From the NCBI RefSeq assembly GCF_003382285.1, contig NZ_QTJR01000001.1, forward strand, positions 434,001 to 498,000: a DNA stretch of 64,000 bases, written 5' to 3'. The notes below the pieces were generated by a model. The model saw nothing but the letters and a program-made list of their open reading frames with translations. It did not search any database and had not been told where the DNA came from. Positions 1-64,000 of this stretch are shown one piece after another. The position numbers and the translations under genes were made by a program. Within the stretch, counting starts at the first letter, position 1, and each line of letters opens with the position of its first letter. The stretch is from Lysobacter soli (lineage in GTDB: Bacteria; Pseudomonadota; Gammaproteobacteria; Xanthomonadales; Xanthomonadaceae).

Positions 1-3000
1 TTCGTCCAGGAAGATGTCGGCGTTGTAGATGAAGCCGCCCGACAGGCCCGTGTCCTGTTCGACGAACCACAGGCCCAGGTCCTGCGTGGATGCAGTCTGG
101 AACACCGGATAGCGCTCGTGCGTGAGCGGTCCCCATTCGCACATGCGCTGGCGGATGTCCTGGAACGAGAACAGCGCGTGATACAGCACCGCGCCGCCTT
201 CCCGGCTGCGCACGCTCAGCTCGCGCACCAGGTCTTCGAGCCGGATGTCCGGATGCGCGAAGCTGTCCAGCACGACGTCCTTCACCTGCTTCACGGCCTG
301 CGCGAAAGTCATCGATGGATCGATCTCCATGCGCAGCGGCAGCAGGCTGGTGAAGTAGCCCATCAGGTTCTCGACTTCGGCCGTGTTGCGCCCGCGCACC
401 GGCGTGCCGACGATCAGCTCGCGCAGGTTCGACGTGCGGCTGATCAGCGCGAAGTACGCGGTGAGCAGCACCATGTACAGCGTCGCGTCGACCTTGCGCG
501 CGGTCTCGTGCAGCGCCGCGGTCACGTCGCTGGCGACGGTGATGCGATGCGTGACGCCGCGCCCCGACATGCCCGGGCGACGCGGCAGGTCGGTCGGGAG
601 CGCTTCGATCGCGTGGCCGACGCCGCCCAGCCGCTCGCGCCAGAACGCCAGCTGCTTGGCGTATTCCGGGCCTTGCAGCCAGTCGCGGTGCCACGCGGAG
701 AAATCCGCGTACGTCACCGTCAGTTCCGGCAGCTTCGGCTCGCGCTTCCCCAGCTGCGCGGCGTAGAGCTCGGCCATGTCGGTGTACATCAGGTCGAACG
801 ACCAGCCGTCCCAGATCAGGTGATGCGTCATGAAGAACCACACGTGCTCTTCCGGCCCGAGGCGGAACAGCCGCGAGCGGATCAGCGGCGCGCGATCGAG
901 TTCGAACGGCGTCTGGATGAGCGCGTCCATGCGGCGGGAGACTTCTGCCTCGCGCTCGTCTTTCGGGAGATGGCTCACGTCGACGACGTCGGTGATGTCG
1001 ACATCGACCACGTCGTGCACGATCTGCATCGGCTCGCCGTCGATGAGGCCAATGGTCGTGCGCAGCACGCTCTGGCGCTGGATCATCGCGTTCAGCGCGG
1101 CCTGGAACGCATCCAGCTCCAGCGGTCCGCGCAGACGATGCGCGCTGGGCGTGTTGTAGGTGATCTGGCCGGGGTTGAACTGTTCGAGCAGGTACAGCCG
1201 CTCCTGCATGACCGACATCGGCCCGCGCGTGCGATCGGTGAGCGGCTTGATCGGCTCGCGCGCAGGCAGCGCCTCGCCGTCCATGCCCTGCACCATCCGC
1301 GCAAGCTTGGCGACGGTCGGGCCGTCGAACAGCGCACGCAGCGACAGCGTGATCCCCAGTTCCTTGTTGATGCGCGAGGTCAGCTGCGCGGCGAGCAGCG
1401 AATGCCCGCCTAGCGAGAAGAAATCATCGTCGACGCCGACTTCCGCGACGCCAAGGACTTTCGCCATGGCATCGGCGATCGTGCGTTCCAGCGCATTGCG
1501 CGGCGCGACGCGTTCGCCGGCCAGCTTCACGGTCAGGTCGGGCGCAGGCAGCGATTTGCGGTCGATCTTGCCGTTGGGCAGCAGCGGGATCGCATCGAGG
1601 AACAGGATGTGCTGCGGGATCATGTAATCGGGCAGCGACCCCTTGAGGTACGACACGAGCGCCGCTTCGTCGAGTGCACCGCCCTCGCCCACCACATACG
1701 CCACCAGACGCACGTCGCCGGGGCGATCCTCGCGCGCGACCACGACCGCGCGCGCGACCTGCGCATGCGCCGCAAGCAGCGCTTCGATCTCGCCCAGTTC
1801 GATGCGATAACCGCGCACCTTCACCTGGAAATCCAGGCGTCCCTGGTGTTCGAGCACGCCGTCCTGGCGCCAGCGGCCGCGATCGCCCGTGCGATACAGC
1901 AGCGCGCCCTTCGACGCCGCGAAGGGATCTGCCACGAAGCGCTCGGCCGTGAGCTCCGCGCGATCGAGATAGCCCAGCGTCACGCCTTCGCCGCCGATCC
2001 AGATCTCGCCCGGCACGCCGAGCGGGCACAGCTCGCCGCGCGGATCGAGGATCCACACCTGCGTGTTGTCGATCGGACGACCGATGTGGATGTCCGACGC
2101 CGACGTCACGCGCGAACACGTCGACCACACCGTCGTTTCGGTCGGACCGTAGACGTTCCACAGCGAGCCGCAGCGCGTGAGCAGCTGCGACGCCAGGTCC
2201 GCCGGCAGCGCTTCGCCACCGCACAGGATCGTGAAGTTCGCATTGCCCTGCCATTCGGCATCGAGCAGCAGGCGCCACGATGCCGGCGTCGCCTGCATCA
2301 CGGTCGCGCCGCTGCTGGCGATCAGCGCTTTGAGCGCGACGCCGTCGGCCGCGGTGACGCGGTCGGCGAGCACGACGCGCGCGCCCACGCTCAGCGGCAG
2401 CAGCAGTTCGAGCACGGCGATGTCGAAGGACAGCGTGGTCACCGCAACGAGGCGATCCTCCGCGCCCAGGCCCGGTTCCTTCGCCATGCTCGACAGGAAG
2501 TTGCTGACTGCGCGGTGCGGCACCTGCACGCCTTTCGGGCGACCGGTCGAACCGGAGGTGTAGATGACGTAGGCGACCGATTCCGGCTGCGCCGCGCCAG
2601 CGTCGCGACCGATGCGCGAGGTCGGCAGCGAGGCGAGTTCATCCTGCAACGTGTCGAGCGCGAGCACCGGGCGGCCGCGCAGATCGAAGTGGTCGGCGTG
2701 CCTGCTCGTCGTCAGCAGCGCGGCCAGGCCGGCGTCGCTGGCCATGTACGAGAGGCGTTCGGCCGGGAAATTCGGATCCAGCGGCACGTAACCGGCGCCG
2801 GCCTTCAGCACGCCGAGCAGCCCTGCGAGCATGTCCACGCCGCGGTCGAGCACGAGGCCGACCAGCGAACCGCGATGGACGCCGCGCGCACGCAGCAGGT
2901 GCGCGATGCGATTGGCGCGCGCTTCGAGTTCGTCGTAGCGCACGTGCTCGTCGTTGAATTCGACGGCGATGCGGTCGGGCGTGCGGTCGCACTGGCGTTC

Positions 3001-4491
3001 GAACACCTCGTGCATGCGGCGTTCGCGATCGAACGGCACTGGCGCCGGCTGCAACGCCTGCAGCTCCGCACGCGCGTTTTCGGACACGACGGAGAGGCGA
3101 CCGAACGGCAGGTCCGGGCGCGCGACGGCCTCGCGCAGCAGCGTTTCGTACGCGGCCATCCAGCGGCGGATCGTCGCGTTGTCGAACAGGTCGGTGTTGT
3201 ACTGGCATTCCAGCCGCATGCCGCCCTGCACCTGCACGGCGTTGACGAACAGTTCGAAGTTCTCGTAACTGCGCGGGTTGGTGATCAGGCGCATGCCCAG
3301 GCCATGGAAGCCCGTGCTCTCCTGATCCATCGCCTGGTCGATGTTGAACATCACGCTGCACAGCGGAAGGCGCGCGGGATCGCGCTGCAGCGGCAGCTTC
3401 TTCAGCAGCGTGCCGAAGGTGTAGCGCTGGTGTTCGATGGCGTCCAGCAGCGTGGACTGCGCGCCGCCGAGCGCCTGCTCGAAAGGCTGCGCGTGGTCGA
3501 GTTCAAAGCGGAGCGGCAGCAGGTTCACGCAATGGCCGACGAGGTGGTCATGGCCGTCCACCGACTGCCCGGCGGCGGGGATGCCGATGACCACGTCGTT
3601 CTGCGACGTCAGGCGCGACAGCAGCCCGGCGAAACCGGCGAGCAGCGTCGCGAACAGGCTCGCGCCCTGGCGCGCGCCGAGGCGGCGCACGGCGGCGACA
3701 AGATCGTTGTCGAGAAGGTGATCCTCGCGGATCGACGGGAACGTGCGGCGCGTTGGGCGCGCGCGGTCCGTCGGAAGATCGAGGATCGGCCCGCCATCGA
3801 AGAAGCGCGACAGCCAGTACGCTTCATCGCTGCGATAGGTTGCGCCCTGCGGATGTTCGGCTTCGGCCAGCGCGTAGTCGGCGAAGGATTCGGCGGGCGG
3901 AAGCGCCTGCGCCGCATGGCCTACCGCCTGCGAGTACAGCGTGCCCAGTTCGCGCACGATCACCCACCACGACCAGCCATCGCACACGATGTGGTGCGCG
4001 GTGAGCACCAGGTGGTGATGCGCGGGGGCCAGGCGCAGCAGGTCCGCGCGGAACAGCGCACCGTGGTCCAGATCGAACGGCGTTTCCACGACCTCGCGCG
4101 CGTGCGCGACCACGCGAGCGTCGCGCTCGGCATCGTCCAGCGACGACAGGTCGATCAACGCGAGGTCGATTTCGCGCTCGTCGTTGACGCACAGCGTGCG
4201 GCCGTCCGGTCCGAAGTTCGCGCGCAGGATGTCGTGGCGCGCGACAAGGCCACGCAACGCATCGCGCAGCGCGTCTGCGTCCAGTTCGCCGCGGAAATCC
4301 AGCGAGATCGATTCGTTGTACGCCAGCGATGCATCCACGCCGAGCTGGTCGGCGAGCCAGACTTCGCGCTGCGGTTCGGTGGTGGGCGCTACGCGCGACA
4401 GCGTGCCTTCGGCGAACGGATCGTAGTCGACCGTCGGGTCCTCGGGCACGGCGCCGGGAAACAGGCCTTTGTCCGATGCGGCTGCATTCAT
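1..4491 (-). CDS. Nonribosomal peptide synthetase, C-A-T-C..., partial (3' end beyond window)
   Basis: Extends a peptide chain by one amino acid and starts the next elongation step. 1497 codons are visible; the C-terminus lies outside the window. Domains in order: condensation (about 20-440, active site HHIVCDG at 166-172), adenylation (about 465-960, YTSGSTGRPKG at 644-654), carrier protein (GGHSLLA, phosphopantetheine Ser 1031), and a second condensation domain (HHLIWDG at 1223-1229) cut by the window edge. The specificity-pocket residues, aligned by eye, read D-I-L-Q-L-G-V-V-W, close to the published glycine code DILQLGLIWK, so glycine is the inferred substrate. The ATG overlaps the stop of the upstream synthetase as ATGA, so the two genes are translationally coupled. 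No epimerisation or thioesterase domain is visible here; termination functions must lie further left. The family call is certain; the substrate is an inference. Confidence 0.95.
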   Translation of the reverse strand, partial: MNAAASDKGLFPGAVPEDPTVDYDPFAEGTLSRVAPTTEPQREVWLADQLGVDASLAYNESISLDFRGELDADALRDALRGLVARHDILRANFGPDGRTLCVNDEREIDLALIDLSSLDDAERDARVVAHAREVVETPFDLDHGALFRADLLRLAPAHHHLVLTAHHIVCDGWSWWVIVRELGTLYSQAVGHAAQALPPAESFADYALAEAEHPQGATYRSDEAYWLSRFFDGGPILDLPTDRARPTRRTFPSIREDHLLDNDLVAAVRRLGARQGASLFATLLAGFAGLLSRLTSQNDVVIGIPAAGQSVDGHDHLVGHCVNLLPLRFELDHAQPFEQALGGAQSTLLDAIEHQRYTFGTLLKKLPLQRDPARLPLCSVMFNIDQAMDQESTGFHGLGMRLITNPRSYENFELFVNAVQVQGGMRLECQYNTDLFDNATIRRWMAAYETLLREAVARPDLPFGRLSVVSENARAELQALQPAPVPFDRERRMHEVFERQCDRTPDRIAVEFNDEHVRYDELEARANRIAHLLRARGVHRGSLVGLVLDRGVDMLAGLLGVLKAGAGYVPLDPNFPAERLSYMASDAGLAALLTTSRHADHFDLRGRPVLALDTLQDELASLPTSRIGRDAGAAQPESVAYVIYTSGSTGRPKGVQVPHRAVSNFLSSMAKEPGLGAEDRLVAVTTLSFDIAVLELLLPLSVGARVVLADRVTAADGVALKALIASSGATVMQATPASWRLLLDAEWQGNANFTILCGGEALPADLASQLLTRCGSLWNVYGPTETTVWSTCSRVTSASDIHIGRPIDNTQVWILDPRGELCPLGVPGEIWIGGEGVTLGYLDRAELTAERFVADPFAASKGALLYRTGDRGRWRQDGVLEHQGRLDFQVKVRGYRIELGEIEALLAAHAQVARAVVVAREDRPGDVRLVAYVVGEGGALDEAALVSYLKGSLPDYMIPQHILFLDAIPLLPNGKIDRKSLPAPDLTVKLAGERVAPRNALERTIADAMAKVLGVAEVGVDDDFFSLGGHSLLAAQLTSRINKELGITLSLRALFDGPTVAKLARMVQGMDGEALPAREPIKPLTDRTRGPMSVMQERLYLLEQFNPGQITYNTPSAHRLRGPLELDAFQAALNAMIQRQSVLRTTIGLIDGEPMQIVHDVVDVDITDVVDVSHLPKDEREAEVSRRMDALIQTPFELDRAPLIRSRLFRLGPEEHVWFFMTHHLIWDGWSFDLMYTDMAELYAAQLGKREPKLPELTVTYADFSAWHRDWLQGPEYAKQLAFWRERLGGVGHAIEALPTDLPRRPGMSGRGVTHRITVASDVTAALHETARKVDATLYMVLLTAYFALISRTSNLRELIVGTPVRGRNTAEVENLMGYFTSLLPLRMEIDPSMTFAQAVKQVKDVVLDSFAHPDIRLEDLVRELSVRSREGGAVLYHALFSFQDIRQRMCEWGPLTHERYPVFQTASTQDLGLWFVEQDTGLSGGFIYNADIFLDE

Positions 4492-7400
4492 GCGCTCACC
4501 TTCATGTACTTGCCCGGCTGCTCCGGGTTCGGCACGAACCACGCGGGCGTGCCATCCGGTTCGCGGCCAAGTCGCGCACCGGGCACGACGGGCTTGCTGG
4601 CGTCCATTACCGTCTTCGGCGTCGCGGCACGACGCGGAAGCAGCTCCATGTCCTGCAGTTCGGCCACCGCATCCTTGAAGGCGGCGGCGATGCGCGCGAT
4701 GTCCTCATCGCTGTGCGCGGTGGTGATGAAGCACGGGAAGTTGTCGAGGATGTGGATGCCGCGCATGCGCATCGACGCGAACAGCAGGTCCTGCAGCGGG
4801 TGCGCCTCGTGCCAGTGCGTCTTCCACACCGACGCGTACTGCTTCACCGACACCGGTGCACCGACGTCGGCGCAGTAGGCGTTGATGTCCGCGGCCAGCG
4901 CTTCGGCCTTGGCGTTGAGGCGCTTCTGCAGTTCGCCGCCATCGGCCTTGAAGTGCTCCAGCACCGCCTTCGCCGCAACCAGCGCGAGCGGATGGCGCAC
5001 GAACGTGCCGGCGAAGTACGTCACGCCGACGGTGGGCACCGAATCGTCGCCGTACTGCCAGTGGCCGCCGTCCAGCGCGTCCATGTACTCGCGCTTGCCG
5101 GCGATCACGCCGATGGGGAAGCCGCCGCCGACGACCTTGCCGTAGGTCGCGATGTCGGCCTTGATGCCGAAGATCGCCTGCACGCCGCCCGGATTCGAGC
5201 GGAAACCGGTGACCACTTCGTCGAAGATCAGCAGCGCGCCGTTGTCCTGCGTGAGCTGGCGCAGTTCCTTGAGGAAGTCGACCGGACGGAAGTCCAGGCG
5301 GCGGCTCTGCACGGGTTCGACGAGCACCGCGGCGATCTCGTGGATGCGCGACTTGATGATCTCCATCGCCTCCGGCGTGCCGTAGTCGAGCACGAGCACG
5401 TTCTCGGCGGTGTTGCGCAGGATGCCCGGCGCGGCCGGCACGGCGCGCAGCGACTTGGTGCCGCGCACGATCACTTCATCGACGATGCCGTGGTAGGAGC
5501 CCGTGAACAGCACCACCGTGCTGCGTGCGGTGATGGTGCGCGCGATGCGCAACGCGCCGAGCACGGCTTCCGAACCGGTGTTGCACAGCGCGGCGCGATC
5601 GTGTCCGGTGAGTTCGCACACGAGCTTGGCAACGTCGCCCGCGACCGGATGCTGCGGGCCGATCTCGTAACCCTTGTCGAGCTGATCGCGCACCGCATCG
5701 AGCACGAAGTCCGGCTGCCAGCCGAACAGGCTCATGCCGAAGCCGTTGAGCGCATCGACGTACTCGTTGCCGTCGATGTCGAACACGCGCGAGCCCTTCG
5801 AACGCTCGACGACGATCTGGTAGACGATTTCCTTCGTCAGCGGACGGAAGCCGTTGACCACGCGCGGATCGGCCAGCTGCGCGCGGTGGGCCTGCGTGTA
5901 CTCCTTCGACTTGCGCGTGCGCGCGACGTAGCGGTCCATGAAGGCGTCGAGCTTGGCCTTCTGCTGCGGCGACAGGTCGGTGTCGACCTGGCTCTCGATG
6001 CGCGCGATGGCACCGAAGGCCTTCTTCACGTCGTACTTCTGCTGCACGGCGCCGGTGTCTTCCTCTCCTTCGGCGGGCTTCGGCGGCGCGACGGGCTGCG
6101 GCGCAGGCGCGGCAACGGCCGGCGCGGGAGCGGCGGCGACGGGAGCAGCGGCAACCGGAACAGCCGCCGGCGCTGCGACGCCGCCGGACAGCAGCGCCAA
6201 CTGCTGCGCCATCAGCTGCATCTGCTGCGCGATGACCTGGCGCGTGAAGTCGTTGCCGCCGTCCAGCGCGGGCAGCGCGACGGGCGCCATCGCCACCATC
6301 TGTGCGGCGGCGACCGGCGCGACGGCCACGGCCGCCACGGGCGCGGGGGCCGGCGCGGCTTCGGCCGGCAGTGTCGCGTCGAGCATGCCGGCCAGGCGAT
6401 CCAGGCTGCTGCAATCGCCCATGAGCTGGCGGAAGTTCACCGGCACCTCGAACGTCTTCTGCAGCTGCACGGCGACCTGCGTCAGCATCAGGCTGTCCAG
6501 GCCGAGTTCGATGAAATTGGTGTCCGCGTCGGCGTCGCTCATGTCGAAACCGGCGACGTTCTCGAACAGGCCGCGCAGTTGCCCGACCAGGCGTTCGCGA
6601 CGGCCGGGAGCGGGCGCGGCGGGGACGGTGGCGGCGGCGGGCACGGCTGTAAGGGACGCGGACGGCATGACGGGCTCCAGTACGGTGTTGGTTCGTGCGG
6701 CGGTGGCGACGGCGGGGTGTGGGACGACGTTGCCCGGACTCGCAGCAACCGCCTCCACCCAATAACGTTGTCTCTCGAACGGATAGGTCGGCAGTCGCAC
6801 GCGATGGCGGATCGCACGCGTATCGAAGGTCGACGGATCGACCGCCGCGCCCTGGCTCCAGAGCTTTCCGGCGGCGGCCAGCAGGTCGCGGCGCTCGCTC
6901 GACGGGTGGTCGGCGAGGCTGGCGACGGTCGCGATGCGCTGCTTCTGTACCACCGGCTGCTGCCGCGCGAGCGCGTTCAGCGTGCCGCGCGGGCCGACTT
7001 CCAGCAGCACGCGCGAGGCGGCATCGGCGTCGCCCAGCAGCGCCTGCAGCGCGCTGGAGAAGCGCACCGGCTCGCGCAGGTGGCGCGCCCAATAGTCGGG
7101 GGAAGTGGCTTCGTCCGCCGTCAGCACCGCACCGGTGACGGTGGAGACGATCGGCCGCGTCGGCGCGTTCAGGCGCATCGCGGCGACGGCGTCGCGGAAG
7201 GGCGCGACCACCGGTTCCATCATCGCCGAGTGGAACGCGTGCGAGGTCCGCAGCGCCCGGCAGGCGATGCCCTCGCCTTCCAACTGCGCCTGGAACGCGG
7301 CGACGGCATCGGATTCGCCCGCGACCACGCAGGCGAGCGGCGAGTTTTCGGCAGCGAGCGACAGCGTCGCCGGCAACCGGTCGCGTACCGCATCGGCGGG

Positions 7401-10400
7401 AAGCCGGATCGACAGCATCGAGCCGGCCGGCTGCGCCTGCATCAGCGCACCGCGACGCGCGATGAGGTGCAAGGCGTCGCGCAGTTCGAACACGCCGGCC
7501 AGCGTCGCGGCGACGAACTCGCCGATGCTGTGGCCGATCATCATCGCCGGCGCGATGCCGCGGCTCATCCACCACTTCGCCAGCGCGTATTCGATGGCGA
7601 ACGTCGCCGGCTGCATGATCGAGGTCGGCAGCAGCGCTTCGGCGTCGTCGGCGAACAGGCGTTCGCGAAGACTGAAGCCGAGGTCGTCGCGCAGCAGCCC
7701 GGCGCATTCGTCCAGCGCGTCGCGGAAGACGGGCTCGGCCTCGTACAGGCTGCGGCCCATGCCGGGATACGTGGCGCCCTGCCCCGGGAACATGAAGACG
7801 ACTTCGGCCGCGCGCGCCGGGCGGCTGCGCAGTGCATCGGCCTGCGTGTCGGGAGCGCGCAGCGTTTCGATTGCGGTCGCCGCGTCGTCCGCCGCAATCG
7901 CGATGCGGTGCGCGAAGGCCTTGCGCCCAACCGCGAGCGTCCATGCGACATCGGCGAGGTTCGCGTCGCGATTCGCGTCGAGGTGATCGGCCAGCCGCGC
8001 CGTCGCCGCGCCCAGGGCCGCCGGCGTGCGCGCCGACAGCACGAGCAGCTGAGGCCCGCGCGCCTCGTCGGACTCGGGCAGCAGCGGCGCTTCTTCGAGC
8101 ACGGCATGCGCGTTCGTGCCGCCGAGGCCAAAGGAACTGACGCCCGCACGGCGCGGGGCGTCGCCCTCGCGTTCCCACGCGCTCATGCGCGCATTCACCA
8201 CGAACGGCGTGCTGGCGAAGTCGATCGTCGGGTTCGGCGATTCGAAATGGATGCTCGCGGGAATGCGCTTCTCGTGCAGCGACAGCGCGGTCTTGATCAC
8301 GCCCGCCGCGCCGGCCGCCGTCACCATGTGGCCAACGTTGCTCTTCAGCGAACCGATGCGGCAGAAGCCCGCATCGCCGGTGGAACGGCGGAATGCGCGT
8401 GTCAGGCCTTCGATCTCGATGGGATCGCCGAGCGGCGTCGCCGTGCCGTGCGCTTCGACATACGTGATGCTGCGCGCGTCCACGCCCGCCTTGTCGTGCG
8501 CGAGCGCGATGACCGCCGCCTGCCCTTCGCTGCTGGGCGCGGTGAAACTGGCGCGATTGGCGCCGTCGTTGTTGAGCGCGCTACCGCGGATCACCGCATA
8601 GACGGGATTGCCGTCGGCGATCGCGTCGGACAGCCGCTTGAGCAGCACCACCGCCGCGCCATCGCCGAACACCGTGCCCTTCGCATTCGCGTCGAAGGTG
8701 CGCGTGTGGCCGTCGGGCGACAGCATCGAACCTTCCTGGTAGAGGTAGCCGCTGCGCGGCGGGCACGTCACCGCGATGCCGCCGGCCAGCGCCATGTCGC
8801 ACAGGCCGGACTGCAGGCTTTCCACCGCCTGCGCGATGGCGACCAGCGAGGTCGAGCACGCCGTGTGCACGCTGACTGCGGGCCCGGTGAGGTTGAGCTT
8901 GTGCGCCACGCGCGTGGCGATGTAGTCCTTCTCGTTGCCGAGCATCACCTGCAGCGCGCCGACGCGGTTCACCAGATCCGGATGCGCGGACACGTGGCGC
9001 TGGAAGTACGTGGCGTTGTTCATGCCGGCGAAGATGCCGGTGACCGACGAACCGGTCGCGTCGGGCGCATGGCCGCCGCGCTCCAGGCACTCCCAGCACA
9101 GTTCCAGGAAGATGCGCTGCTGCGGATCCATCAGCTCCGCTTCGCGCGGGCCGATGCCGAAGAACGCCGCGTCGAACAGTTCGACGTTGTCGATCACGCC
9201 GCGCGCGGCGACGTAGCCGGGATCGTTGCGGTCGGCCGCGCTCACCGCCGGATCGAGTTCGTCGATGCGGAACTGGGTGATCGAATCGCGGCCTTCGCAC
9301 AGGTTGTTCCAGAAGCCTTCCACGTCATCCGCGCCCGGGAAACGCCCGGCCATGGCGACGATGGCGATCGGCTCGCGCGCGTCGACCGTGCGGCGCGTCG
9401 GCGCCTGCGCGGCTTGGACGCCGTCGAGCACCGCCGCAAGGCGCGCAGGCGTGGGGTTCTGGAAGATCGTGGGCGCGGCCACGCGCGGGCCGGCGGCGTC
9501 GGCCTGCCAGCCCTCCACGCGGATGTGCTCGGCCAGGCGCACGGCCAGCAGCGAACTGCCGCCGAGTTCGAAGAAGTTGTCGTCGCGACCGACGCCGTCG
9601 ATGTCGAGCAGCGTGCCGAACGCGGTGCACAGCTTCGTTTCGATTGCGCTGATCGGCGCTGCGAAATCGGAAGTGAGTTCGGGCCGGCGGCGATCCGGTG
9701 CGGGCAAGGCGCGGCGGTCGATCTTGCCGTTGGTCGTCAGCGGAAGCTCGTCCATCCGCACGTAGCGCGTAGGCACCATGTACGGCGGCAGCGCCGCGGC
9801 GAGATGCGCGCGCAGCTGCGGCGCGTGGGCTTCCACGCCGGTATCGACGTAGTACGCGACCAGGCGCTTCTCGCCGGGGAAATCGGCGCGCGCGACGACC
9901 ACGCACGAGGCGATCGCGGGATGACGCGCGAGCACGGACTCGATCTCGGTCAGTTCGATGCGATGGCCGCGGATCTTCACCTGCGCGTCGGTGCGGCCGA
10001 CGAATTCGATCAGGCCGTCCTCGCGCAGCCGCACCTGGTCGCCGGTGCGATAGAGCACGTCGCCGTCGAGGAAGGGATTGGGCACGAAGCGCTCCGCATT
10101 GAGTTCGGGACGTGCGAGATAGCCGCGCGCAACGCCCGCGCCGCCCACGCACAGCTCGCCGATCACGCCGGCAGGCAGCAACTGGAGGCGACGGTTCAGC
10201 ACGTAGGCGGTGGTGTCCTGCATGGCGCGGCCGATCGGGATCGACGCCGCACCCGGGGGCAGGTCGCGCGGGATCGCGTAGGACGTGCACATGATCGTGC
10301 ACTCCGTCGGACCGTAACCGTTGTGCAGCTGCAGCTGCGGCGCGATGGCCTGCATGCGGCGGATGTGGTCGACCGAGAGCGTTTCGCCGCCGGCGATGAG

Positions 10401-11789
10401 GTCGCGCATGTTCGCGAAGATCGTCGCGTCCTCGTCCACGACGGCGTTGAACAGCGCCGCGGCCATGATCCCGGCGTTGGCATCGTGGCGCGCAATCGTG
10501 TCGCGCAGGCGCGCGGCGGTGGGCGCCACTTCGTCGTGCACGACGATCGTGCCGCCGTTGAACAACGGCCCCCACAGCTCGAGGCCGGAGATGTCGAAGC
10601 CGAGCGGCGCCTGGTGCAGCATGCGCGTGTCCGCGTCGAGCCTGACGTAGTCGACGCCGCGTAGGCGACGCACTAGCGAGCGGTGGCGGATTTCCACGCC
10701 CTTCGGCACGCCGGTCGAGCCGGAGGTGAAGAGCACGTACGCGAGCGAGTCCCCATCGGTGCCGGGCTCGTCGGCCAGCGGCGCATCGTCGCCATGCACG
10801 TTCACGCGCAGCGCATCGCGCGGCAGCGCCGGCGCATGCAGCTCGGGATCGACGACGATGGCGCGAACGCGCGCGTTGTCGACCATGAAGGCGACGCGTT
10901 CGGCCGGCAGCGCGAGATCGATGGGCAGATAGGCACCACCGGCCTTGATGACGCCGAGCAGCGCGACGACCGCGTCAAGCGAGCGCGGCAGCGCGACGCC
11001 GACGATCTCGCCGACCTTCACGCCCGCAGTGCGCAGGCGTGTGGCGAGCGAAGCAGCGCGACGATCCAGTTCGTCATAGGTGATGGCGGCATCGCCATGC
11101 ACGACCGCAGTCTTCTCGGCGAACGCGGCCAGCGTCTGCGCGAAACAGGCGTGGACGGTATCGAATTCATTGCGTGCGGGCGGCGCGATGGCCCACTCGT
11201 CGATCTGGCGCGCGCGGTCGGCCCTATCCAGCGCGTCGATGTCCGACAGCGGCAGGTGGGCGTCGGCGGAGAGCATGCGCAGGCTGCGGACGACGGCCTC
11301 GCCGACCAGCGCCGCGGCTTCGCGCGAAAGCGGCGCGCGGAAGTCGACGCAGAGGCGTTCGGCGTCGATGCGCCAGGTCGATGCGGCGAAGTCGGGGATG
11401 TCGCCGCGCTCATCCGAAACCGCCCACGCGGACGGGTGCGGGGCCGCGATCGGATCGGCGGCATCGGTCGTGTCCGCCAGGGCCGCGCGGTCGATCGAGC
11501 TCGCCACGCGAGCCTGATGCCATGCATCGCCGCGTCGCACCGTTGCGAGGACGTCATCGGCGCCCGACAGCCACGACTCGACCGACACCAGCGCCGCGAC
11601 CAGCACGTCACGCGCGCGGTCATCGCTATGCAGCGCGGCTGCAACATCGGACGGCAGCGCGAACGCGAGCGACTGCGCGGCATCGTCGCCTGCAGCGGAA
11701 TGCTGCGGAAGTACATCCAGCAGCGGCGAATCGATGGCCGGCATCGGATTGCCGGTGTCTTCCCGTGCCGCCACTGCCCGCGTACCCAT
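4488..11789 (-). CDS. Hybrid NRPS-PKS-aminotransferase: A-T-KS-AT-ACP-AMT
   Basis: 2433-residue first enzyme of the assembly line. Domains in order: an N-terminal condensation-like remnant (1-185), adenylation (about 185-690, FTSGSTGVPKG near 352), carrier protein (LGGSSLLAV, Ser about 745), ketosynthase (about 800-1225, TACSTS with Cys 978), acyltransferase (about 1325-1600, GHSIGEF Ser 1421, and HAFH near 1516, which usually marks malonyl-CoA), ACP (LGLDSLM, Ser 1766), an Ala/Pro-rich linker (about 1800-1890), and a class III PLP aminotransferase (about 1925-2385, TYGKVVGGG with Lys 2218). No ketoreductase, dehydratase or enoylreductase is present. The architecture resembles the PKS-aminotransferase part of mycosubtilin/iturin synthetases, but the loading unit is an amino-acid-type A domain. 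The start at 11789 is chosen for the AGGTGGAGAAGGAG stretch just upstream; an ATG-free extension to 11834 lacks this signal. The stop overlaps the next gene by ATGA. Confidence 0.95.
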   Translation of the reverse strand: MGTRAVAAREDTGNPMPAIDSPLLDVLPQHSAAGDDAAQSLAFALPSDVAAALHSDDRARDVLVAALVSVESWLSGADDVLATVRRGDAWHQARVASSIDRAALADTTDAADPIAAPHPSAWAVSDERGDIPDFAASTWRIDAERLCVDFRAPLSREAAALVGEAVVRSLRMLSADAHLPLSDIDALDRADRARQIDEWAIAPPARNEFDTVHACFAQTLAAFAEKTAVVHGDAAITYDELDRRAASLATRLRTAGVKVGEIVGVALPRSLDAVVALLGVIKAGGAYLPIDLALPAERVAFMVDNARVRAIVVDPELHAPALPRDALRVNVHGDDAPLADEPGTDGDSLAYVLFTSGSTGVPKGVEIRHRSLVRRLRGVDYVRLDADTRMLHQAPLGFDISGLELWGPLFNGGTIVVHDEVAPTAARLRDTIARHDANAGIMAAALFNAVVDEDATIFANMRDLIAGGETLSVDHIRRMQAIAPQLQLHNGYGPTECTIMCTSYAIPRDLPPGAASIPIGRAMQDTTAYVLNRRLQLLPAGVIGELCVGGAGVARGYLARPELNAERFVPNPFLDGDVLYRTGDQVRLREDGLIEFVGRTDAQVKIRGHRIELTEIESVLARHPAIASCVVVARADFPGEKRLVAYYVDTGVEAHAPQLRAHLAAALPPYMVPTRYVRMDELPLTTNGKIDRRALPAPDRRRPELTSDFAAPISAIETKLCTAFGTLLDIDGVGRDDNFFELGGSSLLAVRLAEHIRVEGWQADAAGPRVAAPTIFQNPTPARLAAVLDGVQAAQAPTRRTVDAREPIAIVAMAGRFPGADDVEGFWNNLCEGRDSITQFRIDELDPAVSAADRNDPGYVAARGVIDNVELFDAAFFGIGPREAELMDPQQRIFLELCWECLERGGHAPDATGSSVTGIFAGMNNATYFQRHVSAHPDLVNRVGALQVMLGNEKDYIATRVAHKLNLTGPAVSVHTACSTSLVAIAQAVESLQSGLCDMALAGGIAVTCPPRSGYLYQEGSMLSPDGHTRTFDANAKGTVFGDGAAVVLLKRLSDAIADGNPVYAVIRGSALNNDGANRASFTAPSSEGQAAVIALAHDKAGVDARSITYVEAHGTATPLGDPIEIEGLTRAFRRSTGDAGFCRIGSLKSNVGHMVTAAGAAGVIKTALSLHEKRIPASIHFESPNPTIDFASTPFVVNARMSAWEREGDAPRRAGVSSFGLGGTNAHAVLEEAPLLPESDEARGPQLLVLSARTPAALGAATARLADHLDANRDANLADVAWTLAVGRKAFAHRIAIAADDAATAIETLRAPDTQADALRSRPARAAEVVFMFPGQGATYPGMGRSLYEAEPVFRDALDECAGLLRDDLGFSLRERLFADDAEALLPTSIMQPATFAIEYALAKWWMSRGIAPAMMIGHSIGEFVAATLAGVFELRDALHLIARRGALMQAQPAGSMLSIRLPADAVRDRLPATLSLAAENSPLACVVAGESDAVAAFQAQLEGEGIACRALRTSHAFHSAMMEPVVAPFRDAVAAMRLNAPTRPIVSTVTGAVLTADEATSPDYWARHLREPVRFSSALQALLGDADAASRVLLEVGPRGTLNALARQQPVVQKQRIATVASLADHPSSERRDLLAAAGKLWSQGAAVDPSTFDTRAIRHRVRLPTYPFERQRYWVEAVAASPGNVVPHPAVATAARTNTVLEPVMPSASLTAVPAAATVPAAPAPGRRERLVGQLRGLFENVAGFDMSDADADTNFIELGLDSLMLTQVAVQLQKTFEVPVNFRQLMGDCSSLDRLAGMLDATLPAEAAPAPAPVAAVAVAPVAAAQMVAMAPVALPALDGGNDFTRQVIAQQMQLMAQQLALLSGGVAAPAAVPVAAAPVAAAPAPAVAAPAPQPVAPPKPAEGEEDTGAVQQKYDVKKAFGAIARIESQVDTDLSPQQKAKLDAFMDRYVARTRKSKEYTQAHRAQLADPRVVNGFRPLTKEIVYQIVVERSKGSRVFDIDGNEYVDALNGFGMSLFGWQPDFVLDAVRDQLDKGYEIGPQHPVAGDVAKLVCELTGHDRAALCNTGSEAVLGALRIARTITARSTVVLFTGSYHGIVDEVIVRGTKSLRAVPAAPGILRNTAENVLVLDYGTPEAMEIIKSRIHEIAAVLVEPVQSRRLDFRPVDFLKELRQLTQDNGALLIFDEVVTGFRSNPGGVQAIFGIKADIATYGKVVGGGFPIGVIAGKREYMDALDGGHWQYGDDSVPTVGVTYFAGTFVRHPLALVAAKAVLEHFKADGGELQKRLNAKAEALAADINAYCADVGAPVSVKQYASVWKTHWHEAHPLQDLLFASMRMRGIHILDNFPCFITTAHSDEDIARIAAAFKDAVAELQDMELLPRRAATPKTVMDASKPVVPGARLGREPDGTPAWFVPNPEQPGKYMKVSA

Positions 11790-12231
11790 GCGCCTGCTCC
11801 TTCTCCACCTGCCGGCGACGTGCGCCGTCGGCAACGATCACGTCCAAACCGGCGTCGATCGGCCGGCGGATTGCGTCAAGACCGGTTGTCGCGCCGGCTC
11901 CGCTGCGTCATTGCGCCCGGATGCGTTGCGCGGCCAAAGGTTGGCGTGTCGTCGCGATCGGGTGCGGCCGGACCGCTGCCACGCACCCCGCGCCCGGCAC
12001 CACGACGCGGGCCGCCTCGGGCCTGCGAACTGGTTGTGTGCCGGAACCCAACGACATCGCTCACCCCACATGCGGCACGACCGATGCCGACCACGGCATT
12101 CGCGTCTTCCCTGCCCCTCTCGTCGAATCAAACGCGTCCCACGCGTGCGAACGGCCACCTCCGCGCCGCATCGGCCAAGCGATGCAAGGCGCGTGAAGCC
12201 GCGCTAGGATTGGCCCCGACAAGGGGGCCCC
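11790..12231. other. Divergent intergenic region, NRPS/PKS versus J-domain gene
   Basis: 442 bases of high-GC DNA between the divergently transcribed synthetase and J-domain gene. No coding sequence is supported. The synthetase has a purine-rich ribosome binding stretch just before 11789. A TTGACG (minus strand, 11879-11874) could be a -35 element, but no acceptable -10 follows at the right distance. No regulatory gene and no clear operator was seen. Confidence 0.6.
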
Positions 12232-12924
12232 ATGAGCCAGGACTTCGCGCTTCTGTACATGCAGCTTGGACTGCATCCGGACTGCAGCCTCGAAGACCTC
12301 AAGCGCGCGTATCGCATCCGCGTGGGCGAACTGCATCCGGACCGGCACCTGGATCGCCCGGCCTCCGATGACGCCAACGCCGCCCTCACCGAACTCACCG
12401 CGCTGTATTCGGGCGCCATCCGTTTCCACCGCATCCACGGCCGCCTGCCGGGCTCCACGCCACGCGGGCCGACAGTGTCTTCGCGTGGCGCACCCGAGCC
12501 CGCGCACTTCACGACGACGGCCTTGCGCGCCGCACCGCGCGAAAGCGATCGCGCCACGCAGAGCATGACGCCGCGCATCGCGGTGCTCAGCGTGCTCGTG
12601 CTGGTGGTGGTGATGGTGGTGCTGCACTGGTCGGAAACCGCGCAGGTCGCGCCGCACGCGGACAGCGGCGACGCCGTGGCCGCCGCGGTCGACCCCAATA
12701 CGCCGCGGCTGGAGCTGGGCATGGAGGAAGCGGCCGTCGTCGCGATCCAGGGGCCGCCCGAGCGGGTGCAGGACGACGTCTGGAACTACGGTTCCTCGTG
12801 GGTGCGCTTCGAGGACGGCCACGTGGTCGACTGGGCGAGCGTGCCGCCAAACCGGCTGATGACGCTGACGCCGCGGCCGGTCAAGGAAGACGAGAACGGC
12901 GAGGAAGAGGCGTTCGGGCCGTGA
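12232..12924 (+). CDS. Membrane-anchored J-domain protein with BamE-like C-terminal segment
   Basis: 230 residues. The N-terminal 70 residues form a DnaJ-type J domain with the diagnostic HPD at 35-37 in ELHPDRHLD, expected to stimulate an Hsp70 ATPase. One hydrophobic helix (RIAVLSVLVLVVVMVVL, about 115-131) anchors the protein. The C-terminal part (about 155-215), with LELGMEEAAVVAIQGPP and a VRFEDGHVVDW strand, resembles the SmpA/BamE-type fold that follows an outgoing strand in outer-membrane assembly lipoproteins. This orientation puts the J domain in the cytoplasm and the C-terminal domain in the periplasm. Transcribed alone, divergently from the synthetase genes. A weak AAGGGGG ribosome binding site precedes the ATG. 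The J domain is clear; the BamE-like assignment is by eye and tentative. Confidence 0.85.
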   Translation: MSQDFALLYMQLGLHPDCSLEDLKRAYRIRVGELHPDRHLDRPASDDANAALTELTALYSGAIRFHRIHGRLPGSTPRGPTVSSRGAPEPAHFTTTALRAAPRESDRATQSMTPRIAVLSVLVLVVVMVVLHWSETAQVAPHADSGDAVAAAVDPNTPRLELGMEEAAVVAIQGPPERVQDDVWNYGSSWVRFEDGHVVDWASVPPNRLMTLTPRPVKEDENGEEEAFGP

Positions 12925-12963
12925 CGTTTTTGGCTTCGGCTTACGACGTTGGCTTCTGACTTT

Positions 12964-13004
12964 GCCCCCTCTCCCGCTTGCGGGAGAGGGTTGGGGTGAG
13001 GGCA
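12964..13004 (+). repeat. REP-like palindromic element, left copy of an inverted pair
   Basis: The stem-loop CCCTCTCCCGC-TT-GCGGGAGAGGG is followed by a GGGGTGAGGGCA tail. The same unit occurs in opposite orientation 36 bases downstream, giving a bipartite REP arrangement between the J-domain gene and the convergent sugar transferase. Confidence 0.85.
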
Positions 13005-13039
13005 AATCCGCCAATCAACCAGAAGGCGCTACCGGCCGC

Positions 13040-13082
13040 CTGCCCTCACCCCTTGCCCTCTCCCGCACGCGGGAGAGGGGGA
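13040..13082 (-). repeat. REP-like palindromic element, right copy of an inverted pair
   Basis: Read on the minus strand this is CCCTCTCCCGC-GT-GCGGGAGAGGG followed by a GGGGTGAGGGCA tail, almost identical to the left copy. It sits between two convergent genes, where such elements often act as transcription or mRNA-stability boundaries. Confidence 0.85.
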
Positions 13083-13151
13083 GTGATCGCCAGCGGGTTC
13101 GACTCCGGCCTGGCCTCGGCACCGAGGCGCTGGATCCTCGTCCGCGTCTGG

Positions 13152-14546
13152 TTACCTGGACCCGCGCTGGAACAACACCACTTCGACCGTCTGCAACAGG
13201 ATGATCAGGTCGAACACCAGGCCGTGGTTCTTGACGTAGAACAGGTCGAATTTCAGCTTCTCTTCCGCGTCGCGCACGGACGCGCCGTACGGGTACCTCA
13301 ATTGCGCCCAGCCCGTCAGGCCGGGCTTCACGCAATGACGCACGGCGTAATAACGGATCTCGCGGCTGAGCATGTCGACGAACTGCGGACGTTCCGGGCG
13401 CGGGCCGACGATGCTCATCTCGCCGCGCAGGATGTTGAACAGTTGCGGCAATTCATCCAGTCGCGTCAGGCGGATGAACTTGCCCACGCGCGTGGTGCGG
13501 TCGTCGCCGCGTTGCGCCCATCGCGCCACGCCGTCGCCTTCGGCATCCACGCGCATGCTGCGGAACTTGATCAGCTCGAACGGCCGCCCGCCTTCGCCGA
13601 TGCGCGTCTGCTGGTAGAGGATCGGGCCGCTGGATTCCAGGCGGATCAGCGCTGCCACCAGCACCATGAAGGGCCACGCGATCAGCAGCAGCGCCGACGC
13701 CGCGAGCACGTCGAACAGCCGCTTGTTCATGCAGCGCGACGTCGAATGATCGAAACCGCCCGAGAACACCAGCCACGACGGATCGCACAGGTTCGTGGTG
13801 ACCAGGCCCGCTTCGCGTTCGAAGAACGTGGACAGATCGGTCATCGCCACGCCGCGCTGCACGCAGGTCAGCATCTCCTCCATCGGTAGCCCGCCGCGAC
13901 GTTCGTCCGGCGCGACCACGACTTCGCTGATCTGCAAGCGATGCACGATGTCGGCCAAGCCATCGGGCGCGGCAACGCGCATCGAGTCGGGCACGCAGGC
14001 TTCCTGCCCTTCGATCGGCACGAAGCCGATCAGCGAGAACGCGCGCCGATCGCTGCCGCGACGCATGCGCGTGTTGATCAGGTCCGCGTTATGGCCCGCG
14101 CCAAGCACCAGCACGCGGCGTTTGAACAGGTCGCCGCGGAACACGTGCATCACGCAGAAGCGCAGCGCCGCCATGCCGATCAGGCCAAGGATCATCGCGA
14201 TCACGATGACGCCTCGACCGATGTAGGCGTTCGGGATCAGGTAATACAGCACCATCAGCCCGATGCCGCCGATGGCGAAGGACACCAGCAGCCGCAGCGC
14301 GAACTCGAAGCGATTGAGCCGCACATGCACCTGGTACAACCCCAACGCCGCCATCGCGGTGGTGACGAACGCCGCCACCAGCAACGCGCGCACGGTGAGG
14401 TTCTCGGAGAAGATCTCGTGGCCTTCGGGGTCGTTCATGAAGCGCAGCCACGCCGCGCCCATCACCGCCGCCATCACCAGCAGCACTTCGAGCAGCCACA
14501 GAAGCAGCAACGCCCGGTTCTTCAGACTCGCCTTTCCGAACATCAT
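13152..14546 (-). CDS. Undecaprenyl-phosphate sugar phosphotransferase, PEP-CTERM/XrtA-type (EpsB_2-like)
   Basis: 464 residues. Expected to start an exopolysaccharide repeat unit by transferring a sugar-1-phosphate to the lipid carrier at the inner membrane. Four N-terminal membrane helices (about 10-130) are followed by a CoA-binding-like domain with VLVLGAGHNADLI, one more membrane helix near 290, and the bacterial sugar transferase domain with FELIKFRSMRVDAEG, LTRLDELPQLFNIL and GPRPERPQF. The overall pattern matches the family described as sugar transferase of the PEP-CTERM system (TIGR03013). Length is normal for the family. AGGAG lies nine bases before the ATG. No exosortase or PEP-CTERM substrate is in the window, so the rest of that system must lie elsewhere if present. 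The PPTase gene lies upstream on the same strand, 135 bases away. Confidence 0.93.
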   Translation of the reverse strand: MMFGKASLKNRALLLLWLLEVLLVMAAVMGAAWLRFMNDPEGHEIFSENLTVRALLVAAFVTTAMAALGLYQVHVRLNRFEFALRLLVSFAIGGIGLMVLYYLIPNAYIGRGVIVIAMILGLIGMAALRFCVMHVFRGDLFKRRVLVLGAGHNADLINTRMRRGSDRRAFSLIGFVPIEGQEACVPDSMRVAAPDGLADIVHRLQISEVVVAPDERRGGLPMEEMLTCVQRGVAMTDLSTFFEREAGLVTTNLCDPSWLVFSGGFDHSTSRCMNKRLFDVLAASALLLIAWPFMVLVAALIRLESSGPILYQQTRIGEGGRPFELIKFRSMRVDAEGDGVARWAQRGDDRTTRVGKFIRLTRLDELPQLFNILRGEMSIVGPRPERPQFVDMLSREIRYYAVRHCVKPGLTGWAQLRYPYGASVRDAEEKLKFDLFYVKNHGLVFDLIILLQTVEVVLFQRGSR

Positions 14547-14681
14547 GGGACCGCACTCCTACGCGGTGCGCGCGCCATCGCGCACGCACGTCCGACAGAC
14601 AGCCGTTGGAAGGTTCCGGAGAAGTGCCGGCCGGGGCCGGGCGTCGCGCGTCATGGTCATGACGTCCCCTGTGCGACGCAG

Positions 14682-15428
14682 TCACGACAAGGACAACGAC
14701 CTTCCGCCGGCACTCCGGCCAGCGGGTGGATCGTGGGGATGCAATTGCAGGCATTCGACCGCGGCCTCGCGCGGCGCCGCTACGGCCGCGGTCCATCGCT
14801 CGCCTACATCGAGCATGGCCAGGCGCACGCTGCACGCCGCAGGAAGTTCCCGCGCGCTCCCGGCCAGGATGAATTCCCCGCCGGCGGCGGCGTGGAAACT
14901 GCACATCTCGCGCGCCAGGCCGATGCCCTCGGCCTTGAGCAGCGCTTCCTTGCGAACCCACAGCGCCAGCAGCGCACGACTGCGCGCCGGTTCGGGCAGG
15001 TTCGCCAGCGATTGGAGTTCGGACGGATGGCACACGCTCGTCGCGATGCCGGGCAATTCGGACGCGCGGAACGCGGCTTCGATGTCGATGCCGACCGGTC
15101 CGAGCGCGCAAAGCGCGAACGCGGCGACACCGTCGGCATGGCTCAGGCTGGTGTGCACGGCGTGGCCGTGCAGCGTGATGCCGGGCAGGTACGGCGCGCC
15201 TTCGGCATCGCGGGCGATCGTGATCGATTCCGGCGCGACGCCCAGCGACGCGGCCACGAACAGCCGGTGGAGCGCATAGGTCAGCGCGAGCGCTTCGCGG
15301 TCGTCGGCAAAACGCCGCTGGCCTGCGCGCTGGCGTTCGGAAGCGTCCAGCAGCGACCACGCCTCGTCGCGCCAGGGATGCCACGGGCGCAACGCGATGA
15401 CGGCGGTCGCACAGGCGCCGGGCGCCAT
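14682..15428 (-). CDS. 4'-phosphopantetheinyl transferase, Sfp type
   Basis: 248 residues from the chosen start. Transfers phosphopantetheine from CoA to the serine of carrier proteins. The two family signatures are present: VGIDIEAAF, whose acidic residues bind magnesium, and LWVRKEALLKAEGIGL. The segment HTSLSHADG corresponds to the substrate-binding region before the first signature. Three carrier domains in the neighbouring synthetases need this activity, so it is the obvious candidate activator, though a broad-range housekeeping role is also possible. The start is uncertain: the frame is open upstream to 15635, with an ATG at 15569 and a GTG near 15494. The ATG at 15428 is chosen because homology-like sequence (ATAVIALRPW) begins just after it. 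Confidence 0.9.
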   Translation of the reverse strand: MAPGACATAVIALRPWHPWRDEAWSLLDASERQRAGQRRFADDREALALTYALHRLFVAASLGVAPESITIARDAEGAPYLPGITLHGHAVHTSLSHADGVAAFALCALGPVGIDIEAAFRASELPGIATSVCHPSELQSLANLPEPARSRALLALWVRKEALLKAEGIGLAREMCSFHAAAGGEFILAGSARELPAACSVRLAMLDVGERWTAAVAAPREAAVECLQLHPHDPPAGRSAGGRSLSLS

Positions 15429-15686
15429 CGGCCCGCACGCGAACGCGTCGCGCAACGAGCACGCCGATGTTGCCTGTCGCCATGCGACCGCCACCTCGCC
15501 CCCTGTCCGGTCCTGCCGGTGCCTGCTCCGAATCGACGATCCGGATTCAACGAACACGAACGCAGCCATCGCTCGAAGGCGGACACGGCCGCGTCCGCGT
15601 CCTGTCGCGGCCCGCGAGTGCGTTAGGTGCATCAAGGCGACCGCGGGCGAAGCCGGCGGCCGTCACGCCAACGAACGAGTGAACGA

Positions 15687-17081
15687 ATGGACACGACCGA
15701 GATCGGGGAACGGCTGGTCCAGCGGGCCATCCTGGAATCGCACCGCGCAGACGGGGCCGCCCGCGCCGACATCGCCACGCACGACGAACCCGGCGTGGCC
15801 GCCTTGCCCACGCTGGACACGGTGCGCCTGGGCGTCGTCGGACTGGGGTACGTCGGACTGCCGCTGGCTGTGGCCTTCGGCCGCCGCTTCGACACGGTCG
15901 GTTTCGACATCAACGCGCAACGCGTGGTCGAACTGCGCGAAGGGCGCGACAGCACGCTGGAAGTCGATGCGGACGAACTCGCGCAGGCCAAGCGGCTGCG
16001 CTGCAGCAGCGACCTGGGGATGTTGCAGCGGTGCAACGTCTACATCGTCACGGTGCCCACGCCGATCGACGCCGCCAAGCGCCCGGACCTCGGCCCGCTG
16101 GTGCGCGCGAGCGAGGCGCTGGGCCAGGTGCTCAAGCGCGGCGACGTCGTGGTGTACGAGTCCACCGTGTATCCCGGCTGCACCGAAGAAGTCTGCGTGC
16201 CGATCCTGGAGCGCGCGTCCGGCCTGGTGTTCAACCGCGACTTCTTTGCCGGCTACAGCCCCGAGCGCATCAACCCGGGCGACAAGGAACATCGACTCAC
16301 GCGCATCCTGAAGATCACGTCGGGCTCGACGCCGCGCGCGGCGGATTTCGTCGATGCGCTCTACGGTTCGATCATCGAGGCCGGCACGCACAAGGCCAGT
16401 TCGATCAAGGTCGCGGAGGCGGCGAAAGTCATCGAGAACACGCAGCGCGATCTCAACATCGCGCTGGTCAACGACCTCGCGATCCTGTTCAACAAGCTCG
16501 GCATCGACACGCTGGAAGTGCTGCAGGCGGCGGGCACGAAGTGGAATTTCCTTCCCTTCCGGCCGGGGCTGGTCGGCGGCCACTGCATCGGCGTGGACCC
16601 GTATTACCTGACACACAAGGCGCAGGAGATCGGCCACCACCCCGACGTGATCCTCGCCGGCCGCCGCACCAACGACGGCATGGGTGCGTACATCGCCAGC
16701 GAAGTCGTGCGACTGATGGTGCGCCGTGGCATCAATCCCGTGCAGGCGCGCATTCTGGTGCTCGGGCTTGCGTTCAAGGAGAACTGCCCGGACCTGCGCA
16801 ACACGCGCGTGGTCGACATCGTCCACGCGCTGCGTGGCTACAACGCACAGGTCGACGTGCACGACCCATGGGTGAACGCGCACGATGCATCGCACGAGTA
16901 CGGACTGGCGATGAACGGTGCGCCGGAACACGGGTCATACGACGCGGTGATCGTCGCGGTCGCGCATCGCGAGTTCGCGCAACTCGGCGCCGACGGCGTG
17001 CGGGCGTACGGCAAGCCGACGTCGATCGTCTACGACGTGAAATACGTGCTGCCCCGCGACGCGGTGGACGGACGCCTGTGA
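15687..17081 (+). CDS. UDP-N-acetylglucosamine/galactosamine 6-dehydrogenase (WbpA/TviB-like)
   Basis: 464 residues. Oxidises a UDP-N-acetylhexosamine to the uronic acid with two NAD, for surface polysaccharide synthesis. A Rossmann NAD site is seen at [14 protein letters not shown]. The catalytic cysteine lies in [11 protein letters not shown], the usual motif of the UDP-glucose/GDP-mannose dehydrogenase superfamily. The sequence [19 protein letters not shown] and the C-terminal domain ([18 protein letters not shown]) fit the WbpA/WbpO/TviB branch rather than plain UDP-glucose dehydrogenase. The frame is open upstream to 15627; the ATG at 15687 gives the usual family length. The next gene starts two bases after its stop, so the two form an operon. 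Exact substrate epimer is not resolvable from sequence by eye. Confidence 0.93.
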
Positions 17082-17083
17082 CG

Positions 17084-18130
17084 ATGAAAGTCCTCGTAAC
17101 GGGAACCGCCGGCTTCATCGGGTCGCACGTCGCGCAGGCGCTGCTGGCGCGCGGCGACGAGGTGATCGGCTTCGACAACCTCAACGACTACTACGACGTC
17201 GCGCTCAAGCGCGCGCGACTGGCGCGCTTCGCGGATCATCCCGCGTACACGCATGTGCACGGCGACCTGGCCGATCGGGATGCCGTTGAAGCCCTGTTCC
17301 GCGAACATCGCCCGCAGCGCGTGGTGAACCTGGCCGCGCAGGCCGGCGTGCGCTACGCGGCGGAGAATCCGCACGTGTACGTGGCGAGCAACGTGACCGG
17401 CTTCCTGCATGTGCTCGAAGGCGCGCGGCGCCATGGCGTCGAGCATCTGGTGTATGCATCGACCAGTTCGGTCTATGGCGCGAACACCGCGATGCCGTTC
17501 TCGGAACATCAATCCACCGAACATCCGCTCACGCTCTACGCCGCCACCAAGAAGGCGAACGAGGCGATGGCGCACAGCTACGCGCACCTTTACGGCGTGC
17601 CGTGCACGGGTCTGCGGTTCTTCACCGTCTACGGCCCGTGGGGTCGGCCGGACATGGCGCTGTTCCTGTTCACGCGCGCGATCCTCGCGGGCGAGCCGAT
17701 TCCGGTGTTCAACCACGGACGCCACAAGCGCAGCTTCACCTACATCGACGACATCGTCGCCGGCGTGGTGCGCGCGCTCGATCGCGTGCCGGGCGTAGAC
17801 GACACGTGGAATGGCACGACTCCCGATCCTTCGAGCAGCGGCGTTGCGCCGTACCGGCTCTACAACATCGGCAGCGCGCAGAGCGTCGAACTGCTGCGCT
17901 ACATCGAGGTGCTGGAGCAGTGCCTGGGACGCAAGGCGACGCTGCGCATGCTGCCGCTGCAGGCCGGCGACGTGCCGGCGACCGAGGCGGACTGCACCGA
18001 TCTCGCACGCGACATGGGCTACGCGCCGAGCGTGACGGTGGAGGATGGCGTGGCGCGGTTCGTCGCGTGGTATCGCGAGTACTACGGTGTGCGCGACACG
18101 CGCGACGCGTCGGCGGCCGTCGCGGTGTGA
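17084..18130 (+). CDS. NAD-dependent nucleotide-sugar epimerase (UDP-glucuronate 4-epimerase-like)
   Basis: 348 residues, extended short-chain dehydrogenase fold. The NAD motif is GTAGFIGSHVA at the N-terminus, and the catalytic Ser/Tyr/Lys set is seen in YASTSSVYGAN and YAATKKANE. GLRFFTVYGPWGRPDMALF is typical of CapI/UDP-glucuronate 4-epimerases. It starts two bases after the dehydrogenase stop and probably acts on its product, giving a UDP-uronic acid or its N-acetyl form for exopolysaccharide. A strong bidirectional terminator follows. The family is certain; the precise sugar is inferred. Confidence 0.92.
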   Translation: MKVLVTGTAGFIGSHVAQALLARGDEVIGFDNLNDYYDVALKRARLARFADHPAYTHVHGDLADRDAVEALFREHRPQRVVNLAAQAGVRYAAENPHVYVASNVTGFLHVLEGARRHGVEHLVYASTSSVYGANTAMPFSEHQSTEHPLTLYAATKKANEAMAHSYAHLYGVPCTGLRFFTVYGPWGRPDMALFLFTRAILAGEPIPVFNHGRHKRSFTYIDDIVAGVVRALDRVPGVDDTWNGTTPDPSSSGVAPYRLYNIGSAQSVELLRYIEVLEQCLGRKATLRMLPLQAGDVPATEADCTDLARDMGYAPSVTVEDGVARFVAWYREYYGVRDTRDASAAVAV

Positions 18131-18180
18131 GTCAACGATTCGCAATGCGTCGCGTGCCAACGCGCGCTCGAAACGCAAAC

Positions 18181-18212
18181 AAAAAGGCCGATGCTTTCGC
18201 ATCGGCCTTTTT
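18181..18212. terminator. Bidirectional terminator between epimerase and tRNA-Arg
   Basis: AAAAAGGCCGATGC-TTTC-GCATCGGCCTTTTT is a perfect 14-bp stem with a 4-base loop and T-runs on both strands, ending the plus-strand sugar operon and the minus-strand tRNA-Arg. Confidence 0.9.
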
Positions 18213-18220
18213 GTCTTGTA

Positions 18221-18297
18221 TGGCGCGCCCGGAGAGATTCGAACTCCCGACCACCAAGTTCGTAGCCTGGTGCTCTATCCAGCTGAGCTACGGGCGC
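18221..18297 (-). tRNA. tRNA-Arg (anticodon ACG)
   Basis: 77 bases with encoded CCA. The acceptor stem GCGCCCG pairs with CGGGCGC. The T-loop TTCGAATC and the anticodon loop CTACGAA are clear; the anticodon is at 18261-18263. ACG is expected to be edited to ICG. Its own promoter lies just upstream. Confidence 0.97.
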
Positions 18298-18308
18298 TGA
18301 GTTGAAAA

Positions 18309-18337
18309 ATTATGAAGGATCGTTGCCGATTCGTCAA
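18309..18337 (-). promoter_or_regulatory. Sigma-70 promoter of tRNA-Arg
   Basis: On the minus strand, TTGACG (18337-18332), a 17-base spacer and CATAAT (18314-18309), placing transcription start about five bases before the mature 5' end. Confidence 0.75.
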
Positions 18338-18499
18338 ACATTTTTCGAACATTTCTGTCGAAGCCGTTGGAGGCGCTTCAACAGTGCACGTACCGCGCGG
18401 ATACGTGCGACCGCTTGGATCGCATGCACGTCGCTGATCGCGTCGTGCAAGGCCAGCATGCGTTGCATCCTGGCGGCCGATCCGGCCGGTCGATGGAAC

Positions 18500-18592
18500 T
18501 GGCGGAGACTGAGGGATTCGAACCCTCGATGGAGCTTTTGACCCCATACTCCCTTAGCAGGGGAGCCCCTTCGGCCTCTCGGGCAAGTCTCC
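18500..18592 (-). tRNA. tRNA-Ser (anticodon GCT)
   Basis: 93 bases including CCA and the long variable arm typical of class II tRNAs. The acceptor stem GGAGACT pairs with AGTCTCC. The anticodon loop is CTGCTAA, with the anticodon at 18556-18558. Position between csrA and tRNA-Arg is a conserved xanthomonad arrangement. Confidence 0.97.
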
Positions 18593-18622
18593 GCGGAAAC
18601 ATCAAGAACGGTGCGGGCGCAA

Positions 18623-18651
18623 AGGATAGCGGCTCGCTCCGCCGACGGCAA
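18623..18651 (-). promoter_or_regulatory. Probable promoter of tRNA-Ser
   Basis: On the minus strand, TTGCCG (18651-18646), 17 bases, then TATCCT (18628-18623), just after the csrA stop and about 30 bases before the tRNA. Confidence 0.55.
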
Positions 18652-18659
18652 ACGATTTC

Positions 18660-18866
18660 TCAGCCGGCGTTGTGCTTGCCCGAATCGTTGTCCGCGGGCT
18701 CCTCGCCACGCTGGATACGCTGGTAGATCTCTTCGCGATGGACTGCAACATCTTTCGGCGCGGTAATACCAATACGCACCTGGTTTCCCTTGACGCCGAG
18801 CACGGTGACGGTCACCGAGTCGCCGATCATCAAGGTCTCACCGACGCGACGCGTCAGGATCAGCAT
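18660..18866 (-). CDS. csrA: Carbon storage regulator CsrA (RsmA)
   Basis: 68 residues. Homodimeric RNA-binding protein that binds GGA motifs near ribosome binding sites and controls translation and stability of many mRNAs. The core [16 protein letters not shown] and [19 protein letters not shown] is nearly invariant in the family and includes the RNA-contacting Arg in VAVHREEI. The acidic C-terminal tail ([14 protein letters not shown]) is variable. AGGAGA precedes the ATG by six bases. It lies downstream of alaS, but a good promoter in the 136-base gap suggests separate expression. Confidence 0.98.
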
Positions 18867-18948
18867 CTAACATCTCCTATGGCCGCCTTTCCAGGCCGGC
18901 ATGTGGGAGCTCCGGGAGCTCCCCGTTTTCGAAACACAAACGTGAACC

Positions 18949-18978
18949 ATCTTAGCGGCGGGCCAAACGCCCTCGCAA
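18949..18978 (-). promoter_or_regulatory. Probable csrA promoter
   Basis: On the minus strand, TTGCGA (18978-18973), 18 bases, TAAGAT (18954-18949). The resulting leader of about 75 bases contains the palindromic GGGAGCTCCCGGAGCTCCC with GGA motifs, a possible CsrA autoregulatory target. Confidence 0.55.
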
Positions 18979-19002
18979 CCGCAAGTGGCCAGCGTTCACC
19001 AT

Positions 19003-21636
19003 TCAGCCAAGCTTGCTCTCGACCCAGGCCGGAACCTCGGCGAGGACCTGGACCAGGGCCGGGCCGTCGTCGCCACCGCCCTGCGCCATGTCCGGGCGAC
19101 CACCGCCCTTGCCATTGATCCGACTGGCGACGTGTGCGAGGAGTTCCCCCGCCTTCACCTTGCCGGCCGCGCTTCCGTTCACACCGGCCACGAGCGCGGC
19201 CTTGCCCTCGCTCGCACCGGCCAGGACGATCACCGCATCGCCCATCTGCTGCTTGAGGCGGTCGACCGCATCGCGCAACGCCTTGGCGTCGAAACCCTCC
19301 AGCCGCGTGGCGACGACCTTGACGCCGGCGACCTGCGCGGCCGATGACGCCAGGTCCGACGTCGCGCCCGAGGCGGCCTTGGCCTTAAGCGATTCGAGCT
19401 CGCGCTCGAGCTTCTTCTGGCGATCGAGCAGGCTGCGCAGCTTGTCGGAGACGTCGGCCGCGTTGCCGCCCAGCAGGCGCGCCGCCTCGTCGAGTCGGTG
19501 CTCTTCCTCGGCGACGAAGTCCAGCGCACCCTGCCCCGTCAGCGCCTCGATACGGCGCACACCGGCGGACACGCCACCTTCGGACACGATCTTGAACAGG
19601 CCGATGTCGCCGGTACGCGAAACGTGCGTGCCGCCGCAGAGTTCGGTCGAGGTGTCGCCCATGCGCAACACCCGCACGTTGTCGCCGTACTTCTCGCCGA
19701 ACAGCGCCATCGCGCCGAAATCCAGCGCCTCCTGCATGCCCATGTGGTGCACTTCGGCAGCGTGGTTGCGGCGGATTTCCGCGTTGACGCGACGCTCGAT
19801 CTCGGCCAGCTCGCCCGCGCTCACCGGCGCGAAGTGCGAGAAGTCGAAACGCAGGCGATCGGGCGCGACCAGCGAACCCTTCTGCACGACGTGATCGCCG
19901 AGCACCGAACGCAGTGCCGAATGCAGCAGGTGCGTGGCCGAATGGTTGAGGACCGTGGCCGCGCGGCGCACGGTGTCGACCGTGGCACGAATGCGGTCAC
20001 CACGCTTCAGCGAGCCGCTGGCCAGCGTGCCGACGTGACCGTGGAACTGGCCCGCGAACTTCACCGTATCGCGCACGGCGAAGCGCGCGTCGCCGGCTTC
20101 CAGGTCGCCGGTGTCGCCGACCTGGCCGCCGCTTTCGGCGTAGAACGGCGTGCGATCGAGGATCACCGCCGCTTCTTCGCCGGCTTCGATGCGATCGACG
20201 GCGCGGCCGTTCTTCAGCAGCGCGACGATCTCCAGGCCCTCGTCGGACAGCTGTTCGTAACCGAGGAACTGCGTCGGCGCCAGCTGCGCGGCGAGTTCGG
20301 CCGGCATCGTCGCGGCGTTGCCGAACTTGCCTGCGGCGCGCGCGGTTTCGCGCTGCTGCTCCATGGCGGCTTCAAAACCCGCCATGTCCACCGACAGGCC
20401 GCGCTCGCGCGCGATGTCGGCGGTCAGGTCGACCGGGAAACCGTAGGTGTCGTACAGGCGGAACGCGTCGACGCCGGGGATCGTGGTGTTCGAGCGCGCG
20501 GCGACTTCATCGAAGATGCGCATGCCGGCGTCGAGCGTTTCGGCGAAGCGCTCTTCCTCGGCCAGCAGCGCGCGTTCGACGAACTCGCGCTTGGCGGTGA
20601 GTTCGGGATACGCATCGCCCATCACTTCGACCAGCGGTGCGACCATGCGGTGGAAGAACGGGCCCTTCTGGCCGAGCATCCAGCCGTGGCGCAGCGCGCG
20701 ACGGATGATGCGGCGCAGGACATAGCCGCGGCCTTCGTTGCTCGGCAGCACGCCATCGACGATGAGGAAGGCGCAGGCGCGGATGTGATCGGCGATCACG
20801 CGCAGCGACTTGTTGTCGAGGTCCGCGGTGGAGGTGAATTCCGCGGCCTTGGCAATCAGGTGGCGGAACAGGTCGATCTCGTAGTTGCCATGCACGCCCT
20901 GCAGCACAGCGGCGAGACGCTCAAGCCCCATGCCGGTGTCCACGCACGGCGCCGGCAGCGGTTCGAGCGTGCCATCGGGCTGACGATCGAACTGCATGAA
21001 CACCAGGTTCCAGATCTCGATGAAGCGATCGCCGTCCTCGTCGGGCGAACCCGGTGGGCCGCCGGCGATGTGCGCGCCGTGGTCGTAGAAGATCTCGGTG
21101 CACGGACCGCAGGGGCCGGTGTCGGCCATCTGCCAGAAGTTGTCCGAGGCGAACGGCGCGCCCTTGTTGTCGCCGATGCGGACGATGCGCTCGGCCGGGA
21201 CGCCGATCTTCTTGTTCCAGATGGCGTAGGCCTCGTCGTCCGTGTGATACACGGTGACGGTGAGGCGTTCGGCCGGCAGGCCCCAGACCTTGGTCAGCAG
21301 TTCCCAGGCCCAGGTGATGGCGTCTTCCTTGAAGTAGTCGCCGAACGACCAGTTGCCCAGCATCTCGAAGAACGTGTGGTGGCGCGCGGTGTAGCCGACC
21401 TGGTCAAGGTCATTGTGCTTGCCGCCGGCGCGCAGGCAGCGCTGCACGTCGGCCGCGCGCACGTAGCCAGGCTTCTCGCTGCCGAGAAAGACGTTCTTGA
21501 ACTGGACCATGCCCGAGTTGGTGAAGAGCAACGTCGGGTCGTTCGCCGGCACCAGCGGTGCGGACGGAACGATTGTGTGTGCCTTTCCACGGAAGAATTC
21601 GAGGAAATCGCTGCGGATTTCGGTAGTGGTTTTCAT
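19003..21636 (-). CDS. alaS: Alanyl-tRNA synthetase
   Basis: 877 residues, the normal length. Charges tRNA-Ala and clears mischarged Ser and Gly. The class II catalytic core is seen at [16 protein letters not shown], with the anticodon-independent recognition domain following. The editing domain carries the zinc-binding set [13 protein letters not shown] and [17 protein letters not shown], and the C-terminal C-Ala dimerisation domain ends with the glycine-rich segment [17 protein letters not shown]. The start is the ATG before [16 protein letters not shown]; a longer open frame upstream to 21912 is not homologous and was not used. recX lies upstream, csrA downstream, all on one strand. Confidence 0.98.
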
Positions 21637-21962
21637 GCCTGGCGCGCGAAGTTCGGGGACAGGGCCGGACCACCCGGACCGTCCCGTGTCCTCATCTAGT
21701 GGGGACGTCGACAGGAGCAGGCAACCCGAACCCGAAAGCCGGCTAGCGTAGCAGGACGGCCCGCGCCGCGCTTGGCAGCGGTGACACGCGCTGGTTGAAG
21801 ATCCGGAGGCTGAATGCAGCGGATCGGGCGCCGGGGCGCGGCCGGTTGCCTGCGCCCTCTCGGGCCGAACGCGATGACCCCGGAGGGAAGTCGCGCCACA
21901 CGTGCTTGGCAATCGCTCCGTTGAAACTCGGGGGCTACGACCTGCGCCCTTCCTCCGCTAGA
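21637..21962. other. Intergenic region between recX and alaS
   Basis: 326 bases upstream of alaS on the minus strand. It holds the alaS leader and presumably its promoter, but no convincing -35/-10 pair, T-box-like structure or ORF was recognised. Confidence 0.5.
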
Positions 21963-22469
21963 TCAGTCGTCCAGATCCAGCCGGGTCGCGGCACGCACGC
22001 TGTCGCCGTCGAAGCCGCGACGGATCAGGAAATCGGCCGCCTTCCGGCGAACCGCCAACTCGTCCAGCGCCTTTCCGAACCGGCGACGGACCAGATCGCG
22101 GGCATTTTCCTTCCAGTTGCCCTCGAAGGTCCCCATGGCCACGGCGATGGCCTCGCCATCCAGGCCGTGGGTGGAGAGCTCGGCACGAATCCGCAGGGGC
22201 CCGTAGCCACTGGCCGCGCGGCTGCGCACGAGGCTTTCGGCGAAGCGGCTGTCGTCCTGCCAGCCCTCGCCCGCCAGGCGGTCGACGGCGGCCCCGACCT
22301 CCCCGGCGTCCAGGCCGCGCGAGGTCAGCTTCCGGTTCAGCTCCTTGCGCGAATGCTCGCGCCGCGCGAGTAGCCCCAGTGCCCGTTGCACCGGGGTCTG
22401 CTCACGAACCCGGCGCCTGCGACCGGGACCGTTGGCCCCGGTGCTTCCATCGTTCGGATCGTCATGCAT
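21963..22469 (-). CDS. recX: Recombination regulatory protein RecX
   Basis: 168 residues. Binds RecA filaments and inhibits their activity. The family pattern is clear: [19 protein letters not shown] in the first three-helix repeat, then [20 protein letters not shown] and [17 protein letters not shown]. The first 25 residues (rich in Asp, Gly, Arg) are a poorly conserved extension. The start lies 37 bases after the recA stop, so recA and recX are probably cotranscribed, the usual arrangement. Confidence 0.95.
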
Positions 22470-22506
22470 GCCGCGAACCTGCCTTCATGCCACTCAGCCG
22501 GGACGA

Positions 22507-23541
22507 TCAGTCGTCCTGGCCGTCGTCTTCCTCGCTGCGGTTGGCTTCGGCCGGCACGAACTTCTCGCGCAGGGCCGTTTCCAGGCGCTCGGCGATATGC
22601 GGATTTTCCTTCAGGTACTGACGGGCGTTTTCCTTGCCCTGCCCGATGCGCTCGTCGTACGCGCTGTACCAGGCGCCGGACTTCTCGACCAGCTTGGCCT
22701 CCACGCCCATGTCGATCAGCTCGCCTTCGCGCGAGATGCCTTCGCCATAGAGGATTTCGGTGACGACCTGCTTGAACGGCGGCGCCAGCTTGTTCTTCAC
22801 GACCTTGATGCGGGTCTGGTTGCCGATGATCTCGTCGCCCTTCTTGATCGAACCGATGCGACGGATGTCCAGGCGCACCGAGGCGTAGAACTTCAGCGCG
22901 TTGCCGCCGGTGGTGGTTTCCGGGCTCTGGCCCGGCATCATCACGCCGATCTTCATGCGCAGCTGGTTGATGAAGATCACCAGGCAGTTGGAGCGCTTGA
23001 TGTTGCCGGTGAGCTTGCGCAGCGCCTGGCTCATCAGTCGAGCCTGCAGGCCCGGCAGCTGGTCGCCCATCTCGCCTTCGATTTCGGCCTTCGGCGTCAG
23101 CGCGGCGACGGAGTCGACCACGACCATGTCGACCGCCGCCGAACGCACGAGCATGTCGGCGATTTCCAGCGCCTGTTCGCCCGTGTCCGGCTGGCTGACC
23201 AGCAGGTCGTCGACGTTGACGCCAAGCTTGGCGGCGTAGATCGGGTCGAGCGCGTGCTCGGCGTCGATGAAGGCGCAGGTGCCGCCGGCCTTCTGGCACT
23301 GGGCGATGGCCTGCAGCGTGAGGGTGGTCTTGCCCGAGGATTCCGGGCCGTAGATCTCGACGACGCGGCCCTTCGGCAGGCCGCCGATGCCCAGCGCGAT
23401 GTCGAGCATCAGCGAGCCGGTACCGATGACTTCCGTCGCTTCGATCGTGCGATCGCCCATGCGCATCACCGAGCCCTTGCCGAACTGCTTTTCGATCTGG
23501 CCCAGTGCGGCTGAGAGCGCGCGCTTCTTGTTGTCGTCCAT
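22507..23541 (-). CDS. recA: Recombinase RecA
   Basis: 344 residues. ATP-dependent strand-exchange protein and coprotease for LexA. The Walker A motif [13 protein letters not shown], Walker B region [13 protein letters not shown], the L2 loop ([21 protein letters not shown]) region and the acidic C-terminus (SEEDDGQDD) are all present. AAGGAA lies eight bases before the ATG. No copy of the TTAGTAG LexA box was found in its own upstream region, unlike lexA, so SOS induction may depend on read-through from lexA or on a diverged site. Confidence 0.98.
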
Positions 23542-23679
23542 CGTGGTGTTTCCTTCAGTGTCAGTGGCGGAAGTCGTTGCTCGGGATGCAATCTAGCGGC
23601 CGCGTATCGCACGGGCTGAGACGCGCCCACGGCCATGTCCAGATTGCGTGGGCGATCGCCGGCCGGCCATGAGGGGTGT

Positions 23680-23718
23680 CCGGGACAGGGTGTGGGAAAA
23701 CCCCGCACCCTGCCCCGG
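23680..23718 (-). other. Stable hairpin in the lexA-recA intergenic region
   Basis: As minus-strand RNA the arms CCGGGGCAGGGUGCGGG and CCCACACCCUGUCCCGG pair over about 17 bp with one G-U and one mismatch around a U-rich loop. No T-run follows, so it is more likely an attenuator, processing site or mRNA-stability element than an intrinsic terminator. Confidence 0.65.
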
Positions 23719-23783
23719 AACGCCACTGACGTCGGTCCGGAATTCGCCCGGAAATTCATCGGTCATCGCTGACCCGTTCGGTT

Positions 23784-24440
23784 TCACCGATTCGGCCTTA
23801 CCAGGCCGCAGTACAGGCCTTCGATCGCGAAGTCCTGGCCCGGCTCGACCTCGATAGGTGCGTAGTCGGGATTGCGCGGCAGCAGGCGGATGCGGTCCTT
23901 GCCGATCTTCAACAGCTTCACGGTGATCTCGTCGTCGATGCGCGCGACCACGATCTGGCCCGAGCGCGCGTCGTTCGTGCGATGCACGCCGATCAGGTCG
24001 CCGCTGAAGATGCCCTCGTCCCGCATCGAGTCGCCCTTCACCTTGAGCAGGTAATCGGGCGTGGGCGAGAAGAAGACGCGGTCGAGCAGGACGAAGTCGT
24101 CAGAGCCGATGTCGGCGCCGATCGGACGGCCTGCGGCGACCTGCCCCAGCACGGGAAGACGCAGCGCATCGTTCGCGGCTTCGCCGGCGTCGACGTGCCG
24201 GACCGTCAGGGAGTCGGACACCGGCTCGACCGCGGCGCACAGCCGGATCGCGCGGGCGCGTCCCGGCATGCGCTGGATGGCACCGGCCTGTTCCAGCGCT
24301 TCCAGGTGGTACTGCGCCGCGCGGACGCTGCTGAAGCCCATGGCGCGGGCGATCTCGGTCTGCGACGGCGGAACGCCCTCGGCCTCGATGCGCTCGGCGA
24401 TGAGGGCGAGGATGGCGCGCTGGGTGTCGGTGATGTCCAT
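23784..24440 (-). CDS. lexA: SOS repressor LexA
   Basis: 218 residues. Represses SOS genes and self-cleaves on RecA filaments. The N-terminal winged helix (TDTQRAILALIAERI, PPSQTEIARAMGFSS) binds DNA. The cleavage site is Ala-Gly in GQVAAGRPIG. The catalytic Ser is in KGDSMRDEGI and the Lys in TVKLLKIGKDRI. Recognition-helix sequence AMGFSSVRAAQYHL is of the xanthomonad type, matching the unusual TTAGTAG box. The operator touches the start codon, and promoter spacing suggests a leaderless mRNA. Confidence 0.98.
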   Translation of the reverse strand: MDITDTQRAILALIAERIEAEGVPPSQTEIARAMGFSSVRAAQYHLEALEQAGAIQRMPGRARAIRLCAAVEPVSDSLTVRHVDAGEAANDALRLPVLGQVAAGRPIGADIGSDDFVLLDRVFFSPTPDYLLKVKGDSMRDEGIFSGDLIGVHRTNDARSGQIVVARIDDEITVKLLKIGKDRIRLLPRNPDYAPIEVEPGQDFAIEGLYCGLVRPNR

Positions 24441-24458
24441 TAGTAGCAATACTACTAA
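24440..24458. promoter_or_regulatory. LexA box (autoregulatory operator)
   Basis: TTAGTAG-CAATA-CTACTAA, a perfect 7-bp inverted repeat identical in form to the known Xanthomonas LexA box. The end base (24440) is the complement of the A of the lexA ATG, so bound LexA covers both the -10 element and the start codon. Confidence 0.93.
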
Positions 24459-24476
24459 CGCGAATGGCGAAGTCAA
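24448..24476 (-). promoter_or_regulatory. lexA promoter
   Basis: On the minus strand, TTGACT (24476-24471), 17 bases, AGTATT (24453-24448). Transcription is expected to start six or seven bases later, at or one base before the A of ATG. Confidence 0.65.
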
Positions 24477-24508
24477 CAGCCCCGCCGACCCGGCCCGGCG
24501 GCCGCGGG

Positions 24509-25009
24509 TCAGGCCATCAGTTCGGCCAGCCCGTGAAGCGCCGCGGCGACGGTCTGGCGACGCACCGCGTCGCGGTCGCCGTCGAAATGGAAGGTCACCG
24601 CCGTCGGGTAGCCGCCGCGACGCTTCCAGGCGATCCAGACGGTGCCGACCGGCTTGTCTTCGGTGCCGCCGCCGGGGCCGGCGATGCCCGTGACTGCCAC
24701 GGCCAGCGTCGCGCCCGAATGCACGAGTGCGCCGGACACCATCTCGATCACTGTCTCGCGGCTCACCGCCCCGTGCGTTTCCAGCGTCTGCGGGCGCACG
24801 CCCAGCAGCGCCTGCTTGGCCTCGTAGCTGTAGGCCGCCATGCCGCATTCGAACCAGCCGGACGAACCGGGAATGTCGGTCAGCATCTTGGCGATCCAAC
24901 CGCCCGTGCAGCTTTCGGCGGTGACCAGGGTCTGGCGATGGGCGCGGGCGGCTTCGGCGACCTGTTCGGCCAGGCGCAGCAGGGAGGCATCGGTGACGTC
25001 GTTTTTCAT
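24509..25009 (-). CDS. pncC: Nicotinamide-nucleotide amidohydrolase (PncC, CinA C-terminal family)
   Basis: 166 residues. Hydrolyses NMN to nicotinate mononucleotide and ammonia in pyridine nucleotide recycling. The stand-alone CinA C-terminal domain is recognisable from [37 protein letters not shown], and [20 protein letters not shown]. Length and domain match PncC rather than full CinA, which has an N-terminal MoCF-like domain. The ATG at 25009 is preferred over upstream alternatives, which add non-homologous sequence. It lies upstream of lexA on the same strand and divergent from mutS. Confidence 0.95.
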
Positions 25010-25153
25010 GGCGTCGATGATAGCCGCTCCGACTTGCCGCTCCCTTGACCGCATCGCCACGGATGCAGCGGCCACCAACGACGCCCGCGGCTGCTAGCCT
25101 AGTGCCCCCTCGCCGGGCCGCCGGCGCCGTCCAACGCAGCAGATTTCCGATCC

Positions 25154-27730
25154 ATGAGCCAAGCCGAGCGGCCGCAGGAACACACGCCCCTGATGAAGCA
25201 GTTCTTCGCCGCGAAGGCGGAGCACCCGGACGTGCTGCTGTTCTTCCGCATGGGCGATTTCTACGAGCTGTTCTTCGATGACGCGCGCAAGGCCGCGCGG
25301 CTGCTGGACATCACGCTGACCCAGCGCGGCCAGTCGGCCGGCCAGCCGATCCCGATGGCCGGCGTGCCGCACCATTCGGCCGAGGGCTATCTCGCACGGC
25401 TGGTGGCGTTGGGCGAATCGGTGGCGATCTGCGAACAGATCGGCGACCCCGCGCTTGCCAAGGGCATCGTCGAACGCAAGGTGGTGCGCATCGTCACGCC
25501 GGGCACGGTGACCGACGAAGCGCTGCTCAACGAACGTCGCGACACGCTGCTGCTCGCCGTCGCGCGCGGCAAGAACGGTTATGGCATCGCGTGGGCGGAC
25601 CTGGCCGGCGGCCGCTTCCTCGTCAACGAAGTGGCGAACGAAGACGCGCTGGAGGCGGAAATCGCGCGCCTGGAACCGGCCGAAACGCTCATCGCCGACG
25701 AAGACGGCTGGCAGCCGTGGATCGCCGAACGCACCGGCGTGCGTCGCCGCGCGCCGTGGCTGTTCGATGCCGACAGCGGCCGTCGCCAGCTGCTGCGCTT
25801 CTTCAACCTGCACGACCTGTCGGGCTTCGGGCTCGAGGACAAGCCGCTGTCCACCGCCGCCGCGGCCGCGCTGCTGGGTTATGTCGAGGAAACGCAGAAG
25901 CAGCGGTTGCCGCACCTGACGTCGATCGCGGTGGAATCCGGCGACGGCGCCATCGCGATGAACGCCGCCACGCGTCGTCATCTTGAGCTCGACACGCGTG
26001 TCGACGGCGACACGCGTCACACGCTGCTCGGCATCCTGGATTCGACTATCACGCCGATGGGCGGCCGCCTGCTTCGCCGATGGCTGCATCGTCCGCTGCG
26101 CGATCGCAGCGTGCTGCGCCATCGCCAGCAGGCCGTCGCGACGCTGATCGAATCGCGCTGTGGCGATACGTTGCGCGAAAGCTTCCGCGCGCTCGGCGAC
26201 CTGGAACGCATCCTCTCGCGCATCGCACTGCGTAGCGCGCGTCCGCGCGATCTGTCGACGCTGCGCGATGGCCTCAACATGCTGCCCGACGTCCGCACGC
26301 TGCTCGCGCCGCTGGATTCCCCGTGCCTAGCCGAACTCGCCGCCGAACTGGGCGAACACGACGACCACGCGCACCTGCTCAAATCGGCGATCGTGCCGCA
26401 GCCGCCGGTGCTGGCGCGCGACGGTGGCATCTTCGCCGAAGGCTACGACGCGGAACTCGACGAGCTTCGTACGCTGTCGACCAACGCCGACCAGTTCCTC
26501 ATCGACCTGGAAGCACGCGAGAAGGCCGCCACGGGCATCGCGACGCTGAAGGTCGGCTACAACCGTGTCCACGGTTACTACATCGAGATCAGCAAGGGCC
26601 AGTCCGACAAGGCGCCGACGCATTACACGCGGCGCCAGACGCTGACCGGCGCCGAGCGTTACATCACCGAGGAACTGAAGCAGTTCGAGGACAAGGTGCT
26701 CTCCGCGCGCGAACGCTCGCTAGCGCGCGAACGCCTGCTGTACGAACAGCTGCTCGATGCACTGAACGAGCGCCTGCAGCCGCTCAAGCGCTGCGCCGCG
26801 GCACTGGCCGAACTGGACGTACTTGCCTGTTTCGCCGAACGCGCGCAGTCGCTGGACTGGTCGCAACCGCAGCTGGTCGACGAGCCGGGCATCCGCATCG
26901 AACGTGGGCGCCATCCGGTCGTCGAGGCCGTGCGCAACGATCCGTTCGAGCCCAACGACCTGATGCTCGACGAAAGCCGACGCATGCTGGTGATCACCGG
27001 TCCGAACATGGGCGGTAAATCCACCTACATGCGGCAGAACGCGCTGATCGTACTGCTCGCGCACATCGGCAGTTTCGTGCCCGCCTCGCGCGCGGTGATC
27101 GGCCCGATCGACCGCATCCTGACGCGCATTGGTGCAGGCGATGACCTCGCGCGCGGGCAATCGACCTTCATGGTCGAAATGAGCGAGACCAGCTACATCC
27201 TGCATCACGCGACCAGCCAGTCGCTCGTGCTGATGGACGAGATCGGCCGCGGAACGTCGACGTACGACGGCCTTGCGCTGGCCGATGCGTGCGCGCGTCA
27301 TCTCGCGCACCATAATCGCGCCTACACGCTGTTCGCCACGCACTACTTCGAACTCACGCGCCTGGCCGAACCGGGCAGCGGCATCGCGAACGTGCACCTG
27401 GATGCCGTCGAACACGGCGACCAGCTCGTCTTCATGCACGCGGTGAAGGACGGCCCGGCCGATCGCAGCTTCGGCCTGCAGGTCGCCGCGCTGGCCGGCC
27501 TGCCGAAGGCCGTCGTGCAGCAGGCGCGCGGTCGCCTTGCGGAACTGGAACAGCAGAGCCGCGATGCGCCCACGCCGTCGCTCGCGCCGGTGGCGTTGGA
27601 TGCACCGCAGCAATTCGGCCTGTTCGCGCCCTCCTCCGCGGCGCTGGACGCACTGGCTTCGATCGATCCGGACGACCTCACGCCGAAGCAGGCGCTGGAA
27701 GCGCTGTATCGCCTCAAGGCGCTGGGCTGA
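25154..27730 (+). CDS. mutS: DNA mismatch repair protein MutS
   Basis: 858 residues, normal length. Recognises mismatches and small loops, then recruits MutL. The mismatch-contacting Phe-x-Glu motif is in [12 protein letters not shown] near residue 37. The ATPase carries Walker [14 protein letters not shown], the [12 protein letters not shown] Walker B/signature segment and THYFELTRL. The short C-terminal tetramerisation region ([18 protein letters not shown]) is intact, so the gene appears functional. Transcribed alone, divergent from pncC. Confidence 0.98.
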
Positions 27731-30254
<2,524 letters not shown>

Positions 30255-30275
30255 CACCCATCGCGATGGAGAGCA

Positions 30276-30309
30276 AAGCCCGGCGGAATTCCGCCGGGCT
30301 TTTTTTTTC
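30276..30309 (+). terminator. Rho-independent terminator of katG
   Basis: AAGCCCGGCGGAA and TTCCGCCGGGCTT form a perfect 13-bp stem followed by an unbroken T-run. Confidence 0.92.
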
Positions 30310-30377
30310 GTTTCACGCCATCACGACGACTGAACGTCGCGGCGCTAGCATCAACGCCCCCACATCGAGTCGTCGCC

Positions 30378-30995
30378 ATGAACACGCCGCTGACCAACGA
30401 CCTGCTCGGCCAACTGCAGGGACAACCGCTGGCCGACATCAGCAACCAGCTCGGGCTGTCGCCTTCGCAGACGGAGAACGCCGTGTCGGCGGCCTTGCCG
30501 CTGCTGCTCGGCGCACTTGGCCGCAACGCGAGCCAACCGCAGGGTGCCGAAGCGCTGTTCGGCGCGTTGCAGCGCGATCACGCCGGGCTCGATATCGGCA
30601 GCGTCCTGGGCTCGGTACTCGGCGGTGGTGGCCAGGGCGGTTCGATCCTCGGTCACGTGCTCGGCGGTCGCCAGCAGAACGCCGCGCAGGGACTGGGCGT
30701 CGCGACGGGCCTCGGCCAGGGCCAGGCGAGTTCGCTGCTGCAGATGCTCGCACCGCTGGTGATGGCCTACCTCGCCAAGCGCATGTTCGCCGGCAACGCG
30801 GGCGGCTCCGGTCTGGCTGCATCGCCGCAACAACTGGGCGACGTGCTCGGCCAGGAGCGCCAGTCGATCGCGCAGCAGGGCGGCGTCGGCGGTTCGCTGA
30901 TGGGCGCCGTGCTCGATCGCGATGGCGATGGCGATACGGACTTTTCCGATCTGATCGGACTGGCCGGATCGTTCCTCGGCGGCGGACGGCGCTGA
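30378..30995 (+). CDS. DUF937/YidB-like protein with a calcium-loop motif
   Basis: 205 residues, no signal peptide. The N-terminal half (LTNDLLGQLQGQPLADISNQ, TENAVSAALPLLLGALGRNA) fits the DUF937 family, whose function is unknown. The middle is very Gly-rich (SVLGSVLGGGGQGGSILG, repeated GLG/GQG). Near the C-terminus DRDGDGDTDFSDL has the Asp spacing of an EF-hand or dockerin calcium loop, followed by IGLAGSFLGGGRR. Proteins of this kind often carry that same loop. Monocistronic between the katG terminator and the convergent hslR. Confidence 0.8.
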   Translation: MNTPLTNDLLGQLQGQPLADISNQLGLSPSQTENAVSAALPLLLGALGRNASQPQGAEALFGALQRDHAGLDIGSVLGSVLGGGGQGGSILGHVLGGRQQNAAQGLGVATGLGQGQASSLLQMLAPLVMAYLAKRMFAGNAGGSGLAASPQQLGDVLGQERQSIAQQGGVGGSLMGAVLDRDGDGDTDFSDLIGLAGSFLGGGRR

Positions 30996-31022
30996 ACGTC
31001 GCGCCAAGAAACGCCTAGCGAC

Positions 31023-31433
31023 TTACATCGCGTCGATGTCACCCAACGCGCGGATGAGACGCCGCGCGCGTTTGTCCGGCTTGGTTTCCGGTGCACGGTA
31101 GCCGGTGCGCTCGGCGACGCGCAGCGCGCGCGCCGCTTCGCGCGCCTGGCGCGAGGCCTCGGTTTCCGCATACAGCGTCTGCGCGACACTCGCCGGCCCG
31201 CGCGTGTCGCTCAGGCCGCGCACGTCGACTTCGAAGATTTCCTCGCCGCGCACGATGCGCAGCGCATCGTTCACGCGCACGGCGCGCGACGGCTTGGCGC
31301 GCTGGCCGCCGATCTCGATCTTGCCGGTGTCGATCGCGTGCTTGGCCAGCGATCGCGTCTTGAAGAAGCGTGCCGCCCACAACCACAGGTCCAGGCGAAC
31401 GGAAGGCACGGAGGCATCGGGTACGTCGTTCAC
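31023..31433 (-). CDS. hslR: Heat shock protein 15 (Hsp15, S4-domain RNA binding)
   Basis: 136 residues from the chosen GTG. Binds free 50S subunits carrying a nascent chain and helps recycle stalled ribosomes. The S4 domain is clear: SVRLDLWLWAARFFKTRSLA, IDTGKIEIGGQRAKPSRAVR, NDALRIVRGEEIFEVDV. A basic C-terminal region (RTGYRAPETKPDKRARRLI) follows. The frame stays open to a TTG at 31481; the GTG gives the normal family length, but neither has a convincing ribosome binding site. Divergent from the MATE gene. Confidence 0.92.
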   Translation of the reverse strand: MNDVPDASVPSVRLDLWLWAARFFKTRSLAKHAIDTGKIEIGGQRAKPSRAVRVNDALRIVRGEEIFEVDVRGLSDTRGPASVAQTLYAETEASRQAREAARALRVAERTGYRAPETKPDKRARRLIRALGDIDAM

Positions 31434-31589
31434 AGCTCGGTCCGGTGAATGCCCGGCAAAGGTGTCCCGGGCTGTAAGCAATTATCGCAGGGTCGGTGTC
31501 ATCGCCGCGCGTGTCGTCGGACATGGCGCGCCGTTCTCATCGACGGTGCTACCGTGCCGCCTCTTCACGTCGCGGAAGCCCACCCTCGC

Positions 31590-33056
31590 ATGGCGCCCAC
31601 CTCGCACAACCTCACCGAAGGCCCCATCGGCCGCAACCTGTTCGCCTTCGCCCTGCCGATCCTCGCCGGCAACATCGCCCAGTCGCTGAACGGCTCGGTG
31701 AACGCGGTCTGGGTCGGCCGCTTTCTCGGCGAGGAAGCGCTGACGGCGACGGCGAACGCCAACAACATCATGTTCTTCCTGATCGGTTCGGTGTTCGGCA
31801 TCGGCATGGCGGCGACGATCCTGATCGCGCAGGCGATGGGCGCGCGCGACCTGACGCAGGCGCGGCGCGTGATGGGTACCAGCGCGACGTTCTTCATCGG
31901 CCTGTCGATCGTCATCGCGGCGGGCGGCCAATGGTTTTCGCGGCACCTGCTCGCGGCGATGGGAACGCCCGAAGCCTCGCTGCACCTGGCCGAGGACTAC
32001 CTGCGCGTGATCTTCCTCGCGATGCCGGCGCTGTACGCGTTCGCGTTCCTGTCGGCCGCCTTGCGCGGTGCGGGCGATGCGCGCACGCCGTTCCGCTTCC
32101 TGCTGGTCGCGGTACTGCTCGACATCGTGCTCAATCCGGTGCTGATCTTCGGCATGGGGCCGTTCCCGAAACTCGGCATCGCCGGCTCGGCGTGGGCGAC
32201 GCTCGTCGCGCAGACCACCACGCTCATCGCCCTGCTCTTCTACCTGCGCCACAAGCGCCACGTGCTGTGGCTCGGCCGCCAGGACGCGCGCTACTTCCTC
32301 ATCGACCGTACGATCCTGCGATCGCTCATCGTCAAGGGCGTGCCGATGGGCCTGCAGATGGTGCTGATCTCGCTGGCGATGATCGCCATGATGACGATGG
32401 TCAACCAGCACGGCACGCAGACCACCGCCGCGTATGGCGCCGCGTTGCAGCTTTGGACCTACGTGCAGATGCCGGCGATGGCGGTAGGGGCGGCGTGCTC
32501 GTCGATGGCGGCGCAGAACGTCGGCGCGCACCGCTGGGATCGCGTATCGGCGACCGCGCGCGCGGGCGTGCTGATGAACTTCCTGATGACCGGCGCCCTG
32601 ATCGTGCCGCTGATCGTGTTCGATCGCTGGACGCTGTCGCTGTTCCTGCCCGACGGCAGCGACGCGCTCGAGGTCGCGCGCCATCTCAACCACATCGCGG
32701 TGTGGTCGTTCCTCTTCTTCGGCGTGACGTTCGTGGTGTCGGGCGTCGTGCGTTCGACCGGCGCGGTCGTACCGCCACTGATCATCCTGGTGATCGCGCT
32801 GTGGGGCATCCGCGTGCCGTTCGCCGATTTCATGCAGCCGCGCATCGGCGTGGATGCGATCTGGTGGAGCTTCCCGATCAGCGCCCTGTGCTCGATGGTG
32901 ATGGCGCTCGCGTACTACCGCTTCGGCGGGTGGCGTAAGGCGCGGATGCTGGTGCCGGATCGCCACGAGGTCGCGTCGCCGGCAGAAGTTCCGGCAACGC
33001 CGCCCTCGCCCGTCGCCGATCCGAGTGCGGAACCGGACGACGCGCTGGCGCGTTGA
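31590..33056 (+). CDS. MATE family multidrug efflux transporter
   Basis: 488 residues with about 12 membrane helices in two homologous halves. MATE transporters export cationic drugs and metabolites using sodium or proton gradients. Typical segments are PILAGNIAQSLNGSVNAVWV in the first helix, FLSAALRGAGDARTPF, and GAACSSMAAQNVGAHRWDR in the second half. The ATG before APTSHNLTEGPIGRN is chosen because upstream in-frame sequence is unlike the family. The C-terminal 35 residues are a hydrophilic Pro/Glu/Asp tail. The substrate cannot be told from sequence. Confidence 0.93.
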   Translation: MAPTSHNLTEGPIGRNLFAFALPILAGNIAQSLNGSVNAVWVGRFLGEEALTATANANNIMFFLIGSVFGIGMAATILIAQAMGARDLTQARRVMGTSATFFIGLSIVIAAGGQWFSRHLLAAMGTPEASLHLAEDYLRVIFLAMPALYAFAFLSAALRGAGDARTPFRFLLVAVLLDIVLNPVLIFGMGPFPKLGIAGSAWATLVAQTTTLIALLFYLRHKRHVLWLGRQDARYFLIDRTILRSLIVKGVPMGLQMVLISLAMIAMMTMVNQHGTQTTAAYGAALQLWTYVQMPAMAVGAACSSMAAQNVGAHRWDRVSATARAGVLMNFLMTGALIVPLIVFDRWTLSLFLPDGSDALEVARHLNHIAVWSFLFFGVTFVVSGVVRSTGAVVPPLIILVIALWGIRVPFADFMQPRIGVDAIWWSFPISALCSMVMALAYYRFGGWRKARMLVPDRHEVASPAEVPATPPSPVADPSAEPDDALAR

Positions 33057-33060
33057 GTCG

Positions 33061-34089
33061 TCAGATCGACACGCCGACTTCGGCCAGACGCTGGCGAAGT
33101 CGCGCGAGGTGGCTGCCGGGCCAGTAGATCTGCCCGCAGTCGCCGCATCGGCTGAGCGTGGCGCCGTGGCCGGAGAGCACGTTCGCTGGCACGTCGTTGC
33201 GCCCTTGTTTTTCGGGCTTCGGAGGCGTGGGATCGCGAATATCCGGCGGTGAAACCGGATCGCCCGTCGGCGGCGCGCGTCCGGGATCGCGGCGCTCCGG
33301 TTCGCCCGGATCGGGATCGCGGCGCTCGGGTTCACCCGGCGGCGGCTCGCGTTCGTCGGGATGGTCGCGATCGGGATCGTCTGGCGGCTGAGCCATCGAC
33401 ATCATGTCCAGCGCTTCAACCGTCCCGTTGCAGCGCGCGCAACGCGTGAACGGCGCGATGCGTGAGTCGAGCTGGAAACGATCCAGCACTTCGCGCAACT
33501 GGCGACGCGGGTCGGTCGCGTGCAGGAATGCACCGTGCGTGACGGCCGAACGTTTGAGCAGCCCGGTATCGCGGCTGAGCAGGATGCGATGCTGCGCGCG
33601 CGAAATGCGCTCGAGTTCGTCGTCCTCGTAATCGTTGCGATACAGCGCATCGAAGCCGAGCAGCCGCAGGTACGACGCCAGGCGCCCCAGGTGCACGTCG
33701 AGCACAAAACGCGGCTCGCGCAGCGGCGCGGGACGCAGGCGGTTGGCTTCGCCCAGCTCGAAGCGTTCGAACATCGGATACACCGCGACGCGTTCGCCGC
33801 CAGTGAGGCGATGCGAGAACGGCACGGGCTCGCCGTCGACCAGAATCAGGTCGACCTCGGTGTGCGGCACGCCGAGCGATTCGATGCGGTCCTTCACCGA
33901 GGGCGTGCCGTCGAAGGCGTGCAGGAAACTGCGCTTGCGCCGCGCGGGCGCGAGGAAATCGCCGAGTTCCTCGTAGAAGCGGAACTCGCACGTCGATTGC
34001 GGACTGCGGTGAAGCAGGCTGGCCACGTCGGAATCCGTCGCGCGATCACGCGATCGCATCGCGAACGCTACGCCGACGCGCGTGGGCAT
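33061..34089 (-). CDS. Mut7-C RNase-domain protein with ubiquitin-like N-terminus and expanded zinc ribbon
   Basis: 342 residues from the chosen ATG. The N-terminal part (CEFRFYEELGDFL to YPMFERFEL, about 35-125) matches the ubiquitin-like domain found before Mut7-C. The Mut7-C domain, a PIN-type predicted RNase, follows with RFVLDVHLGRLASYLRLLG and AQHRILLSRDTGLLKR. The zinc ribbon that ends this family is split: the first pair is in FTRCARCNGTVEAL and the second in LSRCGDCGQIYWPGSH. About 80 residues of Pro/Asp/Glu/Arg low-complexity sequence with a tandem repeat lie between them. The start is uncertain (ATG 34089 or 34059). Convergent with the MATE gene, five bases between stops. Confidence 0.85.
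   Translation of the reverse strand: MPTRVGVAFAMRSRDRATDSDVASLLHRSPQSTCEFRFYEELGDFLAPARRKRSFLHAFDGTPSVKDRIESLGVPHTEVDLILVDGEPVPFSHRLTGGERVAVYPMFERFELGEANRLRPAPLREPRFVLDVHLGRLASYLRLLGFDALYRNDYEDDELERISRAQHRILLSRDTGLLKRSAVTHGAFLHATDPRRQLREVLDRFQLDSRIAPFTRCARCNGTVEALDMMSMAQPPDDPDRDHPDEREPPPGEPERRDPDPGEPERRDPGRAPPTGDPVSPPDIRDPTPPKPEKQGRNDVPANVLSGHGATLSRCGDCGQIYWPGSHLARLRQRLAEVGVSI
33284..33339 (-). repeat. 30-bp tandem repeat inside the Mut7-C gene
   Basis: Two near-identical 30-base units starting GGATCGCGGCGCTC (33284 and 33314) encode the 10-residue repeats GEPERRDPDP and GEPERRDPGR. They are in frame and extend the linker between the two halves of the zinc ribbon. Confidence 0.85.
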
Positions 34090-34192
34090 CGCGGGAAGAA
34101 GCGTTGCGCCCGGTTTCGAAGGCCGGAAACGACAACGGCCGCCCGGAGGCGGCCGTTGGATCGACGCGGGCGCTGGGCCCGTCGCGCGAGGA

Positions 34193-34588
34193 TTACTCGG
34201 CGGACTTGGCGTCGGTCTTGGCGTAGGCGGCCAGGTCTTCCTTGATGCGCGCCTTCTTGCCCTGCAGACCACGCAGGTAGTACAGCTTGCCCGCGCGCAC
34301 CTTGCCGCGACGCTTCACGTCGACCGAGGCGATGGTGGCGCTGTGGGTCTGGAACACGCGTTCGACGCCGTAGCCGTGCGAGATCTTGCGCACGGTGAAC
34401 GACGAGTTCAGGCCGGCGTTCTTGATGCCGATGACCACGCCTTCATAGGCCTGGACGCGCTCACGGTTGCCTTCCTTGACCTTCACGTTGACGACGACGG
34501 TGTCGCCCTGGCTGAAGGAAGGAAGCTGGCGCTGGATCTGCTCGGCTTCGAAGGTCTGGAGGAGCGTGTGGATGGAGGGCTTGTTCAT
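34193..34588 (-). CDS. rplS: 50S ribosomal protein L19
   Basis: 131 residues. Lies at the 30S-50S interface. Standard L19 sequence from [17 protein letters not shown] through [19 protein letters not shown] and [20 protein letters not shown] to a short Ala/Lys C-terminal tail. The ATG is preferred over an upstream open extension that is not homologous. Last gene of rpsP-rimM-trmD-rplS, but a 115-base gap after trmD contains a good -10, so it may also have its own promoter. Confidence 0.99.
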
Positions 34589-34669
34589 GGCTTTGGCCTG
34601 TTGGAGTCGTTGTAGCGCGAGTGCACGTGGACCCGCGTCTGGCATGGGTGGAGCGAATGGAAGCCGCGG

Positions 34670-34675
34670 ATTATA
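34670..34675 (-). promoter_or_regulatory. Consensus -10 element upstream of rplS
   Basis: TATAAT on the minus strand, 82 bases before the rplS start, without a clear -35. It sits in the loop of an AAGCCGC/GCGGCTT inverted repeat (34661-34681). Confidence 0.4.
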
Positions 34676-34703
34676 GCGGCTTTTTTTCTTGCGTGGCTAG
34701 GGC

Positions 34704-35498
34704 TTACGGCGTCCCGGGGCCGTCCTGGGCGGGGTCCTGGGGCGCCTGCCCGGACCCTTCGGCCTCCAGCGCGGCCCGGTAGGCGGCCAGGAGCTTGCGG
34801 TCGGCCTTCGACAGCGCCGCCTCGTCCAGCAGGTCCGGCCGGCGCTGCCAGGTCCGGCCCAGCGACTGCATCCGGCGCCACTTGGCGATCTCGGCGTGGT
34901 TGCCCGACATCAGCACCTCGGGAACCGTGCCGAATTCATGTTCGACCGGCCGCGTGTAGTGCGGGCAGTCCAGCAGTCCGTCCTCGAAGCTGTCCTGCAC
35001 AGCGGACTCGGCATCGCCCAGCACGCCCTCGCGCAGCCGGGCGACCGCGTCCACGATCACCGCCGCGGCCAGTTCGCCACCGGACAGCACGTAGTCGCCG
35101 ATGGAGATTTCCTCGTCCACCTCGGCCCGGATCAGCCGCTCGTCGATGCCTTCGTAGCGTCCGCACAGCAGGATGAGGCGCTCGCGGCCGGCGAGTTCAC
35201 GCACCTTGGCCTGCGTCAGCGGCGCGCCTTGCGGGCTCATGTAGACCACCTTCGCCGGCGCCGGGTCGGCTTCGCGCGCGGCGCGCAGGCTCGCGCGGAG
35301 CGGATCGACCAGCATCAACATGCCGGGACCGCCGCCGAAGGGGCGATCGTCGACGCGGCGGTAATTACCCTCGGCGTAATCGCGTGGATTGAAGCCGTGC
35401 ACCGACAGCAGCCCGCGCTCGACCGCTCGCCCGACCACGCCGAACGCCGCGCATTGCGCGACGAAATCCGGAAACAGGCTGACGATGTCGATGCGCAT
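34704..35498 (-). CDS. trmD: tRNA (guanine-N1)-methyltransferase TrmD
   Basis: 264 residues. Methylates G37 of tRNAs reading CNN and other codons using S-adenosylmethionine, preventing frameshifts. SPOUT fold with the deep trefoil knot at [16 protein letters not shown] and [17 protein letters not shown]. The N-terminus [13 protein letters not shown] and [16 protein letters not shown] are diagnostic, as is [16 protein letters not shown]. The C-terminal 20 residues are a Gly/Pro/Asp-rich extension beyond the E. coli length. Starts eight bases after the rimM stop. Confidence 0.98.
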
Positions 35499-35506
35499 GG
35501 CGGCTT

Positions 35507-36046
35507 TCAGAAGTCCGGATCCCAGTCCACCGTCACCACGCCGGCGTCGAAATCCACCGACGTGACGTACTGCGGCTGGACGAAGGGAATCATGCGTTCG
35601 CGCTCGTCGTCGCGCGCGACTAGCACGTCGTTGGCACCCGTGGAAAACAGGTGCGAGACGGTGCCGAGCGCGACGCCTTCGATCGTGACCACGCGCAGGC
35701 CTTCCAGGTCGACCCAGTAGTACTCGCCCTCGCTCGGCGGCGGGAGCGCCGACCGCGGCACGTAGATCTCGGTGCCGCGCATCGCCTCGATGGCGTCGCG
35801 ATCGGTGATGTGCGGGAAGCTGGCGACGGTGAACTTGCCGCTCAGCTTGCCGCGCACGCCACGCACTTCGGTCTCGTTGCCCTGCGCGTCGCGCAGGATC
35901 CAGGGCTGGTAGCGGAAGATCGCGTCACGCGGTTCCGTCCAGGATTCGAGTTTTGCTTCGCCCCTGATGCCAAAAGCGCCGGAAATCCTGCCTAACAGGA
36001 TCCGGCGCTCTTGGGATCCGGTGCGCTCCGAGGAGGCGCCCGTCAT
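35507..36046 (-). CDS. rimM: Ribosome maturation factor RimM
   Basis: 179 residues. Binds S19 and helps assemble the 30S head. The N-terminal barrel begins [20 protein letters not shown]. The C-terminal PRC barrel carries the family signature [15 protein letters not shown] and ends [18 protein letters not shown]. It lies between rpsP and trmD with 35-base and 8-base gaps in the standard operon. Confidence 0.97.
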
Positions 36047-36081
36047 ATCGATCTGGCCGCGCGCGGGGCGCGGCCCGCGGA

Positions 36082-36339
36082 TCAGGCGGCGGTCGCGGCC
36101 TTGGCCGCTTCCTTGTACAGCACGGCGACCTTGTCGGTCAGCTGCGCGCCGTTCTTGATCCAGTGCTGCACGCGCTCGACGTTGAGCTCCACGCGCTTCT
36201 CGGCGCCCTGGGCGACCGGGTTGTAGAAGCCCACGCGCTCGATGTTGCGGCCGTCACGGGCGTTGCGGCTGTCGGTGACGATGACGTGGTAGAAGGGACG
36301 CTTCTTGGCGCCGCCGCGAGCGAGACGAATCTTGACCAT
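36082..36339 (-). CDS. rpsP: 30S ribosomal protein S16
   Basis: 85 residues, normal length. [20 protein letters not shown] and [17 protein letters not shown] are typical of S16. First gene of the rpsP-rimM-trmD-rplS operon. An open extension upstream to 36393 is not homologous. Confidence 0.99.
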
Positions 36340-36392
36340 GGTTCGGTAGTTCCTGTGTTGCCCAGCTGCCGGAATGGCAGGGTAAGCCCGCA

Positions 36393-36398
36393 AGTATA
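36393..36398 (-). promoter_or_regulatory. -10 element of the rpsP operon promoter
   Basis: TATACT on the minus strand, 54 bases before the rpsP start; no strong -35. The same hexamer precedes ffh and ribF. Confidence 0.45.
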
Positions 36399-36476
36399 AG
36401 GCATTGATCGGGATGGGGAAACCCCGGCGCGACGGGGTCGCCCTAGGGGAATGGACCCCCGAGCGGCCTTCCCCCA

Positions 36477-36594
36477 GCCCCCTTGTTAGGGGGCCATTCG
36501 CGCCAAGGGCGCGAATGGGGGTAGGAAGCGCGCCGCGGGGCCCAAGGTTTGCGCAGCAAACTTTGGGGGAGTTTCCGGCGAAGCCGGAAACTCA
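36477..36594. repeat. Array of four palindromes between ffh and rpsP
   Basis: In order: GCCCCCTTGTTAGGGGGC (36477-36494); CCATTCGCGCC-AAG-GGCGCGAATGG (36494-36518); CCCAAGGTTTGC-GCA-GCAAACTTTGGG (about 36540-36568); GAGTTTCCGGC-GAA-GCCGGAAACTC (36570-36594), whose last bases include the ffh stop. The array probably terminates or protects the ffh transcript and isolates the rpsP operon. Confidence 0.8.
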
Positions 36595-37959
36595 GCGGAA
36601 CGGCATCCCGCCCCGGGCACCCATCATGCCCTTCATGCCGCGCATCAGGCCCTTCATGCCGCCGCCGGCCAGCTTGGACATCATCTTTTCCATCTGCTGG
36701 TACTGCTTCATCAGCTTGTTGACGTCGGCCGGGGTCAGGCCGGCGCCCTTGGCGATGCGGGCGCGGCGGGAGCCGTTCAGCAGGCCAGGGTTGCGGCGCT
36801 CCTTCTTGGTCATCGAATTGATGATCGCGACCATGCGCGGCACCTCCTTGCCGGTGACCTGGTTCTTCACCGAGTCCGGGATCTGGCCCATGCCCGGCAG
36901 CTTGTCCATCAGGCCGTGGATGCCGCCCATGTTCTGCATCTGCTCGAGCTGGTCCTTCATGTCGTTCAGGTCGAACTTCTTGCCCTTGGCGACCTTCTCG
37001 GCGAGCTTCTGCGCCTTGTCCTTGTCGACCTGCGATTCGACCTGCTCGACCAGCGACAGCACGTCGCCCATGTCGAGGATGCGGCTGGCGATGCGGTCCG
37101 GATGGAAGACGTCCAGGCCGTCGGGCTTCTCGCCCACGCCGATGAACTTGATCGGGCGCTGGGTGATGTAGCGCACGCTCAGCGCCGCGCCGCCGCGGGC
37201 GTCGCCGTCGGTCTTGGTGAGCACCACGCCGGTCAGCGGCAGCGCCTCGCCGAAATGCTTGGCGGTGACGGCCGCGTCCTGGCCGGTCATCGAGTCGACG
37301 ACGAACAGCGTTTCGACCGGATTGACCGCGGCGTGCAGCGCCTTGATCTCGGCCATCATCGCTTCGTCGATGCTGGTGCGGCCGGCGGTGTCGACCAGCA
37401 GCACGTCGACGAAGGACTTCTTCGCGTCGTCGATGGCGGCCTTCACGATCGCTTCGGGCTTCTGGTCCGCGCTCGAGGGGAAGAACAGCACGTCGACCTG
37501 CTGCGCGAGCGTCTTGAGCTGCTCGATCGCCGCCGGGCGATACACGTCGGCGGACACCACCATCACCTTCTTCTTGCGCTTTTCCTTCAGGTGCTTGGCG
37601 AGCTTGCCGACGGTGGTCGTCTTGCCCGCGCCCTGCAGGCCGGCCATCAGGATGACCGCAGGCGCCGGCACGTTGAGGTTCAGGTCGGCGGCCTGCGAAC
37701 CCATGACGGCCGTCATTTCGTCGCGCACGACCTTGATCAGCGCCTGGCCCGGCGTGAGGGATTTCAGCACTTCCTGGCCGACCGCACGCACCTTGATGCG
37801 CTCGATCAGCGCCTGCACCACCGGCAGCGCGACGTCGGCCTCCAGCAGGGCGATGCGCACCTCGCGCAGCGACTCGCGGATGTTCTCCTCGGTCAGGCGG
37901 CCGCGGCCGCGCAGGCGCTCGATGGTGCCGGAAAGGCGCTGGGTCAGGGATTCGAACAT
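36592..37959 (-). CDS. ffh: Signal recognition particle protein Ffh
   Basis: 455 residues. GTPase that binds 4.5S RNA and signal sequences and delivers ribosomes to FtsY. The N-domain begins MFESLTQRLSGTIERLRG. The G-domain has GLQGAGKTTTVGKLAKHL, VDTAGRTSID and LTKTDGDARGGAAL. The methionine-rich M-domain ends LMKQYQQMEKMMSKLAG and MRGMKGMMGARGGMPF. The ATG at 37959 is the family start; the frame is open further upstream. Divergent from ypjD, as in many gammaproteobacteria. Confidence 0.99.
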   Translation of the reverse strand: MFESLTQRLSGTIERLRGRGRLTEENIRESLREVRIALLEADVALPVVQALIERIKVRAVGQEVLKSLTPGQALIKVVRDEMTAVMGSQAADLNLNVPAPAVILMAGLQGAGKTTTVGKLAKHLKEKRKKKVMVVSADVYRPAAIEQLKTLAQQVDVLFFPSSADQKPEAIVKAAIDDAKKSFVDVLLVDTAGRTSIDEAMMAEIKALHAAVNPVETLFVVDSMTGQDAAVTAKHFGEALPLTGVVLTKTDGDARGGAALSVRYITQRPIKFIGVGEKPDGLDVFHPDRIASRILDMGDVLSLVEQVESQVDKDKAQKLAEKVAKGKKFDLNDMKDQLEQMQNMGGIHGLMDKLPGMGQIPDSVKNQVTGKEVPRMVAIINSMTKKERRNPGLLNGSRRARIAKGAGLTPADVNKLMKQYQQMEKMMSKLAGGGMKGLMRGMKGMMGARGGMPFR

Positions 37960-37998
37960 GCGGACGCGACCTGGTCGAAAGCAGAAAACGGGGCGCGA

Positions 37999-38004
37999 AG
38001 TATA
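37999..38004 (-). promoter_or_regulatory. -10 element upstream of ffh
   Basis: TATACT on the minus strand, 40 bases before the ffh ATG, without an obvious -35. Confidence 0.4.
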
Positions 38005-38078
38005 GCCTTTCGACAACTGCGACCCGGTGCGCAACCGGCCCCATGCGGTTCGTCTCGCCGCTGTGCGACACTGCCTCG

Positions 38079-38870
38079 ATGACAATCGTTCTCATCGCCA
38101 TCGCCTTGTACCTGGTCGCGACCGCCCTGCTCATCGGCGGTGTGCGGCAGGAGCCGACGCGCCCGTCGCGCCTGTGGCTGCTGCCGGCGGTGGGCGGCGT
38201 GGCGCTGCACGCGCTGGCGCACCTGCTCGCCTGGCATGCCAGCGGCGGCGCGGACATGCACTTCTACGCGGCGCTCTCGCTGGTCGCGCTGGGCATGGCG
38301 GCGCTCACCGCGCTGGTCGGCGCGGGCGGGCGGATGGCGGCCCTGGGCGTGATCGTGTTCCCGATCGCGGCGCTGGCGCTGTTCGGTTACCACCACCACG
38401 GGCACGTGCTGGGAGAGCGCCTGGACTGGCGCCTGCAGCTCCACGCGTGGATGGCGCTGCTCGCCTACGCGACGCTGGCGATCGCCGCCTTGCTGGCGGT
38501 GATGCTGTGGGCGCAGGAGCGCGCACTGCGTCGGCGCGAATTCCACCGCTGGCTGCGCGCCTTGCCCCCGCTGGTCGAACTGGAAACCCTGCTGTTCCGG
38601 ACCATCGCGGTCGGGTTCGCGCTGCTCACCGCGACCTTGCTGACGGGCCTGCTGTTCGTCGAAAACCTCCTCGCCCAGCACCTGGTGCACAAGACCGTGC
38701 TCAGCGTCCTGTCGTGGCTGCTGTTCGGCGGCCTGCTGGCCGGTCGCTGGCGCTACGGCTGGCGCGGGGCGGTGGCCGTCCGCTGGACGCTTACGGCGAT
38801 GGCGCTGCTGATCCTGGCCTTCTTCGGCAGCAAGTTCGTGCTCGAACTCGTCCTTCGCCGACCCGCCTGA
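38079..38870 (+). CDS. ypjD: Inner-membrane protein YpjD, CcsA/CcmC-like cytochrome c assembly family
   Basis: 263 residues with about eight membrane helices. Belongs to the CcsA/CcmF-type heme handling superfamily. His-containing segments are HALAHLLAWHASG, FGYHHHGHVLGE, QLHAWMALLAYATL and HLVHKTVLSVLSWLLFG, the last resembling the heme-ligating C-terminal region. The role of YpjD itself is not well established. The ATG before TIVLIAIALYLVATALL starts directly at the first helix. Divergent position beside ffh is the family's usual context. Confidence 0.9.
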   Translation: MTIVLIAIALYLVATALLIGGVRQEPTRPSRLWLLPAVGGVALHALAHLLAWHASGGADMHFYAALSLVALGMAALTALVGAGGRMAALGVIVFPIAALALFGYHHHGHVLGERLDWRLQLHAWMALLAYATLAIAALLAVMLWAQERALRRREFHRWLRALPPLVELETLLFRTIAVGFALLTATLLTGLLFVENLLAQHLVHKTVLSVLSWLLFGGLLAGRWRYGWRGAVAVRWTLTAMALLILAFFGSKFVLELVLRRPA

Positions 38871-38922
38871 TCCCCATTCAGGCTGTTCCATTCACGGTAA
38901 CGGTACGTTTCCATTGCTGAAA

Positions 38923-38946
38923 CAATATTTGCATTGACAAATATTG
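38923..38946. promoter_or_regulatory. Palindromic operator upstream of the marR-efflux operon
   Basis: CAATATTTG-CATTGA-CAAATATTG, a perfect 9-bp inverted repeat with a 6-bp centre, 24 bases before the MarR start. A TTGACA -35 (38934-38939) lies inside it, so bound repressor would block RNA polymerase. Size and AT content are typical of MarR operators. Confidence 0.8.
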
Positions 38947-38970
38947 CCCGGGCGAAGAAGATGCGCACCC

Positions 38971-39429
38971 ATGTCCGCATCCCGTTCCCTCGCCCCCTGC
39001 AGTGGCTCGACGCTCGGCCTGCTTTTCCGGCAGGTCCGCGACGCCATGTGGTCGCGCATGGAGCACGAACTGGCCGCCGCCGGCCATGAGCTCACCTTCA
39101 GCCAGTACATCGCGCTGAAGAAGCTGTCCGACGGGCCGCACGGCGTCACCGACCTCGCCCGCGCCGCCGAGCTCAATCCCGGCGCCATGACCCGCCTGCT
39201 CGACAAGCTCGAAGCCCGCGGGCTTCTCGCGCGCGAAGCCGATCCGGCCGACCGCCGCGCGGTGAACATCCAGCTCACCGAAGCCGGCCGCGCGATGTGG
39301 CTGGACGTGAACCAGTGCGGCCAGCGCGTGCGCGAGCGCGCGATGCACGGCATGAGCGACGCCGAACGCGAACAGCTCACGCGGATGCTCGAACAGGTCC
39401 GCGACAACCTCTCCCTTTCCGACACCTGA
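38971..39429 (+). CDS. MarR/EmrR family transcriptional regulator
   Basis: 152 residues. Winged helix-turn-helix dimer that probably represses the following efflux genes until a ligand binds. DNA-binding part: FSQYIALKKLSDGPHGVTDL, ELNPGAMTRLLDKLEARGLL (recognition helix) and READPADRRAVNIQLTEAGR (wing, with the conserved DxRA). A TTG at 38944 would give nine extra residues but would overlap the operator, so the ATG is preferred. It is followed after two bases by the outer-membrane factor gene. Confidence 0.93.
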   Translation: MSASRSLAPCSGSTLGLLFRQVRDAMWSRMEHELAAAGHELTFSQYIALKKLSDGPHGVTDLARAAELNPGAMTRLLDKLEARGLLAREADPADRRAVNIQLTEAGRAMWLDVNQCGQRVRERAMHGMSDAEREQLTRMLEQVRDNLSLSDT

Positions 39430-39431
39430 CC

Positions 39432-40952
39432 ATGGCCCATTCCTTCCCTCGCCCGCTCCGCGGGCTGAAGCCCGTGTCCCTGCAGGCGACGTCGACGCTG
39501 GCGGTCGCGCTGGCGAGCGTGCTGGTTCTGGCCGGCTGCGCGAGTTCGCGCGGCCTCGCGCCGGAGGGCCAGCTGCTCGATGCCGACAGCCTGCAGACGC
39601 AGCGTTCGCTGTCCGATGCGATCGTGTCTCCGGCGGCGTTTCCCACGCAGGACTGGTGGACCTCGCTCGGCGATGCGCAGCTCGATTCGCTGATCGCCGA
39701 AGCCCTGCAGGGCACGCCGAGCCTCGCCGCCGCCGACGCGCGCGTGCGCCAGGCCGTCGCGCAGGCGGGCCTGGCCGATGCGGCGCGCAAGCCCACGCTC
39801 AGCGGCAGCGCGCAGTACGTCGGCGTGCAGCTTCCCGAAACCCTCGCGGCGCCGCCGCTCGGCGGGTCCTACACGGACATCGCCATGCTGGGCCTGACGT
39901 TCAACTACACGTTCGACCTGTGGGGCGGCGAGAAAGCCAAGTGGCTGGCCGCGGTCGGACAGACGCACGCGGCGGAAGTCGAAGCGCAGGCCGCCCGGCT
40001 GACGCTGTCGTCGAACATCGCGCGCGCCTACGTCTCGCTCGCGCAGGCGTTCGATGCGAACGACGTAGCGAAGGCGGACTTCCAGCGCGCCAGCGGGCTG
40101 CTCGACCTCGGCCGCCAGCGCGTCGCCGCCGGCCTCGACAACCAGTTGCAGATCCACAACGCCGAAAGCGCAGTGGCGAGCGCGCAGCAGCAGATCCAGG
40201 CGAGCGAACACGAGATCGAAGTCACGCGCAACGCGCTTGCCGCGCTGCTGGGCAAGGGTCCGGACCGCGGTCGCGACATTGCCCGCCCGACGATCCTGCA
40301 GGCGTCCACGCCGAGCGTGCCGTCGGTACTGCCGAGCGAGCTGCTCGGCCATCGTCCCGACGTCGTCGCGGCACGCTGGCGCGTGGAAGCCGCGCAGCAC
40401 GGCATCAAGGCGAGCAAGGCCGCGTTCTATCCGAGCATCAACCTCGTCGCCTTGCCCGCACTGGCCGTGGGCGCCGGCGACCTGGGCGACATCTTCAGCG
40501 GCGATGCACTGCAATTGCTCGGCGGCGCGGCGCTGAACCTGCCGATCTTCGACGGCGGTCGCCTGCGCAACAACCTCGCCAGCAGCGATGCGAGCTACGA
40601 CCTCGCCGTGGCGAACTACAACCAGTCGCTGGTCGCCGCGCTGCGCGAAGTCGCCGATGCCGTGCATTCGGCGCGCTCGCTCGATGCACAGATCGCCTCG
40701 GCGACGCAGGCGCGCGATGCCGCGCGCAGTGCGTGGGACATCGCCACGCAGCGCTACAAGGCGGGCCTGGGCACGCAGCTCGACGTACTGGCCGCGCAGC
40801 GTCCGCTGCTCGACAGCGATCGCCAGCTAACCGTGCTTCGCGCGCAGCGGCTGGCCGCTTCCATCGACCTCGACCGCGCGCTCGGCGGCGGCCTGGTCCT
40901 GACCTCCCCGACGACTTCCGAATCCGACATCGCCAAGGCCTCCACGCCATGA
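39432..40952 (+). CDS. Outer-membrane efflux lipoprotein, NodT family
   Basis: 506 residues. TolC-like channel that connects the inner-membrane pump to the outside. A lipoprotein signal peptide ends LVLAGCASS, with the lipidated Cys near 37. Two homologous OEP domains follow, with the characteristic coiled-coil segments SLAAADARVRQAVAQAGLAD and LLGHRPDVVAARWRVEAAQ. YKAGLGTQLDVLAAQRPLLD is typical of the second repeat. The stop overlaps the next ATG (ATGA). Confidence 0.94.
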   Translation: MAHSFPRPLRGLKPVSLQATSTLAVALASVLVLAGCASSRGLAPEGQLLDADSLQTQRSLSDAIVSPAAFPTQDWWTSLGDAQLDSLIAEALQGTPSLAAADARVRQAVAQAGLADAARKPTLSGSAQYVGVQLPETLAAPPLGGSYTDIAMLGLTFNYTFDLWGGEKAKWLAAVGQTHAAEVEAQAARLTLSSNIARAYVSLAQAFDANDVAKADFQRASGLLDLGRQRVAAGLDNQLQIHNAESAVASAQQQIQASEHEIEVTRNALAALLGKGPDRGRDIARPTILQASTPSVPSVLPSELLGHRPDVVAARWRVEAAQHGIKASKAAFYPSINLVALPALAVGAGDLGDIFSGDALQLLGGAALNLPIFDGGRLRNNLASSDASYDLAVANYNQSLVAALREVADAVHSARSLDAQIASATQARDAARSAWDIATQRYKAGLGTQLDVLAAQRPLLDSDRQLTVLRAQRLAASIDLDRALGGGLVLTSPTTSESDIAKASTP

Positions 40953-42148
40953 CCACCGAACCCAATCCGAACGCGAAGGCCGCGGCGACGCCCGCGCCGC
41001 AGTCCAACGGCAAGCGCAGGAAGGCGCTGACGATCCTGGCCGCCGTGGCGGTGCTTGCCGGCATCGGCTGGACGACGTACTACCTCACCGTCGCGCGCTT
41101 CCATGAAGACACCGATGACGCGTATGTGCAGGGCAACGTGGTCAGCATCGTCCCGCAGACGCAGGGCACGGTGGTGAGCATCGACGCCGACGACGGCATG
41201 AAGGTCGAAGCCGGCCAGCCGCTCGTGCACCTGGATCCGAACGACGCGCAGGTCGCCTACGACCAGGCCGTCGCCAATCTCGCCAACACGGTGCGCCAGG
41301 TGCGCGGCCTGTACAGCGCGGTGGATGCCGGCGCCGCCGATCTCGCCGCACGGCAGGCGCAGGTCGCGCGAGCGCGCGCCGACCTGAAGCGTCGCGAAGG
41401 CCTCGTCGGCAACGGTGCGGTGTCGGCCGAGGAACTCGCCCACGCACGCAACGAACTGGCCGTGCTCGAAGCCGGCCTGCGTGCATCCAGCGGCAACCTG
41501 TCGCGCAATCGCGCGCTGGTCGACGCGACCGACGTCGGCACGCAGCCGCAGGTCGCCGCCGCCGCGTCGCAGCTGCGCCAGGCATACCTCAACCTTCAGC
41601 GCACGGCCATCGTCGCGCCGGTGTCAGGTTACGTCGCCAAGCGCCAGGTGCAGCTCGGCCAGCGCGTGCAGCCGGGCGTGAACCTGATGACGATCGTTCC
41701 GCTGGAACAGCTGTGGGTCGAGGCGAACTTCAAGGAAACGCAGCTGGCGAAGATGCGCATCGGCCAGCCGGTGAAGGTGCACGCCGACCTGTACGGCGGC
41801 GACGTCGAATACGACGGCCGGATCGCCGCGCTCGGCATGGGCACGGGCAGTGCGTTCTCGCTGCTGCCGGCGCAGAACGCCAGCGGCAACTGGATCAAGA
41901 TCGTGCAGCGCGTGCCGGTGCGCATCGAAGTCGAGCCGAAGCAGCTGGCCGAACATCCGCTGCGCCTGGGCCTGAGCATGGCGGTGGACGTCACCGTGCG
42001 CGACCAGGACGGCCCGGTGCTCGCCGCGCCGCGCAAGGATGACAAGCCGCTGTTCACCACGGCCGCGTACGAGAAGCAGCTGAACGATGCCAACGCGCTG
42101 ATCGACAAGGTCATCCGCGAGAACCTGCCGGGAACGCGGCACGGTTGA
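40949..42148 (+). CDS. Membrane fusion protein of the efflux pump (EmrA/HlyD family)
   Basis: 399 residues. Periplasmic adaptor between the DHA2 transporter and the outer-membrane channel. One N-terminal membrane helix (KALTILAAVAVLAGIGWTTY) is followed by a biotinyl-lipoyl half-motif (TDDAYVQGNVVSIVPQTQG), a coiled-coil hairpin (AARQAQVARARADLKRREGL), the second lipoyl half (IVAPVSGYVAKRQVQLGQ) and a beta-barrel domain with WVEANFKETQLAKMRIGQP. The TDDAYV opening is typical of EmrA. Translationally coupled to the upstream gene. Confidence 0.95.
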   Translation: MTTEPNPNAKAAATPAPQSNGKRRKALTILAAVAVLAGIGWTTYYLTVARFHEDTDDAYVQGNVVSIVPQTQGTVVSIDADDGMKVEAGQPLVHLDPNDAQVAYDQAVANLANTVRQVRGLYSAVDAGAADLAARQAQVARARADLKRREGLVGNGAVSAEELAHARNELAVLEAGLRASSGNLSRNRALVDATDVGTQPQVAAAASQLRQAYLNLQRTAIVAPVSGYVAKRQVQLGQRVQPGVNLMTIVPLEQLWVEANFKETQLAKMRIGQPVKVHADLYGGDVEYDGRIAALGMGTGSAFSLLPAQNASGNWIKIVQRVPVRIEVEPKQLAEHPLRLGLSMAVDVTVRDQDGPVLAAPRKDDKPLFTTAAYEKQLNDANALIDKVIRENLPGTRHG

Positions 42149-42228
42149 TGCGCGCGTACCGCCTGTAACGAACGCGTCGGAGCGAACGCTTCGACGCAAC
42201 GCGACACCGCTCCACGCTCCACGTCTTT

Positions 42229-42313
42229 GCCGTCATCCCCGCGAATGCGGGGGCCTGTAGACCGATCCCTCCCCCGAACGTCGCAGGATTCCCGCCATCG
42301 CGGGAATGACGGC
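42229..42313. repeat. REP-like inverted pair between efflux genes
   Basis: Left hairpin CATCCCCGC-GAAT-GCGGGGG and right hairpin TTCCCGC-CATC-GCGGGAA are bounded by outer arms GCCGTCAT (42229-42236) and ATGACGGC (42306-42313). The whole 85-base unit is a nested palindrome. Confidence 0.8.
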
Positions 42314-42366
42314 CCTTCTTCCCACGACGCGACCTCGCCGTCGCGTCGCACACCTCGGACGACGCC

Positions 42367-43953
42367 ATGTCCACCATCGCGCAACAGGAAGAGGAGATGG
42401 GCCTGCCGGTCACGCCGGAACCGCCCAGTACCGCCTTCCGTCCGCCCAACATCGCGTTGACGACCGTCGGCCTGGCGCTGGCGTCGTTCATGCAGGTGCT
42501 CGACACCACCATCGCCAACGTCTCGCTGCCGACCATCTCCGGCAACCTCGGCGCGAGTGCGAACCAGGCGACGTGGGTCATCACGTCCTTCGCGGTGAGC
42601 AACGCGATCGCGCTGCCGCTCACGGGCTTCCTCACGCGCCGCTTCGGCGAACGCAAGCTGTTCACGTGGGCGACGCTCGCCTTCGTGATCGCATCGCTGC
42701 TGTGCGGCCTGGCCAATTCGATGGGCCTGCTGGTCGCCGCGCGCGCGCTGCAGGGCTTCGTCGCCGGCCCGATGTATCCGGTCACGCAGGCGCTGCTGAT
42801 CTCGATCTATCCACCGCAGAAACGCGGGCAGGCGATCGCGCTGCTGGCGATGGTGACGGTCGTGGCGCCCATCGCGGGCCCAATCCTCGGCGGCTGGATC
42901 ACCGACAACTACAGCTGGGAATGGATCTTCTTCATCAACGTTCCCATCGGGATCTTCGCCAGCATCGTCGTCGGACGGCAGCTGAAGGGCCGACCGGAAC
43001 GCCTTGAGCGTCCGAAGATGGATTACATCGGCCTAGCCACCTTGGTGCTGGGCGTGGGCGCGCTGCAGATCATGCTCGACCTGGGCAACGACGAGGACTG
43101 GTTCAACTCGACCAAGATCGTGTGGCTGACGGTCATCGCGGTGGCCGCGCTCGCGGTGTTCATCATCTGGGAACTCACCGAGAAGGATCCGATCGTCAAC
43201 CTGCGCCTGTTCCGCCACCGCAACTTCGCCAGCGGCACCGCGGCGATGGTGATGGCGTACTCGGCGTTCTTCAGCGTCGGCCTGCTCGTGCCGCTGTGGT
43301 TGCAGCGCAACCTCGGCTATACGTCGATATGGGCGGGTTTCGCTAGTGCGCCCATCGGCATCCTGCCCGTCCTGCTCACGCCATTGGTGGGCAAGTACGC
43401 ATCGAAGTTCGACCTTCGCATGCTGGCGACGTTCGCCTTCGTGGTGATGGCGGCCACGAGTTTCTACCGCTCCGGATTCACGCTCGACGTGGACTTCGCG
43501 CGCGTGGCCGAAGTGCAGCTGTGGCAAGGCCTGGGCGTTGCGCTGTTCTTCATGCCGGTGCTGACGATATTGCTGTCGGACCTGGAACCGCACGAGATCG
43601 CCGCGGGTTCCGGTCTTGCGACCTTCGTGCGCACGCTGGGTGGCAGTTTCGCGGCGTCGCTGACGACGTGGGCCTGGAACCAGCGCAGCACGATCCACCA
43701 CGCGCGACTGACCGAGAACATCAGCGCCTACGATCCGGCAATGCAGCAGACGGTGACCTCGCTGGGCCAGGGCGACGTGCAACGCGGCGCGGTGGTGCTG
43801 AACCAGATGATCTCGCAGCAGGCGGTGCAGATCGGCTTCAACGAGATCTTCCACCTGCTGGGCATCCTGTTCCTGGTGGTGATCGTGTTCGTGTGGTTCG
43901 CCAAGCCGCCGTTCACGGCGAAGATGGGCGGCGCGGCGGCGGGCGGTCACTGA
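42367..43953 (+). CDS. DHA2 family MFS transporter (EmrB-like)
   Basis: 528 residues with 14 predicted membrane helices. Proton-driven drug exporter of the EmrB/QacA type. The first helix carries ASFMQVLDTTIANVSLPTI, with the Asp of motif D1. Motif A is LTRRFGERKLF, and the antiporter motif C is in APIAGPILGGWI. LFRHRNFASGTAAMV and SDLEPHEIAAGSGLATFVRT fit the DHA2 branch. Separated from the adaptor gene by 218 bases holding a REP pair, yet clearly part of the same efflux system. Confidence 0.95.
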   Translation: MSTIAQQEEEMGLPVTPEPPSTAFRPPNIALTTVGLALASFMQVLDTTIANVSLPTISGNLGASANQATWVITSFAVSNAIALPLTGFLTRRFGERKLFTWATLAFVIASLLCGLANSMGLLVAARALQGFVAGPMYPVTQALLISIYPPQKRGQAIALLAMVTVVAPIAGPILGGWITDNYSWEWIFFINVPIGIFASIVVGRQLKGRPERLERPKMDYIGLATLVLGVGALQIMLDLGNDEDWFNSTKIVWLTVIAVAALAVFIIWELTEKDPIVNLRLFRHRNFASGTAAMVMAYSAFFSVGLLVPLWLQRNLGYTSIWAGFASAPIGILPVLLTPLVGKYASKFDLRMLATFAFVVMAATSFYRSGFTLDVDFARVAEVQLWQGLGVALFFMPVLTILLSDLEPHEIAAGSGLATFVRTLGGSFAASLTTWAWNQRSTIHHARLTENISAYDPAMQQTVTSLGQGDVQRGAVVLNQMISQQAVQIGFNEIFHLLGILFLVVIVFVWFAKPPFTAKMGGAAAGGH

Positions 43954-43987
43954 CGGCACGCTGCGCCGAATGCATGCAAGCAGGAAG

Positions 43988-44005
43988 GGGCCGGGAAACC
44001 GGCCC
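43988..44005 (+). terminator. Hairpin after the efflux operon
   Basis: GGGCCGG-GAAA-CCGGCCC, a 7-bp GC stem with a GNRA tetraloop. Only a weak T-rich stretch (GTTCCCTTT) follows, so termination is possible but not certain. Confidence 0.5.
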
Positions 44006-44075
44006 GTTCCCTTTCCGGGGCCGCCTGCACGCGTGCACTGCGTTCTAACCGGCAACGGATCGCGCCGATGCCCCG

Positions 44076-44927
44076 ATGCCCCACTACGTCCTCACCCTTT
44101 CCTGCCCGGATCGCCCGGGCATCGTCAACGCGGTCACCGGGCACCTGCTGCGGTACGAGGGCAACATCCTCGAGGCGCAGCAGTACAACGATCGCGAAAC
44201 CGACCGCTTCTTCATGCGCACCGTGTTCGCGCTCGCGCCGGAATCGCTGGCGCAGGTGCGCGCCGGCTTCGACACGCTCGCGCGCGCGTTCCGCATGGAA
44301 TGGTCATTGCGTGATCGTGGCGAGCCGCGTCGCGTGATGCTGCTGGCGTCCAAGTTCGACCACTGCCTCGCCGACGTGCTCTACCGCTGGCGCATCGGCG
44401 AATTGCCGATGGCAATTACCGCCGTCGTCGCCAACCATCCGCGCGAAACCTACCGGCATCTGGACTTCGACGGCATCCCCTTTCATCACCTGCCCGTCGA
44501 GAAGGGCCGCAAGCACGAGCAGGAAGCCGCGCTCGCCGCATTGATCGAGGAAACCGGTACCGAGCTGGTCGTGCTCGCGCGCTACATGCAGGTGCTGTCG
44601 GCGGAGCTGGCGCGCACGCTCGCCGGGCGCTGCATCAACATCCACCACTCTTTCCTGCCGGGCTTCAAGGGCGCGCGGCCGTACCACCAGGCGCACGCGC
44701 GCGGGGTGAAGCTGATCGGCGCGACGGCCCACTTCGTCACCGCCGACCTCGATGAAGGCCCGATCATCGAACAGGACACGCAACGTGTGAGCCATCACGA
44801 CACGCCCGACGACCTCATCCGCATCGGCCGCGACATCGAACGGCGCGTGCTCGCGCAGGCACTGCGTTACTGGCTCGACGACCGCATCCTGCTCAACGGC
44901 CATCGCACGGTGGTGTTCGCGGTGTGA
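44076..44927 (+). CDS. purU: Formyltetrahydrofolate deformylase
   Basis: 283 residues. Hydrolyses 10-formyl-THF to formate and THF, balancing one-carbon pools and feeding PurT. The N-terminal ACT domain begins [20 protein letters not shown]. The formyltransferase-like catalytic domain has [19 protein letters not shown], with the catalytic His, and [20 protein letters not shown], with the catalytic Asp. Length is normal. No link to its neighbours is apparent. Confidence 0.97.
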
Positions 44928-44936
44928 ACTGAATGC

Positions 44937-45428
44937 GTGTTCGCCACGCGCACACATCCCGCGCGTAAGGTGCGGCCATGGGCGCGGCGCGAGCGATGGA
45001 TCATCGTGATCTGGCTGGGAACCGTCGTGATGTCGACGGTTCTCGTGGGCTGGCTCGTGCTCTGGCATCGCCTCACCGTGCAGCGCGAAGCGATGCGCCT
45101 GCAGGCGGCCTTCGATGCGCTGTCGTTCCCCACGCCCGCCGGCCCGCTCCCGGGCGAAGCGCTCACCGTGGTGAAGATCGCCTACCAGCTCGACGAGGAC
45201 GATCCGGACATGCGTTCCCGCGCCGGGCCGGCGCATTGGGATTCGCTCTGGTACGCGGCCGGTCCGGGGCCGAGTTACTTCCTCGCCGTCTGCACGCTCG
45301 ATGCGCGCACCGCCGGCGTCGCCCCGCGATGGGTCGTGCGATGCATAGACGAGACGCGGATGCGCGCCGCCATCAGCGACGATACGCGGGCGCAGATGCT
45401 GGCGTTCGGCGGCGCGATCGAGGCGTAA
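44937..45428 (+). CDS. Hypothetical membrane-anchored protein
   Basis: 163 residues if started at the GTG. One N-terminal membrane helix (WIIVIWLGTVVMSTVLVGWL) is followed by a hydrophilic domain with ALTVVKIAYQLDEDDPDMR and AAGPGPSYFLAVCTLDAR. I do not recognise the family. The start has no clear ribosome binding site and lies only nine bases after purU. GC-rich codon pattern is like its neighbours, and the reading frame is convergent with radA. Confidence 0.6.
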   Translation: MFATRTHPARKVRPWARRERWIIVIWLGTVVMSTVLVGWLVLWHRLTVQREAMRLQAAFDALSFPTPAGPLPGEALTVVKIAYQLDEDDPDMRSRAGPAHWDSLWYAAGPGPSYFLAVCTLDARTAGVAPRWVVRCIDETRMRAAISDDTRAQMLAFGGAIEA

Positions 45429-45440
45429 AAGCCCCGGCGA

Positions 45441-46841
45441 TCACGCCCGTTCCAGCGCGTCCGCCAGCCGCTCCACCGCGATCACTTCCATCTCGCCGAT
45501 GCGCCCGCTGCGCGGCGCGTTCGACTTCGGCACGATCGCGCGCTTGAAGCCGTGCGTGGCGGCTTCCTTCAGGCGCTCCTCGCCGTTGGGGACCGGGCGG
45601 ATCTCGCCCGACAGACCGACTTCGCCGAACGCGATCGTCTGCTCCGACAGCGGCCGATCGCGCAGCGAGGAGAGCACGGCCAGCAGCACCGGAAGGTCTG
45701 CCGCCGTTTCCTGCACACGGATGCCGCCGACGACATTCACGAACACGTCCTGGTCGCCCACGCCGACGCCGCCGTGGCGATGCAGCACCGCCAGCAGCAT
45801 CGCGAGGCGGTTGCCTTCCATGCCCACGGCGACACGGCGCGGATTCGACAGCGGCGAGGCATCGACCAGCGCCTGCACTTCGACCAGTAGCGGCCGCGTG
45901 CCCTCGCGCGTGACCATCACGCAGCTGCCCGGCTGCGGGCGCTCGCTGCCCGAAAGGAAGATCGCCGACGGATTGGGCACTTCGCGCAGGCCCTTCTCGC
46001 CCATCGCGAACACGCCCAGTTCGTTCACCGCGCCGAAGCGGTTCTTGAACGCCCGCAGCACGCGGAAGCGGCTGCCGCTTTCGCCTTCGAAATACAGCAC
46101 CGCGTCGACCATGTGTTCGAGCACGCGCGGGCCGGCGATGCCGCCTTCCTTGGTGACGTGGCCGACGAGGAACACCGCGGTGCCGGTTTCCTTCGCGTAG
46201 CGCACCAGGCGCGCGGCACTTTCGCGCACCTGGCTCACCGAGCCGGGCGCCGCGCTGAGTTCTTCCGTCCACAACGTCTGCACGGAGTCGGCGACGATCA
46301 GGCCCGGGCGCATCTTCGCGGCGTGTTCGAGCACGCGTTCGACGCCGGTTTCGGCCAGCGCATGGACGCCATCGACCGGCACGCCCAGGCGCGAAGCGCG
46401 ACCAGCGACCTGCGCCAGCGATTCCTCGCCGGTTACGTACAGGCCGGGCAACGTGCCGGCCATCTTGCTGATCGCCTGCAGCAGCAGCGTCGACTTGCCG
46501 ATGCCCGGATCGCCGCCCACCAGCACCACCGAACCGTGCACCAGGCCGCCGCCTAGCACGCGGTCGAACTCACCGATGCCGGTGCTGACGCGGTCTTCCT
46601 CGGTGTGGCGCACGTCGGCCAGCGCGGTGACGGCCGGCGCGTCGGCCCTGCCCGCCCAGCTGCCGCGACGGCTCGCGGCGACGCTCGCGCCCGCCTTGGC
46701 GGCGGGTTCGACGACGAATTCGCTCAGCGTGTTCCAGCCGCCGCATTCCCCGCACTGACCCTGCCACTTGTTGTGGTCGGCACCGCATTCGGAACACACG
46801 TAGGCGGTGCGGGCCTTGGAGGATTTGGCGACTTTCGACAT
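45441..46841 (-). CDS. radA: DNA repair protein RadA
   Basis: 466 residues. DnaB-like helicase/recombination mediator that promotes branch migration in RecA-made joints. An N-terminal C4 zinc finger (CSECGADHNKWQGQCGECG) is followed by the RecA-like ATPase with Walker A GGDPGIGKSTLLLQ and the RadA-specific KNRFG motif in AFKNRFGAVNELGVF. The C-terminal Lon-protease-like domain (GGIRVQETAADLPVLLAVLS, GEVGLSGEIRPV) is complete. Normal length. Confidence 0.98.
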   Translation of the reverse strand: MSKVAKSSKARTAYVCSECGADHNKWQGQCGECGGWNTLSEFVVEPAAKAGASVAASRRGSWAGRADAPAVTALADVRHTEEDRVSTGIGEFDRVLGGGLVHGSVVLVGGDPGIGKSTLLLQAISKMAGTLPGLYVTGEESLAQVAGRASRLGVPVDGVHALAETGVERVLEHAAKMRPGLIVADSVQTLWTEELSAAPGSVSQVRESAARLVRYAKETGTAVFLVGHVTKEGGIAGPRVLEHMVDAVLYFEGESGSRFRVLRAFKNRFGAVNELGVFAMGEKGLREVPNPSAIFLSGSERPQPGSCVMVTREGTRPLLVEVQALVDASPLSNPRRVAVGMEGNRLAMLLAVLHRHGGVGVGDQDVFVNVVGGIRVQETAADLPVLLAVLSSLRDRPLSEQTIAFGEVGLSGEIRPVPNGEERLKEAATHGFKRAIVPKSNAPRSGRIGEMEVIAVERLADALERA

Positions 46842-46919
46842 GGAGGGGGGCGCGGCGATGGGACTGCCGGCACTCTACCCGGCCCGCGTCGCGCAAGGCG
46901 AGACGCGGGCGGTTGCGGC

Positions 46920-47207
46920 TTACGCGGCGTAGCGGATGTGACGCTCCGGGTAGACGGCGTTCAGTTCATGCTGCGGCAGGCCGAGCAGCCCGCCGACGTC
47001 GCCGTGCGGCACGATGCTGTAGCCCCGCGCGTCGATGTCCTTGACGATCCCCATCCAGTCCAGCTTCGGCACGACGTGGTCGCTGTCCACCGACCATCCG
47101 AACCGTACTTCGCCCAGCGCGTCCATCTCGTCGCCGGGAAGTGGCGCGCCACACGGCGCGACCACGAATCCTTCGTTCTGTCCTACCACGAAGACATTGA
47201 CCTGCAT
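46920..47207 (-). CDS. Hypothetical protein, 95 residues
   Basis: Begins MQVNVFVVGQNEGFVVAPCG and contains HVVPKLDWMGIVKDIDARGY and GDVGGLLGLPQHELNAVY. No signal peptide or membrane segment. An AAAGG stretch lies about eight bases before the ATG, which supports this start over a GTG at 47216. I do not recognise the family. Downstream of the PNPOx-like gene on the same strand, 192 bases away. Confidence 0.65.
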   Translation of the reverse strand: MQVNVFVVGQNEGFVVAPCGAPLPGDEMDALGEVRFGWSVDSDHVVPKLDWMGIVKDIDARGYSIVPHGDVGGLLGLPQHELNAVYPERHIRYAA

Positions 47208-47399
47208 GTTCGACACCTTTCATGCCCCTGTCGAAAAACTGGCGGCATGTTGGCGATGCGCGCGCTAAAGAACGGTGAACATCAGATTGCCGGTAGATGA
47301 ATCGTTCATCGAACGGACGTGAAAGGAAATTCAGGCGCGTTGTGCATTCACCGGCGCACGCCGCGATCGGCAGGCGCGCGCGGGGAACTTGGCGGCCTC

Positions 47400-48101
47400 T
47401 CAACTCGCCGCGCGGGTGCGTTTGGTCGTCTTGCCGGTCGCGCCGGCGCGCTTGACGGTCGCCTTCTTCGCGATGCCTGCGCGCTTGGTGGTGGCCTTCT
47501 TCGCAGCTTTCTTCGCGGTCTTCGGCGGCGCCTTCGCGGCAGCCGATTTCGCACCGGTCCGCGCGTTCGCATGCGACGGCGGCAGACGCTTGCGCGGACG
47601 CTTCTCGCTGAGGTCGACGATGCGGTTCTCGCCCATCACCTCTTCCTTCTTCGTCACGCGCGCGATGATGAAACTGACCGCCTTGCCGATCCAGGAACCC
47701 GGGCCGTCCCAGTATTCGACCGAGTGCACGTCCACTTCGAGCAGCGTGAGGTTCGGATCGTTCTTGCCCTTGGGGAAGAACGCCTTCATCGCGTCGTTCC
47801 ACAGCTCCTCGATCATCTCGCGGTCGCGGTTCACGCGCGCGGTGCCGGTCATCGAGATGTAGACGTTCTTGCCCTTGCTCGCGTAGGCGAGATTGACCTT
47901 CGGATTGCGGCGGATCTCCGCCACCTTCGGGCTGTCGGTCTCGGTGAAGAACCACACGCGCCGACCGTCGAACCGCGCGTCCTGCGTGGACAGCGGCCGG
48001 CTCATCAGGAAGCCGTCCGCACCCGTCGTCGTCAGCATGGCGATGTCGATCTTCTTCAGCAGCTCGCCGATGCGCTTCACGTTCCTGTCGATGCCGGCCA
48101 T
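47400..48101 (-). CDS. PNPOx-fold general stress protein with histone-H1-like tail
   Basis: 233 residues. The first 165 residues are a pyridoxamine-phosphate-oxidase-like flavin-binding barrel of the general stress protein type: AMLTTTGADGFLMSRPLS, VWFFTETDSPKVAEIRRNP, VNLAYASKGKNVYISMTG, EYWDGPGSWIGKAVSFI. The last 60 residues are Lys/Ala/Thr/Arg-rich (AKAPPKTAKKAAKKATTKR, GATGKTTKRTRAAS), like bacterial histone H1 homologues. The two parts are joined by a basic RPRKRLPPSH linker. Its catalytic role is unknown; the tail suggests nucleic-acid binding. The start is the ATG before AGIDRNVKRIG; the upstream extension is not homologous. Confidence 0.88.
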   Translation of the reverse strand: MAGIDRNVKRIGELLKKIDIAMLTTTGADGFLMSRPLSTQDARFDGRRVWFFTETDSPKVAEIRRNPKVNLAYASKGKNVYISMTGTARVNRDREMIEELWNDAMKAFFPKGKNDPNLTLLEVDVHSVEYWDGPGSWIGKAVSFIIARVTKKEEVMGENRIVDLSEKRPRKRLPPSHANARTGAKSAAAKAPPKTAKKAAKKATTKRAGIAKKATVKRAGATGKTTKRTRAAS

Positions 48102-48189
48102 CGTTCCACTCCGCAAGGAAAGTGGCGACTGTTCCATCGTCGGCGGGGAGCAGGCGTGAAGGGACGCGCGCCGCCATCGAGCACGCGCC

Positions 48190-48226
48190 AAAAAAAGAAG
48201 CCCCGCCGAAGCGGGGCTCAAAAAAT
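48190..48226. terminator. Terminator of tRNA-Thr (bidirectional form)
   Basis: AGCCCCGC-CGAA-GCGGGGCT (48199-48218) with A-runs and T-runs on both sides. The minus-strand RNA has a UUCG loop and a U-rich tail. The identical 20-base hairpin occurs after rpmA. Confidence 0.88.
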
Positions 48227-48230
48227 AAAC

Positions 48231-48306
48231 TGGTGCCGGAAATAGGAATCGAACCTACGACCTACGCATTACGAATGCGCCGCTCTACCAACTGAGCTAT
48301 TCCGGC
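48231..48306 (-). tRNA. tRNA-Thr (anticodon CGT)
   Basis: 76 bases with encoded CCA. The acceptor stem GCCGGAA pairs with TTCCGGC. The D-loop AGCTCAGTTGGTAGAGC and T-loop TTCGATT are standard. The anticodon loop TTCGTAA has CGT at 48271-48273, reading ACG codons. Confidence 0.96.
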
Positions 48307-48376
48307 GGATGGTGCTGCGAAGCGCGTGGGCGGGCCGCTGGGGCCGTGCCGCGGAGCGCTCTCCGCGAAGACGGGA

Positions 48377-48406
48377 ATTCTAGGCGCTGCCCCGGTACCG
48401 GGTCAA
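48377..48406 (-). promoter_or_regulatory. Promoter of tRNA-Thr
   Basis: On the minus strand, TTGACC (48406-48401), 18 bases, TAGAAT (48382-48377), between the ispH stop and the tRNA. Confidence 0.65.
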
Positions 48407-48441
48407 TTGCCGGTTGAAGCCGGGGCTGCCGATCCGGTCGG

Positions 48442-49392
48442 TCAGTCGACCAGTTGCAGGCGCAGTTCCTTGGGCAGCGCGAAGACCATGTTCTCCGGCT
48501 CGCCTTCCAGGTCCGACACATGCATCGCGCCCAGCTCGCGCAGGCGGTCGATCACGCCGCGCACGAGCACCTCCGGCGCGGACGCCCCGGCCGTGACGCC
48601 TATGCGCTGGCGACCGGCGACCCACTTCGGGTCGATCTCTATCGCGCCGTCGATGAGGTAGGCCTCCACGCCTTCGCGCTCGGCCAGCTCGCGCAGGCGG
48701 TTGGAGTTGGAGCTGTTGATCGAGCCGACCACCAGCACCAGGTCGCAGCGCGCGGCCAGTTCGCGCACGGCGTCCTGGCGGTTCTGCGTGGCGTAGCAGA
48801 TGTCGTCGTTCTTCGGGCCCTGGATGGCCGGGAACTTCGCGCGCAGGGCTTCGATGACGGTGCGGGTGTCGTCCACCGACAGCGTCGTCTGCGTGGTGTA
48901 GGCCACGTTCTCCGGCTGGTCGATCGTCAGTGCGGCGACGTCCTCGCTGTCCTCGACCAGGTAGATGCGACCGGCGCCCGCCTCGCGGCGCCACTGGCCC
49001 ATCGTGCCCTCCACTTCCGGATGGCCTTCGTGGCCGATCAGGATCACGTCGCGACCGGCGCGGCACTGGCGGGCGACTTCCAGGTGCACCTTGGTCACCA
49101 GCGGACAGGTCGCGTCGAACACTTTCAACCCGCGACGCTCCGCTTCCATCCGCACCGCACGGGCGACGCCGTGCGCGCTGAAGATCACCGTCGCGTTGTC
49201 GGGCACCTCGTCGAGCTCCTCGACGAAGATCGCGCCGCGATGCTTCAGGTCGTCCACCACGAAGCGGTTGTGCACCACTTCGTGGCGCACGTAGATCGGC
49301 GCACCGAGGGTCTCGATGGCGCGCTTGACGATCTCGATGGCGCGGTCGACACCGGCACAGAAACCGCGGGGATTGGCGAGCAGGACGTCCAT
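48442..49392 (-). CDS. ispH: 4-hydroxy-3-methylbut-2-enyl diphosphate reductase
   Basis: 316 residues. Last step of the MEP pathway, reducing HMBPP to IPP and DMAPP. The three Fe-S cysteines are in [23 protein letters not shown] and [26 protein letters not shown] and [10 protein letters not shown] are typical active-site segments. The MEP pathway therefore supplies isoprenoids here. Follows lspA by 10 bases in the ribF-ileS-lspA-ispH operon. Confidence 0.98.
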
Positions 49393-49402
49393 GAGACTTA
49401 TT

Positions 49403-49909
49403 CTACCGGCGCTGGGCGACGGTCGCCGCGGGCTTGCTGAACAGCCCGAACAGCGCGATGCCGATGGCGCCTGCGACGATCGCCGAATCGGCGACGTTGA
49501 ACGCCGGCCAGTAGTGGTCGCGCCAGTACCACTGGATGAAGTCCACGACGTGCCCGTGCATCAGGCGGTCGATGACGTTGCCCAGCGCACCGCCGATCAC
49601 CAGCGCGTACGGCAGCGCGCTCTTCCAGTCGCGGCGCGGCGTGCGGGCCAGCCACCAGCCCAGCAGGCCGCTGATCGCCACCGCCAGCACTACGAAGAAG
49701 TACTTCTGCCAGCCGCCGGCATCGCTGAGGAAACTGAAGGCCGCGCCCGTGTTGTAGGTGCGGTACCAGTTCCAGAAGCCGTCGATCACCGGGATCGCCG
49801 TGTACTCCGGCAGCGAATCCAGCACCCACATCTTGGTGAGCTGGTCGAGCACGATGACCGCGACCGAAACGGCCAGCCACGGCAACGCGTTGGGACGAAC
49901 CGGCGCCAT
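49403..49909 (-). CDS. lspA: Lipoprotein signal peptidase (signal peptidase II)
   Basis: 168 residues with four membrane helices. Cleaves prolipoprotein signal peptides before the lipidated Cys. The catalytic aspartates are in [15 protein letters not shown] and FNVADSAI. Substrates in this window include the NodT-type and OmpA-like lipoproteins. Its ATG overlaps the ileS stop (TGATG), so the genes are coupled; the further upstream open frame belongs to ileS sequence. Confidence 0.97.
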
Positions 49910-52785
49910 CAGAACCACTCCCGGTGTTCGCCGTCGCCGGCGAGGTTGGTCACGCAGCGGCCGCACAGCTGCGGATGCGCCTCGTCGGTGCCGACATCGG
50001 CCCGGTACTGCCAGCAACGCACGCACTTGGTCTTCGTCGTCGGCGTCGCGAGCACGGCGATGTCCTTGATGCCGTCGTCGGCGACGATTTCCACGTCACC
50101 GCTGATGAACAGGAAACGCAGCTCGTCGGCAAACGGCGCCAGCCAGTTCTGGTCGGCGACGCCTGCCTTCAGGCTGATCTCGGCTTCCAGCGCAGCGCCG
50201 ATCTCGCCCGCGGCGCGCATCGGCTCAAGCGTCTTGCTGACTTCCTCGCGCAGCGCGAGCAGGCGGTCGAAATCCTCCGCCGACAGCGCCGCATCTTCCG
50301 GCAACAGCGCCAGTCCGTCGTACCAGGTGACGAACAGGACGTTGTCCTCGCGCGGGCCGTGCTCGGTGACGGCCGGCAGATGTCGCCACATCTCGTCGGC
50401 GGTGAACGCCAGGATCGGCGCGATCCAGCGCACGAACGCCTCGGCGATGCGATACATCGCGCTCTGCGCCGAACGGCGGCCGCGCGAGTCTTCCGGCATC
50501 GTGTAGAGGCGGTCCTTGGTGACGTCGAGGTACAGCGATCCCAGGTCGACCGAGCAGAAGTTCGACAGCGCCTGCACGATCTCGGCGAAGTCGTAGCGCT
50601 CGTACGCGCTGGCGATGCGGTCCTGCAGCTCGGCGGCGCGATGCACGATCCAGCGGTCGAGCGCGACCATGTCCTCCAGCGGACGCAGGTGCGTCGCCGG
50701 CTCGAAGCCGTTGAGGTTCGCCAGCAGGAAGCGCGCCGTGTTGCGGATGCGTCGATAGACGTCGGAGGTGCGCTTGAGGATGTTGTCCGACACCGACATC
50801 TCGTTGCGGTAGTCGGTGGAGGCGATCCACAGGCGCAGCACGTCGGCGCCCATCGCGTTGATGACCTTCTGCGGCTCGACGGTGTTGCCGAGCGACTTGG
50901 ACATCTTCTTGCCCTGCTCGTCCACGGTGAAACCGTGCGTCAGGACCTGGCGGTACGGCGCGACGCCGTCCATCGCCACGCCGGTGAGCAGCGAGGAGTG
51001 GAACCAGCCGCGATGCTGGTCGGAGCCTTCCAGGTAGAGATCCGCCGGCTTGTACAGGCCGTCCTGCGGACGCTGTGCGAGCACGCACTCGTGGCTCACG
51101 CCGGAGTCGAACCAGACGTCGAGGATGTCGGTGACCTTCTCGTACTGCGAGGCTTCATCGTCCAGCAGTTCCTCGGCGGTCATCGCGTACCACGCGTCGG
51201 CGCCGGCCTGCTCGACCTTCTCGGCCACCTTGCGCATCAGTTCGGGCGAACGTGGGTGGATCTCACCCGTTTCGCGATGGAAGAACAGCGCGATCGGCAC
51301 GCCCCAGTAGCGCTGGCGCGAGATCGTCCAGTCCGGGCGGCCTTCGATCATGTTGTAGATGCGCGCCTCGCCCCACTCGGGCACCCAGGCGACCTTGCCG
51401 ATCTCGCTCAGCGCATCGCGGCGCAGGTTGGCCTGCTCCATCGAGATGAACCACTGCGGCGTGGCGCGGAAGATCACCGGCGTCTTGTGGCGCCAGCAAT
51501 GCGGGTAGCTGTGCGTGAGCTTGTGCGCGGCCAGCAGGTGGCCACTGGCGCGGACGACGTCCACCAGGATGTCGTTCGCCTTCCACAGGTGCAGGCCGGC
51601 GAGCACGACGCCGTCGGCCGGCGGCGTGGTCGGCAGGTACAGGCCCTTCGCGTCGACCGGGTTGATCTGCGCGGCGGTGTACTTGTCGGTCAGGCCGTAC
51701 TTCAGGCCGATCGTGTAGTCGTCCGGACCGTGGCCCGGGGCGGTGTGGACCATGCCGGTGCCGTCCTCGGCCGACACGTGGTCGCCGACGAGCACCGGGA
51801 TGTCGCGCTCGGCATAGAACGGATGCTGCATGAGCGCGCCTTCGAGGTCGCGGCCCAGCGCGCGGCCGAGGATCGCGACCTCCTCGACGCCATAGCGCGA
51901 CAGCGCCTTGCCGGCGAGCGCTTCGGCGAGCACGAGCAGGCGACGGCCGCCGTCGGGCAGGCGCGGGCCTTCGACCAGCACGTAGTCGAGTTCCGGGCCG
52001 ACGCTGATCGCTAGGCTCGCCGGCAGCGTCCACGGCGTGGTGGTCCAGATCGGCATCGCGACGCGCACACTGTCGTCCACGCTGGCACCGAACAGGCGCG
52101 CCACGGCCTGCGGATCACGCGCGTCGTAGGCGACGTCGATCGCCCAGGACTGCTTGTCGGCGTATTCGATCTCGGCTTCGGCCAGCGCCGAACCGCAATC
52201 GAAGCACCAGTGCACCGGCTTCGCGCCGCGCACCAGGTGACCGCGCTCGACGATCTTCGCCAGCGAGCGGACGATGTCGGCCTCGTAGCGGAAATCCATC
52301 GTGCGGTACGGGTTTTCCCAGTCGCCGATCACGCCCAGCCGCTTGAAGTCGCGGCGCTGCAGGTCGATCTGCTCGCTCGCGTATTCGCGGCACTTCTGGC
52401 GGAACTGCGCGGCGTCGAGCTTCTCGCCGACCTTGCCGAACTTCTTCTCGACCTGGTGTTCGATCGGGAGGCCGTGGCAATCCCAGCCCGGCACGTACGG
52501 CGCGTCATAGCCGGCCATCAGCTTGGACTTCACCACCAGGTCCTTGAGGACCTTGTTGACCGCGTGGCCGATGTGGATCGCGCCGTTGGCGTACGGGGGG
52601 CCGTCGTGCAGCACGAAGCTGCGCTCGCGCTTGCCGACCTTCTCGCGAATCTGCGCGTACAGGCCGTCGGCCTCCCAGCGCGCCAGGGTTTCGGGCTCGC
52701 GCTTGGGCAGGTCGCCGCGCATCGGGAATTCCGTCGCGGGCAGGTGCAGGGTGGCTTTGTACTGGTTGGGATCTTGGGCGGTCAC
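49909..52785 (-). CDS. ileS: Isoleucyl-tRNA synthetase
   Basis: 958 residues, class I synthetase. The HIGH motif is in [18 protein letters not shown] and KMSKS in [15 protein letters not shown]1 editing domain and a C-terminal zinc site ([27 protein letters not shown]) are present, as in the E. coli-type enzyme. The start is a GTG ten bases after the ribF stop. The order ribF-ileS-lspA-ispH is a classical gammaproteobacterial operon. Confidence 0.98.
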
Positions 52786-52794
52786 AAGCGGCGC

Positions 52795-53745
52795 TCAGGC
52801 GAAGGCGTGGTGTTGTTCTTTCGAAAGGATCTCGCGTGCTTCTGCAGCATCGCGGTGCATCTGCGCGGTCAAGGCCGGCAGATCGGAAAACTTCAGTTCA
52901 TCGCGCAGCTTCGCGACGAACTCGACTTCGATGCGGCGCCCGTACAGGTCGCCATCGAAATCGAAAAGATGCGCCTCCAGCAGCGGCTCCACGCCGTCCA
53001 CCGTCGGCCGCGTGCCCAGGCTCGACACCGACGCGCGCGGTGCATCGCCCACGCCATGCACCCACGTGGCGTAGATGCCCGACAACGCCGGCGTGCGGCC
53101 GCCGAAGCGGAGGTTCGCCGTCGGAAAGCCCAGCGTGCGGCCGAGTTGCTTGCCCTGCACGACGTGGCCTGCAATGGCGTACGGGCGGCCGAGGAAGCGT
53201 TCGGCCGTCGTGAAATCGCCCTCGCGCAGCGCCTGGCGGATGCGCGTGGCCGAGACTCGTTCGCCATCGACCTGCACCGGCTCGATCTCGCCGGCGACGA
53301 ACCCGTGCGCCTGCCCCACCGCCTTCAACACGCCGATGTCGCCGCCACGCGCCTTGCCAAAACGGAATTCCGGACCGACCCAGACCTCGCGCGCATTCAA
53401 GCGGTGCACCAGCACCTGGTGCGCGAACTCCTCGGCGGTGAGGGAACACAGCCGGCGATCGAAACGCAGCAAACCGAGCTGGTCGACGCCCATTTCGAAC
53501 AGGCGCCCGGCCTTGGTACGCGGCAGCATCAAGCGCGGCGGCGGGTCGTCGGGCGCGAAGAACTCACGCGGCAGCGGCTCGAAACTCAGCACCACGCAGG
53601 GCACGTCGAGCGCGCGCGCGCGGACGAGCGCGTGGCGCACCAGCGCCTGGTGGCCCAGGTGCAGGCCGTCGAATGCGCCGATGCAGACCACACTGCCGTG
53701 CGGGCATCGGGGCCCGCCTTCGACGTCACGAAACAGCCTGCTCAT
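52795..53745 (-). CDS. ribF: Bifunctional riboflavin kinase / FAD synthetase
   Basis: 316 residues. Makes FMN and then FAD. The N-terminal nucleotidyltransferase has CIGAFDGLHLGHQALV and VSATRIRQALREGDF. The C-terminal flavokinase has GRTLGFPTANL. The ATG before SRLFRDVEGG is chosen. A TATACT -10 lies only nine bases upstream, so the mRNA would have little or no leader; a transcript from further upstream is an alternative. Confidence 0.97.
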   Translation of the reverse strand: MSRLFRDVEGGPRCPHGSVVCIGAFDGLHLGHQALVRHALVRARALDVPCVVLSFEPLPREFFAPDDPPPRLMLPRTKAGRLFEMGVDQLGLLRFDRRLCSLTAEEFAHQVLVHRLNAREVWVGPEFRFGKARGGDIGVLKAVGQAHGFVAGEIEPVQVDGERVSATRIRQALREGDFTTAERFLGRPYAIAGHVVQGKQLGRTLGFPTANLRFGGRTPALSGIYATWVHGVGDAPRASVSSLGTRPTVDGVEPLLEAHLFDFDGDLYGRRIEVEFVAKLRDELKFSDLPALTAQMHRDAAEAREILSKEQHHAFA

Positions 53746-53753
53746 CGGTCCGA

Positions 53754-53759
53754 AGTATA
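53754..53759 (-). promoter_or_regulatory. -10 element immediately before ribF
   Basis: TATACT on the minus strand; a CCTTGG/TTGGAG -35-like stretch lies 15-17 bases upstream. The predicted start site falls within about two bases of the ribF ATG. Confidence 0.4.
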
Positions 53760-53799
53760 GCCGGCCAGGTCCATCTCCAAGGCTCACCGTACGGTCCAC

Positions 53800-55392
53800 T
53801 CAGTGTTCGCGCAGGTCGCGCGGGCGGAAGCCCATCGCCAGCAGCGCCACGAGATAGACCATCCCGCCACCGCCGACCAGCACGGCGAGATACCCGACGC
53901 GCGCCAGCTGGCCGATCTGCGTGAACGCTGGCGCCCATTGCAGCCCCGCCCACAGCGCGGCGGACATCGCCACGCACGCGACGAGCAGGCGCATCAGGTA
54001 ACGCAACCAGCCGGGCTGGCGTTCGTACACGCCCGCCTTGCGCAGCCAGTGCCACAGCAGCGCGAGATTGAGGTAGCTCGCCGCGGCACTCGCGAAACCC
54101 AGCGCCAGGTGCAGGCCGGGCGTCTGTTCGAGCGCGGCGAACACGCCCTTGGCGCGCACTTCCGGCGTGGTCCACAGCACGTACAGCACCCACAGGAACA
54201 GCACGTTGAGCACCATGTTCGCGATCAGCGAGGCGATGCCGGCGCGAACCGGCGTCCGCGTGTCCTGCCGCGCGTAGAACGCCGGCAGCACGATCTTCAC
54301 CAGCGCGAAGGCCGGCAGGCCGAAGCTCAGGCCGAACACCGACATCGCCGCCATCTGCGTGTCGAACGCGGTGAACTTGCCGCGCTGGAAGAGCGTCGCC
54401 ACCAGCGGTTCGGCCAGGAACATCAGCCCGAGCATCGCCGGCATCGCGATCAGCAGCGTGGTCCGCAGGCCCCAGTCCAGCGCCTTCGAAAACCCTTCGG
54501 TATCGGTCTTGACGTGGTGCCGCGACAGCGCCGGCAGGATCACCGTGCCCAGCGCGACGCCGAACACGCCCAGCGGCAGTTCGAGGAAACGATCGGCCTG
54601 CGAGAGCCACGTCTGCGAACCGACGAACAGCAGCGAGGCGATCACCGTATCCAACAGCAGGTTGATCTGCGCCACCGACGAGCCAAATAGCGTCGGCACC
54701 ATCAGGCGCATCACCTTGCGCACGTCCGGATGCCTCCAGCCCCACTTCGGCAGCGTGAGCAGGTCGAGCTTGCGCAGCGCCGGCAGTTGGAAGACCAGCT
54801 GTGCGATGCCGCCCGCCAGCACGGCCCAGCCCAGCGCGAGGATCGGCACTTCCAGGTGCGGCGCGAGCCACAGCGCGCCGGCTATCATGAAAAGGTTGAG
54901 GATCACCGGCGTGAAGGCCGGCAGCCCGAACCGGTGGAAGCTGTTGAGCGCCCCGCCCGCCAGCGCGGTGAGCGACACGAACAGGATGAAGGGGAACGTC
55001 AGGCGCAGCAGGTCGACGGTCAGGCCGAACTTCGGCGCGTTGTCGAGCGAGCCCGGGCTGAACACGGCCGCGATCTGCGGGGTGAAGATCAGCCCCAGCG
55101 CGGTCAGCACCATGAGGATCCCGCCCAGCGTGCCGGACACGCGGGCGACGAGTTCCTTCAGGTCCGCATGCGGGCGGGTTTCCTTGATCTCGGTGAAGAC
55201 CGGCACGAACGCCGTCGAGAACGAACCCTCGGCGAACAGGCGCCGCATGAAGTTCGGGATCCGGAACGCGACCCAGAACGCGTCGGTGCCCGCATTGGCG
55301 CCGAAGGCCTGGTTGATCGCGATGTCGCGGACCAGGCCCAGCACGCGCGAGACCATGGTCATGCTGCTGAACGACAGCAGCCCTTTCAGCAT
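53800..55392 (-). CDS. murJ: Lipid II flippase MurJ
   Basis: 530 residues with about 14 membrane helices, MOP superfamily. Flips lipid II for peptidoglycan synthesis. The conserved N-terminus MLKGLLSFSSMTMVSRVLGL and FRIPNFMRRLFAEGSFSTAF with the essential Arg residues are present, and LPLGVFGVALGTVILPALS lies in the middle. The ATG at 55392 is the family start. Divergent from rpsT; 54 bases separate its stop from the ribF start, so it may also be cotranscribed with ribF. Confidence 0.97.
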   Translation of the reverse strand: MLKGLLSFSSMTMVSRVLGLVRDIAINQAFGANAGTDAFWVAFRIPNFMRRLFAEGSFSTAFVPVFTEIKETRPHADLKELVARVSGTLGGILMVLTALGLIFTPQIAAVFSPGSLDNAPKFGLTVDLLRLTFPFILFVSLTALAGGALNSFHRFGLPAFTPVILNLFMIAGALWLAPHLEVPILALGWAVLAGGIAQLVFQLPALRKLDLLTLPKWGWRHPDVRKVMRLMVPTLFGSSVAQINLLLDTVIASLLFVGSQTWLSQADRFLELPLGVFGVALGTVILPALSRHHVKTDTEGFSKALDWGLRTTLLIAMPAMLGLMFLAEPLVATLFQRGKFTAFDTQMAAMSVFGLSFGLPAFALVKIVLPAFYARQDTRTPVRAGIASLIANMVLNVLFLWVLYVLWTTPEVRAKGVFAALEQTPGLHLALGFASAAASYLNLALLWHWLRKAGVYERQPGWLRYLMRLLVACVAMSAALWAGLQWAPAFTQIGQLARVGYLAVLVGGGGMVYLVALLAMGFRPRDLREH

Positions 55393-55446
55393 CTTCGGCG
55401 CGCTCAAGCCCGCCCTCCCCGAGTCCGGCGGCCGCCGGCGTTGTTG

Positions 55447-55475
55447 TTGACGCAACCCACTGAATCCTCCATACT
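55447..55475 (+). promoter_or_regulatory. Promoter of rpsT
   Basis: TTGACG (55447-55452), 17 bases, CATACT (55470-55475). Predicted leader is about 48 bases. Confidence 0.72.
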
Positions 55476-55529
55476 TTCTGGTCTGATTGTCCCCAGACCC
55501 TTTTCACTACCAGTTTCCAGGAATTCGCC

Positions 55530-55799
55530 GTGGCCAACATCAAGTCCGCCAAGAAGCGCGCCAAGCAGACCGTGGTCCGCAATGCCCGCAACGCCAGCCA
55601 GCGTTCGATGCTGCGTACCGCCGTCAAGAAGGTGCTCAAGGCCCTGGGCGAGAACGACGCCGCCGGCGCCGAGTCCGCCTTCGCCGTCGCGCAGCCGATC
55701 CTCGATCGCTTCAGCTCGCGTGGCCTGATCCACAAGAACAAGGCTGCCCGCCACAAGGCCCGCCTGAACGCCCGCATCAAGGCGCTCAAGGCCGCCTGA
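55530..55799 (+). CDS. rpsT: 30S ribosomal protein S20
   Basis: 89 residues, Lys/Ala/Arg-rich three-helix protein that binds 16S rRNA. Starts [19 protein letters not shown] and ends [13 protein letters not shown], as in all S20. Start codon is GTG, with CAGGAA seven to eight bases before it; weak start codons are common for rpsT. Monocistronic. Confidence 0.98.
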
Positions 55800-55857
55800 T
55801 ACGGCGGAACGGGGACGGGAGTCCGCGGCTTTGCCCGACGGACTCCAGGCAGCAAAC

Positions 55858-55884
55858 AAAAACCCGGCCGATGCCGGGTTTTTT
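55858..55884. terminator. Terminator shared by rpsT and obgE
   Basis: AAACCCGGC-CGAT-GCCGGGTTT with T-runs on both strands, between convergent rpsT and obgE. Confidence 0.9.
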
Positions 55885-55902
55885 GTTGCCTGCGCGAAGG
55901 CC

Positions 55903-57128
<1,226 letters not shown>

Positions 57129-57138
57129 TCATTGAAAA

Positions 57139-57168
57139 CGAAAAGCCCCGCCGAAGCGGGGCTCCTCG
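57139..57168 (-). terminator. Terminator after rpmA
   Basis: As minus-strand RNA, AGCCCCGC-UUCG-GCGGGGCU followed by UUUCGUUUUC. The same hairpin terminates tRNA-Thr. Confidence 0.85.
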
Positions 57169-57236
57169 TTGTCCTTTTGAAAAGTCCGCACACGGATGTG
57201 CGGGCTCTTGCGAAGGGACTCGCGTATGACGAGGAA

Positions 57237-57491
57237 TTACTCGACGACGCTGACGGTGCGACGCTTCTTCGGACCCTTGGTCGAGAACTCGACCTTGCCG
57301 TCGACCAGCGCGAACAGCGTGTGGTCGCGACCCAGGCCGACGCCGGCGCCCGGATGGAACTGGGTGCCGCGCTGGCGAACGATGATGTTGCCGGCCTCGA
57401 TGGCCTGGCCGCCGTAGATCTTCACGCCCAGGTACTTCGGGTTGGAGTCGCGGCCGTTACGGGTGGAACCTACGCCCTTTTTGTGTGCCAT
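57237..57491 (-). CDS. rpmA: 50S ribosomal protein L27
   Basis: 84 residues. Its N-terminus reaches the peptidyl transferase centre. [20 protein letters not shown] and [20 protein letters not shown] are standard. 16 bases after rplU. Confidence 0.99.
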
Positions 57492-57507
57492 GGCTGCTTC
57501 TCCTTAC

Positions 57508-57816
57508 TTAGCCGGCAATGCCGGTGATTTCGATTTCGGTGTAATGCTGACGGTGGCCCATCTGCTTGCGGTGGTGCTTGCGGCGACGGAACTTCACGAT
57601 GCGCACCTTGTCGGCGCGGCCGTGGCCGACGACCTTGGCGGAGACCGACGCGCCCTTCAGGGCATCGCCAACCTTCACGCCATCGCTGCCGCCCAGCATC
57701 AGGACGTTGTCCAGCTTGATCTCGCTGCCGACTTCGACATCGAGCAGCTCGACGCGCAGGGTTTCGCCCTGCATCACGCGGTATTGCTTACCGCCGGTGA
57801 CTACAACTGCGTACAT
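57508..57816 (-). CDS. rplU: 50S ribosomal protein L21
   Basis: 102 residues. [20 protein letters not shown] and [20 protein letters not shown] are typical. First gene of rplU-rpmA, preceded by a good promoter and AGAGGAA before the ATG. Confidence 0.99.
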
Positions 57817-57880
57817 GACCAGATTCCTCTGTAGTTATTTTGGTCGCTGTCGGCACCCGAGGCGGGCGGACAGAAGCGGA

Positions 57881-57909
57881 ATTCTAGGGCTTTCAGCGAG
57901 TTGGAGCAA
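57881..57909 (-). promoter_or_regulatory. Promoter of rplU-rpmA
   Basis: On the minus strand, TTGCTC (57909-57904), 17 bases, TAGAAT (57886-57881), giving a leader of about 58 bases. Confidence 0.6.
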
Positions 57910-58495
57910 GTCGGCCCGACTTGGGGTCCGAGTTGGCGGTGCGGGGGGCATACGCGCGACCCGGCCCCTCCTCGTGCGGCTGGAAACCCCTGAAACACGA
58001 CAGGCGGCACATTCCTGCCCGCATTCAGTATCGTGTTTATTTTGTGAGAATTATCAACCACTTGCACGCGGTGCAGGCATCCCTTAACGTCGCTTCGACA
58101 TGGCGGTTCAGGGCCCGTCCATGTCCCAGCCAACACTCGATGGGCCAGCGTTCACGCAGGCCGGGGGGACAGTCGCTGTGCAGTCGCAGGCCCTGATGTC
58201 TTCCGAGGACGCCACCGCGTCCACAGCAACGGGCGATCCCGCCCGCGCTTCCGCATCCCCGATCGACGCACATCGCACGCATCCAGACGCGCGCTCCGAC
58301 GCCGCGACCGCGCGTGCGCAGCATCGCTCCAGCTCCGCCCACCCATATGCGGGCACGCGCACGACGCCGGACGGCGTTGCTACGCGGGCCTCCACCCAGT
58401 CGCGCTCCGGTTAGCGCCGTCGCGCACTCGCACCGGCGTCGCATAGGGGGAGGCGCCGGAGGTTCCTGCAGCAGCAGCCAACAAAGGACGTTGTC
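57910..58495. other. Large intergenic region rplU - S8 protease
   Basis: About 590 bases between divergent genes. An AT-richer segment near 58030-58060 contains a minus-strand TTGATA-N17-ACGATA pair that could be a second rplU promoter. The stretch 58100-58414 is open in one frame but its Ser/Thr/Ala/Arg composition and lack of a ribosome binding site argue against a gene. Upstream elements for the protease must lie here. Confidence 0.5.
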
Positions 58496-60574
58496 ATGAC
58501 TCGCAAAGCCCGCACCCTCAAGTGGACCGCCCTCGCCGTCGCCACCGCGCTCATCGCCGCCCCCGCGGCCTACTCCGGCGGCAAGTTGCCCGTCGCCAAC
58601 AAGGTCAAGGTGTCCACGCTGTCGCCGGCCGCCGCCAAGGCGGCGAAGGAACAGCCGCAGAAGTACGACCGTTTCATCGTCACCTATCGTGAGGGCGCCA
58701 GGCGCCTGAGCGCCGCCGCCGCGACCACGCAGTTCGCCACCGCCGCGAAGAACCTCAACGTCGGCATCGCGCCGATGCGTACGCTGGCCACCGGCAGCTC
58801 GCTGATCCGCACCGACCGCAAGCTCGACAGCCTCGCCACCAAGCAGCTGATGCTGGAGCTGATGAAGGATCCGAACGTGCTCGCGGTCGAACCCGATCGC
58901 CTGCGCAAGCCGCTGATGGTGCCCAACGATCCGCTCTACGCGCAGCAGTGGCACTACAAGAACGGCCCCGGCGGCATCAACGCCGAACCGGCGTGGGACC
59001 TGTCGACCGGCGACGGCGTCGTGGTCGCGGTGCTCGATACCGGCATCACGCCGCATTCGGAACTCAATAGCCAGACCGTCCCGGGCTACGACTTCATCAT
59101 CGATACCGAAGTGAGCGTGGACGGCGACGGGCGCGACGCGGATCCGAACGATCCGGGCGACTGGCACGACGGCGAATGCAACATCTTCGGCATTCCCGAA
59201 GACAGCAGCTGGCACGGCACGCACGTGGCTGGCACGGTCGCGGCGGCGACGAACAACAACGCGGGCGTGGCCGGCGTGGCGTTCGGCGCGAAGGTGCAGC
59301 CGGTACGCGTGCTGGGCAAGTGCGGCGGCTACGAGTCCGACATCATCGACGCGGTGACCTGGGCGTCCGGCGGCACCGTGGCGGGCGTTCCGGCCAATGC
59401 GACGCCGGCCGAAGTCATCAACCTGAGCCTCGGCGGCAGCGGCGCGTGCTCGGTCGCCGAGCAGGCGGCCTACACCGCGGCGAAGGCGCGCGGCACGACG
59501 GTCGTGGTCTCGGCCGGCAACTCCTCGGCCGATGCGGCGGGTTATTCGCCCGCGAGCTGCAACGACGTCATCACCGTGGCGTCCGTCGGTCCGACCGGCG
59601 AGCTTTCGGAATTCTCCAACTACGGCAGCGTCGTCGACGTCGCGGCGCCGGGCGGTTCGGGCGTCGTACCGGCCGCGGACAACATCCTGTCGACGCTGAA
59701 CCTCGGCGCGCAGGGCCAGGGCGCCGAAGGCTACGCGTGGTACGCGGGCACTTCGATGTCCGCCCCGCACGTGGCGGGCACGATCGCGCTGATGCAGTCG
59801 GCCGCGGCCACGCCGAAGACGCCGGACCAGATCAAGAAGATCCTGGAAAACACGGCGTACGCGTCGGGTGGATTCGCCGGCGGCTGCAGCTACAACCTGT
59901 GGTGCGGCGCCGGCATCATCGACGCGCGCTACGCGGTCGCCGTCGCCAAGGGCGACGAACCGCTGCCGCCGGACGTGCCGCCGGCTCCGGAACCGCCGCC
60001 GGCCACCGAGCTGCAGAACGGCGTCACCGTCACCGGCATCGAAGTGCTCGCCAACGACACCGTGCGCTACCAGCTGCTGGTGCCCAACGGCGCGTCGAAC
60101 CTGCTGTTCGCGATGTACGGCGGCACGGGCGATGCCGACATGTACGTGCGCCGCGCGGCAGAGCCGACGACCACCGCGTACGACTGCCGTCCGTACACCG
60201 CGGGCAACAACGAGAACTGCTTCTTCCCGGCCCCACAGGGCGGCACCTGGTACGTGACGATCCGCGGCTTCAGCAAGGCCACCGGCGTGTCGCTGTATCC
60301 GAGCTTCGTCGATGCGAACTGGCCGCGTTCGGTGGAAGCCGAGGCGATCGGGCTGGCGAACCATCGCACGCAGGTCACGCTCACCTGGACGCACGGCAAG
60401 AAGAACATCGACATCTACCGCAACGGCGCGATCCTCAAGACCGTGAAGAACAAGGGCACGGCGACGGATACGTTCCGCATCATCGGTAGCGGCACGATGA
60501 GCTACAAGCTGTGCAACAACGGCACGCAGGAATGCGCCGACCCGGTCGAGATCGATTACGCCTCGCACAAGTAA
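58496..60574 (+). CDS. Secreted S8 family serine protease (subtilase) with C-terminal PPC domain
   Basis: 692 residues. Sec signal peptide (KWTALAVATALIAAPAAYSG), then an I9-like propeptide containing YDRFIVTYREGARRL. The catalytic triad is Asp in VVVAVLDTGITPHSEL, His in SSWHGTHVAGTVAA and Ser in YAGTSMSAPHVAGTIALM; the oxyanion Asn is in SAGNSSADAAGY. After a Pro-rich linker (PPDVPPAPEPPPATE) comes a pre-peptidase C-terminal domain (about 505-595, GTGDADMYVRR, GTWYVTIRGFSKATG). The last 90 residues form a beta-rich module with HRTQVTLTWTHGKKNIDIYR. AAAGGA precedes the ATG. Extracellular proteases of this type are common in Lysobacter and Xanthomonas. Confidence 0.97.
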   Translation: MTRKARTLKWTALAVATALIAAPAAYSGGKLPVANKVKVSTLSPAAAKAAKEQPQKYDRFIVTYREGARRLSAAAATTQFATAAKNLNVGIAPMRTLATGSSLIRTDRKLDSLATKQLMLELMKDPNVLAVEPDRLRKPLMVPNDPLYAQQWHYKNGPGGINAEPAWDLSTGDGVVVAVLDTGITPHSELNSQTVPGYDFIIDTEVSVDGDGRDADPNDPGDWHDGECNIFGIPEDSSWHGTHVAGTVAAATNNNAGVAGVAFGAKVQPVRVLGKCGGYESDIIDAVTWASGGTVAGVPANATPAEVINLSLGGSGACSVAEQAAYTAAKARGTTVVVSAGNSSADAAGYSPASCNDVITVASVGPTGELSEFSNYGSVVDVAAPGGSGVVPAADNILSTLNLGAQGQGAEGYAWYAGTSMSAPHVAGTIALMQSAAATPKTPDQIKKILENTAYASGGFAGGCSYNLWCGAGIIDARYAVAVAKGDEPLPPDVPPAPEPPPATELQNGVTVTGIEVLANDTVRYQLLVPNGASNLLFAMYGGTGDADMYVRRAAEPTTTAYDCRPYTAGNNENCFFPAPQGGTWYVTIRGFSKATGVSLYPSFVDANWPRSVEAEAIGLANHRTQVTLTWTHGKKNIDIYRNGAILKTVKNKGTATDTFRIIGSGTMSYKLCNNGTQECADPVEIDYASHK

Positions 60575-60602
60575 GCGATCGCGTTCGACCGATGCAGCAA
60601 GC

Positions 60603-60634
60603 AGGAAGGGCCCGGTCCGCCGGGCCCCTCCTTC
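60603..60634 (+). terminator. Probable terminator after the protease gene
   Basis: AGGAAGGGCCCGG-TCCG-CCGGGCCCCTCCTT, a long GC-rich stem with a single bulge and pyrimidine-rich tail. Confidence 0.6.
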
Positions 60635-60655
60635 CTTCCCCGCGATGGAGTGCCC

Positions 60656-61504
60656 ATGAAGCCAGCCCGTGCTTTTCCTGTCCTGTTCCTCCCCGTCGTG
60701 CTGATCGCCGGCGTTGCCGCGCTGTCCGCCTGCAATCGCGACACAGCGACCACCCAGGCGCCGCCGCCGACGGCTGCCGCGCCAGTGGCGCAGTTCGACG
60801 CCACGCTCAATGTGGTGAACAACAACGGCACCGTCCGCTACGACGGCGTCGTCGGTACCGATGCCGCGCGCCAGTCCGTCGAAACCGCGCTTCGTCGCGC
60901 CTACGGTCGCGTCTCCGGCGACCTCAAGGTCGATCCCGGCGCACGGCCCGCGCCCTGGCAGGACGGCCTGCCGGAATTCCTGAAGACCTTCAACCAGCCG
61001 GGCGCCGCCGTCTCGTTCGAAGGTCGCCGCATCGAGCTCCACGGCCACGCCAGCGAGGACGACCGCAAGGCCCTGCTCGCGCGCGCCGAACTGCTCTATC
61101 CCGGCTACGCCTACACGGGCCTGTTCCAGGGCGTGGGCGATGACGCGCAGGGCGAAGCGGTTTCCGCCGTGCTCGCGGCCGTGAAGCCCGGAACGTCGGG
61201 CGCGCCGCTGGTGAAGGCGCTCAACGAGGCCGTGACGCAGACGCCGATCCGCTTCGAGCCCGGCAGCGCGCGCGTGGCGCCCGACAGCCTGGCGTTGCTC
61301 AGCAAGGCCGCGCAGGTGATCCAGGCGTCCGGCGACGCCACGCGGCTGCAGATTGCCGGCCCCGCCGCCGACGATCCCTCGCTCGCGCAGCAGCGCGCCG
61401 AGGCGATCAAGGTCCAGCTGATCGTCAACGGCGTCAGCCCCGCCGCGCTGGAAACCACCGCGCAGGCCGGCAACGGCGAAGCCGCGGCGTTCCGGTTGCT
61501 GTAA
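60656..61504 (+). CDS. OmpA-like outer-membrane lipoprotein with BON-type repeats
   Basis: 282 residues. The signal peptide ends in the lipobox region AALSACNRD. Two BON-like modules follow ([20 protein letters not shown] near 60-120 and [20 protein letters not shown] near 120-160), then an OmpA C-terminal-like peptidoglycan-association domain ([20 protein letters not shown]). The latter is degenerate: the usual NxxLSxxRA motif appears as [18 protein letters not shown] lies seven bases before the ATG; a GTG six bases upstream is less likely. Function is probably envelope structure. Confidence 0.82.
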
Positions 61505-61537
61505 GCGGGCGCGACCGCGTCTATTTCACTCCTGCCA

Positions 61538-61633
61538 CCTCCACTGCCGCGCAGTGGAGGAATGGCCGTCTCAGCCAGTGAGACGGCAGGTTCAGGAATC
61601 CCGCGTGGAACCCGCTGAACCGTGCTCCACGCG
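61538..61633. repeat. Three consecutive perfect hairpins upstream of uvrA
   Basis: CCTCCACTGC-CGC-GCAGTGGAGG (61538-61560); GCCGTCTCA-GCCAG-TGAGACGGC (61565-61587); CGCGTGGA with TCCACGCG (61602-61633, 16-base loop). They differ in sequence, so they are not copies of one repeat. They may end the upstream transcript or form a uvrA leader structure. Confidence 0.75.
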
Positions 61634-61742
61634 GCATTTCGCGCGCCTTTGGTTCCGGGCATTTGCCCCCATCTTCGCCTGTCGATACGCTCCCCTGTTC
61701 GCCCCGCGCTCCGCGACGGCGACCCTCCCATACAGGCAACCG

Positions 61743-64000
<2,258 letters not shown>

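Follow-up and report, generated by a model that had tools for sequence, protein, structure and literature searches.

What does a polyketide synthase (PKS) that carries an aminotransferase and no ketoreductase (KR) build in Lysobacter soli, and what is it doing among genes for an exopolysaccharide (EPS)? A preliminary description of the window, by which we mean the whole 64,000-nucleotide stretch analysed here, framed the gene as a lone Lysobacter product cluster and predicted a beta,gamma-diamino acid, provided that the starter is an alpha-amino acid. The explanation that we find best is a mini assembly line resident in an EPS locus, whose short unit would be passed on to the EPS; we put its probability at roughly 0.4.

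A KR-less PKS module with conserved active sites

The PKS gene lies on the minus strand at 4488..11789 and encodes 2433 residues in the order (degenerate C stub)-A-T-KS-AT-ACP-AMT, as read from Pfam matches, the start site and catalytic residues. The preliminary coordinates are plausible, as 11789 is an ATG with a GGAG-type Shine-Dalgarno-like site upstream. Within the frame 4488-11834 (-), Pfam places AMP-binding at residues 232-573 with its C-terminal part at 630-704, ketoacyl-synthase at 821-1198, acyl transferase at 1346-1639 and Aminotran_3 at 2006-2318, together with two PP-binding stretches, the best of them at 1752-1818; a KR has no Pfam match anywhere in this frame. On the DNA, all on the minus strand, the module comprises a starter adenylation (A) domain at 9705..11141, a ketosynthase (KS) at 8241..9374 with Cys/His/His, an acyltransferase (AT) at 6918..7799 with an HAFH motif, which we take to be malonyl-type, an acyl carrier protein (ACP) at 6381..6581, which like the AT was identified by Pfam and alignment, and a class-III aminotransferase domain (AMT) at 4635..5981, recognised by a structure match and its Lys/Asp/Glu residues. 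The N-terminal stub (11175..11744, (-)) has no Pfam match in the window's own protein and is perhaps a remnant of a condensation (C) domain: a weak Condensation match precedes the A domain in two relatives (L062, E 2.6e-4; L128, E 1.4e-9; L and G numbers are our handles for loci and genomes).

An alignment of 46 PKS proteins of more than 1900 residues, the window's own included, bears out the KR-less order seen earlier. In 45 of the 46, the KS retains Cys/His/His, the AT its serine and HAFH motif, and the ACP its serine, and 222-327 residues lie between that motif and the ACP serine; the 46th frame begins later. A KR would not fit into this gap. The serine motif of the first carrier (T1) was present in 30/37 proteins by motif scan, and Pfam finds the same domains, again without KR, in the PKS proteins of relatives L062, L085, L081 and L058. 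An inactive AMT had been raised as a possible objection; judged by sequence, its Lys/Asp/Glu residues are intact in all 46 of these AMT-bearing proteins. The closest solved structures are those of the mycosubtilin MycA AMT (6kfu/6kfm, E 1.6e-119), in line with the likeness to the mycosubtilin type drawn in the preliminary description. A KR acting in trans was also considered. The sole Pfam KR match among the scanned locus genes is a galE-type epimerase (L004:18169-19404) that scores 28.9 bits against KR (cut-off 22.6) and 185 bits against Epimerase, so we read it as a relative within the SDR group and rejected it as a candidate.

The PKS-type AMT occurs in 56 of the 79 loci fetched, in records from Pseudomonadota, Bacteroidota and Verrucomicrobiota; the remaining 23, aminotransferases of 27-35% identity, were left out. 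Such conservation across loci rules out chance or a misread frame as the source of the architecture. A C domain of a nonribosomal peptide synthetase (NRPS) follows the AMT in 53 of the 56 loci, and in the other three (L067, L068, L083) the AMT lies no more than 200 bases from the end of its contig. The closest named records are L. changpingensis and L. arvi, 97% identical in the best segment, and in a phylum-wide sample the AMT was found at E<=1e-140 in 6/398 genomes, L. soli included. One contig recorded as Nostoc sp. CHAB 5824 (L075) holds a PKS-AMT 73% identical to the window's and is probably contaminating proteobacterial DNA.

The starter is likely an alpha-amino acid

Ten-residue A-domain codes were read from one alignment of 102 A domains (54 from NRPS frames, 48 from PKS frames), in which 41 of the 48 PKS-frame domains stand at the starter place; the seven found elsewhere were left out. 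Asp235 and Lys517, which we take to be the alpha-amino-acid signature of A domains, are kept in 41/41 starters, the window's own included. The code of the window, DILMIGGIMK, is shared with four near relatives (L038, L039, L040, L070; 5/41 in all). Most frequent is DAxLxG(G/P)TFK (24/41), followed by DVQ(L/Q)(I/M)A(H/Q)VVK (7/41), DFWQIGMVHK (3/41) and DVWFMSLVDK (1/41), which we take, from the published code, to be Val/Ile-like, Pro, Thr and Ser, respectively; DLKCVGSDIK stands in one separate A-T protein (L122, 1/41). With Val-like starters, the window's A domain shares 44-57% of residues outside Lautropia and 38-39% within that genus; with Pro, Thr and Ser starters it shares 35-42%. Solved A domains were uninformative about the starter's identity, the top match, LgrA, aligning in two stretches. 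A starter swap is seen in L084, whose code is that for Ser: the KS is 75% identical to the window's and the A domain 38%.

But could the A domain load something other than an amino acid? In MycA of the mycosubtilin synthetase (PDB 6kfm, 6kfr, 6kfu), a homologous class-III AMT follows KS-AT-ACP without a KR, and the chain is begun with a fatty acyl group. Fatty-acyl starters are used by the known AMT modules with this domain order, and microginin synthetase likewise builds a beta-amino acid with an AMT on a PKS module. The same is reported for puwainaphycin synthetase; both synthetases resemble the window in this step and differ from it in their fatty-acyl starters. By analogy, the window's module would yield a plain beta-amino acid, and DILMIGGIMK is a code with no assigned substrate. 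Against this speak the Asp235/Lys517 pair in 41/41 starters and the Pro, Thr, Ser and Val-like codes of the relatives, and we consider a non-amino-acid starter improbable. The same residue pair sets the window, with its apparent amino-acid-type A domain, apart from MycA-type systems and their fatty-acyl starter. Since the signature is conserved and relatives carry amino-acid codes, the window's starter is likely an alpha-amino acid. The proviso of the preliminary description is thus likely satisfied, and a beta,gamma-diamino acid, predicted from sequence, becomes the natural expectation and our best reading of what the KR-less module would make.

A compact operon adds an NRPS and two hydrolases

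Downstream of the PKS, the NRPS gene covers 1..4491 of the window on the minus strand and runs on to G000:C1:432384. Pfam, the code and motifs give C-A-T-C-T-TE-T, with HHxxxDG found twice, LGGxS three times and GGSMGG once by motif scan. The A domain carries the Gly-type code DILQLGVVW (followed by Lys); this was read separately, because position 278 of the NRPS A domains is misaligned in the 102-domain alignment. From this code, the beta,gamma-diamino unit would probably be joined to glycine. The PKS heads four overlapping genes, PKS-NRPS-hydr2-hydr1, where hydr stands for alpha/beta hydrolase: PKS and NRPS meet in an ATGA overlap, NRPS and hydr2 in a similar start-stop overlap, and hydr2 and hydr1 overlap if hydr1 begins at a GTG there. 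A flippase (Polysacc_synt, Pfam) comes next on the operon strand. The best matches of hydr1 and hydr2 are TIGR03100 (70.7 bits, cut-off 168) and TIGR03101 (56.6 bits, cut-off 203), both well below cut-off, and neither hydrolase has a Pfam match at 1e-5. One match to hydrolase 1 (G169:C1:1979677-1980600) contains an in-frame TGA.

The NRPS ends differently elsewhere: C-A-T-C-A-T in Dyella, C-A-T-C-T in Lysobacter chinensis and Variovorax soli, and C-A-T-TE in the Bacteroidota locus L081. A terminal thioesterase raises the main alternative to an EPS role, namely that the TE of the window's NRPS, which ends in TE and a carrier, simply releases a free small metabolite (diamino-acyl-glycine or a TE-made lactam) that is exported, with the EPS genes as co-regulated neighbours or neighbours by shared ancestry. 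The ending in L081 would fit this, too. The surroundings of the operon bear on the choice.

An EPS locus resembling exosortase A loci

Upstream of the PKS and on its strand lie an EPS initiating polyprenyl-phosphate glycosyltransferase (GPT; 13152..14546, (-); TIGR03013 of the XrtA/PEP-CTERM system, 537 bits, cut-off 393) and a Sfp/HetI-like 4'-phosphopantetheinyl transferase (PPTase) with an uncertain start (14682..15635, (-)). The latter scores 52 bits against NF042922, far below the cut-off of 370, and its gene family is found in 19 of the compared loci. A DnaJ-domain protein (12232..12924, (+); Pfam DnaJ) sits between GPT and PKS. Beyond the PPTase-like gene follow the UDP-N-acetylglucosamine C-6 dehydrogenase TviB (15627..17081, (+); NF011729, 614 bits, cut-off 592) and an NAD-dependent nucleotide-sugar epimerase with an approximate start (17084..18130, (+); Pfam Epimerase, E 6.4e-58). 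The flank outside the window holds a TIGR03016 outer membrane protein (101.6 bits, cut-off 90.9), a TIGR03097-like ligase/polymerase below cut-off, a polysaccharide export gene (Poly_export) at C1:413658 and, by Pfam, glycosyltransferases, two polysaccharide deacetylases and a galE-type epimerase. A presumed chain-length gene (L007:4516-6768) is named from its sequence and has no Pfam match at 1e-5.

This inventory resembles the EPS loci of exosortase A (XrtA/PEP-CTERM) systems, with which the window shares the TIGR03013 GPT and the TIGR03016 outer membrane protein above cut-off and, as weaker relatives below cut-off, hydr1, hydr2 and the TIGR03097-like protein. It differs in that the L. soli genome has no match to exosortase (PF09721), which was found in 13/29 genomes of relatives, and in the added PKS-NRPS. 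The pyridoxal-phosphate decarboxylase TIGR03099 scores above cut-off in 3/47 genomes, L. soli not among them. That the PKS-NRPS replaces this XrtA decarboxylase was not upheld as a rule, because the two occur together in G028 and G162, about 30 kb apart on a single contig. The flank further encodes a beta-helix protein (L005:12694-14535, that is G000:C1:426694-428535; Pfam Beta_helix), whose C-terminal hydrophobic stretch and RKHRGRK tail resemble a sorting signal, though its own genome lacks an exosortase match. Genes for tRNA-Arg(acg), tRNA-Ser(gct) and tRNA-Thr(cgt) lie at 18221-18592 and 48231-48306 of the window, and alaS, recX, recA and lexA-like genes, named from sequence, come after the locus.

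Linkage to EPS genes across genomes

Is this setting peculiar to one strain? Among 197 genomes of the family, PKS-AMT was found in 40 (E<=1e-140), hydr1 in 49 and GPT in 68; four of 44 PKS genomes with 35-40% identity (G062, G115, G137, G189) were dropped from this count. Hydr1 is present in 38 of the 40 PKS genomes versus 11/157 others, and GPT in 39 of the 40 versus 29/157. Where the genes share a contig, hydr1 lies within 9.1 kb of the PKS in 34 of 36 pairs and GPT within 17.5 kb in 33 of 34. Fisher p-values overstate this linkage, because relatives share synteny by descent.

The export gene was compared across 63 clusters (40 from the family, 23 others) out of 69 handles; G197, G208, G210 and G211 were dropped because their coordinates repeat those of G148, G160, G141 and G106, and G198 and G199 because they have no cluster position. 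Poly_export shares the contig with 36 clusters and lies within 45 kb of 34 of them (34/63). In the other two it is farther along the contig (G038 is counted as far, and its contig may close over the origin); for 27/63 the contig, in some cases a short one, carries no Poly_export. Outside the family sample, a near Poly_export accompanies the cluster in Dyella, three Rhodanobacter, Pseudoxanthomonas, an unclassified Pseudomonadota record, one Burkholderiales record and two Verrucomicrobiota. Genes for exosortase A, XrtA amidotransferase, chain length and export, each above cut-off, occupy the opposite strand of the Burkholderiales contig; they begin about 12 kb beyond the NRPS, with the exosortase at about 30 kb. 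A sugar transferase and a flippase adjoin the PKS in one Verrucomicrobiota genome. The EPS setting is also seen in members of the Rhodanobacteraceae and in one Burkholderiales and two Verrucomicrobiota genomes.

The tight family linkage to GPT and EPS-type hydrolases and the recurrence of the setting in other lineages argue against a free metabolite. Pointing the other way, Poly_export is missing from the contigs of six Comamonadaceae-type, three Lautropia and two Rhodocyclaceae clusters, as well as one Rhodanobacter, one Burkholderiaceae and one Bacteroidota cluster. Other genes make up most of the flanks in Comamonadaceae and Lautropia. We rate a free, exported metabolite as only a little less probable than the EPS reading. 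The position of the unit among EPS genes in many related genomes hints that its product belongs to the polysaccharide rather than being a free antibiotic.

Two further families recur beside the PKS. A Cupin_8/JmjC-like protein (assignment of family F6 tested on L041) lies near it in L041, L042, L044, L045, L047, L056, L058 and L061, upstream in seven of the eight, and could hydroxylate the amino acid or the product. A GDSL/SGNH hydrolase-like gene (family F7, tested on L071) flanks it in L071, L074, L077, L078, L079, L089 and L092, which are Lautropia and Variovorax-type loci.

Siblings without the aminotransferase

Eleven family genomes have hydr1 and GPT without PKS-AMT, and none of them has an AMT match at E<=1e-60. 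Ten of these loci were fetched; in the eleventh genome, G007, hydr1 and GPT lie on different contigs. Seven (L125-L131) carry A-T-KS-AT-ACP and then C-A-T between GPT and hydr1, without the AMT, as read by similarity and motifs and, for L125-L128, also by Pfam; the C-terminal tail that elsewhere follows the AMT is kept in L125, L127 and L128. L132 is a diverged PKS-NRPS, L133 has C-A-T alone, and L134 shows one A domain in a fetched stretch that stops short of GPT. In a midpoint-rooted KS-AT tree with 48 rows, three changes are needed to explain the AMT-less label: L128 groups with the AMT-bearing L084, the remaining six make up a clade that lies among AMT-bearing proteins, and L132 sits on a very long branch. 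With L128 apart from the other six, an ancestral AMT would have been lost on at least two occasions. Six of the seven AMT-less starters have the Thr code and one that for Ser; since such starters also occur alongside an AMT (L051, L085, L089, L084), the starter does not decide whether the AMT is present.

These siblings would be expected to leave the unit as a beta-ketone, and their existence at the same place raises the thought that the AMT is bypassed in the window, too. The intact AMT residues throughout the alignment speak against this, and we regard a bypass as very improbable. Beta-amination by the AMT accordingly stays part of the reading that we prefer, as a prediction.

Discussion

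The lone Lysobacter product cluster of the preliminary description gives way to a wider picture. The unit usually sits between an EPS GPT and EPS-type hydrolases, siblings occupy this place without an AMT, and the layout was catalogued in 2013. To our knowledge, no product is known for the KR-less PKS-AMT unit of three phyla. Table 2 of that 2013 survey (PMC3870968) lists A-CP-KS-AT-CP-PLP1 for Pedobacter heparinus C6XWU5 and similar entries, with Nrp-Mal-Gly-Pk as the predicted product of C6XWU5; this rests on domain predictions, and no product is given there, nor for related layouts in Thiocapsa and Salinisphaera. Layout and glycine agree with the window, and the section concerned does not mention an EPS setting. 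PMC11451712 mentions a Lysobacter hybrid that is uncharacterised and has a single cis-AT PKS module. It may be of the same kind as the window unit, which it resembles in this module; the section that describes it names neither an AMT nor an EPS setting. No report of a PKS-NRPS in an EPS locus was found among titles and abstract openings, a set with few subscription journals and bioRxiv preprints.

How might such an assembly line work? We propose that the PPTase primes the carriers and that an alpha-amino acid enters at the starter A domain. KS and AT would extend it with malonate, giving a gamma-amino-beta-ketoacyl-ACP. With no KR in the module, the AMT would aminate the beta-ketone to a beta,gamma-diamino acyl-ACP, the amino analogue of statine, and the first C domain of the NRPS would couple it to glycine. 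The second C domain, the extra carriers, the TE and the two alpha/beta hydrolases could then hand on a short diamino-acyl-glycine unit. Its likeliest recipient would be the EPS made by the surrounding flippase- and polymerase-type genes, for example through an amide formed with an amino sugar or uronic acid ahead of flipping, resulting in a cationic or zwitterionic polymer. No enzyme joining the unit to a sugar was identified. We rate the chances that the PKS-NRPS unit has an EPS-linked function as even, and covalent decoration of the EPS by the diamino-acyl-glycine unit as rather unlikely. A shade less probable still is the broadest version, in which a widespread class of EPS bears swappable short beta,gamma-diamino-acyl (or beta-keto) glycine units from dedicated PKS-NRPSs, its charge tuned by starter swaps (Val-like, Pro, Thr, Ser) and by loss of the AMT.

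Finally, what would this mean for the bacteria that carry the unit? If the EPS reading is true, mini PKS-NRPS lines would serve to vary polysaccharide surfaces chemically, a role seldom credited to them, and the locus would provide variants made by nature, with exchanged starters or a missing AMT, on a single conserved KS-AT core. Should the product instead be a free metabolite, a vicinal-diamine amino acid of an aminodeoxystatine-like kind would still be predicted from an ordinary cis-AT module, and from a KR-less PKS-AMT unit that occurs in records of three phyla.
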